A DNA stretch of 42,108 nt from Limisphaerales bacterium (GTDB taxonomy: Bacteria; Verrucomicrobiota; Verrucomicrobiia; Limisphaerales; JADLHS01), in contig JADLHS010000453.1 of the NCBI GenBank assembly GCA_020848635.1, positions 1-42,108 of the forward strand, given 5' to 3'. Below, piece after piece: positions 1 through 42,108 of the stretch; the stretch's first letter is position 1, and every line of letters begins with the position of its first letter. The notes below the pieces were generated by a model. That model had not been told where the DNA came from. It did no database searches and was given only the letters and a program-made list of their open reading frames with translations. The position numbers and the translations under genes are program-made.

Positions 1-1967
1 CTGCTAGTGTAGCCGCAAGGCGCGAGACCGACGCCCAATAGTAGGCTTTCCAGATCATTGCGGCGTCCACCCGAGGCGTAACTGTCAATCATCAGGCCCG
101 GATGCCGCCGGCGCAATTCATCCCACCACGCGAGATAGCCTTCGATATGGCGAATTTCCGTAATACCCTGCCGATCGGGCGCATCGTTCGCCCGCCAGTA
201 CGGAAGCGGGTCAAGATTGAAATCCTGCCGGTAGAAATCTATGCCTTCGCGAGTGAGCATTCTGTCCACGAGGTCGGTCAGCCACTGGCGCGCCTCGGCG
301 TGACCAAGATTCAACAACTTCTGCTCGCCATCGCGGCCCAGCAGCCACGCTGGGTTATTCGTATAGAGAAACGATCCGGGGGTAACGCGCTCCGGTTCGA
401 ACCAGACGATGAGCCCGGCGCCATTCGCATGCGCCAGATCGCTGACGGGCTTAAATCCCCGCGGGTACCGCACTGGGTCAGGCGTCCAGGTGCCGGTTTG
501 CGGCCAGTCCGTGCACGCATACCAGCCGGCGTCAATCCACCAATAATCAAGCTTCACCCCTGCCTGCGCAAAAGCGTTGATGAACTGCCGTTCGCCTTCC
601 TCACCGGTCCGGATGCCGGGGAAGAAACCACCGCTGCACGAGGTAAGAATCGGGCGCGGCGATTTACCGTCACGGTCCCGCGGCGAATTGTGGGCGAGCA
701 TCCAACGGCGCCAGACGTTTTGCGCGTGCACGCGATCACTTTGCCAGAACTGGAGCGCAACCAGTGGGGAACGGACCTCCTCGCCCGCCCGCAGCCTGAA
801 GCGCGTCAGCTCCTGGCCCCCACGAACCCGCAACCCGTCCCCGTCGTCACGCGTAAACTGAGCCGCCCATTGGCCCGGCCAACCGATCACCACCATCAGC
901 CCCTCGCCGGGCCATTCGAGGTTGAAGTACGGAAAGCCCACACTCGTCGGCCGCCCACCCGCGGGAGCGAATCGGTGTTCGGATTTCGGAGTCAATTTCA
1001 ACCGGCGCGGTTCGTAACTTTCGGGTGTGCAGTTGTCACCCGCCTGGTGGTTCAGCACAAACTCGCCCGGGCCCGGGCGTGCCAGTTGCAAGTCCACGGT
1101 TTGAATCTCCGAGATGATTGGAGTCTCCGCCGGGCCGGTGTTTTTGAAGCGGAGCGTCCATTCCACCGTTGGGAAATCGGCGTACTCGATCGCGGTGCAG
1201 AGAACCTGCAGGCCAGTTTGGGGATCGGTCCAGACCAGCGTCCGCTCGGTGCGTGTCTCGTCGGGCTTGCGCGAATCGCGAACCAGTTTCCACGCGGGCA
1301 GGAGTTCCACGGAGGATTTGCCACCATAAAGAAATGAGAACGGCGGTTCCGGGGAATCCAGCAAGCGCTCCACTTCCCGCAAGGGCAGGTCCGCGAGCCA
1401 GATTTCGCGACCCGTCTGGAGCGTCACTTTCCCATCCACCCAATCGGCCTGGTCGCACGCGTTGCCGTCGGGCGTTTCCTCGATCCGCAACACAAATTCC
1501 GTTGCGCCGCTCAGGTCCACATTCACCGGCTTGGCCGGGCTGCCTTCGCGCATCACGCCGGAACGGAATTTTTCCGCGTCGCCCACGCTCACGGAGAAAT
1601 CCACGCTGCCACGCCCGCCGCTCGTCTGCTCGTTACTGTCCACGCCCGCGACCGCGCGGAAACTCGCGCCCGCCCCCGGCAGGTGCACGATGATTTTGCT
1701 GGGCGCGTGGCAGTAGAGTCCGCGAGAAAACCCCCTGGTGCCGAGCCGCATTGGGCGTCCGCCGCGGGTGTCCTTTTGCACAACCCCGTGGTTCGCGAGC
1801 ACGACAAGTGCAGGTTCGATCCTGGAATTGAGGTTCGGGTCTTCGAACTTCGCGGCCGACCAGAGCCGGGCTCTGGTGAGTTCTTCCGGCGTGGCCGAGA
1901 CCGCTCGCACCAGTGGCAGGGGTGCAACCAGCAAACACGCGAGTAGAAGCTGAGTCGGGGCCTTCAT
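1..1967 (-). CDS. NPCBM-domain alpha-galactosidase (GH36-like), C-terminus off the window
   Basis: Secreted glycosidase expected to release terminal alpha-galactose from oligo- or polysaccharides. My translation from the ATG at 1967 stays open for 655 codons to the window edge, so the C-terminus is missing. Residues 1-22 form a Sec signal peptide. Residues about 55-180 match the NPCBM putative carbohydrate-binding fold. A beta-sandwich region follows, then a TIM barrel from about residue 440. WWIDAGWY (476-483) is the usual GH36/GH27 strand motif. D582 in YRQDF is the likely nucleophile, and D638 in the SGGRRND segment the likely acid/base, as in GH36. It is followed on the same strand by the fucosidase upstream of it in the window, so the two may be co-transcribed. 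GH36 is favoured over GH27; other clan GH-D families remain possible. Confidence 0.82.
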   Translation of the reverse strand, partial: MKAPTQLLLACLLVAPLPLVRAVSATPEELTRARLWSAAKFEDPNLNSRIEPALVVLANHGVVQKDTRGGRPMRLGTRGFSRGLYCHAPSKIIVHLPGAGASFRAVAGVDSNEQTSGGRGSVDFSVSVGDAEKFRSGVMREGSPAKPVNVDLSGATEFVLRIEETPDGNACDQADWVDGKVTLQTGREIWLADLPLREVERLLDSPEPPFSFLYGGKSSVELLPAWKLVRDSRKPDETRTERTLVWTDPQTGLQVLCTAIEYADFPTVEWTLRFKNTGPAETPIISEIQTVDLQLARPGPGEFVLNHQAGDNCTPESYEPRRLKLTPKSEHRFAPAGGRPTSVGFPYFNLEWPGEGLMVVIGWPGQWAAQFTRDDGDGLRVRGGQELTRFRLRAGEEVRSPLVALQFWQSDRVHAQNVWRRWMLAHNSPRDRDGKSPRPILTSCSGGFFPGIRTGEEGERQFINAFAQAGVKLDYWWIDAGWYACTDWPQTGTWTPDPVRYPRGFKPVSDLAHANGAGLIVWFEPERVTPGSFLYTNNPAWLLGRDGEQKLLNLGHAEARQWLTDLVDRMLTREGIDFYRQDFNLDPLPYWRANDAPDRQGITEIRHIEGYLAWWDELRRRHPGLMIDSYASGGRRNDLESLLLGVGLAPCGYTS

Positions 1968-2303
1968 GGTGGGATGACACTCACCCTTCGGAAAGCACGC
2001 ACTCACCGCCATTGTTGGTTTGCGAAACGTTGGTGCGCACGGAAGCAACGAGTGCCAGAATCAGACGATCTGCGCAAGCCTGCCGCGGGAGGTGTCGGGG
2101 GAGGCAACCCGTTTGCCCGCTTCGAACCATTGGCAGGCTAACTGGCAGGGCGACAAAAAACTCATGCGACTTTCCGGTGTTCGAGCTTTGGCCCATCTCC
2201 AAGACGTTGCCAGGCGCGGATGGCGCCCGAGGATTTCTCGAACCGGTGCGCCGCCGCGGGATGGTGAATCACACCCGCCTTCGAAAGGCTTGGACGGCGC
2301 CGG
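1968..2303. other. intergenic, no gene seen
   Basis: This 336-bp spacer separates the fucosidase stop from the GH36-like start; both genes are on the minus strand. I see no convincing small gene, terminator with a T-tract, or RNA. Open frames here are short extensions of antisense shadows. It presumably holds the promoter or leader of the GH36-like gene. Confidence 0.5.
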
Positions 2304-3719
2304 TCATGGGTTTACTTCGACCTTAAGCGTGATGGCATGCCGGCTGGAAAAACTGCGCGGGCACTGGACGACCAGCGCGTCGGCTTCCTGCGACCAGGTC
2401 AGCTTCTCGTCGCTCCCGAGGAGGCCTACGGAACGGATGCCCCCGGCGGTCGGAGCGGTGGATCGCCCGAGGGAGGTAATGCGGATTGACCCCGTTGGCA
2501 GCGCGAGGCACATCGCGTATATGGCGCCGGCTTTGGTCGTGAAACGAATATCGGATGGCTGAAAAACCTGCGTGCGCTCGGCGGCGTGCCCTTTGGCCGG
2601 TTGGGTCGGACCTTCGCCATGCACTTTCCATGGCTGCGTGCCGTAGATGGCTTCGCCGTTCACCCGGAGCCAATCGCCCATCTCGACGAGGCGCTGCTGC
2701 ATGATGACCGGAATGCGCCCATCCGCTGTGGGACCGATGTCGAGCAGCAGGTTGCCGCCCTTGGCAACCAGATTGACCAGCAGGCAGACTAGTCCGTAGG
2801 CGGACTGGTAATCATCAATCGTTTCGTTACGGTTGTAGCCAAAGCTGGCGCCGATGGCGCGGCACTCCTCGAACTTGCGATCCGCGTTCAGTTTGGTGTC
2901 ACCGCCAACTTCGCCATACTCGGTCGTGAAGTAGCCGCCGTGCCGGCTCCGCGTGTCCTTGCCCCAGCGATCGTCAATTACCACCTCATCGCGACCGGGA
3001 GATTCGTTGAACAACCACGCGAGCAACTCTTCGCTCTTCCACTCGGAACTGGAGTGCGCCCATTCGCCGTCAGCAAAAATGAGCGACGGCTGGTAGCGAT
3101 TAACGAGGTCCTTGAACTGCGGATGAAAGTGTTCGCGCACGAACCGCGGAAAATCCATTTGATAGACCGGGTTAAACCACTCGTAGAGCGAATAGTAGAA
3201 GCCCATTTTGAGCCCGCGGGCCCGCACCGCTTTGGCCAGATCGCCGCAAAGATCCCGGTGCGGCCCTTGGTCCACGCTGTTCCAGTTCCAACTGTCGGCG
3301 TTGGGCCAGAGACAGAAGCCCTCATGGTGTTTTGAGGTCAAAACCACATAGCGCGCGCCCGCCCGGACGAAGAGGTCCACCCACTGATCCGGCTCAAAAA
3401 GCTCGGCGGTAAACTTGGGGGCGAAGTCCTGATACTTGAATTGCTCGCCGTAGTGCTGGACGTGGAATTTCCATGTCGCGCCGTTCTTGTTTTGCATCGC
3501 ATCCCAATACCATTCGGCATAGCTGCCTTTGGCCCCCCAAGCGGGCACAGAATAGACGCCCCAGTGGATGAAGATGCCAAATTTCGCGTCATCGAACCAC
3601 CCGGGGATGGGACGTGAATCGAGTGATTTCCAATTGGGTTCGTATTTCTGGCCGACGGCGGGAGTCGCGCAGACACTCAGCACGAGGCCAGTCGCCAAAG
3701 TCAGAGCGGTCTTTTTCAT
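2304..3719 (-). CDS. alpha-L-fucosidase, GH29
   Basis: Secreted exo-enzyme that hydrolyses terminal alpha-L-fucose. The 471-residue length is normal for GH29. Residues 1-23 are a Sec signal peptide ending in AVG. The catalytic barrel starts at PGWFDDAKFGIFIHWG (about 39-54), the family hallmark. The HHEGF motif at 131-135 and the SLIFADGEW segment, where D217 is the expected nucleophile, are both intact. Residues about 375-470 form a C-terminal beta-sandwich. The ATG at 3719 puts the signal peptide at the N-terminus. It lies divergent to the TIM-barrel/SUMF gene across 361 bp and upstream of the GH36-like gene on the same strand. Fucose plus galactose removal fits pectic, xyloglucan or host glycans. 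Confidence 0.93.
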   Translation of the reverse strand: MKKTALTLATGLVLSVCATPAVGQKYEPNWKSLDSRPIPGWFDDAKFGIFIHWGVYSVPAWGAKGSYAEWYWDAMQNKNGATWKFHVQHYGEQFKYQDFAPKFTAELFEPDQWVDLFVRAGARYVVLTSKHHEGFCLWPNADSWNWNSVDQGPHRDLCGDLAKAVRARGLKMGFYYSLYEWFNPVYQMDFPRFVREHFHPQFKDLVNRYQPSLIFADGEWAHSSSEWKSEELLAWLFNESPGRDEVVIDDRWGKDTRSRHGGYFTTEYGEVGGDTKLNADRKFEECRAIGASFGYNRNETIDDYQSAYGLVCLLVNLVAKGGNLLLDIGPTADGRIPVIMQQRLVEMGDWLRVNGEAIYGTQPWKVHGEGPTQPAKGHAAERTQVFQPSDIRFTTKAGAIYAMCLALPTGSIRITSLGRSTAPTAGGIRSVGLLGSDEKLTWSQEADALVVQCPRSFSSRHAITLKVEVNP

Positions 3720-4080
3720 AAGCTTGGAGGGTGTTATTTTGCTGAAATGTTACGCCGTTAGTAGAATGGAAGTTCCTTCTGATGCCAAGCCAGTTAAAGG
3801 TCAAAGCCTAGTCGCACTGGCGTGGGCGGCACTGGCGGAAACGTCGCCTCGGAACCGGACGATCGGTTCAATCGGTGTCGCGACCGGAGCGCCCAACGCG
3901 GTATCGCAAGACCTCGCAACCTGATCATGCTCCGCTAGCAGCACACCGGGCTGGTAGCGCGGCACCCCTTGTCCACGAACAACTTTCCGAGCATTTCCGC
4001 CGCCCGCCCGTTACACCAGACGGCGCGGCGCTTTACTAAGGATTGCGCCGCGCACCGAATCCCCTGATTGTGTCGGCACA
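3720..4080. promoter_or_regulatory. divergent intergenic region between GH29 and TIM-barrel/SUMF genes
   Basis: This 361-bp region lies between two divergently read enzyme genes, so it should hold both promoters. No gene is seen in it. A 6-bp inverted repeat (GAACCG/CGGTTC, 3852-3869) sits near its middle and a strong GC-rich hairpin near the right end. I could not identify convincing -35/-10 pairs on either strand. Confidence 0.5.
4023..4053 (+). promoter_or_regulatory. GC-rich leader hairpin
   Basis: A perfect 9-bp inverted repeat, GCGCGGCGC (4023-4031) and GCGCCGCGC (4045-4053), with a 13-nt loop. It ends 27 nt before the ATG of the TIM-barrel/SUMF gene. There is no T-tract, so a terminator is unlikely. 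It could be an operator or a 5'-UTR stem. Confidence 0.4.
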
Positions 4081-6231
4081 ATGTATTCGCGACGCAGATT
4101 CATTCGGACCAGCGTGGCTCTGGGCGCTGGCGTTGCGTTCCCCTTCAAAATCCACTCGGCGGCCGAAGCGCAACTGGAATTCGATCCCAGAAGCCCGCTG
4201 ATTTCCGCGCCGCGCGATCCCGCCGCCTGGCCTGAATTTAGAAATCGACTCGTAGCGTGGCGCGAGGAGAAGCAGCGGATGCTGAACTCCTCGGATGACC
4301 TCTACCAGCGTCCGGAATTTGGCTGGGTAAACCGCTGTTTCGCGTGCTGCTTTCTGATGCTGGGTGAGGAGAGTTTTTACGACCCGGCCCGCGGCGTGTT
4401 CCGGGTTAAGACGTTTCTGGAGCATGGCCGGCGCGAATTTGGCGGCTATGACGCGATCGTTTTATGGCATGCATATCCGCGCATCGGGTTCGACGAACGC
4501 AATCAATTCGATTTTTACCGGGACCTGCCGGGCGGGCTGCCCGGATTACGCAAGTTGGTCCGCGCCTTGCGCTCCCGCGGCGTGCAGGTGTTCATTGATT
4601 ACAACCCATGGGACACCGGAACGCGCCGCGAAGGCGGGAGCGATCTGGACCTGCTCGTGGAAATCGTTCGCGAAATTGATGCGGACGGCATCTTCCTCGA
4701 CACGCTGGATCAGGGCGCGGCCGGGTTTCGCGCCAAATTGGATGCGGCGCGCTCCGGAGTGGTGTTGGAGAGCGAAGGCGCATTGCCGGTGGAACGCATC
4801 AACGACCATCACTTGAGCTGGGCCCAGTGGTTTGCGGACAGTGAAGCGCCGGGGGTTTTGCGCAACAAATGGTTTGAGCGCCGCCACCTGCAACATCAGA
4901 TCAAACGCTGGGATCGGGACCACAGCGGCGAGTTGCACACCGCCTGGATGAACGGGAGTGGCATGATGGTCTGGGAAAACGTCTTTGGCCTATGGGTCGG
5001 TTGGAATGCGCGCGACCGCTGCATCCTCCGCACGATGCTGCCGATCCAACGCCGGTTTGCCAATATCTTCACCGGTGAGAACTGGACGCCACTCGTCCCC
5101 ACCGAACAGCCGGGTGTCTATGCGAGCGAATGGGGCGGCGACAATATACGGCTGTGGACGCTGGTGAACCGCTCGGAGAAAGGGGTTGACGGTGACTTGC
5201 TGAAGATTGCGACAACTGGAGAATGGTTTTTCGACCTCATCGTCGGAGAAGAAGTCACCCCGAAGCTCATGAACGGACACGTCAGGTTGCGCGGGCATAT
5301 TCCTCCTCGCGGGATCGGATGTTATGCCGCGTTTCGACCGAGCAAATCCCTGGATGCCAACTGGCGCGCCTTCCTCGCCCGTCAGCGAGCGTTGAACCGG
5401 CGAAAGGACTGGAACACGCGCTTTCCCGATCGCCAAACCGTACTGTTGCAACCGAACGCCACCCCGAGGTTGCCGCAAGCGCCGCCGGGCATGGTTGAGA
5501 TTCCAGCCGCCCGATTCGCGATGACCACCGAGTTTCGCGTTCGTGAGTGCGGCTTTTATGAATCGTCCGCGGAGCGGGGCTTGGTAGGGGCGGACTTGAA
5601 CCGGAGCAAGCTATTTACCCGTGAGGTCAGCCTGCCCCATTATGCGATGGATGAAACGCCGGTGACCAACGCCCAGTATTTCGAGTTCCTAAAAGCTTCG
5701 CGTTACCAGCCGCGGCACTCGGAGAACTTCCTTCGCCATTGGAACCACGGCACGCCGCCGGTGGGGATGGAAGCCCATCCGGTGGTTTATGTGGACCTGG
5801 CGGACGCCCGCGCTTATGCCCGCTGGAACGGTAAACGATTACCCACCGAGGAGGAGTGGCAGTATGCCGCCGAAGGCCCTCAGCACCACCTTTATCCGTG
5901 GGGTGATGCGATGGGCGCGGACATCTGCAATGACGGCCAGGCGGGCCGTACCACCGCCGTAACTAGCTTTCCGGCGGGGAGGTCTGCATTCGGCTGCTAC
6001 GACCTGTGCGGCAATGTCTGGCACTGGACGGAAAGCGAGCGCAAAGATGGGCGCACGCGTTTCTGCATTTTGAAAGGCGGAAGCTGGTTCAAAGCGCAGG
6101 GCTCAATCTGGTATGCCGACGGCGGTCCTGTGCCCTGCCGTTTCGCCGCAAAGTTCCTGCTAGTGTGGCCCGGCTTGGATCGCTGCTCAACCATCGGGTT
6201 TCGTTGCGTCGCCGATTTGACAGGGAGTTGA
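4081..6231 (+). CDS. Tat-exported TIM-barrel glycosidase-like protein fused to a SUMF1/FGE-like domain
   Basis: A 716-residue two-domain protein. The N-terminus carries a twin-arginine signal (SRRRFIR, 3-9, then a hydrophobic stretch), so it is probably exported folded. Residues about 50-420 look like a TIM barrel of a glycoside hydrolase: strands such as VQVFIDYNPWD (168-178), GIFLDTLD with D207, and VVLESEG with E230/E232 are where catalytic acids would sit. I do not recognise the family. Residues about 468-712 are an FGE-sulfatase (SUMF1-like) domain with PVTNAQY (527-533), KRLPTEEEWQYAA (585-597), YPWG (605-608), GNVWHW (644-649), LKGGSW (664-669) and GFRC (706-709). The two-cysteine active-site pattern of true formylglycine-generating enzymes is not evident, so the domain may bind ligand rather than modify sulfatases. 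No sulfatase is in the window. Confidence 0.75.
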   Translation: MYSRRRFIRTSVALGAGVAFPFKIHSAAEAQLEFDPRSPLISAPRDPAAWPEFRNRLVAWREEKQRMLNSSDDLYQRPEFGWVNRCFACCFLMLGEESFYDPARGVFRVKTFLEHGRREFGGYDAIVLWHAYPRIGFDERNQFDFYRDLPGGLPGLRKLVRALRSRGVQVFIDYNPWDTGTRREGGSDLDLLVEIVREIDADGIFLDTLDQGAAGFRAKLDAARSGVVLESEGALPVERINDHHLSWAQWFADSEAPGVLRNKWFERRHLQHQIKRWDRDHSGELHTAWMNGSGMMVWENVFGLWVGWNARDRCILRTMLPIQRRFANIFTGENWTPLVPTEQPGVYASEWGGDNIRLWTLVNRSEKGVDGDLLKIATTGEWFFDLIVGEEVTPKLMNGHVRLRGHIPPRGIGCYAAFRPSKSLDANWRAFLARQRALNRRKDWNTRFPDRQTVLLQPNATPRLPQAPPGMVEIPAARFAMTTEFRVRECGFYESSAERGLVGADLNRSKLFTREVSLPHYAMDETPVTNAQYFEFLKASRYQPRHSENFLRHWNHGTPPVGMEAHPVVYVDLADARAYARWNGKRLPTEEEWQYAAEGPQHHLYPWGDAMGADICNDGQAGRTTAVTSFPAGRSAFGCYDLCGNVWHWTESERKDGRTRFCILKGGSWFKAQGSIWYADGGPVPCRFAAKFLLVWPGLDRCSTIGFRCVADLTGS

Positions 6232-6387
6232 AGGGCCATGGACAACCGGAAGAGACTCTGATACCCCAGACCCGTGCAAAGCTTCCAACAATACGGGAGT
6301 GCAACTTCGCTGAGATGCAACGGGCGGTTCAGCTTGACGAAATCATCCCCGCCAATCGTTCGACTTTCCACCTGATCTCTTATCCCC

Positions 6388-9300
6388 ATGTCACCTCAAC
6401 CCAAATCTTGCTCCTGCAGCCTCAACGCATCCGATTGCACATCGTCCCTCACCCGGCGGGAGTTTATCCGCTGGACCGGCCTGGCCGCCGCCGGCGCAAC
6501 GCTCGCTCGCTGGCCGGCGATTGCCGGACCATTCAAGGCGGAGGAGTTTGGGAAAATGATCCCCGCCGACAAGAAACTGAATCCCGCCTGGGTAAAGTCC
6601 TTGTTCGAGCGGGGCGAGCCCACCGTCTATCGCGGGGCCGAACTGGAAAAGATTGGAATGCCCATCGGTGGGATATGTGCGGGCCAACTCTATCTGGGCG
6701 GCGACGGCCGGCTTTGGCATTGGGATATCTTCAATCTGCCGCAACCCTCGAACTTCAGCGACACTGGCGGTCCCAATTATGCCCACCCGCCCAAGCCGGC
6801 GTCACCCATCGAACAGGGCTTTGCTCTCAAGCTCACGTCTGAGGGCAAGACCGAGATCCGGACGCTTGATAGCCGCGGCTACAATCCGCAACACACCGCT
6901 TTTCGCGGGCAGTATCCCATGGCTTTCGTGGATTACCGCGACCCAGCGCTGCCGGTAGCGGTGTCTCTGGAAGCGTTCTCGCCATTCATTCCCTTGAACG
7001 TGGCGGATTCCTCGTTGCCCGCTACCGTCATGCGCTTCACGGTGAAAAACACCAGCGCGTCGCCGGTGGTTGTCGAACTGGCCGGGTGGATTGAAAACGC
7101 CGTCTGCCTCGGCAGCGGGCGAGCCGGATTGGGCCAGCGGCGGAATCGCCTGCTGCGCGAATCTGGGTTGGTGGTTGTTCACAGCACCGCCGAAGCGTTG
7201 CCAGTCAAGGAACGGCCCGCCCCACGCGCAGAGATTGTCTTTGAGACGTTCGAGAATGGATATGGTTCCTGGACGGTGGACGGCGAGGCATTTGGGAGGG
7301 AGCCCGCCAAAGGCACGCTGCCGGGGCAGCAAACCGTCAGCGGTTTCTCAGGCAGCCGGCTCGTAAATTCATTCCTCAATGGCGACACGACAAAGGGGCG
7401 GTTGACTTCACCCTCGTTCATGGTTGGGCGGAAGTTCATCACTTTTCTCATCGGCGGCGGCGGCCATGCCGGGCGCACCTGTCTGAATCTGCTGCTCGAT
7501 GGACATACCGTGCGCACCGCGACCGGTCGCAATGAGGAGCACCTCGCCGGGCAGGAGTGGGACGTGAGTGAGTTCGAGGGGCGTAGCGCGCGTCTCGAAA
7601 TCGTGGACCAAGCCACCGAGGGGTGGGGCCACATCAACGTGGACCAGATCGTGTTCACGGACGAGCCACCCTCGGCGCGCACGCCGCTGGACGCCCAAGA
7701 CGATTTTGGCTCAATGGGCTTGGCGGTGCTGGGCGATGGCGCAAACGCTTTTGCGCAAACGCAGATCGCCATCGAACCGGCGGACGCGGTTTTTGCGGAC
7801 GCGGCGGTGACGACGACTGAAGCGGTGTTACCTTTCGGCCGCAAACTCATCGGCGCCGTCGGCCGCAAGCTGACGCTTGCCCCCGGCGCTCAAGGCGAGG
7901 CGACCTTCATCGTGGCCTGGTTCTTCCCCGGGCTGAGGCGACGAACGCTGGGACCGCTCCAGGATATTGCGAAACTCCGTCGAGCGTATGCGAACCGTTT
8001 CCAATCGGCGGCGGACGTGGCCCGCTACGTGACCCGCGAGTTTGACCGGCTGGCCGGCCAGACGCGGCTCTGGCATCAAACCTGGTACGACTCGACCCTG
8101 CCCTGCTGGTTTCTCGATCGCACCTTCGCCCCGATTTGCACGCTGGCCACCAGCACATGCTACCAATTTGACAGCGGCCGGTTTTACGCCTTCGAGGGCG
8201 TGTATTGCTGCCAGGGTACCTGTCAGCACGTGTGGAATTACGCGCAATCCGTCGCCCGCATCTTCCCGGAATTGGAGCGCGATCTGCGTGAGCGGACCGA
8301 CTTCGGCACGGCCTGGCACGAGAACGGCGCCATGGATTACCGCGGTGAATGCGCCCGGCAGGTCGCACACGACGGCCAGTGCGGCGTGATTCTCCGTGCC
8401 TGGCGCGAACACCAGATGTCGTCGGATGACCGCTACCTCCGCGCCACCTGGCCGCGCATCCGCAAATCCATTGAGTTCATGATCGAACTCGACGGTGACG
8501 AGAACGGTCTGCTCGAAGGGGAGCAATACAACACGCTCGATGCGGCGTGGTTTGGGCCCATGGCGTGGATCAGTTCGTTCTACGTGGCGGCGTTGCGCGC
8601 CGGCGAAGCGATGGCCCGCGAGTTGGGCGATACCACGTTCGCGGAACGCTGCCGCCGCATTGCCGAGCGCGGCTCGGAGCAGCTCGTGCAGCAGCTGTAC
8701 AACGGCGAATTCTTTATCCACAAACCGGACCCGAAGCATCCCGAGGCAACCAACACCAACGACGGCTGCCACATTGACCAGTTGATGGGACAGGCTTGGG
8801 CCTTGCAGGTCGGGTTGCCACGCGTAGTTGCCGCCAAGGAGTCGCGCTCGGCGCTCGAAGCCATCTGGAAGTACAACTTCACGCCCGATGTCGGACCGTT
8901 CCGTGATCGGTCGGCCATCAAGGGCGGACGCTGGTATGCGATGGCTGGTGAAGGGGGCGTCGTTATGACCACTTTTCCGCGCGGCGGCATGGAGCAGGCG
9001 ACGGGAAAAGGGGGCTTTGGTTACTATTTTAACGAGGTTTGGACCGGGCAGGAGCATCAGTTGGCGGCGCACATGATTGCGGAGGGAATGGTCGAGCAGG
9101 CATTCGTGATCACGCGCATTTTGCATGATCGTCATCACGCGGCCCGCCGCAATCCCTACAACGAGGTCGAGTGCTCGGACCATTACACCCGGGCAATGGC
9201 GAGCCACGGCAGTTTCATCGCCGCGTGCGGCTACGAGCACAACGGCCCGCAAGGTCACCTTGGGTTTGCCCCGCGCCTGACCCCGGAGCGGTTCAAAGCG

Positions 9301-9573
9301 CCATTCACGACCGCGGAAGGCTGGGGCACGTTTGAGCAAGTGCGCAACGCGGTAAATCAGGTTGAGAAAATCCTCCTCCGCTACGGTAGTCTGCGGCTCA
9401 AAACCCTTTCGTTCGCGGTGGCCGAAAGCCAGCCGCCGCGTAGTGTGCAGGCGCGCTTGAACGGTCAGGCCGTGCCAGCTTCCCTGCAAGTTTCCGGCGC
9501 CCGGGCCGTGGTGACCCTTGCGCGGGAAACGACCCTCCCGAGCGGTGGGCTGCTGGAAGTGGCGCTGGCTTGA
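6388..9573 (+). CDS. Tat-exported GH116 family glycosidase with inserted jelly-roll-like module
   Basis: Large 1061-residue enzyme of the GBA2/GH116 family, whose members hydrolyse beta-glucosides, beta-xylosides or glucosylceramide. A twin-arginine signal (TRREFIRW, 22-29) precedes a hydrophobic segment. The N-terminal GH116 beta-sandwich starts at EKIGMPIGGICAGQ (87-100). The C-terminal (alpha/alpha)6 barrel contains YAFEGVYCCQGTCQHVWNYAQ-like residues 600-620, with E603 the candidate nucleophile, and NTLDAAWFG (715-723), with D718 the candidate acid/base. Residues about 283-426 interrupt the sandwich with a segment (FETFENGYGSWTV onward, SFLNGD, FLIGGG, WGHINVDQIVF) that resembles the jelly-roll insert often seen near GH32 N-termini in PVC bacteria. 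It lies 156 bp after the TIM-barrel/SUMF gene, same strand, so co-transcription is likely. Confidence 0.85.
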   Translation: MSPQPKSCSCSLNASDCTSSLTRREFIRWTGLAAAGATLARWPAIAGPFKAEEFGKMIPADKKLNPAWVKSLFERGEPTVYRGAELEKIGMPIGGICAGQLYLGGDGRLWHWDIFNLPQPSNFSDTGGPNYAHPPKPASPIEQGFALKLTSEGKTEIRTLDSRGYNPQHTAFRGQYPMAFVDYRDPALPVAVSLEAFSPFIPLNVADSSLPATVMRFTVKNTSASPVVVELAGWIENAVCLGSGRAGLGQRRNRLLRESGLVVVHSTAEALPVKERPAPRAEIVFETFENGYGSWTVDGEAFGREPAKGTLPGQQTVSGFSGSRLVNSFLNGDTTKGRLTSPSFMVGRKFITFLIGGGGHAGRTCLNLLLDGHTVRTATGRNEEHLAGQEWDVSEFEGRSARLEIVDQATEGWGHINVDQIVFTDEPPSARTPLDAQDDFGSMGLAVLGDGANAFAQTQIAIEPADAVFADAAVTTTEAVLPFGRKLIGAVGRKLTLAPGAQGEATFIVAWFFPGLRRRTLGPLQDIAKLRRAYANRFQSAADVARYVTREFDRLAGQTRLWHQTWYDSTLPCWFLDRTFAPICTLATSTCYQFDSGRFYAFEGVYCCQGTCQHVWNYAQSVARIFPELERDLRERTDFGTAWHENGAMDYRGECARQVAHDGQCGVILRAWREHQMSSDDRYLRATWPRIRKSIEFMIELDGDENGLLEGEQYNTLDAAWFGPMAWISSFYVAALRAGEAMARELGDTTFAERCRRIAERGSEQLVQQLYNGEFFIHKPDPKHPEATNTNDGCHIDQLMGQAWALQVGLPRVVAAKESRSALEAIWKYNFTPDVGPFRDRSAIKGGRWYAMAGEGGVVMTTFPRGGMEQATGKGGFGYYFNEVWTGQEHQLAAHMIAEGMVEQAFVITRILHDRHHAARRNPYNEVECSDHYTRAMASHGSFIAACGYEHNGPQGHLGFAPRLTPERFKAPFTTAEGWGTFEQVRNAVNQVEKILLRYGSLRLKTLSFAVAESQPPRSVQARLNGQAVPASLQVSGARAVVTLARETTLPSGGLLEVALA

Positions 9574-9788
9574 ATTCGATGAATATCCGACCGGCCGATG
9601 GCCCCATCGCCATTGAATTGCCGGCGGGTTGGGACGGCAGTTCGGCGATCATGACATCCGTGCGGTGAAGTCACAGGGAGGTGCAGGAGCGTTGCTGGTC
9701 CGGCCTCCGCCGCGTGGATCACCGTGGCAATGTCGGGAACGCGCTTGAAAAACTTGGTCGCGATCCGGTTTCCCATTTCGTCACCGCT

Positions 9789-10109
9789 TTACCGACGACC
9801 GCCGCGATCGTGTCCGCGACCCTCAGGTCCCCGGCCTCGCTGGCCATGGGCCGGACCACGATAGTCGTAGCACCGCACGTAGCTCGGGGCGATGTACACC
9901 ACTGGACGACACGGTGTAGGCCGATAAGCGACTACGGGTGGACAAATCGTTACGGGCGGCAGACCGATGGGGGCGGCCACCACGACGGGGGGCGCGTAAA
10001 CGACCGGAGCTGCGAAAGAGAAGTTCAGCGACCAACCCGCCTGCGCCGAGGCGGCGAACCCAGTAACAGCAACCGTTGCGACCAGACCGAAGAGATATTT
10101 TGTCTTCAT
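9789..10109 (-). CDS. small secreted Pro/Val-rich protein with Arg/Gly-rich tail
   Basis: A 106-residue protein I do not recognise. I chose the ATG at 10109 over an in-frame upstream start because it places a clean Sec signal peptide first (MKTKYLFGLVATVAVTGFAA, cleavage near AQA). The mature part is rich in Pro-Val-Val and Ala-Pro-Pro runs with two Cys residues (CPP, PCRP) and a Cys near residue 80, then ends in an Arg/Gly/His tail. This composition is typical of small periplasmic or surface proteins of unknown role. It sits alone between GH116 (convergent) and the RND operon (same strand, 260 bp upstream). Confidence 0.6.
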   Translation of the reverse strand: MKTKYLFGLVATVAVTGFAASAQAGWSLNFSFAAPVVYAPPVVVAAPIGLPPVTICPPVVAYRPTPCRPVVYIAPSYVRCYDYRGPAHGQRGRGPEGRGHDRGGRR

Positions 10110-10369
10110 GAACGGTTCGACGGGACCTTCAAGGAGTTCTTCAGTGGGCAAAATAAATGGAAGGTTGCTGGTTGATAGTCGGTTAGCGAGTAATGGCTGG
10201 AAAATGAATAACGAAGTTGGTGGAGCGTCTGTGGCGCACGACAGACGGACTTTAGTGGGAAATTCGGCGCGTGTGTGCTCGGACGGCATCACGGCGGCCC
10301 GTCTGCGGGCCAGTTGGCAGAAATCATGTGACCCTGACCACCGATCATTCGATTTTTAGCGTGAAACCC

Positions 10370-13300
10370 TTATCCCATCGGGTCAGTTTTTTTCGTCTCA
10401 ATGCGCCACTGACGCCACTGCAACTTCTGCGCGAGATCATCAAGTAACGAATAAGCCACGGGGGTCACGATCAGCGTCAGGAGCAGGCACAATGCCTGGC
10501 CACCTATTACCACCACCGCGACCGCCCGCCTCTCCTCCGCCCCTGGTCCGGCGCCGAGCGCCAGCGGCAACATGCCAGCGATCAGGGTCAGCGTGGTCAT
10601 CAGAATCGGACGCAACCGCTCGCGGTTACCTTGCAGAATGGCGGGGAGGCGGTCCATGCCGCGTGCGCGCAGCTTGTTCATGTGGTCAATCTGCAGAATG
10701 GCATTTTTCTTTACCACCCCAAACAGCACGAGCAATCCCAGCGCTGAGTAGAGATTGATTGTTTGATTCGCGATCAGCAGCGAGACGAAGGCAAAAGGCA
10801 CGGAGAGCGGCAGGGACAAAAGAATGGTGAACGGGTGGACGAGGCTCTCGAACTGGGACGCGAGGATGATGTACATCAAAATCACCGATAGCAGAAACGC
10901 CCAGAGAAATTCGTGGAAAGTGGTTTCCAATTCTCGGGCGCGTCCGGAGACGCGGGTTGAGTAACCGGTGGGGAGGCCCATTTTATCCACCTCGGCGCGC
11001 AGGGCGGCGATGCGGTCGGCTTGGGCGTAACCGGGCGCAACGGCGGCCCGCAGGCTGACCTGGCGCTGGCGGTCGAGCCGGTCAATGCGTGAAGCGGTCT
11101 TCATTGGGACTAGCTTTACCACATTGTCGAGGCGCGCAAGGCCGCCGTTTTGCCGTGGCACGAACAACTGGGCGATGGTAGCCGCATCATTGCGATCGTC
11201 CGGCTTCAACCGGACCTGAACGTCGTAATCCTCGTTCATGGCTTCGTCGCGGAAGCGCGTCACGCGATCGTCGCCGCCCACCATGATGCGCAACGCGCTG
11301 GCGATGTCTTCGGTGTCCACGCCCAGATTAGCGGCGCGCTCCCGGTCGATTTCGACCCGCAATTCTGGTTTGTCGAGCTTCAGGGTTATATCGGCGTCCT
11401 GCAGGCCCAGTTCCGGCGCTTTCTTGCGCAACTCCTCCGCATATTTGAACAACACGTCGAGGTCCGGACCGAGCAGGGAAAAATCAATATCGAAATTCGG
11501 GCCGCCGCCGACGAAGGTCTGGGGATTGCGCACCTGGACGCGGATATCAGGGATCTTTTTGAGACGCTGGCGGATTTCCTGTTGGATGTCGCGCTGGCTG
11601 TAATTGCCTTGAAAAGCCCGCCAGGGCGGCCACTGGAACAAGCGCGCCCAACCGAAGGTGCGTTCCGCGTGGGGCGCGAGGCGCACGTAGAATCCGGCGC
11701 CATTGAGCCCGCCGATAAAACTGCTGCCCACCGAGCTGAGCACGAAACGCACGCCGGGGACGCGTCGCAATTCCTCTTCGATCTTGAGCGCCACCTCGTT
11801 CATCGCGCCCAGGCCCGTACCTTCCGCCGCCGTGGCGCGCACATCGAACTCACCTTCGTCCACGTTGCTGGGCAGGTATTCCTGACGCACCAACTGGTAA
11901 AGCGGCACGGCGGACGCCATGACCAGCACGGCCAGACCGGCCACGAGCCAGCGGTGCTGCAAGGCCCAGGCAAGCAATCCAGTGTAGAAGCGGTCAATCC
12001 GGGCATAGAAGCCGCTCCGCGAACGCGGCCCCTTGCTTGCAGGGGCGAACGGGGGGAAAGGGGCGGAGGGGATTGCTCCCGGCGGTTGCAGCCTCTCCTT
12101 GTCGCCGTTTCCCTTTTGCTCCGCTTCATCGGTTTGGCCCTCCTCCCGCTTCACCCGCAACAACCGCGCGCTCATCATCGGCGTGAGCGTGAACGAAACG
12201 AGCAGACTGACCAGTACGGCCACGGCCGACGTCAGCCCGAACTGATACAGGAACCGTCCCGAGATGCTCGACATGAACGAAACCGGCACAAAGATGACCA
12301 CAAGACTCAGCGTCGTCGCCATGACCGCCAAGCCGATTTCCGCCGTCGCGGCCTTGGCCGCTTCGAAGGGCCGCATCCGTTTCTCTTCGATGAAGCGGAA
12401 AATGTTTTCGAGCACGACGATGGCGTCGTCAATCACGATGCCGACCATCAAGACCAGCGCAAGCATCGTCACGCTGTTGAGCGTGAAACCCAGCGCTTTC
12501 ATCATGCCGAACGACGCAATGACCGAAGCCGGAATGGCCACGGCCGCGATGATGGTCGCCTGCCAGTTGCGCATGAACAACAGCACCACCAAGCAGGCCA
12601 AAACGCTGCCCAACACCAGGTGCGTCTTGATTTCATGCAGCGCTTGATGAATGTAACGCGATTGATCGCGGATGATTTCCATTTTCAGGTCGCCGGGCAG
12701 TTGGGCTTCGAGGGCAAGCAACTGTTGCTTGACGCCTTCAATTACCGCGACGGTGTTGGCGCCGGACTGGCGGATGACTTCCAACGTCACGTTCAACTCG
12801 CCGTTGAGCCGTGATAACGAGCGCTCCTCCTTGGTGCCGTCCTCCGCCCAGCCGATGTCGCGCACGCGGATTGGCGAGCCGTTGCGCGTGGTTATGACGA
12901 GATCATTGAACGCCTTGGCATCCGTTAGCCGGCCCATCGTGCGGAGGGTTTGCTCGCGTTGGGCGGTGGTGACGTTGCCCCCGGGGGTGTTTGCGTTCTG
13001 GCGTTCGACCGCGTCACGCACCGCCGTGATGGGAAGCTGGTAGGCGGCCAGGCGATCCGCATCCACCCACACGTTGATGGCGCGGGCGAGGCCGCCAATC
13101 ACATTAACCTCGCCCACGCCCGGGGACCGCTCGATTTGCGTCTTGATGATTTTGTCCGCGATCTCCGTCAATTCGCGGCGCGAGCGTTGTCCGGACACCG
13201 TGAGGGACAGGATCGGCTGCTGATCGGTGTCGGATTTGGAAATGGTGGGCGGGTCCATGTCGCGTGGCAGTTCGCGGATTACCGATGCCACGCGGTCACG

Positions 13301-13627
13301 CACGTCCTGCGCCGCCACATCAATGTCCCGGTTGAGGTTGAAGGTCACGATGACGAACGAGGTGCCAGAGCCATTGACGGAGCGCAGTTCGTCTATGCCT
13401 TCAATCGTATTGACGACTTCTTCAATGGGTTGGGCAACCTGTGATTCCATTTCGACCGGCGAAGCGCCCGCCAGCCGCGCGTTAATGCGGACGACCGGCA
13501 GGTCCACCGACGGGAAACGGTCCACGCCCAACTTCAGGTAGCCCGCGGTCCCCACGACCACGAGCGACAGAACGATCATCATCGCGAAGACCGGGCGGTG
13601 AATGCAGATTTCAGCAAGCTTTTGCAT
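10370..13627 (-). CDS. RND efflux transporter permease (HAE1/AcrB-like)
   Basis: Inner-membrane proton-driven pump subunit. From the ATG at 13627 (AGGA four nt upstream) it is 1085 residues, usual for AcrB/MdtB-type permeases. An in-frame start 24 codons earlier adds only an acidic stretch. The N-terminus ICIHRPVFAMM is the standard first helix. The TM4 proton-relay motif MVGIVIDDAIVVLEN has both Asp residues (400-401). The C-terminal half carries the matching LFGVVKKNAIL motif with Lys. Residues about 494-539 form an extra charged then Pro-rich linker between the two membrane halves, longer than usual. The adaptor gene lies 90 bp upstream on the same strand. No outer-membrane factor gene is present, so the pump probably shares a TolC-like protein encoded elsewhere. 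Substrate unknown; AcrB-type drug or lipid export is the default. Confidence 0.93.
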   Translation of the reverse strand: MQKLAEICIHRPVFAMMIVLSLVVVGTAGYLKLGVDRFPSVDLPVVRINARLAGASPVEMESQVAQPIEEVVNTIEGIDELRSVNGSGTSFVIVTFNLNRDIDVAAQDVRDRVASVIRELPRDMDPPTISKSDTDQQPILSLTVSGQRSRRELTEIADKIIKTQIERSPGVGEVNVIGGLARAINVWVDADRLAAYQLPITAVRDAVERQNANTPGGNVTTAQREQTLRTMGRLTDAKAFNDLVITTRNGSPIRVRDIGWAEDGTKEERSLSRLNGELNVTLEVIRQSGANTVAVIEGVKQQLLALEAQLPGDLKMEIIRDQSRYIHQALHEIKTHLVLGSVLACLVVLLFMRNWQATIIAAVAIPASVIASFGMMKALGFTLNSVTMLALVLMVGIVIDDAIVVLENIFRFIEEKRMRPFEAAKAATAEIGLAVMATTLSLVVIFVPVSFMSSISGRFLYQFGLTSAVAVLVSLLVSFTLTPMMSARLLRVKREEGQTDEAEQKGNGDKERLQPPGAIPSAPFPPFAPASKGPRSRSGFYARIDRFYTGLLAWALQHRWLVAGLAVLVMASAVPLYQLVRQEYLPSNVDEGEFDVRATAAEGTGLGAMNEVALKIEEELRRVPGVRFVLSSVGSSFIGGLNGAGFYVRLAPHAERTFGWARLFQWPPWRAFQGNYSQRDIQQEIRQRLKKIPDIRVQVRNPQTFVGGGPNFDIDFSLLGPDLDVLFKYAEELRKKAPELGLQDADITLKLDKPELRVEIDRERAANLGVDTEDIASALRIMVGGDDRVTRFRDEAMNEDYDVQVRLKPDDRNDAATIAQLFVPRQNGGLARLDNVVKLVPMKTASRIDRLDRQRQVSLRAAVAPGYAQADRIAALRAEVDKMGLPTGYSTRVSGRARELETTFHEFLWAFLLSVILMYIILASQFESLVHPFTILLSLPLSVPFAFVSLLIANQTINLYSALGLLVLFGVVKKNAILQIDHMNKLRARGMDRLPAILQGNRERLRPILMTTLTLIAGMLPLALGAGPGAEERRAVAVVVIGGQALCLLLTLIVTPVAYSLLDDLAQKLQWRQWRIETKKTDPMG
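12042..12071 (+). other. canonical G-quadruplex motif inside the RND gene
   Basis: Four G-runs of at least four bases (12042-12045, 12051-12056, 12060-12063, 12068-12071) are separated by loops of 5, 3 and 4 nt on the plus strand, which is the template strand of the permease gene. The region encodes the Pro-rich linker between the membrane halves (FPPFAPASK). Confidence 0.5.
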
Positions 13628-13637
13628 TAATTCCTGG

Positions 13638-13690
13638 TCGTTCTCGTCCTCGACATGCTCCGCCTCGTCGCCTGCGGCGGACGAGAACGA
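13638..13690. promoter_or_regulatory. overlapping inverted repeats between adaptor and permease genes
   Basis: The 90-bp spacer of the RND operon holds a perfect 12-bp inverted repeat (TCGTTCTCGTCC 13638-13649, GGACGAGAACGA 13679-13690) and, sharing the right arm, a shorter CTCGTC (13664-13669)/GACGAG (13680-13685) stem. The two folds exclude each other. The outer arm ends 10 nt before the permease start, so folding could affect permease translation relative to the adaptor. Confidence 0.45.
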
Positions 13691-13717
13691 GGGCAACAAC
13701 GAAGCGGAATACGCATA

Positions 13718-14845
13718 TCAGTGCCCAACCGGCCTCGTTCCTGCCGGACCAGGCTTCGACGCTTCGACTTGTGGGTCGAGAATCAGCGGCTGGCCGGTGC
13801 GAAGGCCGGCGGGATCGAGCACCACAATCTCGCCTTCGCTCAAGCCGGAAACAATTTCAATCCACCCCGCTTCGCGCCGGCCGGTGGTGACCGTTTTTTC
13901 GGCTGCCTTGCCGGCTTGCAGCACGACCACCTTCTCAAGGCCGGCAAAAGCAATGAGGGCGTTGGGTGGAACGCTCAGGGCTGCCTCGTTTGTGTTCACA
14001 ATGATCTGGGCGCGGGCGAACAAGCCGGCCCGAAGTCCGCCTTGATTGGGCACATCGGCCTCGACTTGCAAGGTGCGGTCGGCCTCACGGAGGGCGGGCG
14101 CAATTCGTACAATCCGGCCGGCGTACGCATTTGTATCACCATCCACCGTGAGGCGCACTGCCTGACCCGGGCGCACCGTGACGGATTCGCGTTCCGGCAC
14201 TTCCAACCGCAGGCGAAGCGGGTCGGTTTGAATGAGTCGGAGGATGGGCGTGCCGATGGCGACGTAATCCCCGACGCTCGCCAGGCGCTGGGCGACGGCG
14301 CCGGCGAAGGGGGCGCGCACCCGGGAGCGTTCCAGATTGAGCCGGGCGATGGCGTCGGTGGCCTCCACGGCTTTCACGTCGGCTTGCGTTTTCCCGGATT
14401 CGGCCACGGCCTGTTCGAGATCGCTGGTCGAGGCGATTTTTTCCTTCTGCAGCTCCTGGATGCGTTTGAGATTTTGCGCGGCATTGGCGGCGCTGGCGGC
14501 GGCCCGCGCGAGATTGGCGGCGGACTGCCGGACGAGCGCATCATAGGCGGTGACATCAATCAACACCAATTCCTGGTTGGCGGTCACCCGGTCGCCGAAG
14601 TCCACATGGTACTTTTCAATCTGACCCGCCACCTGCGCCGACACGGTGGCTTCATCGCGAGCGGACAACGTGCCCACAACGTGCAACGCGCGCTCCATGG
14701 GGCGCGAAGCGACCCGCCCGACGCGCACGGTTCGGGGCGCGGCAATGCCGGGGGCGGGTTTCGCCTTGTCCGCCTTGTCGCAGGCGGCCAGCAGCAGGGC
14801 GAAAACGACGCCGGGAAAACCGAGGTAACGCCATCCAAACTTCAT
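13718..14845 (-). CDS. RND membrane-fusion (periplasmic adaptor) lipoprotein
   Basis: A 375-residue AcrA/MdtA-type adaptor that links the permease to an outer-membrane channel. The signal peptide ends in a LAAC lipobox with C22, so it is probably lipid-anchored. Residues about 62-100 form the first half of the lipoyl domain (LSARDEATVSAQVAGQI onward). An alpha-helical hairpin rich in Ala follows (about 105-165), then RVRAPFAGAVAQR, the second lipoyl half, the beta-barrel (PLRLRLEVPE) and the membrane-proximal domain ending IVVLDPAGLRTGQPL. It is the first gene of a two-gene operon with the permease. A CCGGCA/TGCCGG hairpin (14888-14903) lies 42 nt before its start codon. Confidence 0.92.
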   Translation of the reverse strand: MKFGWRYLGFPGVVFALLLAACDKADKAKPAPGIAAPRTVRVGRVASRPMERALHVVGTLSARDEATVSAQVAGQIEKYHVDFGDRVTANQELVLIDVTAYDALVRQSAANLARAAASAANAAQNLKRIQELQKEKIASTSDLEQAVAESGKTQADVKAVEATDAIARLNLERSRVRAPFAGAVAQRLASVGDYVAIGTPILRLIQTDPLRLRLEVPERESVTVRPGQAVRLTVDGDTNAYAGRIVRIAPALREADRTLQVEADVPNQGGLRAGLFARAQIIVNTNEAALSVPPNALIAFAGLEKVVVLQAGKAAEKTVTTGRREAGWIEIVSGLSEGEIVVLDPAGLRTGQPLILDPQVEASKPGPAGTRPVGH

Positions 14846-15042
14846 GGTGATAAATTAACCAAATCATCCGCCGCTTGACGATAAGAACCGGCACCGCTGC
14901 CGGACGGGCGTTGGGCGGACAGTTCGACGCGCGAACGCGCCAGCAAATTCGCGGGTCGTTTACGCGTGCGTATTTCGGGCCCCTTCTTGGTGAGAGGAGA
15001 TGAACAACACTTTGAGACGACCGCCAGATTCTCGAGCCCGAT

Positions 15043-17454
15043 TCACTCGCTGAACGCCTGCAACTCCGCGCAGCTTGAGGTTGACTGTTGCGGCTTGTCG
15101 CCCGAGGCCGGTTTGCCCACGACGCGCACACCCCACGTTTTGATCGGGCGGTCGAGTTTGCAGATCACATGCTCGCCACCCTCCATTTCAGCGGAGTTTT
15201 TGGCGGTGGTGGCTGGATAATCAGTGATCTCCGCCACCGTTTCCCAGACGCCCGCTTTCGTTCGTTTCACCTGGACGCGGGGCTTGCCAGCGGTGGCGTC
15301 AAACCAGCCGCCGTTGGCGGATGTCTTGCCGTGCGCAAACACGACGCGCTTCACCATCACTGGCTCATTCAGTTCCACGGCAAACCAGTCTTCCTCCGCC
15401 AACTTGCCGTCGGAATTGGCCACGAAAGTTTCAAAGTCTTCGTCGGTCATCGAACCATCGGTATGGTCCGGTCGGGAGAGGCTGGCCTGGCCGTCCAGAA
15501 GTAAATTGCCGCGGTACAGTTCCTGGGATAACGGCAGCCAGACTTTGTATCGGGCGCCCGTGCTCCCGGCGTCAGCAAACGGGATCAGCCGGATGGTCAC
15601 CGGCGTCCCGATCTTGATTCCAGGCATCGGTTTACGGGTGACGGCACGGATGCGAAAGACCTGGGCGCCGGGCCAGGTCTTGAATTCATCTGGCGCCGGC
15701 TCGGGCGTCATCTTGAGCTTGGACAGTTCCGGGCTGGCCACGGCGATGCCATTGAGTGGCATCGTCGGCTGCGGGATCGCTGAACCCCGCTTTCTAGCCG
15801 ACCGTGCGGTGTCGCATAATGCTTGGTCCGCCGCCAGGACCAGCGGTCCATACAACAGGGCCACTTTGCCGAGATTTGTATGATCCCCCAGCACCAGGCG
15901 TGGTTCGAGCTTCAGTCGGAGGGCAATCCGGTCGCCCTTTTTCCATGAGCGCTGTATGGCGACATAGCCAGCGGTGTTCGGGTCTATCGCGAATTTCCGA
16001 CCGTTGACTTCAATTGTCGCGCGGTGACACCAGGCCGGTATCCGGAGTTTGACCGCAAAGGTTCCGGTTTCCGCCGGATCAACCGCGATGCGAATCCATT
16101 CCTTGCTGGGATACTCGGTTGCGGTGGTCAGTGTGACGGGGGTGCCGTCGCGCAGTCTTAGCTGTGCGGTTCCGGCATCGTAAAGGTTCAGTACGATGCC
16201 ATCGCTATCCGTGGTCGTCGAAAACGTGGGGACCAGCGCAACGCCGCGCGGCCCGCTCGAAAGGCAGCATTGGCCGTCCAGGTTGGTGGTGTAGGGTTTA
16301 CGGCCTTCCATTTGCACGTAGTAACCCCAAGCCCCACCATCACACCGCTGGGCGCCGAGCAACTGGTTCAATACAACATTTTCAAGCTGGTCGGCGAACC
16401 GCGCCTCGCCCGTGAGGCGCACCAATTGCGCGTTGAATTGCAGCCAGGTGACGGTGACGCAGGTTTCACCCATGATGTTGTTGTTCGGCAGATCGTAATC
16501 GTCGTGAAAGACCTCCCAGTAGCTGGCGGCGCCGGTGATGTAGAGGCGATGAGCTACGATGTCCTGCCAGGCGTTCAGACAGGCTTGCAAGGCATCGGGG
16601 TCGCCGGTCGTCCGGTAATACTCGAGGATGCCATTGAAGCAGGAGATCATCTCGTAGGCTTTGCCATTGCCGATTTTGTCCACCCGTTTGGTCGTCAACA
16701 GCGTGGAGATGATTTTGGGTCCGTGCGGCTGCTCCCAGGCGCGGAGGATGTATTTGCAGAATTCAAGATAACGCGGCTCGCCCGTCAGGCGATACAGGAG
16801 GATCATCGGTTCCAGCACGCTGGTTGGGGCCATGCCGACCTGCGGTCCGGATTTGATAATGTCGCGTTTGCCCGGTTCGTCCCCAAACGTGTTGCACAAC
16901 AAGTCCGCCATGCGCCGACAGGCGGCCAGTGGCGCGGGGTTGCCGGTGTAACGCGCATAGGTGATCAGGCCGAGGAGATTGTATTTGTGCGCCCAAACAT
17001 CCCATGACCGCCATCGGTTGCTCTCGACGTAGGTGCCGAGGTAGCCGTCCTCCATCTGGCATTTGACCAGTTCCGCCGCAATGTAATCGAGCTTCTCCCG
17101 CAACGCCGGATCGCCGGTATATACCCAGGCCAGCGTGGCGGCATGCAACCATTTGCCCACATGCTCGCCATCCCACGACTGGCGACCGGGTCGCTTGCGG
17201 TAGCCTTCCAGCAAGCGTGTGGCATCGAGCTTAACCAGACGGTTGGCTTCATTACCTCGAATGCGCTCACCCACCCAGCCGGTCAATCGCACCCGGTCCG
17301 GCACTTGAAAATCCTGGCGGTCCGGGATCGCGGGAACGATTATTTCGCGAATGGGCGTGATCTCCACCGCGTGGAGAGAGAACCGGGCCAGAAGCGTTAC
17401 CGCCAAAACCAGACTGGGACTCGTCCATTTTCGGGCATTCGGAGTTTTGTTCAT
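15043..17454 (-). CDS. GH127 beta-L-arabinofuranosidase (DUF1680) with C-terminal discoidin-like domain
   Basis: Secreted 803-residue enzyme expected to cleave beta-L-arabinofuranosides from arabinan side chains, glycoproteins or rhamnogalacturonan II. A Sec signal peptide covers residues 1-29. The (alpha/alpha)6 barrel spans about 60-420. Against the family prototype HypBA1, the acid/base Glu corresponds to E314, and the zinc ligands and nucleophile correspond to E330 and C332 (GETC) and C396-C397 (QCCLSSG), with C396 as the expected nucleophile. All are present. Beta-sandwiches follow, then residues about 665-800 resemble an F5/8-type discoidin module (DGSMTDEDFETF, FAVELNEPVMVKRVVF, WGVRVVG). 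It is divergent from the sialidase-fold gene across 124 bp. Confidence 0.9.
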   Translation of the reverse strand: MNKTPNARKWTSPSLVLAVTLLARFSLHAVEITPIREIIVPAIPDRQDFQVPDRVRLTGWVGERIRGNEANRLVKLDATRLLEGYRKRPGRQSWDGEHVGKWLHAATLAWVYTGDPALREKLDYIAAELVKCQMEDGYLGTYVESNRWRSWDVWAHKYNLLGLITYARYTGNPAPLAACRRMADLLCNTFGDEPGKRDIIKSGPQVGMAPTSVLEPMILLYRLTGEPRYLEFCKYILRAWEQPHGPKIISTLLTTKRVDKIGNGKAYEMISCFNGILEYYRTTGDPDALQACLNAWQDIVAHRLYITGAASYWEVFHDDYDLPNNNIMGETCVTVTWLQFNAQLVRLTGEARFADQLENVVLNQLLGAQRCDGGAWGYYVQMEGRKPYTTNLDGQCCLSSGPRGVALVPTFSTTTDSDGIVLNLYDAGTAQLRLRDGTPVTLTTATEYPSKEWIRIAVDPAETGTFAVKLRIPAWCHRATIEVNGRKFAIDPNTAGYVAIQRSWKKGDRIALRLKLEPRLVLGDHTNLGKVALLYGPLVLAADQALCDTARSARKRGSAIPQPTMPLNGIAVASPELSKLKMTPEPAPDEFKTWPGAQVFRIRAVTRKPMPGIKIGTPVTIRLIPFADAGSTGARYKVWLPLSQELYRGNLLLDGQASLSRPDHTDGSMTDEDFETFVANSDGKLAEEDWFAVELNEPVMVKRVVFAHGKTSANGGWFDATAGKPRVQVKRTKAGVWETVAEITDYPATTAKNSAEMEGGEHVICKLDRPIKTWGVRVVGKPASGDKPQQSTSSCAELQAFSE

Positions 17455-17578
17455 TCTGGATTCCAGTGGGGAAGAAATAACGCAGAGGCGTGCAGCGTGA
17501 AAGCGAAAATCCTCCGCTAACTAGGGATCGAGCCACCGTTGGCTTGACCGTTAGGGGCCGGCGTGTTTCTCTGGGCGG
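17455..17578. promoter_or_regulatory. divergent promoter region, GH127 / sialidase-fold gene
   Basis: This 124-bp gap separates the start codons of two divergent enzyme genes and must contain both promoters unless transcripts begin elsewhere. I found no confident promoter hexamers. A CTGGA/TCCAG inverted repeat (17456-17466) abuts the GH127 start codon. Confidence 0.4.
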
Positions 17579-18718
17579 ATGATCCGCTCATCAGGTTTGG
17601 TCACTCAGATTCGCAGCTCCGCCATTTGCCTGTTTTTGCTTGGCTCGTTGTTGTGGTTTTCCAGGGCGATCCTCCCGCTCCACGCCGGCGAGTTGCGTAT
17701 CGAGCGTCTGTTTGGACCGGAGATTAAGACCGGCCCCTACAAACACCCGGCCCGGATCGAGGAACTCCGGAACGGGGATCTCTACGTGGTTTATTACGGC
17801 GGGGAAGGGGAATACGCCACGGAGACCGGTGTCTTCGGCTCGCGTTTGAAGCAAGGCAGCCACAAGTGGACCCTGCCCAAGCGCATTGCCAGCGATCCCT
17901 TCCGGTCCGTCGGTAACGGAATCATCTGGCAGGCGCCGGACGGTTTGGTCTGGCTGTTCTACGTGGTTCGTTACGGTGAAACCTGGTCCACCTCCCGCGT
18001 GCAAGCGAAAGTCTCGCGGAACAACGCCACGACCTGGTCGGAAGCGTTTCCGCTGGTGAGCGAGGCGGGCATGATGGTTTGCAACAAGCCGATTGTCCTG
18101 AGCAACGGCGACTACCTGCTGCCGCTCTACTTCGAGGGCGGAAACAACCCCGAGTTTACAGGCGCTGACAGCAGCGGGCTGTTTCTGCGCTATGATGTGA
18201 AGCAGAAATCGTGGCAACCAACGGACCGCATCCGCTCGGCTACGGGCAACATCCAACCGGTGGCGGTCGAAGTGAGCAACCATTCGCTCGTGGCCTACTG
18301 CCGGCGCGGGGGCAATTACGAGCCGACCACCAACGGCTGGCTGGTGCGTGCCGAATCGCGGGACGGGGGTTGGACTTGGAGCGCCGGGGCGAATTCGCAG
18401 TTCAAAAACCCGAACGCCGCAGTGGACTTCATCAAGCTGCGCAGTGGTAGTCTCTTGTTGGTTTTCAATGACAGCATGAACGACCGGACGCCCCTCACCG
18501 TTGCGCTCTCGACCGACGGAGATCGTACCTGGTCCGGTCGTCGCAATGTGGCCGATGGTCCGTACGACTATGGCTACCCGATGGCGTTGCAAACGCGCGA
18601 TGGAAAAATCCATCTGATCTTCACCTCGCACGAGCGCACGGTCGTGAACCACGCCGTGCTCGATGAGGAATGGATCCAGCAGGGCGGACCGGTAAAGAGT
18701 TGGTTGCCCAAGCGGTAA
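17579..18718 (+). CDS. sialidase-fold (BNR/Asp-box) secreted protein
   Basis: A 379-residue protein with a Sec signal peptide (1-36) and a six-bladed sialidase-type propeller. Asp-box motifs of the form S-x-D/N-x-x-x-T-W-S occur at 147-154 (SRNNATTWS), 260-268 (SRDGGWTWS) and 311-319 (STDGDRTWSG). R59 in HPARIEEL lies where the first Arg of the sialidase triad is expected. In PVC bacteria this family is usually annotated exo-alpha-sialidase, but the fold is also used by hydrolases for Kdo/Dha sugars and by lyases, so substrate is open. It starts at the ATG 17579, divergent to GH127, and is followed 33 bp later by a propeller protein on the same strand, suggesting one transcript. Confidence 0.72.
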   Translation: MIRSSGLVTQIRSSAICLFLLGSLLWFSRAILPLHAGELRIERLFGPEIKTGPYKHPARIEELRNGDLYVVYYGGEGEYATETGVFGSRLKQGSHKWTLPKRIASDPFRSVGNGIIWQAPDGLVWLFYVVRYGETWSTSRVQAKVSRNNATTWSEAFPLVSEAGMMVCNKPIVLSNGDYLLPLYFEGGNNPEFTGADSSGLFLRYDVKQKSWQPTDRIRSATGNIQPVAVEVSNHSLVAYCRRGGNYEPTTNGWLVRAESRDGGWTWSAGANSQFKNPNAAVDFIKLRSGSLLLVFNDSMNDRTPLTVALSTDGDRTWSGRRNVADGPYDYGYPMALQTRDGKIHLIFTSHERTVVNHAVLDEEWIQQGGPVKSWLPKR

Positions 18719-18751
18719 CCGGCGCCCCCGTTGAGCGGTGGAGATCGCCAC

Positions 18752-20269
18752 ATGTTGCGAGTCAAACCTGACAACTTTGCGCCGCGGACAACCGCATTCG
18801 CCATCGCCTGCGGCCTGTTTCTGGCGGTCTTATCCGGAGCTGGCAACCTCGCCGCCGCCGCCGCGGCCATCGTCGTGGGCGACCAGAAGCAGTTGTTCAT
18901 CGACGACTCTTTCGTTAAGCAGGCAACGAACGTTGTGTTGCGAATGCATCCCGCGCTCAAGACCGGCGAACAAACGCTGGTCCCGACCCAGCCGTGGGAG
19001 AACGCGTCCCTCAACTGGTTCTCGGTCTTGCGGCACGACGGCAAATTCCGCATGTGGTACGAATGCTATGACGTGGAAGGCTGGCCCACCACCAACGACA
19101 CCTCCTTCTGCTACGCCGAATCGGTGGATGGCCTCCGCTGGGAGAAACCCAATCTCGGCCTGTTCAATTACCACGGCAGCACCAACAATAATATTCTCTT
19201 CCGGGAAATCGGGCCGCCCGGCGCCTATTCGCGGGTTCACGGCGCCGGGGTGTTCCTCGATCCGACGGCGCCGCCCGCGGCGAGATACAAATGCGTTTCG
19301 CAGGGCATGTTCGCGTCCTCGGCGCCGCCGTACCGGGTGGCGGGCATGGTCTCCGCTGATGGCCTGCGCTGGACCCGACTGCCGAATGTGATCTGCGATC
19401 TTTTTGCCGACAGCCAGTATTCGGCGTTCTGGGACGCGGCCGGTGATGCGTTCGTTCTTTACGGCCGGGTGGGCGGCCGCGGTCGCGCCATTGGCCGCGC
19501 GCCGAGCCGCGATTTCTCCCATTTCGAGCCGCTCCAGCTTGTTCTGGAAAACGAGGCGGCGCGCGATCTCTACAATCCCGCCGCCGTGAAATATCCCGAC
19601 GCCGCCAACACCTATCTGATGTTTCCCAGCGTTTACGATCACCAGGCCGACACCCTCGCCATCCACCTCGCCGTCAGCCGTGACGGAATCCACTGGAGTT
19701 ATCCCGACCGTGCGACCCCATTCATCCCCTTGGGAAGCCCCGGCCAATTTGATAGCGGCAGCCTCTACCTGGGGCAGGGGTTGGTGCCGGTTCGGGATGA
19801 GTTATGGCATTACTACAGCGGCTCTCCGCTCAAGCACGAGCAAGCCACGCTCGAATTGCTCACCAACGCCGCCAACCACCGCATCTACAGCCGTGCCAAA
19901 ATCCGCCTCGATGGCTATGTATCGGCTGCGGCAGGCAACGATGATGGATCATTCGTAACCCCGCCGCTCCAGTTCAAAGGCAACGCGCTCGCCTTGAATG
20001 TCGCCGTCCGGGACGGCGGTCGGGTCCGGGTGGGGCTGCTGGATGAGGCGGGTCGCCCGGTCCCGGGATTAACGGTCGCCGACTGCGTGCCGATCACCGG
20101 CGATCACATCCGGCACGTCGTGGCTTGGAATACGAAAACGAATTTGTCGTCCCTGGCTGCGCAGCCGGTGTGCCTGAGTTTCCAGATGACCAAGGCGAAC
20201 CTATTCGCCTTCCAGTTCACCGACGCACACCCGACCGTGAACGAATCCGAAGGCAACCAGTACCGGTAG
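18752..20269 (+). CDS. secreted GH43/GH32-like beta-propeller protein
   Basis: A 505-residue protein. I chose the ATG at 18752, with GGAG eight nt upstream, over an in-frame TTG at 18731. A Sec signal peptide runs to about residue 40. Next comes the opening KQLFIDDSFV, a hallmark of a PVC family of five-bladed propeller proteins annotated as hypothetical or as GH32/GH43-like. Repeated blade motifs are visible: FRMWYECYD, YAESVDGLRWEKP, GMVSADGLRWTRLP, LAVSRDGIHWSYP. A C-terminal beta-sandwich (about 390-500; VRVGLLDEAGRPVPGL) completes it. Catalytic residues cannot be assigned with confidence. It follows the sialidase-fold gene closely and probably acts on the same glycan. Confidence 0.65.
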   Translation: MLRVKPDNFAPRTTAFAIACGLFLAVLSGAGNLAAAAAAIVVGDQKQLFIDDSFVKQATNVVLRMHPALKTGEQTLVPTQPWENASLNWFSVLRHDGKFRMWYECYDVEGWPTTNDTSFCYAESVDGLRWEKPNLGLFNYHGSTNNNILFREIGPPGAYSRVHGAGVFLDPTAPPAARYKCVSQGMFASSAPPYRVAGMVSADGLRWTRLPNVICDLFADSQYSAFWDAAGDAFVLYGRVGGRGRAIGRAPSRDFSHFEPLQLVLENEAARDLYNPAAVKYPDAANTYLMFPSVYDHQADTLAIHLAVSRDGIHWSYPDRATPFIPLGSPGQFDSGSLYLGQGLVPVRDELWHYYSGSPLKHEQATLELLTNAANHRIYSRAKIRLDGYVSAAAGNDDGSFVTPPLQFKGNALALNVAVRDGGRVRVGLLDEAGRPVPGLTVADCVPITGDHIRHVVAWNTKTNLSSLAAQPVCLSFQMTKANLFAFQFTDAHPTVNESEGNQYR

Positions 20270-20352
20270 GCTGGCTTAGAATCCCGGTTCTATCGCCAAG
20301 GGATTGATTGGTTTACGAGTCTCGGCTATTAAATACTGTAGCTGCCTGAGCA

Positions 20353-20730
20353 ATGGCATACGAACTTCACATTCGACGTCAGGACCGAGAATTATCACTC
20401 GAAGAGTGGTGTTCGGCTGTTAGAGCTTCGGAGATTGTTAGACTTACCAACGAAGACGCAGCAGCTGTGAACCCGACCACACGTGAGGAGATACGCGTAC
20501 CGTCGGCAGAAGGTGACGCTGAGGTGCTATTTGTCCGCCCGCGGTTTCTTTGGTTTGGCCCGCGGCGCACATGGGAGCGGGCATTCCGTTTTTCACACGG
20601 ACGCGCCACATTTCGAGCAACGAAGAATATTGAGTCTCCCAAAGATGCAGTTCATCGTGCGGCAGTTCACTTGGCTAGAGTTCTTGATGCCACGATTGTA
20701 GGTGACGGTGGTGAGGTTTATGATTGGTAA
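20353..20730 (+). CDS. hypothetical protein, 125 residues
   Basis: A soluble protein with no signal peptide or membrane segment. It opens MAYELHIRRQ, has a SLEEWCSAVRAS helix, an NPTTREEIRVPS segment, an FSHGRATFRATKN strand pair, a helix KDAVHRAAVHLARVLDATIV and ends GDGGEVYDW. Similar short proteins starting M-[SA]-Y-[DE]-L-H-I are scattered in bacteria without known function; some lie in accessory regions. I do not assign a role. It lies between the enzyme genes and the repeat/IS110 remnant, on the plus strand, 83 bp after the propeller gene, and its cytoplasmic character sets it apart from its secreted neighbours. Confidence 0.6.
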   Translation: MAYELHIRRQDRELSLEEWCSAVRASEIVRLTNEDAAAVNPTTREEIRVPSAEGDAEVLFVRPRFLWFGPRRTWERAFRFSHGRATFRATKNIESPKDAVHRAAVHLARVLDATIVGDGGEVYDW

Positions 20731-20739
20731 GGCAGCTAG

Positions 20740-20912
20740 ACCAAAGGATCGGAAAGGATTGAGGCACGCAGAGGCTGTCTCCTGCGGTGCGAGTGTGATC
20801 GCGCCGAACATCATTTCCATCCGTTGTTGAACCCGCCCCGTAAAAGCCTGCGGCTCACGGGTCAGGCCCGAGAAAGTTTCTTAAGTCGTCCCCCCTCACT
20901 TGCCGCGTAGAA
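20740..20912. repeat. direct repeat, copy 1 (173 bp)
   Basis: Begins accaaaggat and ends gccgcgtagaa. It matches 21639-21811 over the whole length, with the first 26 nt differing at one base, the middle 40 or so diverged, and the last third closely similar. The internal stem seen in copy 2 (here arms 20832-20841 and 20857-20866) carries mismatches, so this copy looks more degraded. Confidence 0.85.
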
Positions 20913-20929
20913 TCCCGCGCTCGGAAGAC

Positions 20930-21206
20930 GGAGGCTTGCAACTTCTTGAGCAACTTGAGCACGTCCTCGCGTTGGCCGCCAGTTATCCCGTAGCCTCGCA
21001 CTTCGGGGGTGTCCGTCCGCGCCAGCGAGACGGCGATGGAGTCGGTATGCACGTCCAAACCGATGTAAAGGACGGGCCCGTTGGCGGATGCGGCGGGGTG
21101 GCCCGAGCAGAGTGGTGGCGCTCGCCGGGGCGGGGGCGCTGCGCCGTGTCCGCACCGGTTTTTGCGGCTCGACAGCTTTGGGTTCGCGGAGTATGTAGGT
21201 CTTCAT
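20930..21206 (-). pseudogene. IS110-family transposase N-terminal fragment, frameshifted and truncated
   Basis: Reading from an ATG at 21206 (MKTYILREPKAVEPQ...) and then, after a one-base frame change near 21104-21109, ...GPVLYIGLDVHTDSIAVSLA..EVRGYGITGGQ..VLKLLKKL. YIGLDVH with the first catalytic Asp is the start of the IS110 DEDD (RuvC-like) transposase domain. Only about 90 of the usual 330 or more residues remain; similarity ends near 20936, just before repeat copy 1, and the Tnp_20 domain with its catalytic Ser is missing. The apparent shift fits one extra C in the minus-strand sequence. It cannot encode an active recombinase. Confidence 0.82.
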
Positions 21207-21362
21207 GGTGTTGGCTCTTCGTTCATTTGTGGTCTGGGGCGTGCGTCCCACAAGTTGTGGCTCGGCCACCTGCTCAACAGGTCGCAACCCACGTTTACTC
21301 CGGAGAGCAGACACCGCTTTCGCTTCCATCGAAAGCCATACTGTCTAGGCCAACTAGGATAT

Positions 21363-21620
21363 ATGAGCTTACAGGTCATACCCGCCTCCAAGTCCATCAG
21401 ACTTTCCTACTTGTTGATGGCCTTGTGTTGGGTGACCAGCCCGGTTCATCTTTTTGTCAGGATTGGATCAGACGTGCATACCGTGCTTTTTTTGGGTTGT
21501 GGTGCAGCCATGATTTACAGCCTGCTAGTTGCAGTATTTGTCCAGCCGCGAGATTTTATTCCCCCGCTGGCTATTTTCCTTGCGGGGGTGCTGCATGGCG
21601 CACTTACACCAGTGGCATGA
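21363..21620 (+). CDS. possible small membrane protein, 85 residues
   Basis: From the ATG at 21363 (with AGGA four to five nt upstream) the frame encodes a hydrophobic protein with about three membrane segments: near residues 12-30, 35-55 (VLFLGCGAAMIYSLLVAVF) and 60-78 (FIPPLAIFLAGVLHGALT). The hydrophobicity pattern and ribosome site support translation, but the frame extends upstream as open sequence antisense to the transposase fragment, and no family is recognised. It lies between the IS110 fragment and repeat copy 2. It could be a passenger, a resident gene trimmed by rearrangement, or a chance frame. Confidence 0.4.
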   Translation: MSLQVIPASKSIRLSYLLMALCWVTSPVHLFVRIGSDVHTVLFLGCGAAMIYSLLVAVFVQPRDFIPPLAIFLAGVLHGALTPVA

Positions 21621-21638
21621 AACATTGTTGGCCTAATC

Positions 21639-21811
21639 ACCAAAGGATTGGAAAGGATTGAGGCGCGGAGTGGCGGTCGGCTGTTTTGAAGGTGAGATCG
21701 CGCCGAGCATCCTTTCCATCCGTTGTTGAACCCGGCCCGTAAAAGCCTGCGCGCTCACGGGTCGGGCCTGGGAAGGTTTCTTAAGCCGTCCCCTTCACTT
21801 GCCGCGTAGAA
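21639..21811. repeat. direct repeat, copy 2 (173 bp), with stem-loop
   Basis: Second copy, 899 bp from the first. It contains a 10-bp stem with one G-U pair, CCCGGCCCGT (21731-21740) and ACGGGTCGGG (21757-21766), around a 16-nt loop. Orientation is the same as copy 1. The two copies bracket the IS110 fragment and the small membrane frame. Confidence 0.85.
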
Positions 21812-21869
21812 CCAGGTCCCCAGAAGCCGCCGGTGCATCCACCAAACCCGGCGCTACCGGAAACACCGC

Positions 21870-23648
21870 TCACTCGCCAGGATACCGGTAGTTAAAGCGG
21901 CCTTCGGGTGCGACATCGCCACTAACGTAGAAATCCATGATCTCGCCTGGGTGTTGGAGATTATCCGCCCACTTGAAATCAATTGTCGTCTTGGTCCCGC
22001 GCCGGGAAAGACCCAACGCCTTGCGCGGAACGACCAGTTGTAGTTCGTTCCCTTCAACCCGAACGCTGACTGGGGAAACCCGCTCCCAATTCCAGCCGCC
22101 CATGTTCTTCTCCAACCAAGAATTGCCCTTCGGATCGAGGACCCGGTTTACCATGTAGTCGTAACCTTCCCAGCCCGTGGCCGGATTTTGGTCCGCGTCA
22201 ATCAATAGCCACATCCAATTGCTTCCGGTGTTGGGCGTGAGGGCTTCGCGGGTGCGGACGTAGAAATGAATCTCTTTCGCATCGTGCGCGACTTTGCCTG
22301 CGATCAGATCGTTGCGTCCGGAGTAGTTCGTGTAGTGCTGACCCGCCACGCCGGCGAAGTCGCGCGGCATCGTTTCGCCAACATGATCCCCGAACTCCGG
22401 TGTTACGTCGCGCCATTGTTCAAAGCCGTCTCTGATGCGGATGGTTTTGGGCGGGGACGCTTTCGGCAGGGCGGGCGCGCCCTTGTACCGGCGGACATTG
22501 GCCACCAGTTGCCAGTAGTAATTGTCGCCGTGCCCACCCGTCATCGGTTCGATGTCGCGACTGAATTCCTGATCGAATTGATCTACAAAGACCAATGGTC
22601 CTTTCGGTTCGCCCCAGCGGCCGGCGATCCATTCGTTCCAGCCGGTGACCAGCACGAAGGGCGGTTTGAGTTCAAGCGCGCGCTGCCACTGTTCCTGGGC
22701 GTTGTGGCCGTGGTTCACCGCGTTCGTCGTCGAATCCTGCCGGCCATCATGAAAGCTCCGGCCCCTCGCTTCACCGGAACTCATGTTCGTGACCTTGCCG
22801 TCTTTGGCGCGAAGATTCTGGGCCACGGAAACAACCACCTGTTCCGGCTGGGTCGGATCATCGGTGTAACCATACGGTTGCGGGTAGGTGGCCTCCCAAT
22901 GCCAGGCGTACGGGGTGTTGGTGAGTGTGAACGGCCAGTGCGCGGTACGCAGCGTGAAGAATGCGCGCAACTCCGGCGTGACGGCGGCCGGATCGCAGAT
23001 CAGCAGCGGCTTGCCCTGCCAGCGAAACCAGGAATCCGGGAATTCTCCGGGCTTGTAAAACTCATTGTAAAGCGTCTGCGCCGTGGCCCCAGCATGGGTG
23101 TTGAGCATGAAAGCGAGTTGCGGGGCGCGCCCGCCGGTATTGCGGACTTCCTGGAACACCTTGCACAGCGCTAGGTAAACCGTCCGGTAAGTCTCCGCGT
23201 TGGTGGCGTCCAGGATCAAGGTGTCCACCCCGGCGTCCGCGAGCAATTGCGCGTGACGGCGGATCACCCACGGATCAGCGCTGCGGTAATAGCCATACAG
23301 CGGTTCACTCCAGAAATGATATTCGCCGATCCGGCCCCAGAGGGGTGAATCGGGCTGCTTCAGCGCGTCGGGGTCGCGTGCCAGAATTCTGCCAATGTCG
23401 TATGGGCCGTCCCAGTTTTGGCTTTTGGGGATGGGCATCTCGGGAACGAGCCACTGAAAATAAAAGATGCCCACAAAGCGATTTGTCTGCGGCGGGCCGG
23501 CGGCTTCCGCCGTGGGCAATTTGCGTCCGAGCGCATCCGTCGCCGGCCACGGCGTGCCGGGATTGCTGGCGTCGGCCGGGAGAACTGCCAGCAGCAAAAG
23601 GGCCGCGAGCGTCAGTTCCCGCCGGGGTTGAGGTCGGGGAATCATCAT
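21870..23648 (-). CDS. secreted GH99/GH71-like protein with C-terminal CBM9-like domain
   Basis: A 592-residue protein from the ATG at 23648 (a TTG 14 codons upstream is less likely because the signal peptide starts here: Arg-rich n-region then LTLAALLLLAVLPADAS). Residues about 55-380 form a TIM barrel of the GH99/GH71-like or WbsX-like kind: VGIFYFQW, GEYHFWSEP, LLADAGVDTLILDATN, PQLAFMLNTHAG, YAWHWEA and VTGWNEWIAGRW (WNEW at 337-340). Such enzymes act inside alpha-mannan or on related glycans. Residues about 410-592 are a beta-sandwich like CBM9 (EIHFYVRTRE, WLLIDADQNPATGWEGYDYMVN). It is the last gene of a minus-strand group with the serine hydrolase and PL11-like protein. Substrate unassigned. 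Confidence 0.7.
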   Translation of the reverse strand: MMIPRPQPRRELTLAALLLLAVLPADASNPGTPWPATDALGRKLPTAEAAGPPQTNRFVGIFYFQWLVPEMPIPKSQNWDGPYDIGRILARDPDALKQPDSPLWGRIGEYHFWSEPLYGYYRSADPWVIRRHAQLLADAGVDTLILDATNAETYRTVYLALCKVFQEVRNTGGRAPQLAFMLNTHAGATAQTLYNEFYKPGEFPDSWFRWQGKPLLICDPAAVTPELRAFFTLRTAHWPFTLTNTPYAWHWEATYPQPYGYTDDPTQPEQVVVSVAQNLRAKDGKVTNMSSGEARGRSFHDGRQDSTTNAVNHGHNAQEQWQRALELKPPFVLVTGWNEWIAGRWGEPKGPLVFVDQFDQEFSRDIEPMTGGHGDNYYWQLVANVRRYKGAPALPKASPPKTIRIRDGFEQWRDVTPEFGDHVGETMPRDFAGVAGQHYTNYSGRNDLIAGKVAHDAKEIHFYVRTREALTPNTGSNWMWLLIDADQNPATGWEGYDYMVNRVLDPKGNSWLEKNMGGWNWERVSPVSVRVEGNELQLVVPRKALGLSRRGTKTTIDFKWADNLQHPGEIMDFYVSGDVAPEGRFNYRYPGE

Positions 23649-23806
23649 GGCAACCAATCGTTGCCGTCCGTATTCAGTTTTGGCAATCAAATACCAACCC
23701 GGAGGGCTGGCGGCATCGTCCCGCTCTCCGCAAAGTCGCGGGTGCTACTTGCATCCAAATGGGCAAAAAGCGCTCGCGGTACCAGGCCGGTTCCAAGTAG
23801 CCCTCC
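23649..23806 (-). promoter_or_regulatory. structured leader of the GH99-like gene
   Basis: Three inverted repeats lie in this spacer: GGAGGGCT/AGCCCTCC (23701-23708, 23799-23806), GCTACTTG/CAAGTAGC (23744-23751, 23794-23801), and GGCAAC/GTTGCC (23649-23654, 23660-23665). The first two share bases and cannot form together. The third abuts the GH99-like start codon and would mask its ribosome site. Confidence 0.4.
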
Positions 23807-23838
23807 CAGTCGAGCTGCGGCGGTCGGCGAATGGACAT
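23674..23838 (-). CDS. possible 54-residue protein or gene remnant coupled to serine hydrolase
   Basis: The ATG at 23838 lies two bases after the stop codon of the serine hydrolase (TAA-CC-ATG), an arrangement typical of translational coupling. The product starts MSIRRPPQLDWEGYLEPAW and continues YRERFLPIWMQVAP, which looks like genuine protein sequence rich in aromatic residues, then ends in a less protein-like Arg/Cys stretch and stops 25 nt before the GH99-like ATG. No family is recognised. It may be the first third of a truncated gene. It overlaps the inverted repeats described for this spacer. Confidence 0.4.
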   Translation of the reverse strand: MSIRRPPQLDWEGYLEPAWYRERFLPIWMQVAPATLRRAGRCRQPSGLVFDCQN

Positions 23839-23840
23839 GG

Positions 23841-25034
23841 TTACCGCGGGGATCGCTCAGCCAATACATCGGGGGTTGTTGGCAAGACCGCTGCGACCGC
23901 GAGGCGTACAAACTCCTCATACGCCCATTCACCGCTTTTGCCGGTCTGCCGCGTGAGGACGAGGTTCAAGCTGGGAATAAAGCAGATCAGTTGTCCGCCG
24001 GAGCCGGGTTTGAAGCGTGTGTCCGGCGGGATGCCCTTCCCCCGCTCGCCGCCTTCGAAGGCGGGCAATTCCCAGCCGTGCGACCAGGAGCGCGCGTCGC
24101 GACCAAAACTTTTTTGGGTGACGCCCGTGACCGAATGCGTCGGCGCGGCGGTTTGTTCGACGAACCAGCGCGGAACGACCTGGTGTTCGCCCCAGCGGCC
24201 ATCGTGCAGCATGCAGTATGCGATGCGAGCCAGCTCGCGCGCGGGAAGACCCAAGGTGTGCGAGGCGTGGTTCCCGTGTTGCGCGTCGCCGGTCAGGATT
24301 TGAAACCACCAGTGTTCAATCCCCAATGGCTGGAGCAGATGCTCGATGCAGTATTGATCGTATGGCTGTCCGGTCACGCTCTCGCAAACCAACGCAGCAT
24401 GATAGAGGCCGTGCGTGGAATACTCCAAGGTCGTGCCCGGTTCAAAAAACAGGCTGGCGGTCCGGCCATCGCCGCCATGTCCGAGGATGTATTCCCACTT
24501 TTGCACATTCGCGATCCCATAGCCTTCCGGGGTGAGGCCGGAGGTGTGATTGAGCAGGTGCTTGACCGTGATTTGCGCTTTGCGCGGATCGCTTAAAGGC
24601 TGCGCCCACGGTATGAAATCGAAGGCCGGATCATCGAACGTCATGCGGCGCGGCGTATGGCCCTTTTGGCTTTCCGCGGAGGCAATCGCGAGCACCGTGG
24701 CACAGATGGCTTTGGCGCACGATTTGATGTCTTTGGTGTTGGTGACCGAGCTGTGATCGCGTGTGACTTCGAGCACGAGGTAGCCATTGTGAATAACCAG
24801 GGCACTGAACGGCCGATCATCGGATTGCAACAGCCAACGTTTCAGCTCCTCGAGCTTGGCTGGGTCGTTTCCCGCCAATCGTCGAATATCCTGCGGCGCT
24901 TCCAACTTGCGCCAGCCGCCTTGGGATTCCGGCGGCGGAAAATATTCGGGCTGCTTCGCCGTGGCGGTCGGAGGGCGACTGGTACATCCGGTATCACAAA
25001 GCGCAAGGCACAGTGCCAAGGAGAACCATTTCAT
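23841..25034 (-). CDS. serine hydrolase, beta-lactamase class C / esterase family
   Basis: A 397-residue exported penicillin-binding-protein-like hydrolase (esterase, peptidase or lactamase). I chose the ATG at 25034; an in-frame GTG six codons upstream is weaker. The N-terminus is a signal peptide with Cys residues near 9, 13 and 17, so it may be a lipoprotein, although no textbook lipobox is present. The catalytic SxxK is SCAK (S105, K108), followed by the class-C style LLNHTSGL, the EYST/Y motif (LEYSTHGLYH) and a SHGW segment in place of the third motif. It starts 27 bp after the stop of the PL11-like gene, clearly one operon, and so may deacetylate or de-esterify the glycan attacked by its neighbours. 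That role is an inference. Confidence 0.82.
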   Translation of the reverse strand: MKWFSLALCLALCDTGCTSRPPTATAKQPEYFPPPESQGGWRKLEAPQDIRRLAGNDPAKLEELKRWLLQSDDRPFSALVIHNGYLVLEVTRDHSSVTNTKDIKSCAKAICATVLAIASAESQKGHTPRRMTFDDPAFDFIPWAQPLSDPRKAQITVKHLLNHTSGLTPEGYGIANVQKWEYILGHGGDGRTASLFFEPGTTLEYSTHGLYHAALVCESVTGQPYDQYCIEHLLQPLGIEHWWFQILTGDAQHGNHASHTLGLPARELARIAYCMLHDGRWGEHQVVPRWFVEQTAAPTHSVTGVTQKSFGRDARSWSHGWELPAFEGGERGKGIPPDTRFKPGSGGQLICFIPSLNLVLTRQTGKSGEWAYEEFVRLAVAAVLPTTPDVLAERSPR

Positions 25035-25061
25035 AAGCTTCACACCCGCCACCGCCCGGTC

Positions 25062-27116
25062 CTAGGGTTTGTCGTCCGACCATCCCGGGAGCGAAACATT
25101 CGCCTGGTAATTCGAGTAGTTCCAGAGCGGGTTGCGTTTCGGTTTGTAGAGCCGGCCAGCTTTGGGGTTGTCGCTCTGGGTATAGATCCAAACCTCATAC
25201 GGATCCCACACCACGATTTCGTCGCGGCAATCGCCCGTCAAGTCCAGCACCGCAACGCACATGTCCGGGTGACCGTCGGCGGGAAATGAGAACACTTTTC
25301 GCCCCCAGCCGTCAAACATCCCGCCGGCTTCGACATTGGGCGAAAGGATCCAATATTCCGGCGGCTGGCCTGTCCAGTTGATCGGCAGCATCATGCTCCC
25401 GTGCTGGCACGGCTCGAAGTCGTGGTAAAGCTCGCCCTTTGCGTCGAAGCAGTGGACGATGCCTTGGTTGCCCCAGAAGTTGATTGAGACGGTTTCCAAT
25501 CCCGGAAGATCCGGCCGAAAGTCGGCGACGGTGGGATTCTGCACATGTCCCAGCCGGTGATGCTTCAAGATCTTGCCGCGCGGATCAATGAAGAGCATGC
25601 CTTCGTCGCTCGCGGCAATCATTACGTTTGGTTCGGCTTTCGGGTCGGAACTAAATTTCGCCACCGCGACGCCGTCAGCATGGTCCTTGATTTTGTCATC
25701 CAGCGTCCAGAGCGGTTTGCCGTTGTGATCAAAGCAAGAGTAGCCGATGAACAACTCGTCTTTGCCATCGCCATCCACGTCGTAGGCAAAAGGGTAGTGG
25801 CCGGTGTTGCACTGCGCCTGCCAGAGCCGTTCCAGCTTGCTGTTGAAAACCCAGAGGCTGTTGTAGCGATCTTTGAGCACGATATCGCCCGCCCGGCCTT
25901 GCCCGCGGAAATCGCAGAAGAAAAGCGCGTCGCCCAGGATGCGGGGCGAACGGTTGCGCGGGGCGGGCGTGTTGGTTGGCGTAGCGGGCGTCGGCACCTT
26001 GTATTTTGTCTTGCCCGTTTTTCCGTCCGCGATGATGAGTTCCATGTCCTTGCAATAAATCACCTCGGTGTGACCGTCCCCGTCCAGATCGTGAATTTGA
26101 AAGGCAATGTCGTTGCTCAGGTGATCTTTCCATGGGTCCGGGTCGCCGATCTGCCAGAGTCGCTGGCCGTCCAGGTTCACCGCGGTGAGACAACTCACCT
26201 CGCTGTTGGCATCCTTCGGGCCATGGTGGAGAATTTGTCCGAACAGGAGGTCCAGCTTCCCGTCGCCATCGAGATCGCCAAAGCGAAGATTCCGCGCCAC
26301 GCCGTAGCCGTCGGTCTTGAATTTCTTCCAGAGCACGGCCTGCGGATTCGCGGCCTGAAGTGCGCCTTCCTGCGCCGCGACCTTGGCGCGTGCCGCCGCC
26401 ACCCGCGCCTTTTCCGCCGCCGAGGCTGTAACTTGGACACTGGCAAAGCGGGTTGGTCCGTCCGCCAGGAGTCCGATTTTTCCCTGCGGATAGGTCGCGT
26501 CCGTGGCGGCGAGTGTCAGTTGGCCGTTGAGCTTGGCCGTAATGCGTTCGCCGGCGACCGTGACTTCCGCGAGCAAATCCTCGCCGGGCTTCCAGTTAAA
26601 TTCCTGGCTGGCCAGCAACTTCTCGAACGGTTTGTGAAAGTCACTCTCGTGCTGGATCATCTTCAGCACCGCCTTTCCGCCTTCGACGCCAAAGAAGTAG
26701 TTGCAGCGATCATTGCGGTAGCGGAACACCAACCCGGAGCGGCCTCTTGCGCCGTCCGGCGCCAGGCGAACCGTGACGGTGTAATCCCGCCACAACTCAT
26801 CGCCGCCGACCACCATTGGGTGGGTTTGAACCAGTTTGTTTTCGTAGGTCTGGAGGAGAACCGGATGGCCGTTGTGCCGGGCAATTCGCCAGGCGCGTTG
26901 GGCCGGTGCGCCGGAAACGAAGGCGGAGATGAACCAGTTGCCTTTCGCACCCACCTCCGGCAAATAGTGATACTCCGCATGCGCACCAATGTCGCTGCCG
27001 ATCGAGCCGCTGCGCATCTGGGCGAAACCGTCCTCGAACAGGACGACGTTCGATTCCGCCGGGCAGGTCAACCCAGCCGACAAAGCTATCGCCGCAAAGG
27101 TGAGTCTCGTTTTCAT
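25062..27116 (-). CDS. secreted LamG-like plus FG-GAP/VCBS propeller protein, PL11 rhamnogalacturonan-lyase-like
   Basis: A 684-residue protein with a Sec signal peptide (1-20). Residues about 25-235 form a concanavalin-type sandwich (DELWRDYTVTVRLAPDG, GLVFRYRNDRCNYFFGVEGG, GKIGLLADG). After an Ala-rich helical linker, a beta-propeller with calcium-binding repeats follows: FGDLDGDGKLDLLFGQ, IHDLDGDGHTEVIYC, YDVDGDGKDELFIGY and LDLTGDCRDEIVVWD. The end, WIYTQSDNP..YKPKRNPLWNYSNYQANVSLPGW, is shared with PVC proteins annotated as rhamnogalacturonan lyase-like. PL11 enzymes cleave the rhamnogalacturonan I backbone; whether this protein keeps that activity cannot be told. It is the first gene of the operon with the serine hydrolase and GH99-like protein. 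Confidence 0.6.
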   Translation of the reverse strand: MKTRLTFAAIALSAGLTCPAESNVVLFEDGFAQMRSGSIGSDIGAHAEYHYLPEVGAKGNWFISAFVSGAPAQRAWRIARHNGHPVLLQTYENKLVQTHPMVVGGDELWRDYTVTVRLAPDGARGRSGLVFRYRNDRCNYFFGVEGGKAVLKMIQHESDFHKPFEKLLASQEFNWKPGEDLLAEVTVAGERITAKLNGQLTLAATDATYPQGKIGLLADGPTRFASVQVTASAAEKARVAAARAKVAAQEGALQAANPQAVLWKKFKTDGYGVARNLRFGDLDGDGKLDLLFGQILHHGPKDANSEVSCLTAVNLDGQRLWQIGDPDPWKDHLSNDIAFQIHDLDGDGHTEVIYCKDMELIIADGKTGKTKYKVPTPATPTNTPAPRNRSPRILGDALFFCDFRGQGRAGDIVLKDRYNSLWVFNSKLERLWQAQCNTGHYPFAYDVDGDGKDELFIGYSCFDHNGKPLWTLDDKIKDHADGVAVAKFSSDPKAEPNVMIAASDEGMLFIDPRGKILKHHRLGHVQNPTVADFRPDLPGLETVSINFWGNQGIVHCFDAKGELYHDFEPCQHGSMMLPINWTGQPPEYWILSPNVEAGGMFDGWGRKVFSFPADGHPDMCVAVLDLTGDCRDEIVVWDPYEVWIYTQSDNPKAGRLYKPKRNPLWNYSNYQANVSLPGWSDDKP

Positions 27117-27792
27117 ATTTTAGCCATCTAGAAACGGGCGCCCGCAGATTCCCGCCAACCGGACGGTTGTGCCAGCCGTCCGATCGTTCGCGATTCTATT
27201 TATCCCCTCGGACCTCGGCCACCCAAAACCCAAACTTTCACGATGTCCTGCGGCGCTATTTTGAGAAACAGGACAGGGATTACCCGTGGCAATAGGCTCT
27301 GAGATTGCAAATTTGATAATCGTAGGAGCAAGGCGTGCCGGAGTCCCGAGGTTCTCTCCGCGCCGTCGGTTTCCGAAAGGGAGCTGGCCTGCCTGCGCTG
27401 GAAACCAGCCCAAGCAGACCAGCCGCAAGCCGCCAGCGCCCTCTTTGGCGGCCTGTTTGACGCCGTGATTACGGCGAAATCCGCCGGCGGTAAATCGCCG
27501 GGTACCGCAAAGGCCAACCTCCCGGGAGGGGGTTGCTGCCAATTTTGGTTGCGAAAGTGTCCTCCATGTTCAAGGTCGGCTGTGAAGCGGACGCAGAGAA
27601 CATACATTCGGGGTGTGCGACAGCAACTAGTGGATTTCCGGTTGTGAGGCCGGGATAATTCCGGGCGCAGTCGGAGCGATTGCGGGCATCAACTGACCTG
27701 CGACCAGCGGGGCTTCGGCTTCCCGTTCCGGGGATATTCGATGGTCCGAAATTTCCTCGTGTGCTGGGCGGGCAGGCGTTTACGATGCCGTT
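27117..27792. other. intergenic, no convincing gene
   Basis: A 676-bp gap between divergent genes. Frames here are short, Arg/Gly-rich and shadow-like. Several short stems are present, including GCCGT/ACGGC near 27461-27474 and CCGCC/GGCGG just after. I considered an RNA element but could not match a known riboswitch. It holds the promoters of the PL11-like operon (left) and the uracil-DNA glycosylase (right). Confidence 0.5.
27160..27182 (-). promoter_or_regulatory. inverted repeat upstream of PL11-like operon
   Basis: Perfect 7-bp arms CGGACGG (27160-27166) and CCGTCCG (27176-27182) with a 9-nt spacer, centred about 55 bp before the ATG at 27116. The dyad is suited to a dimeric repressor or a leader stem. 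It has no T-tract. Confidence 0.35.
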
Positions 27793-28704
27793 ATGTCATC
27801 GGGTTACGACCAACTGCTTGGCGCGACGATTCAGCATCTGGAAGCTTTGAAGGCGCGCGGTGTGCGGCATGTAGCCGTCGCCCCGGAAACGCTCCAGGCG
27901 CTGGCCCTGCCTGCACCCCGCCGGGTTGCGCCGGCGCCAGTTGATCAACCCTCTGCCCGGGCCACGTCCCCACTGATACCCGTCCGTGTTAGTCCCGTGG
28001 CTGCGATGACGCCGCCCGTTGAATCACCCGCGTTGTTTACCGCGGAGGCAAAAACCACTTTCGCGGTCCCGCTCGATCCAGCCGGTAAAGCGGCGGCCTT
28101 TTCCGAGTTGCGAACGCGCGCCCTTGCCTGCGGCAAATGTCCCCACCTTGCCTCCTCGCGCAAGCGCGTGGTCTTCGGCGTGGGGAACATTGAATCGCCG
28201 CTTATGTTCGTGGGCGAAGCGCCGGGCGCGGACGAGGACGAACGGGGCGAGCCGTTCGTCGGCAAGGCCGGCCAGTTGCTGACGAAGATCATAGAGACGA
28301 TGGGCCTGAGCCGCGCGGACGTTTACATTGCGAACATCCTAAAATGCCGGCCCGACACGCCGGGTGAGTCCGCCGGCAATCGCAAGCCCACCCCCGAGGA
28401 GATGACGACGTGTCTTCCGTACCTGCATGAGCAGATTGATTTGATCCAGCCCAAGGTCCTGGTCGCCCTTGGCGGGACGGCGGTGGAGGGTTTGCTTGGC
28501 AAGACGATCGGTATTACCAAACTGCGCGGCACTTGGAAGTCCTACCGCAACATTCCCCTGATGCCGACGTATCATCCCGCCTACCTGTTGCGCAGCCAGG
28601 CACTGAGTGAGAAACGCCATGTTTGGGAAGACATGCTGCAGGTGATGGAAAGGCTCGATTTGCCCATCAGCGAGAAGCAGCGGAAATTTTTCACCAAGGC
28701 GTAA
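27793..28704 (+). CDS. family 4 uracil-DNA glycosylase
   Basis: Base-excision repair enzyme that removes uracil from DNA. The 303-residue protein has a catalytic domain at about 95-300 and a roughly 90-residue N-terminal extension made of a short helical segment (LLGATIQHLEALKARGV) and a Pro/Ala-rich linker. The four iron-sulfur cysteines are C113, C116 (ACGKC), C185 (NILKC) and C207. The spacing C116-C185 of 69 matches the family. Active-site motifs GEAPGADED (141-149), FVGKAGQLL and HPAYLLR (261-267) are intact. It stands alone on the plus strand, followed 139 bp later by an unrelated gene. Confidence 0.93.
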   Translation: MSSGYDQLLGATIQHLEALKARGVRHVAVAPETLQALALPAPRRVAPAPVDQPSARATSPLIPVRVSPVAAMTPPVESPALFTAEAKTTFAVPLDPAGKAAAFSELRTRALACGKCPHLASSRKRVVFGVGNIESPLMFVGEAPGADEDERGEPFVGKAGQLLTKIIETMGLSRADVYIANILKCRPDTPGESAGNRKPTPEEMTTCLPYLHEQIDLIQPKVLVALGGTAVEGLLGKTIGITKLRGTWKSYRNIPLMPTYHPAYLLRSQALSEKRHVWEDMLQVMERLDLPISEKQRKFFTKA

Positions 28705-28768
28705 CCGCGCGCTGGGCATTTTCCTGAACCGGAGCGAACTGACCGGCAAAGGATTCTGGAAGAATTGA

Positions 28769-28780
28769 GATTCGCGAATC
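28769..28780. promoter_or_regulatory. 12-bp perfect palindrome upstream of anchored protein gene
   Basis: GATTCGCGAATC lies 63 bp before the ATG at 28844. It could be an operator for the downstream gene; there is no second copy nearby to strengthen this. Confidence 0.25.
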
Positions 28781-28843
28781 GAGGCAAATGGGGTGAACCT
28801 GGCTTCGACAACCCGGCGGCCTTGACGTAGGTTTCCAGTGGTT

Positions 28844-30010
28844 ATGGACAAGCCCACTGAACAGCTCATTTCAATCCTCCCCAAGCCACAATCCACCAAA
28901 GTCGCGCGTTACACCGGCGAGGTGGTTTACATTTACGCCTTCGACGTGGCTTACGACATGACGCGGCAGCCGGTGGACGTATTGCTCGGTCAACCGGTGG
29001 CGCAGTTCATCGTGGACGCGAGCAAGCGCAGTCCGCGCCAGCTTTTCTTCTACAAGCCGCAGATGGTACGGTTGCCGCCACTTGAACGCCTCGGGCCGCG
29101 GGGGCCGGTGCGGGTTGAGCGCGTCATCAAACTTCTGCCCGTGGGCGCTATCAGCATCACGGTGCGTGTGCCGTTTGCCGTGGAACACGTCGAGGACTTG
29201 GTGGCGTATCACGATCTGCAATTCAGCAACGGCGCGTTGCATGACGAGGTGCGGCAACTGGCGGAGGAGGTGGTCACGGAGCTGAAGGCCCATTACGTGC
29301 GGCCGCATCCGCGCCTGATCGAAGAGGAGGCGTACACGGTGTTTTGCATTGCGTCGCCGCTGCTGACCGCCACGGGCGCGAAGGTGACCGCCGAGCATTG
29401 GTTTCAATCGCATCGTCGCCCGGTGGCCGCGTTGCTCACGCAGGAGCCGGACCTGGAGCGGCTCTCAAAGCAGGAGTCCGACGAATCCACGGGCCGCTAT
29501 CTCAGTTATTACGAGGACGACGTTCTGGTGATTGACTGGGACGCCGCGCTGTTAATTGACGAACCCCGGGACTTCGACGAGACGCTTTATGTCTTGGAAC
29601 TGGCGAATCTCCAACTCGCCGAGCTCGAAGCTTACGACCGGTTGCTGGACGAAGCCCTGGAACGATCGTATCGCGATCTCGGTGAGCGTCCGTTAAGATC
29701 GCGCCGTGACACGTTGCGGGAACTCCGGGATATCCGCATTGATATGGCGCGGTTCAACGATGAGTTGTCCAACATCACCAAGTTTTTCGGCGACTGGCAT
29801 CTTGCGCGGATCTACGAGAAGATTTCGTCGCGCTTCCATCTTGGCGACTGGCATCGGACGATTGACGGCAAACTAAAGACGCTCGACGACCTCTACCAGT
29901 TGCTCAAGCATGATCAGAACAACCGTCTGATGGTCTGGCTGGAAGTCACCATCGTCCTGCTGTTCGTAATTGATCTGGTGATCTTGGTATTGGGATTGAA
30001 GGGGAATTGA
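28844..30010 (+). CDS. unrecognised protein with C-terminal membrane anchor
   Basis: A 388-residue protein; I prefer the ATG at 28844 over an in-frame GTG two codons upstream. There is no signal peptide. Residues about 20-235 are a mixed alpha/beta domain (YTGEVVYIYAFDVAYDM, VERVIKLLPVGAISITVRVPF, YYEDDVLVIDWDAALLID). Residues about 240-360 are long charged helices, probably coiled coil (LELANLQLAELEAYDRLLDEAL, ELRDIRIDMARFNDEL). The end is one membrane helix (VTIVLLFVIDLVILVLGL), giving a tail-anchored cytoplasmic topology. The order of domain, helical bundle and C-terminal membrane helix recalls the RMD1/DUF155 family, but I cannot confirm that. No operon partner. Confidence 0.6.
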   Translation: MDKPTEQLISILPKPQSTKVARYTGEVVYIYAFDVAYDMTRQPVDVLLGQPVAQFIVDASKRSPRQLFFYKPQMVRLPPLERLGPRGPVRVERVIKLLPVGAISITVRVPFAVEHVEDLVAYHDLQFSNGALHDEVRQLAEEVVTELKAHYVRPHPRLIEEEAYTVFCIASPLLTATGAKVTAEHWFQSHRRPVAALLTQEPDLERLSKQESDESTGRYLSYYEDDVLVIDWDAALLIDEPRDFDETLYVLELANLQLAELEAYDRLLDEALERSYRDLGERPLRSRRDTLRELRDIRIDMARFNDELSNITKFFGDWHLARIYEKISSRFHLGDWHRTIDGKLKTLDDLYQLLKHDQNNRLMVWLEVTIVLLFVIDLVILVLGLKGN

Positions 30011-30030
30011 CCCCCCGGTTCCGAGGTTGC

Positions 30031-30084
30031 CCGGTCAAGTTGCGCAAGCTTCCTGACCGGCGGAGGGCTCCGGTGCTTCCGGAG
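30031..30084. terminator. tandem hairpins between convergent genes
   Basis: CCGGTCA/TGACCGG (30031-30037, 30054-30060) is followed by CTCCGG/CCGGAG (30068-30073, 30079-30084). They lie between the ends of two convergent genes, where a two-way terminator is expected. Neither has a T-tract, so intrinsic termination is uncertain. Confidence 0.35.
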
Positions 30085-30110
30085 ATGCGTGCGCGGGGCT
30101 CGCTCGCCGC

Positions 30111-30386
30111 CTAATTGCCAACGAAAACCTGGGCGAGCCGGCCGCCCACGTAGACACTGTTACGGTGGCCGAAGAGTTGTTTGCGGATTTTCTCGATCCG
30201 CACTTCCGACCGTTCCATCTGGCCGACGACGAAGTGGTAAACCTCCGCCACCGGCTCGTTGAGCAGGCGGACGGAACGATGAATGGGTTCGTTGTCCACC
30301 TTGATGAGCAAACTGCCGGCAAGTTGGTTGTAACTAAATTCGACCAGGTGTTTTTCGATTTCACCAACCTCGATTTTGAACTTCAT
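30111..30386 (-). CDS. small hypothetical protein, 91 residues
   Basis: A compact soluble protein, no signal peptide. It opens MKFKIEVGEIEKHLVEFSYN, continues GSLLIKVDNEPIHRSVRLL, EVYHFVVGQMERSEVRIEKIRKQL and ends with a short strand region VYVGGRLAQVFVGN. The alternation suggests an all-beta fold that could bind a ligand or partner. I do not recognise a named family. It is read in the same direction as the DUF255 gene, 220 bp downstream of it, with a 14-bp inverted repeat in between, and ends convergent with the anchored protein. Confidence 0.7.
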   Translation of the reverse strand: MKFKIEVGEIEKHLVEFSYNQLAGSLLIKVDNEPIHRSVRLLNEPVAEVYHFVVGQMERSEVRIEKIRKQLFGHRNSVYVGGRLAQVFVGN

Positions 30387-30418
30387 AATGTACGTCCTAA
30401 CAACGGTGTCTTCATTGC

Positions 30419-30463
30419 AAACCCCATGCCGAGCGGGCGCTGGGGTCGTTCGGCATGGGGTTT
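30419..30463 (-). promoter_or_regulatory. 14-bp perfect inverted repeat before the 91-residue gene
   Basis: AAACCCCATGCCGA (30419-30432) and TCGGCATGGGGTTT (30450-30463) with a 17-nt loop, ending 32 nt upstream of the ATG at 30386. On the minus strand the stem is followed by only three T residues, so it may be a weak terminator for the DUF255 gene, a structured leader, or an operator. A 12-bp palindrome, TTCCCCGGGGAA (30462-30473), overlaps its outer edge. Confidence 0.55.
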
Positions 30464-30606
30464 CCCCGGGGAACCGGCCACGGGAAAAATCAGGGAAGGC
30501 ATTGTTTGCTGGTGAAACCGACCAGGGCTACGGCGTCAACGATCCGGCCAAAACCAACGTGCCCCGGGCGGCGCGTCCTAAAGCCATGGGTGCTTGCCCA
30601 AGATTC

Positions 30607-32676
30607 TTACGGACCAATCAGCAACCGCGGTATTTCCCGGGGGTCGGCGGTCGGTGCTTGGCACGCCTGGCCGGTGCAGAGGTAAACTACCGGGCCTTCC
30701 TTTGCTGGCAATATGCGGGCAAATTCCTCCACCGCGCCCGCGTTGCCCAGCATGACCTTGTTCGGCTGATAAACCGAATACGCAGCCTGAATCAACTCCC
30801 GAGCCTTGGCGGAACGTGGTTCCCCGGCAAGGACGACGCGGTGCGGCTCTTCTAGCGAGAAATCCAACGCGTGTAGCATATAGGGCAGGGCCTGTGGGCT
30901 TTTCTCCAGTCGTGACCCAAACAACCGCAGCGTGGCCTCGGCGGGTTTCCGGAAATCGGCGCGGCCGGTTATGACCGCCAGTTTCAACAGGGCGAGGGTC
31001 GCAACAGAATTACCGGAGGGTTCGGCCCCGTCGTAATCATCCTTCACCCGCAGAATCAGGTCCGGCGAATCCGCCGCGCTTTGCCAGAATCCGCCGTTCT
31101 CGACGTCATAAAACTTCCCGATCATTGTTTCCGCGATCGCGATCGCGAAGGCAAGGTGCCGCGGATCGAGCGTCGCTTCGTACATGTAAATGAGGCCCTC
31201 CAGTTGAAAGGCGTAGGCTTCGAGCAGTTGCACGGTGTCGCGTTCACCCTCACGCCAGCGGTGGTACAACGTCCCGGATCTCGCGTCCCACAATTTCGCT
31301 TGAATGAAGGCCAGATTGTTCTCCGCCGCCGTGCGATAGCCCGCATCGCCGAGCACCGCGTAAGCCCGCGCCATCGCCCCGAGCATTAGGCCATTCCACG
31401 AGGCAAGGAGCTTGTCGTCGAGATGGGGGCGAATCCGCCGGGTGCGCGCCTCGAACATTTTCTTCCGGGCGGAAGCCAGGAGCGACTGGTCTTCCGCACG
31501 AACCTCGGGAGCCACAATGCTTAAGACATTCTGGCCAGACAATGGTGTTGGGTGGCTGTGATCCACAAAATTGCCGGCCTTCGTGATGCCAAAGTAACGG
31601 ACAGTTACGTTGAATTCCTCCGGCGTCAGCAATTCCGACAACGCGTCGTGGGTCCAGCAGTAGAATTTGCCCTCGTGGCCTTCGCTGTCGGCGTCTTCCG
31701 CAGAATAGAAGCCGCCGTCGGGATGCGTCATGTCGCGTTGGATATAGCGAATGATATCGCGCGCTACGTTGGCGTAGCGCGGCTCGCCGCTGACAAGATA
31801 CGCGTCGAGGTACAGCTGGAGCAACTGGGCGTTGTCATAGAGCATTTTCTCGAAATGCGGCACCCGCCATCCGGCATCCACGGAGTAACGCGCAAAACCG
31901 CCGCCGAGTTGATCGTTGATGCCGCCGGCGGCCATGCGGTCGCAGGTGTGCAACGTCATGCGCGTGGCTTCGTCATCCTGAAACCGCTTGGCGTACCGGA
32001 GCAGAAACGCGGGCTGGCTCGGCTGGGGAAATTTAGGAGCGCCGCCAAAACCGCCATGGTGCGGATCATAGGCTTCCTTGAACATCGTGCCGGCACGCCG
32101 CAAGGTCTCGGCGGTAGGCACAATTGGGGACGGCGTGGCATTTGTCGTCGCGATTTCGAGGCGGGCGTGAATATCGTCCGCGGCTGCCGCCACCTCGCCC
32201 TGGCGCGCGTACCAGACATCCGCGACCTGTTGCAGCACGGAAATAAAACTGCCGCGACCATGGCGATTGTCCGGCGGAAAATAAGTGCCGCCAAAGAATG
32301 GTTTGCGATCCGGGGTGAGGAAAACATTCAGCGGCCAGCCACCGCTGCCGGTGGTGGATTGGACAAAGGTCATGTAAATTTTGTCCACATCCGGCCGCTC
32401 CTCGCGATCCAGCTTGATGCTGATGAAATGGGCGCGGAGGAACGCGCCAATTGTTTCATCCTCGAATGATTCGCGTTCCATGACGTGGCACCAATGGCAG
32501 GTCGAGTAGCCGATGCTGAGGAAGATGGGTTTGTTTTCCCCGCGCGCCCGGGCGAATGCCTCGTCGCCCCACGCGAACCAATCCACGGGATTATGCGCGT
32601 GTTGGAGGAGGTAGGGTGATTTCTCGCGCGCGAGGCGGTTGGTGCGCCGGGGTGAAGCGGGTGGGTTGGTGGTCAC
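30607..32676 (-). CDS. thioredoxin-domain protein, YyaL/DUF255 family
   Basis: Homologue of YyaL and of vertebrate SPATA20. Family role is not settled; it joins a thioredoxin fold to a six-hairpin glycosidase-like barrel. I chose the GTG at 32676 because family members begin about ten residues before [21 protein letters not shown]; the frame stays open to a TTG at 32808, so the start is uncertain. From this start the protein is 689 residues. The thioredoxin part holds CHWC at 60-63 within STCHWCHVM, then FGGTYFPP. The barrel part shows [26 protein letters not shown] and [13 protein letters not shown], all family signatures. There is no clear signal peptide, so it is probably cytoplasmic. Confidence 0.88.
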
Positions 32677-32860
32677 AGCGGAGTCGGGTTTGGTTTGGTA
32701 GTAATTTGCCTGCGCCCAACCCTTAACCCTGACAGCCAGGGTGGGCAAATAGCCGCGATTCGCATTCGGTACTTCGACAGTATAGCGGGCCCGTGGGCAA
32801 TGGCCCAAGTGAAAGCTTGAGGGAAGTGGTCTCGCCCGCCCCCTGCGGGTTGCCCCGCCA

Positions 32861-32897
32861 AATTAAAAAGCGGAACTTGCGTAACGCAAGCTCCGCT
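32861..32897 (-). terminator. intrinsic terminator of the RRM gene
   Basis: Reading on the minus strand, a 13-bp stem with one G-U pair (arms 32885-32897 and 32869-32881) and a 3-nt loop is followed by a T-rich tract (32861-32869). It lies 20 bp after the RRM gene's stop codon. This is the clearest Rho-independent terminator in the window. Confidence 0.9.
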
Positions 32898-32916
32898 CTG
32901 AAATCACACGCGGCAA

Positions 32917-33270
32917 TTAGTAGCGACCGCGGCCGCCGCCACCACCACCGCTACCGCCGCTACCGCCGCCGTAATCGCGACGTGGGCCACGGCTGCCGCC
33001 ACCGCCACCGGGCGGACGCTCTTCGCGCGGACGCGCCACGTTGACCGTCAGGGCACGGCCGTCGAGTTCCTTGCCGTTCAAGGCTTCGATCGCTTTTTGG
33101 GCTTCTTCTTCTGAACTCATGGTCACGAAGGCAAAGCCGCGCGGGCGGCCCGACATCCGGTCCATCATCAGGTTGGTTTCCACGACCGAGCCGTAGGCCG
33201 CGAAGGCGTCCTGCAGGTCGTTTTCCGTGATTTTGAAGGAGAGGTTTCCAACAAACAGTTTCGTGCTCAT
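32917..33270 (-). CDS. RRM RNA-binding protein with Gly-rich tail
   Basis: A 117-residue single-RRM protein of the bacterial Rbp type, thought to bind RNA and often cold- or stress-induced. RNP2 is LFVGNL (5-10) and RNP1 is RGFAFVTM (44-51), both intact. The RRM spans residues 3-80. Residues 84-117 form a Pro/Gly/Arg tail ([16 protein letters not shown], ending GRGRY), resembling RGG-type RNA-binding tails. AGGA sits ten nt upstream of the ATG at 33270. The gene is divergent from mpl and ends in a strong intrinsic terminator, so it is transcribed alone. Confidence 0.95.
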
Positions 33271-33431
33271 TGATGCTTTGTCCTAGACGTTACCGTGCTA
33301 TCTCCCGACTGTTCCCGACCACCGGGTTTCAAATCATCACTGAACCGAGTTCACTTGAAGATTTACCATGCCGTGAAAGCGACACGCTATCTATCAGACG
33401 ACTTTACCCTGACAGGTTCATTTCCAAGTTC

Positions 33432-33473
33432 AAGCGGGAAATTCCGAAAACTTTCCCGCTTTCCAGTGGGAAA
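33432..33473 (+). promoter_or_regulatory. competing hairpins in the mpl leader
   Basis: A perfect 10-bp inverted repeat, AAGCGGGAAA (33432-33441) and TTTCCCGCTT (33452-33461), lies 35 nt before mpl. Its right arm can instead pair TTTCCC (33452-33457) with GGGAAA (33468-33473). The alternative folds, close to a start codon, could tune mpl expression; an operator for a dimeric regulator is equally possible. Confidence 0.45.
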
Positions 33474-33496
33474 AATCTGCCTATTGTCTCCCCGCG

Positions 33497-34891
33497 ATGT
33501 TTTCCGAAATCAACTCGATTCACTTTGTCGGTATTTGTGGAACGGCGATGGCCTCGGCCGCAGTGGCGCTCAAGGATAAAGGGTATTCTGTCACTGGTTC
33601 GGACCAGAATGTCTATCCGCCCATGTCCACCTTTTTGGCCGAACATCAAATCGAAGTGATGAATGGCTACAGCGAGCGCAATCTCGCGCCCAAACCCAAC
33701 CTCATCGTGATCGGCAATGCGATCTCGCGCGGTAATCCCGAGGCGGAGTTCTGTCTCGACCACAAGCTGCGGTTTTGTTCCCTGCCGGATTTGTTGCGCG
33801 AGTTCTTCATTCGCGGCAAACGCGCCATCGTCATCGCCGGCACCCATGGCAAGACCACCACCACCTCGTTGCTGACCTGGGTGTTTGAGCACAACGGTTT
33901 GAACCCGAGCTATCTTATCGGCGGCATCCCAAACAATCTCAGCCAGGGCGCGCGGTTCACGGACAGCGAATGGTTCATCATCGAGGGCGACGAATACGAC
34001 ACCGCGTTCTTCGACAAGCGCAGCAAGTTCATCCATTACCTGCCCGAAGTCGCGATCATCAACAACCTCGAGTTCGATCACGCGGACATCTTCGCCGACC
34101 TCGCCGCGGTCCAGAAGACCTTCGGCCATTTCATCCGGCTCGTGCCGCGCAACGGCCTCTTGCTCGGCAATGGCGACGATCCAAGTGTTGCTCCGCTGCT
34201 CAACGTGAGTTTCTGTCCGGTAAAGCGCTTTGGGCTGGGCGAGAACAATGCGGTCCGTGCGACGAATGTGCGGCTCGGTCCGACCGCGAGCGAGTTCGAG
34301 ATTCCCAGCGCCAGGTTTCATCTGAACCTGGCGGGTGAGTTCAACGTGCGCAACGCGCTGGCCGTGGTCGCGGCGGCGAAGCATTGCGGGCTGTCGAATA
34401 AACAAATCCAGGCCGCCTTCGATACGTTCAAGGGCATCAGACGCCGCATGGAAGTGCGCGGGATTGCCGGCGGCGTGACGGTGATTGATGATTTTGGCCA
34501 TCATCCGACCGCCATCCGCGAAACGCTGCGGGCCTTGCGCATCAAGTATGCGAAGGAAAAAATCTGGGCCATCTTCGAGCCGCGCAGCAACACCACACGC
34601 CGCAAGATTTTTCAGACCGAACTCGCCGAATCCTTCGCTGATGCCGATGGCGTGGTCGTGTCGCAAATCGCGCGGCTGGAATTGCTCGCGCCGGAAGAGC
34701 GCTTGAACCCGGAGCAGTTGCTAGCCGATTTGAAGACCTTGGGCAAAGACGCTGCATATCTGCCTGACGCGGAAGCCATCGTCGCCTACTTGGCCACGAA
34801 GCTGCAAGGCGGCGATATGGTGTGCGTGTTCAGCAACGGCGGCTTCGGTGGAATTCATGGAAAATTGTTGGAGCGGCTGGGACGGCGGTGA
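33497..34891 (+). CDS. mpl: UDP-N-acetylmuramate:L-alanyl-gamma-D-glutamyl-meso-diaminopimelate ligase
   Basis: Cytoplasmic Mur-ligase family enzyme that joins recycled murein tripeptide to UDP-MurNAc in peptidoglycan recycling. The 464-residue length fits Mpl. The N-terminal Rossmann-like domain has FVGICGTAM (10-18) and SDQNVYPPMS, the latter typical of Mpl rather than MurC. The ATP loop is AGTHGKTTT (114-122). The central domain has the IEGDEYDTAFFDKRSKF motif specific to Mpl and INNLEFDHADIF. The C-terminal domain has DDFGHHPTAI and FEPRSNTTRR. It is divergent from the RRM gene. Presence of Mpl implies meso-diaminopimelate-type peptidoglycan and tripeptide recycling. Confidence 0.94.
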   Translation: MFSEINSIHFVGICGTAMASAAVALKDKGYSVTGSDQNVYPPMSTFLAEHQIEVMNGYSERNLAPKPNLIVIGNAISRGNPEAEFCLDHKLRFCSLPDLLREFFIRGKRAIVIAGTHGKTTTTSLLTWVFEHNGLNPSYLIGGIPNNLSQGARFTDSEWFIIEGDEYDTAFFDKRSKFIHYLPEVAIINNLEFDHADIFADLAAVQKTFGHFIRLVPRNGLLLGNGDDPSVAPLLNVSFCPVKRFGLGENNAVRATNVRLGPTASEFEIPSARFHLNLAGEFNVRNALAVVAAAKHCGLSNKQIQAAFDTFKGIRRRMEVRGIAGGVTVIDDFGHHPTAIRETLRALRIKYAKEKIWAIFEPRSNTTRRKIFQTELAESFADADGVVVSQIARLELLAPEERLNPEQLLADLKTLGKDAAYLPDAEAIVAYLATKLQGGDMVCVFSNGGFGGIHGKLLERLGRR

Positions 34892-35209
34892 AGGCTTCAC
34901 ATCCCAAGCCTTCCTAGCCTCTGGGAAGCGCGGACGGTCGCCCATTACCATTGTCTGGATGGTCGGCAGTCGTCCCACAAACCCGGCGTCGCCAAATAGG
35001 TGTTTTCGGTTTTGACCAGCTAGCGGTGATGTCCGCCTTCTGGCGCTTTTTTTCTATCTCGCGGTCCTTGTCACTCCGTCTGTGGTCGGGCTTAAACGGA
35101 CACCGGGAGGAAGGTGACGATGGGAACCATCAAGGGGGAGCGTCCGTATTCCCCAGTTGAATCTTCGCGTGAGCTTTTTCCCGTCGTCCGGTCAAATCGT
35201 CAGAAGCCT
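34892..35209. other. intergenic, no gene seen
   Basis: A 318-bp gap between mpl and gspF, both on the plus strand. The frame of gspF stays open upstream to a GTG at 35114, but that part lacks protein-like character. I see no terminator with a T-tract and no RNA gene. Confidence 0.5.
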
Positions 35210-36502
35210 ATGAATAGTTATGCCTACGAAGCCGTGGATGCCGCGGGAGCCAGTTCTGCCGGCGTACTTGAAGTCGCGAGCCAGAGCGAGGCGGTCCGCC
35301 GCATCAAGGAAATGGGGTTGTTCCCGCTCCGGGTCGCGCAACGCCCGCAAAGCCGGCTCCCGCGAGTTCGGGCCAAATCGCGCGCGAGGGGCCAGAACGG
35401 TAGCTTTTCGATTGCGCTGTTTGGCGAACGCGTGAAGCCGGCGGCGCTCACGGTATTGACCCGGCAAATCGCCACGCTTGTGGATGCCGGTTTGCCGTTG
35501 CTGCGCGGCTTGAGGATTCTGGAGCAACAGGAGTCCAATCGCACCCTGAAGCGGATTCTGGGCGAGGTCGGCGAGGGCATCGAAGCCGGCAGCCAGTTCT
35601 CGGAGGCGATCGCGGCGCATCCGAAAGTGTTCAACCGGCTTTACCTGAACATGGTCCGAGCCGGCGAACTGGGCGGGGCGCTGGAGCTCACCCTCCGACG
35701 GCTCGCGGAGTTCATGGAGAAGGCACAGAAGATCAAGAGCAAGGTGAAGTCCGCCATGTTCTATCCGGCGGCGGTGATGTTGGTTGCCACGGCCATCATG
35801 GGCTTGATGCTGGTGTTCGTCATCCCGCGGTTCAAAGAAGTGTTCAGCGGGTTGACCGGCGGGGCCCCGCTGCCGGCCTTCACAACCCTCGTGCTCAACA
35901 TCAGCGATTTCACCAAGCACCACTTTGTCCTCGCCCTGCTGGCCCTGACGGTGGTGGGATTTGCGCTAGCTCTGGGCGTGCGAACGAAAATGGGCCGGGT
36001 GGTGTTCGATCAGTTGAAGCTTAAACTGCCGATTTTCGGCCCGGTGTTTCGCAAGGCAGCGATCTCGCGGTTCGCCCGGACGCTTGGCACGTTGTTGAAC
36101 AGCGGGGTGCCGGTGTTGCAGGCGTTAACCATCGTGCGCGAGACGGCGGGCAACCTCGTGGTGGGGAATTTGATTTCGCAGGTGCATGACGGGGTCAAGG
36201 AGGGCGAGACCATCACTGCGCCGTTGCGGACGTCATCCATTTTCCCGCCCATGATCGTCGGCATGGTGGACATCGGAGAGCAGACGGGCGCGTTGCCGGA
36301 CATGTTGATGAAGATTGCCGACGGCTGTGACGACGAAGTGGACAACGCCGTGAGCTCCATGATGTCGTTGCTCGAACCCATCATGATCGTCTTTCTGGCC
36401 GTCGTGGTGGGCAGTATTGTTATCGCGATGTTTTTGCCGATCATCGGCATCATCAACAATGGCGTGGGCAGCCCAGGCGCCGGAGACGGTTCGGATTCGT
36501 AA
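35210..36502 (+). CDS. type II secretion / type IV pilus inner-membrane protein GspF/PilC
   Basis: Platform protein that couples the assembly ATPase to pseudopilus or pilus growth in the inner membrane. I chose the ATG at 35210, giving 430 residues and the family opening MNSYAYEAVDAAGASSAGVLE. Two T2SSF domains are visible: the first contains LTRQIATLVDAGLPLLRGL and FNRLYLNMVRAGELGGALE; the second contains FARTLGTLLNSGVPVLQALTIV and MVDIGEQTGALPDML. Three membrane helices follow the first domain (YPAAVMLVATAIMGLMLVFVIP), lie between domains, and end the protein (PIMIVFLAVVVGSIVIAMFLP). No other gsp/pil gene is in the window, so it is an orphan here. Confidence 0.92.
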   Translation: MNSYAYEAVDAAGASSAGVLEVASQSEAVRRIKEMGLFPLRVAQRPQSRLPRVRAKSRARGQNGSFSIALFGERVKPAALTVLTRQIATLVDAGLPLLRGLRILEQQESNRTLKRILGEVGEGIEAGSQFSEAIAAHPKVFNRLYLNMVRAGELGGALELTLRRLAEFMEKAQKIKSKVKSAMFYPAAVMLVATAIMGLMLVFVIPRFKEVFSGLTGGAPLPAFTTLVLNISDFTKHHFVLALLALTVVGFALALGVRTKMGRVVFDQLKLKLPIFGPVFRKAAISRFARTLGTLLNSGVPVLQALTIVRETAGNLVVGNLISQVHDGVKEGETITAPLRTSSIFPPMIVGMVDIGEQTGALPDMLMKIADGCDDEVDNAVSSMMSLLEPIMIVFLAVVVGSIVIAMFLPIIGIINNGVGSPGAGDGSDS

Positions 36503-36650
36503 CGGAGAAGTTCATGCTGGCGGGTCGCGGTTTGGCTTCCCGCCGGGATCGGTTTTGCGAGCTTACCCTCAAGGATCTTGCCTTGGCAAAAAACTTGGCA
36601 GGAAATCAATCACATGCGAGACTTCGGTTGGTTGGGTTCAAGAACCGCCT

Positions 36651-39600
36651 ATGAAAACTCACGGAATGCTTCTCGGGTTTTGCCTGCTCCTTTCACTGAC
36701 CGCCTCCGCCACCGTACGTTACGTGGCCCTGAACAACCCCGGCTCCGCCGCGCCATTCACGTCCTGGGCCACGGCGGCCACGAACATCCAGGATGCGGTG
36801 GATGCTGCCGTGACCGGCGATGAAATCGTAGTGACCAATGGCATTTATATCGGTGGCGGGCGGGCGGTGTTTGGGACGATGACCAACCGCGTCGTGGTGG
36901 ACAAGGCCATCACCGTGCATAGCGTCAACGGCCCTCAGTTCACGCACATTCAAGGCCGGCTTGCGGCGGGCACCGTCTTTGGGGATACGGCGATTCGTTG
37001 CGTTTACCTCGCCGATGGCGCCAGCCTTACTGGCTTTACGCTGACCAATGGGGCGACGCACAGTTCGGGAAACACAATCTTCGAACTGAGCGGCGGTGGC
37101 GTTTGGTGCAATTCAACGAGCGCTGTGGTTTCCCGGTGCGTCATCGCCAGCAATCATGCGAAAGTTCAGGGCGGCGGTGCGTACGGCGGCACGTTGAACA
37201 ACTGTCTGTTCACCGGCAACTCCGCCACGAACGCTGGTGCGACTTTTTCCAACGTGTTGAACAACTGCACCATCGTCGGGAATACCTCGTTGCTCGGCAT
37301 GGGCGGGGCGCACTCGGCGACGCTGAACAACTGCATCGTCTATTTCAACACCGGCCAGTACCCGGCGAATTATCAGCAGTGCAGCTTGCACTATTGCTGC
37401 ACGACGCCGCAACCTGCGGCGGGCAGCGGCAACCTCACCGACGATCCATCATTCGTGGATGTGCTCAACGGCAATCTGCGGTTACAGGCCAATTCGCCCT
37501 GCGTCAATTCGGGTGCCAATGACCACGCGCCGTCCGGCCCGGACCTCGATGGCAACCCGCGCATCTTCAACAGCATCCTGGACATGGGGGCTTACGAATA
37601 TCAGGGAGTGATTGTACCGACCGCGCCCTACTTCGTCAGCGCCTCCCAACCCGCTGATCAAAGCGTGATGATCGGCTCCAACGCAACTTTTGCGGCGACC
37701 GCCGGCGGTACGCCGCCATTGTCCTACTGGTGGCGCTTTAATGGGACGAATCTCAACAGCCCGATCACCAATTCGCTGACCCTGACCAATGTTCAACTGA
37801 CCAATGCGGGCAATTACTTCGTCGTTGTTTCCAATTCCGTCGGCGCGGTCACGAGCCGGGTTGCGCTCCTGACCGTGTTGCTGCCAGAGACGCCCGGTAC
37901 ACATTATGTGGACGTGAACGGCGCAAGCCCCGCATCCCCTTTCACCAATTGGACCACCGCCGCGCGGACCATTCAGGACGCCGTTGACGTCGCCGCGCCC
38001 GGCGACGAAATCGTCGTGACCAATGGTGTTTATGCCACCGGCGGGCGGGCGGTTTACGGCACGTCGCTCAACCGGGTTGCCGTCAACAAGGCCGTCACCA
38101 TCCGCAGCGCCCGGGGGCCGCAATTTACCTCCATCCAGGGAAACCAGGTTACCGGCACGACCAATGGAGACGCCGCCGTGCGTTGTGCATACCTGGCTAA
38201 CGGCGCCAGCTTGATCGGGTTCACGCTCACCAATGGCGCCACGCGCAGTGCTGGGGATTACCTGACTGAGCAATGCGGCGGCGCGCTCTGGTGTGGCACG
38301 ACGGGCGTCGTTTCCGTAGCGGTGATGGTTTCCAACTGCGTCATCACCGGTAACGCGGCCGCTTACCGGGGCGGCGGGGCCTATCAGGGCACGCTCTACA
38401 ATTGCAGCCTCTCCGGCAACACCGCCAGTTGGGGCGGCGGGGCGGGGTGGGCGACGCTGTTCGACTGCGAGTTGATCCACAACTCAGCCAGCTATGGCGG
38501 CGGGCAGGCTTACGCGACTTTGAGCGACTGCACGTTGAGCGCCAACTCAGCGGCGACCGCCGGCGGCGGTGGGGCTTACGGCACGCTCTACCGATGCCGT
38601 CTCAGCGGCAACTCAGCCGCCGAGGGTGGCGGCCAGTTTTTTGGGACGCTCCACTACTGCACGCTCTCCGGCAACGGGGCCTTCAGTTCGTATGGTGGCG
38701 GCATGGCGTTGAGTTCACTCAACAATTGCCTCCTCGTCGGCAACAGCGCTCCGACTGGCGGCGGCGCGTACTACGGGTCGCTGAGCAACTGCACCCTGTA
38801 CGCAAACACGGCCAGCACCTCCGGCGGCGGCGCGTCCATCAGTTCGCTCGCCAATTGCATCGTCATATCCAACACGGCGCCCAGCGGGGCGAACTATTCC
38901 GGCGGCAGTTTTGCTTGGTGTTGCACGACGCCTCTGCCCGCCGGGGGCCAGGGCAACATCGCTGCGGACCCGCGGTTCGTGGATGCCTCAGCCGGCAACC
39001 TACGGCTGCAATCCAATTCGCCGTGCATCAACGCCGGCATCAACGCCGCTCTTGGCGGCACCAATGATCTCGACGGCAATCCTCGTATCTCCAGCGGCAT
39101 CGCCGATATCGGTGCATACGAGTACCAGGGGAACCTGGCTCTGATCCTCACTTCGCAACCCACAAACCAGACCGTGCTGGCCGGCACGACCGTGACGTTC
39201 AATGTGACCGTCTGGGGCACGCCGCCCTTCAGCTACCAGTGGAGCCTCGCCGACTCGGCTTTGGCAGGCGCCACGAACGCCACGCTCGTTCTCCCCAACG
39301 CGCAGCCTGGCCAGTCCGGCAACTATGCTGTCACCGTGACCAATATCGTTGGCGCCGTCACCAGCAGCAACGCGCTCCTCCAAGTAATCGCCCCGGCCAT
39401 CCATTACGTGGATGCCACCAGCGCGAATCCGTTGGCGCCGTTTACGAGTTGGGCCACGGCGGCCTCGACGATCCAGCAGGCCGTTGACGCCGCCCTGCCG
39501 AGCGAGGAAATCGTCGTCACCAACGGCCGCTACGCCACTGGCGGCCGTACCATATACGGCTCGCTCACAAATCGCGTGGCCGTGAATAAAGCGGTCACCG

Positions 39601-40733
39601 TCCGCAGCGTCAACGGACCGGAGGTGACGCTGATCCAGGGCTATCAAGTTCCCGGTACGACCAACGGCGACGCCGCGGTTCGTTGTGTCTATCTCACCAA
39701 CGGCGCGACGCTGATCGGCTTCACGCTGACCAACGGCGCGACGCGGACCGCTGGCGACCAGTGGCGGGAGTGGTGCGGCGGCGGGCTGTGGTGTGAATCC
39801 GCTAACGTGGTGGTTTCCAATTGTGTGTTGGCGGGCAATTGCGCGTACGACGACGGCGGCGGCGCGTATGGCGGCACGCTGACGAATTGCACGCTGGTGA
39901 GCAACACGGCCTCCGCAGGCGGCGGCGCGAGCGGCGGATGGCCCTACGTTTGCAATCTGAATGGTTGCATCGTGGCGGGCAACCGGGCCTCTGAAGGCGG
40001 CGGTGTTTACGGGAGCACGGTCAACAACTGCAGCTTTATCGGCAACTCGGCGCTCAATCTCGGCGGCGGAATCTCCGGGGCCACGGCGGTCAACTGCCTG
40101 ATGGTTTCCAACTCGAGTGCTTACGGCGGTGGCTCCGCCAACAGCCGACTCTACAACTGCACCGTCGCCGCCAACGAGGCCGCCCACGGTGGCGGGGCCT
40201 ACGGCTTGAACACCAACAGCGTGCTCTACAACTGCATCGTCTATTACAACACGGCCCCCGACGGCTCGAATTATTGGTCCAGTCAGTTAAGCTATTGTTG
40301 CACCGAGCCGGCTCCCCAGTACGGATACGCCAACATGACCAACGAACCGCAGTTCCTCGACGTGGAAGCCGGGAACCTGCGGTTGCAAGCCACCTCGCCT
40401 TGCATCAGCGCCGGCTACAACGGCTACACGTATGGTTCGACGACTGATCTGGACGGCAACCCGCGCATCGGTGGCGGCACGGTGGACATTGGGGCATACG
40501 AGTACCAATCCACACCACCGCGGCTGAGGATCGCGCAGTCCGGCGACGGCATCATGCTGGCTTGGCCGCTGTGGGCCAGCGACTTTGGACTTCAACAATC
40601 CGGCGCAGTATCCGACTACGGCGGCGGATGGTCCAACCTCTTCGTCAACCCAAACACGACGAACAATGAGAACTCCTTGAGTTTGCCGGTAAATGGCGAA
40701 CTGAGACTCTTTCGATTGTTCAAATCCAATTAG
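36651..40733 (+). CDS. giant secreted protein: three parallel beta-helix modules with Ig-like spacers
   Basis: A 1360-residue exported protein. I chose the ATG at 36651, which begins a Sec signal peptide (MKTHGMLLGFCLLLSLTASA); the frame is open further upstream into gspF. Three modules each begin (V/H)-x-Y-V followed by a SPFT-W-TAA--IQ-AVD-A pattern, run through right-handed beta-helix turns of the form NC-(x)-GN-A-GGGA-G-L, and end SPCI--G----DLDGNPRI---DIGAYEYQ, the choice-of-anchor Q type ending. They cover about residues 22-319, 418-827 and 918-1286. Two Ig-like domains (SNATFAATAGGTPPLSYWW.. and TTVTFNVTVWGTPPFSYQW..) separate them. The last 75 residues (LRIAQSGDGIMLAWP..FRLFKSN) form a tail common in Verrucomicrobiota surface proteins. 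Likely a cell-surface adhesin or polysaccharide-binding/lyase-like protein; no catalytic residues identified. Confidence 0.82.
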   Translation: MKTHGMLLGFCLLLSLTASATVRYVALNNPGSAAPFTSWATAATNIQDAVDAAVTGDEIVVTNGIYIGGGRAVFGTMTNRVVVDKAITVHSVNGPQFTHIQGRLAAGTVFGDTAIRCVYLADGASLTGFTLTNGATHSSGNTIFELSGGGVWCNSTSAVVSRCVIASNHAKVQGGGAYGGTLNNCLFTGNSATNAGATFSNVLNNCTIVGNTSLLGMGGAHSATLNNCIVYFNTGQYPANYQQCSLHYCCTTPQPAAGSGNLTDDPSFVDVLNGNLRLQANSPCVNSGANDHAPSGPDLDGNPRIFNSILDMGAYEYQGVIVPTAPYFVSASQPADQSVMIGSNATFAATAGGTPPLSYWWRFNGTNLNSPITNSLTLTNVQLTNAGNYFVVVSNSVGAVTSRVALLTVLLPETPGTHYVDVNGASPASPFTNWTTAARTIQDAVDVAAPGDEIVVTNGVYATGGRAVYGTSLNRVAVNKAVTIRSARGPQFTSIQGNQVTGTTNGDAAVRCAYLANGASLIGFTLTNGATRSAGDYLTEQCGGALWCGTTGVVSVAVMVSNCVITGNAAAYRGGGAYQGTLYNCSLSGNTASWGGGAGWATLFDCELIHNSASYGGGQAYATLSDCTLSANSAATAGGGGAYGTLYRCRLSGNSAAEGGGQFFGTLHYCTLSGNGAFSSYGGGMALSSLNNCLLVGNSAPTGGGAYYGSLSNCTLYANTASTSGGGASISSLANCIVISNTAPSGANYSGGSFAWCCTTPLPAGGQGNIAADPRFVDASAGNLRLQSNSPCINAGINAALGGTNDLDGNPRISSGIADIGAYEYQGNLALILTSQPTNQTVLAGTTVTFNVTVWGTPPFSYQWSLADSALAGATNATLVLPNAQPGQSGNYAVTVTNIVGAVTSSNALLQVIAPAIHYVDATSANPLAPFTSWATAASTIQQAVDAALPSEEIVVTNGRYATGGRTIYGSLTNRVAVNKAVTVRSVNGPEVTLIQGYQVPGTTNGDAAVRCVYLTNGATLIGFTLTNGATRTAGDQWREWCGGGLWCESANVVVSNCVLAGNCAYDDGGGAYGGTLTNCTLVSNTASAGGGASGGWPYVCNLNGCIVAGNRASEGGGVYGSTVNNCSFIGNSALNLGGGISGATAVNCLMVSNSSAYGGGSANSRLYNCTVAANEAAHGGGAYGLNTNSVLYNCIVYYNTAPDGSNYWSSQLSYCCTEPAPQYGYANMTNEPQFLDVEAGNLRLQATSPCISAGYNGYTYGSTTDLDGNPRIGGGTVDIGAYEYQSTPPRLRIAQSGDGIMLAWPLWASDFGLQQSGAVSDYGGGWSNLFVNPNTTNNENSLSLPVNGELRLFRLFKSN
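36714..37607 (+). repeat. beta-helix module 1 of 3 (intragenic repeat)
   Basis: Shortest module, about 298 codons. It shares with the other two the opening SWATAATNIQDAVDAA, the TNGIYIGGGRAVFGT segment and the closing DMGAYEYQG, but has fewer helix turns. Confidence 0.75.
37902..39131 (+). repeat. beta-helix module 2 of 3 (intragenic repeat)
   Basis: Longest module, about 410 codons, with roughly a dozen GGGAY/GGGQ turns. Its opening (TIQDAVDVAAPGDEIVVTNG) and following TNGDAAVRC segment are close to module 3 at both protein and DNA level. Confidence 0.75.
39402..40509 (+). repeat. beta-helix module 3 of 3 (intragenic repeat)
   Basis: About 369 codons. The GTTNGDAAVRC, LIGFTLTNGATR and AGD segments match module 2 nearly word for word, pointing to a duplication more recent than that of module 1. 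Confidence 0.75.
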
Positions 40734-41011
40734 CTACCTCGCCCGCTCAATTGCGCAAACCCGTCAGTTGGTCCGTTTCCAAGATCAATGGGTTGCGAGG
40801 ATCAGGCGCTTGCGGACATAATCGTTCCATCAAAACTTCCTGTGTGTCTCCCTTGGTGGCAGCGAGGTGTGAAATGCACCCCTGGCCCATTTTGGCCATG
40901 GGTTGTGGCCTGGGGGGTGTCCGTGCGGATCAAGGCCGGCGGTCTTTCTCCGGCGTGGGTGCGATGTGCAGGTGCGGAAGATTGGGGGCATACGTCAAAT
41001 CCAGTAGGTGA

Positions 41012-42108
41012 CTACTTCAACGCCTGATAATAGCCCGTTTGGAACGCCGCGAAGAAATTGTGTTCGTTGAACGGGAAGTGCTGCGCAAAGGCGATGGCGA
41101 CCAGGCGTTCCTTCGGATCAATCTGACAATACGTCGTTGCCGCACCGTACCAACCAAATTGGCCCACTGACGACGGGATGGAAAGCTGGCCGAGATCAGT
41201 TGTCACCTCCACGCCGAGGCCGAAACCCTTTTGCCGCGTCGCTGCCTGATGGTTCGGCAATGTCACCAGGTGATTCGCGGTCATCAATTCAATCGCCTTC
41301 CGGCCCAGAATGCGTTTGCCGTCGAGCGTGCCGCCGTTGCAGAGCATTTGCGCGAGGCGGGCGAAATCGCCCGCGGTTGAAAAGATGCCCGATCCGCCAG
41401 CCTCGAGGTCGCGTCCCTTTTCCGGCCAATCTTCCAGAATGGGTTTGTCTTCCACGAGCTTCCCGTCCGGCCCATGTTTGTAAGTCTTCGCAAGGCGATT
41501 CATCTTTTCGGGAGGGACGTCGAAACCAGTGTCTTTCATCCCTAGCGGACGGAAAATCCGTTCCTCCAGAAACGCGCCAAACGTCTTGCCTGTCACGCGC
41601 TCAATTACCGCGCCTTGTACGTCTTGATTGATCCCATAGGTGTAGGTGTCCCCTGGCTGATGCTGGAGCGCTAACTTGGCGAGCTTGATGATGAAGTTGG
41701 TGAGGCTAGAACCACTCCATAAATCCGCGTCACGCCACATCTTCGCGAGTTCGGGCTTGGCGGCGGAGAAGTCATAGAACAACCCGCTCGTGTGCGTCAT
41801 CAGATGTTTGATCGTGATGGGTCGTTTGAGCGGTTCGGTTTGGGGCGCGTCCGCCGTGCCGCCCGTCCAGACCTTCACGTCCTTCAACTCCGGCAGATAC
41901 TTCGCCACCGGATCATCCAGATTCAACCGCCCCTCCTCGACCAGCATCAGCGTGGCGACGCACGTGATGATCTTCGACATCGAATACGCGCGGCAGATCG
42001 TGTCGCGCTCCATCGGCAACTGCCGCTCCACGTCGCGGTAACCGTACGTCTGGAAGTCCACGAGCTTCCCGTCGCGCGCCAGCAACGTAATGATTCCCGC
42101 GTGCTGGC
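41012..42108 (-). CDS. serine hydrolase, beta-lactamase/EstB family, N-terminus off the window
   Basis: The frame is open to the right edge (AGIITLLARDGKLVD at the first visible codons), so the N-terminus and probably a signal peptide are missing. The SxxK motif is SMSK in CRAYSMSKIIT. Other family signatures are LMTHTSGLFYDF, the YTYGINQDVQGAVIE region holding the Tyr motif, FRPLGMKDTGFDVP and QFGWYGAATTYCQIDP near the C-terminus, which is the usual W-G-G/A third motif of EstB-like esterases. These enzymes hydrolyse short esters or peptidoglycan-related amides; true beta-lactamase activity is unlikely from sequence alone. It is convergent with the beta-helix gene over 278 bp. Confidence 0.88.
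   Translation of the reverse strand, partial: QHAGIITLLARDGKLVDFQTYGYRDVERQLPMERDTICRAYSMSKIITCVATLMLVEEGRLNLDDPVAKYLPELKDVKVWTGGTADAPQTEPLKRPITIKHLMTHTSGLFYDFSAAKPELAKMWRDADLWSGSSLTNFIIKLAKLALQHQPGDTYTYGINQDVQGAVIERVTGKTFGAFLEERIFRPLGMKDTGFDVPPEKMNRLAKTYKHGPDGKLVEDKPILEDWPEKGRDLEAGGSGIFSTAGDFARLAQMLCNGGTLDGKRILGRKAIELMTANHLVTLPNHQAATRQKGFGLGVEVTTDLGQLSIPSSVGQFGWYGAATTYCQIDPKERLVAIAFAQHFPFNEHNFFAAFQTGYYQALK

Follow-up and report, generated by a model that had tools for sequence, protein, structure and literature searches.

Enzymes of family GH13 are distinguished by an Arg two residues before the catalytic nucleophile, an Asp on strand 7 that stabilises the transition state, and a domain B that follows strand 3 of the barrel. 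GH13-like folds occur in transferases and phosphorylases besides hydrolases. The folds of formylglycine-generating enzymes (FGE) are C-type-lectin-like. A previous report likens the barrel of GH101 to that of GH13, and GH129 in turn to GH101 (PMC8106489), and SUMF2, a protein of FGE fold, was reported to be without catalytic function (PMC7279497).

In the present study, a protein joining a barrel to an FGE-like domain was analysed in a window of 42,108 nucleotides, namely the whole stretch of DNA considered here. The complete ORF at 4081..6231 on the forward strand, which also applies to all features of this gene given below, starts with ATG and encodes 716 aa; its architecture, based on the ORF and the predicted structure, is common to 77/80 relatives (best 80 of 84). 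We favour, with fair confidence, the reading that this protein is an exported retaining glycosidase of an undescribed family, built on the amylase superfold (GH13/GH101/GH129-like) with D207 and E232 as the catalytic pair and carrying an FGE-like domain as an obligate non-catalytic module. We infer hydrolysis, retention and alpha stereochemistry for the fusion protein, as well as the role of its FGE domain and its substrate.

Predicted architecture of the fusion protein

The window protein appears to be exported. At its start lies the twin-arginine-like signal MYSRRRFIRTSVALGAG, and residues 1-28 (4081..4164) form a Tat-like signal peptide (MYSRRRFIRTSVALGAGVAFPFK...), to which the Pfam TAT_signal profile (PF10518) was matched at residues 2-21 with E=0.0074, below the Pfam cut-off. 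In the full-length AlphaFold2 model, residues 1-29 have a pLDDT <50. According to DSSP of the predicted model, a (beta/alpha)8 barrel of the GH13-like superfold follows at about residues 41-330 (4201..5070), with strands at 88-93, 125-129, 169-174, 203-206, 228-231, 245-249, 270-274, and 294-297. The glycosidase unit is completed by a C-terminal beta-sandwich at about residues 331-420 (5071..5340), the model strands of which span 334-418 and which is included in the GH13 structural alignments to residue 420, and the FGE/SUMF-like domain occupies about residues 463-716 (5467..6228).

The full-length model, calculated from a 75-row alignment, reached a pLDDT of 92.6 and a pTM of 0.91, and the barrel unit alone (residues 41-420) reached 94.1 and 0.93. 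When this unit was compared with known structures by Foldseek and VIA-align, alpha-amylase-superfamily structures ranked first, and nearly all of the 50 structural matches listed were GH13 enzymes; neopullulanase, GlgE, trehalose synthase, and branching enzymes were among the matches. Against 1sma, a maltogenic amylase of GH13, 346 residues of the barrel and sandwich were aligned at Z 22.6, with an rmsd of 4.0 A and 14% identity. As modelled, therefore, barrel and sandwich belong to the alpha-amylase (GH13-like) superfold, with Z of about 20-23.

The initial annotation had called the barrel unrecognised, which holds for Pfam, since residues 31-430 searched alone matched no family at E<=10, but not for the fold, which is the alpha-amylase superfold, nor for the sequence relation to DUF6259 considered below. 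The separate profile searches that it had proposed gave the same division in Pfam: the N-terminal half matches nothing, and the C-terminal half matches the FGE-sulfatase family PF03781, which covers residues 502-710 of the full-length protein with E=2.9e-39. Together with the confident model and the fusion in 77/80 relatives (best 80 of 84), this match bears out the proposed fusion of a TIM barrel to a SUMF1/FGE-like domain. A PDB sequence search with the window protein retrieved FGE-fold relatives alone, with SUMF2 at the top, followed by ToxD, CalU17, EgtB-type enzymes, and true FGEs. The family profile retrieved this FGE-fold set again, along with two isolated short matches to the barrel half, one over 34 residues to a designed protein (E=0.0007) and one to a kinetochore protein (E=1.9), both of which were read as chance.

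Distribution and conservation of the family

Scanning the barrel half against one genome per species yielded 84 relatives that were confirmed, and the best 80 were carried forward. In these unfiltered loci (best 80 of 84), both domains lie in one ORF in 77/80, with the FGE part C-terminal to the barrel; this count includes L033, L057, and L095, where the barrel is interrupted by a frame break and its second piece alone shares a frame with the FGE part. As for the three exceptions, the FGE part of L088 lies in an adjacent frame, L097 is cut off by the end of its contig, and L102 comprises half a barrel only with no FGE match. The fusion is a widespread family and not a one-off. No close form with an intact barrel and without the FGE domain was seen, the sole FGE-less relatives being remote DUF6259 proteins. 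In a set of 146 genomes, made up of the one containing the window and its relatives, 16 gave a match at E<=0.01, and 10 of these matches span nearly the whole barrel.

The aligned members are assigned to Actinomycetota, Planctomycetota, Verrucomicrobiota, Armatimonadota, Bacteroidota, Acidobacteriota, and Deinococcota, and a Pseudomonadota copy on a Sphingopyxis plasmid extends the family to at least eight phyla, although some phylum labels may be wrong because many members are metagenome bins. Named-strain members are found in Micromonospora, Leifsonia, Agreia, Calidithermus, Spirosoma, and Sphingopyxis. Two plasmid-borne full-length relatives bear the public name 'SUMF1/EgtB/PvdO family nonheme iron enzyme'. 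The protein family was named in none of the literature found by a search light on subscription journals, and the literature search for DUF6259 returned nothing. Judged from Pfam and the literature searched, this is most likely a family without a described member. Possible extra N-terminal domains in the long stop-to-stop frames of some relatives were also considered: nine such stretches and one C-terminal extension gave no meaningful Pfam match, and the long upstream frames in GC-rich genomes are regarded as mostly spurious, because the real start of Micromonospora L066 is most likely a GTG at 5905.

For the conservation analysis, loci with both domains in the ORF, a barrel score >=290 bits, a barrel span >=300 residues, and no 3' run-off were retained (77 kept); removal of L001 (the window copy), L057 (frame-broken), and L101 (truncated) and addition of the window protein gave 75 rows. 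As the rows were filtered for both domains, the invariance counts cover fusion proteins by construction. Over these 75 sequences, with identity to the window protein down to 39%, 31 columns were invariant, and 30 of the 31 lie in the barrel unit, many of them at strand ends. D207 (codon 4699..4701), closing strand 4 (203-206 in the model), and E232 (codon 4774..4776), closing strand 5 (228-231), were each invariant in 75/75 rows, and E230 was kept in 68/75. The acidic residues D207 and E230/E232 had already been placed at strand ends by the initial annotation, and both the alignment and the predicted ends of strands 4 and 5 agree with it. The other invariant polar residues are D124, N175, D178, D202, H269, R276, and N291, as well as D138, R140, Q142, and D144, which, together with the invariant G136 and P150, fall within the beta2-alpha2 loop (residues 130-150, 4468..4530).

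By strand counting and not by superposed side chains, we propose that D207 and E232 occupy the positions of the GH13 nucleophile and acid/base, the barrel carboxylates for which a structure prediction had been recommended. D207 would attack the anomeric carbon from the end of strand 4 in a double displacement with retention, and E232, at the end of strand 5, would protonate the leaving group and then activate water. The glycosidase reading is supported, since D207 and E232 are invariant at strand ends, the barrel has the amylase superfold, and the genes lie in carbohydrate-use contexts. The suggested candidacy as a new glycosidase family has so far withstood scrutiny, as the N-terminal half matched no non-catalytic family and no FGE cysteines were present.

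Concerning the FGE-like domain, its best structural matches were CalU17 (6vqp; Z 23.4, 36% identity) and SUMF2 (1y4j; Z 22.9, 34% identity), and formylglycine-generating enzyme structures matched it at Z of about 22. At the site of the Cys pair in formylglycine-generating enzymes lies the segment LKGGSWFKAQGSIWYADGGP (residues 664-683, 6070..6129). The copper-site motif C-x4-C was found in 0/74 rows within residues 664-688 (one of the 75 rows is without this stretch), in line with the absence of the pair noted from the sequence; a single Cys occurs near the site in 3 rows, and a conserved GS-x-WY-xx-GG stands in place of the pair. Because the Cys pair is missing, the domain would be unable to form formylglycine by the known copper-cysteine route, and active formylglycine generation was rejected. 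Sulfatase maturation as a local role was likewise rejected, since no sulfatase (PF00884) was found on the window's contig, all 24 matches of the genome lying on other contigs, which agrees with the initial remark that no sulfatase is nearby. Sulfatase genes near 6 relatives showed no consistent link to the fusion gene.

The FGE domain and the barrel are equally conserved (mean majority residue 0.59 and 0.61, respectively), with 37/254 and 53/376 columns conserved at >=95%. The distance matrices of the two parts were correlated at r=0.81, and 0/1000 permutations reached as high a value; because shared descent makes such a correlation expected for any single-gene fusion, this sequence measure shows joint inheritance and not contact. 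The mean pLDDT of residues 131-140, the part of the beta2-alpha2 loop that includes invariant residues, rose from 69 in the barrel alone to 92 with the FGE domain present. On account of this rise, which is indirect evidence of an interface, the FGE domain is read as packing on the barrel at the beta2-alpha2 loop, on the active-site side of the strand ends as predicted by the models. The domain would be a co-inherited obligate module situated on the barrel near the catalytic face, where it would order the beta2 loop D138-R140-Q142-D144 and probably help substrate binding.

Gene neighbourhoods and the candidate substrate

In the window, the fusion gene is neighboured by genes for a GH29 alpha-L-fucosidase (2304..3719, reverse strand; PF01120, E=3e-124), a GH116-like protein with a Tat-like signal (6388..9573, forward strand; PF04685, PF12215), and a GH127-like beta-L-arabinofuranosidase (15043..17454, reverse strand; PF07944, E=4e-58). 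Further window genes encode BNR, GH99-like, RGL11-like, and NPCBM-melibiase proteins. This neighbourhood is not common to the relatives: GH29 was found in 3/80 loci, and five other window genes were found in one locus each. An operon with the downstream GH116 gene was considered and is unsupported, because a GH116-like match occurs in just 1/80 of the relatives' loci.

Among the relatives, a Tannerella bin shows the order SusC-SusD-fusion gene-RhaT-URO-D-PfkB, a Spirosoma locus has GH28 directly upstream of the fusion gene, and Sphingopyxis has the order TonB receptor-ribokinase-fusion gene-beta-L-arabinofuranosidase-domain protein-CoA transferase. Neighbour counts were made over 82 loci, namely the 80 (best of 84) and two plasmid copies. 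A class III CoA-transferase is encoded near the fusion gene in 19/82 loci, comprising 17/18 Actinomycetota, Calidithermus, and Sphingopyxis; a CitE/HpcH-type lyase was found in 18/82, a ribokinase/PfkB-type kinase in 17-19 of 82 (two queries), and an ADP-ribosylglycohydrolase-family gene in up to 20/82, including two Planctomycetota and one Bacteroidota. The usual actinobacterial order is ADP_ribosyl_GH - ribokinase - fusion gene - CoA-transferase - lyase. No CoA-transferase/lyase/ribokinase-type operon was seen within the window, and the window genome has one ADP_ribosyl_GH match, on another contig. The ADP_ribosyl_GH genes are rare, numbering 28 in eight of the relatives' genomes (47 Mb), with 15 inside the fetched loci by comparison of coordinates; as these genomes were chosen for having a copy there, this count is a description and not a test. 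Two frequent but only apparent neighbour clusters (L082:2252-4015 and L070:9298-10323) were discarded as shadow frames of ADP-ribosylglycohydrolase and CoA-transferase/lyase genes.

In Micromonospora L066, an ABC permease, a sugar-binding protein, and two ADP_ribosyl_GH genes are located upstream. Its kinase is nearest to ribokinase, its CoA-transferase to the succinate-glutarate and mesaconate types, and its lyase to CitE/RipC, all below the NCBIfam naming cut-offs. Because the probable GTG start of its fusion gene at 5905 overlaps the ribokinase stop and the sequence ahead of the barrel is unlike a signal peptide, the members of the actinobacterial operon are probably cytosolic.

Among the functional leads, this actinobacterial operon is the strongest. 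Its gene content suggests, as a working hypothesis, that the substrate is a conjugate from which a di- or tricarboxylic acid and a ribose-like pentose are released. In such a pathway, a sugar ABC importer would deliver the conjugate to the ADP-ribosylglycohydrolase-family hydrolases and the fusion enzyme, the ribokinase would receive the sugar, and the acid half would pass to the class III CoA-transferase and the CitE/RipC-like lyase. A fuller proposal is that the protein represents the founding architecture of a new glycoside hydrolase family, that a former FGE domain now forms part of the active site of an amylase-fold enzyme, and that the substrate links a ribose-like pentose to a hydroxy-dicarboxylic acid; we regard this as rather unlikely.

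If the glycosidase reading is true, the name 'SUMF1/EgtB/PvdO' refers to the non-catalytic half and obscures a glycosidase family that is as yet uncharacterised and whose range of at least eight phyla takes in plant-associated actinobacteria and a Bacteroidota PUL. The protein would also be a clear case of an FGE fold that has lost its function and become an obligate part of a carbohydrate enzyme. As regards the substrate, pectin, RG-II, and arabinogalactan, suggested for assay by the initial annotation, are putative candidates; the best operon evidence points at a pentose-carboxylic acid conjugate, and the conserved operon offers a specific, testable route to it.

Alternative readings and comparison with known systems

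The barrel might combine a glycosidase fold with another chemistry and act as a transglycosidase or phosphorylase, as an inverting hydrolase that relies on other invariant acids (D138, D144, or D178), or on a non-sugar acyl or N-ribosyl bond. The many invariant acidic and polar residues besides D207 and E232, the presence of GlgE, trehalose synthase, and branching enzymes among the structural matches, and the CoA-transferase and C-C lyase of the actinobacterial operon would fit this, whereas D207 and E232 are placed as a retaining pair would be, and the Tat-like export signal and the SusC/SusD context fit hydrolysis better; we therefore regard it as unlikely, if worth keeping in mind. A dead pseudoenzyme whose barrel and FGE domain merely bind glycans seems improbable: two GH13 hallmark residues are missing, the FGE half is without cysteines, and there are FGE-fold relatives without known catalysis, such as SUMF2 (PMC7279497), yet the 31 columns invariant over 75 sequences, of which 30 belong to the barrel unit and many fall on strand ends, form an active-site pattern, and cytosolic-looking members lie inside a catabolic operon.

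Turning to the C-terminal half, a lectin-like fold and ligand-binding relatives such as the Treponema variable protein 2y3c, which is among its structural matches, would suit a module that only binds carbohydrate and contributes nothing to the active site. We hold this to be a minor possibility, as the domain is present C-terminal to the barrel in 77/80 relatives (best 80 of 84), is as strongly conserved as the barrel, and is lacking in the remote DUF6259 proteins alone, with close FGE-free forms with an intact barrel unseen. These data also modify the initial view of an accessory module: the non-catalytic reading is kept, but the domain looks obligate rather than optional. That it works instead by some unusual chemistry as an oxidase or formylglycine-generating enzyme, with the barrel as a delivery module, is very improbable, since the pair of cysteines is found in 0/74 rows, GS-x-WY-xx-GG occupies the would-be copper site, and the contig is without a sulfatase, despite the annotation of two relatives as nonheme iron enzymes ('SUMF1/EgtB/PvdO family'), the FGE fold at Z 22-23, and the 24 sulfatase matches in the genome.

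Formylglycine-generating enzyme (SUMF1) has the fold and PF03781 in common with the window family, in which its copper-site Cys pair is missing. SUMF2, CalU17, and ToxD are chains of 292-328 residues with no glycosidase barrel, and in comparison with them the GS-x-WY-xx-GG segment is seen here in the window family only.

The closest sequence family of the barrel, as judged by profile alignment, is the uncharacterised DUF6259. Remote DUF6259 proteins, found by profile search in the phylum and identified by Pfam, were aligned with the barrel profile by hhalign with a probability of 99.8 and E=8e-28 over 312 columns covering barrel and sandwich, and both D207 and E232 were matched. The alignment of DUF6259 core proteins to the barrel was weak (probability 25), the window protein itself had no match to DUF6259 (PF19773) at E<=10, and the 7 DUF6259 proteins scanned (628-1351 aa) contain the FGE domain in none. 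As for GH101/GH129, the ZgGH129 structures (5opq, 8rzk) match the barrel at Z of about 20 (5opq, Z 20.1) with about 10% identity; the domain architecture of these families is unlike that of the window protein, and no GH101/GH129 family profile in Pfam matched its residues at E<=10.

With respect to GH13, which belongs to clan GH-H and includes maltogenic amylase, neopullulanase, and GlgE, the window family carries an attached FGE domain and differs in all three hallmarks: position 205, two before D207, is Phe in 72/75 rows and Tyr in 3/75 in place of Arg; positions 275-279 after strand 7 (270-274) contain no conserved Asp, R276 being invariant (75/75); and in the model a loop of just 13 residues, with no domain B, lies between strand 3, ending at 174, and the following helix, beginning at 188. 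The GH13 profile PF00128 did not match the window protein at E<=10, and hhalign of the barrel profile against GH13 proteins of related genomes gave probabilities of 5-26%, which are not significant. Because the Arg, the strand-7 Asp, and domain B are missing, and with no sequence-profile match, GH13 membership was ruled out. On the other hand, the barrel with its C-terminal beta-sandwich is also predicted in the window protein (Z 20-23), and D207 and E232 correspond in strand position to the Asp nucleophile that closes strand 4 and the Glu acid/base that closes strand 5 in GH13. The window protein thus plausibly works like a GH-H enzyme, as a putative member of a glycoside hydrolase family.

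Operon and neighbouring genes

In some relatives, the gene encoding the barrel-FGE protein lies in an operon, kept across loci, together with genes for one or more ADP-ribosylglycohydrolases, a ribokinase, a class III CoA-transferase, and a CitE/RipC-like lyase, although individual loci may miss some of these components; an esterase is an occasional extra member. This operon was found in loci of Actinomycetota (L064, L066, L067, L069–L073, L075, L076, L078–L080, L082–L084, and L087), in one Calidithermus locus (L054), and on a Sphingopyxis plasmid (L207), and it looks like a catabolic pathway without earlier description.

In the window itself, we observed an NPCBM and melibiase-like protein (3–2060, minus strand), whose ORF runs to the left end; a GH99-like protein (21870–23690, minus strand) with a weak Pfam match under the cut-off (E = 8e-5); and a 1438-aa protein (36417–40733, plus strand) that contains immunoglobulin I-set domains and also gives weak matches of the chondroitinase-B/DUF5123-like kind.

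Damaged copies among relatives

A 351-aa ORF in locus L017 (976–2028, minus strand), in which a mid-barrel piece is fused straight onto part of the FGE domain, is an internal deletion or an assembly error. In L048, an incomplete second barrel fragment (4917–5735) directly upstream of the intact gene is probably a decayed tandem copy. The gene is frame-broken in four loci from metagenome bins (L033, L057, L088, and L095).

FGE-like domains and sulfatases in the same genome

The genome carrying the window (G000) contains 14 FGE-like domains (PF03781 matches, L192–L205) and 24 sulfatase matches. A simple pattern search revealed the copper-site cysteine pair after the GGS motif in none of the 14 fetched PF03781 loci. 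Sulfatase maturation may proceed by another route in this genome; alternatively, the pattern or the locus cut may have been over-strict.

Relation to DUF6259

DUF6259 (PF19773) is a widespread, uncharacterised family (for example, L133–L140 and L163–L169), of which no mention was found in the literature searched. Where aligned, its members possess an Asp/Glu pair comparable to that of the barrel-FGE family.
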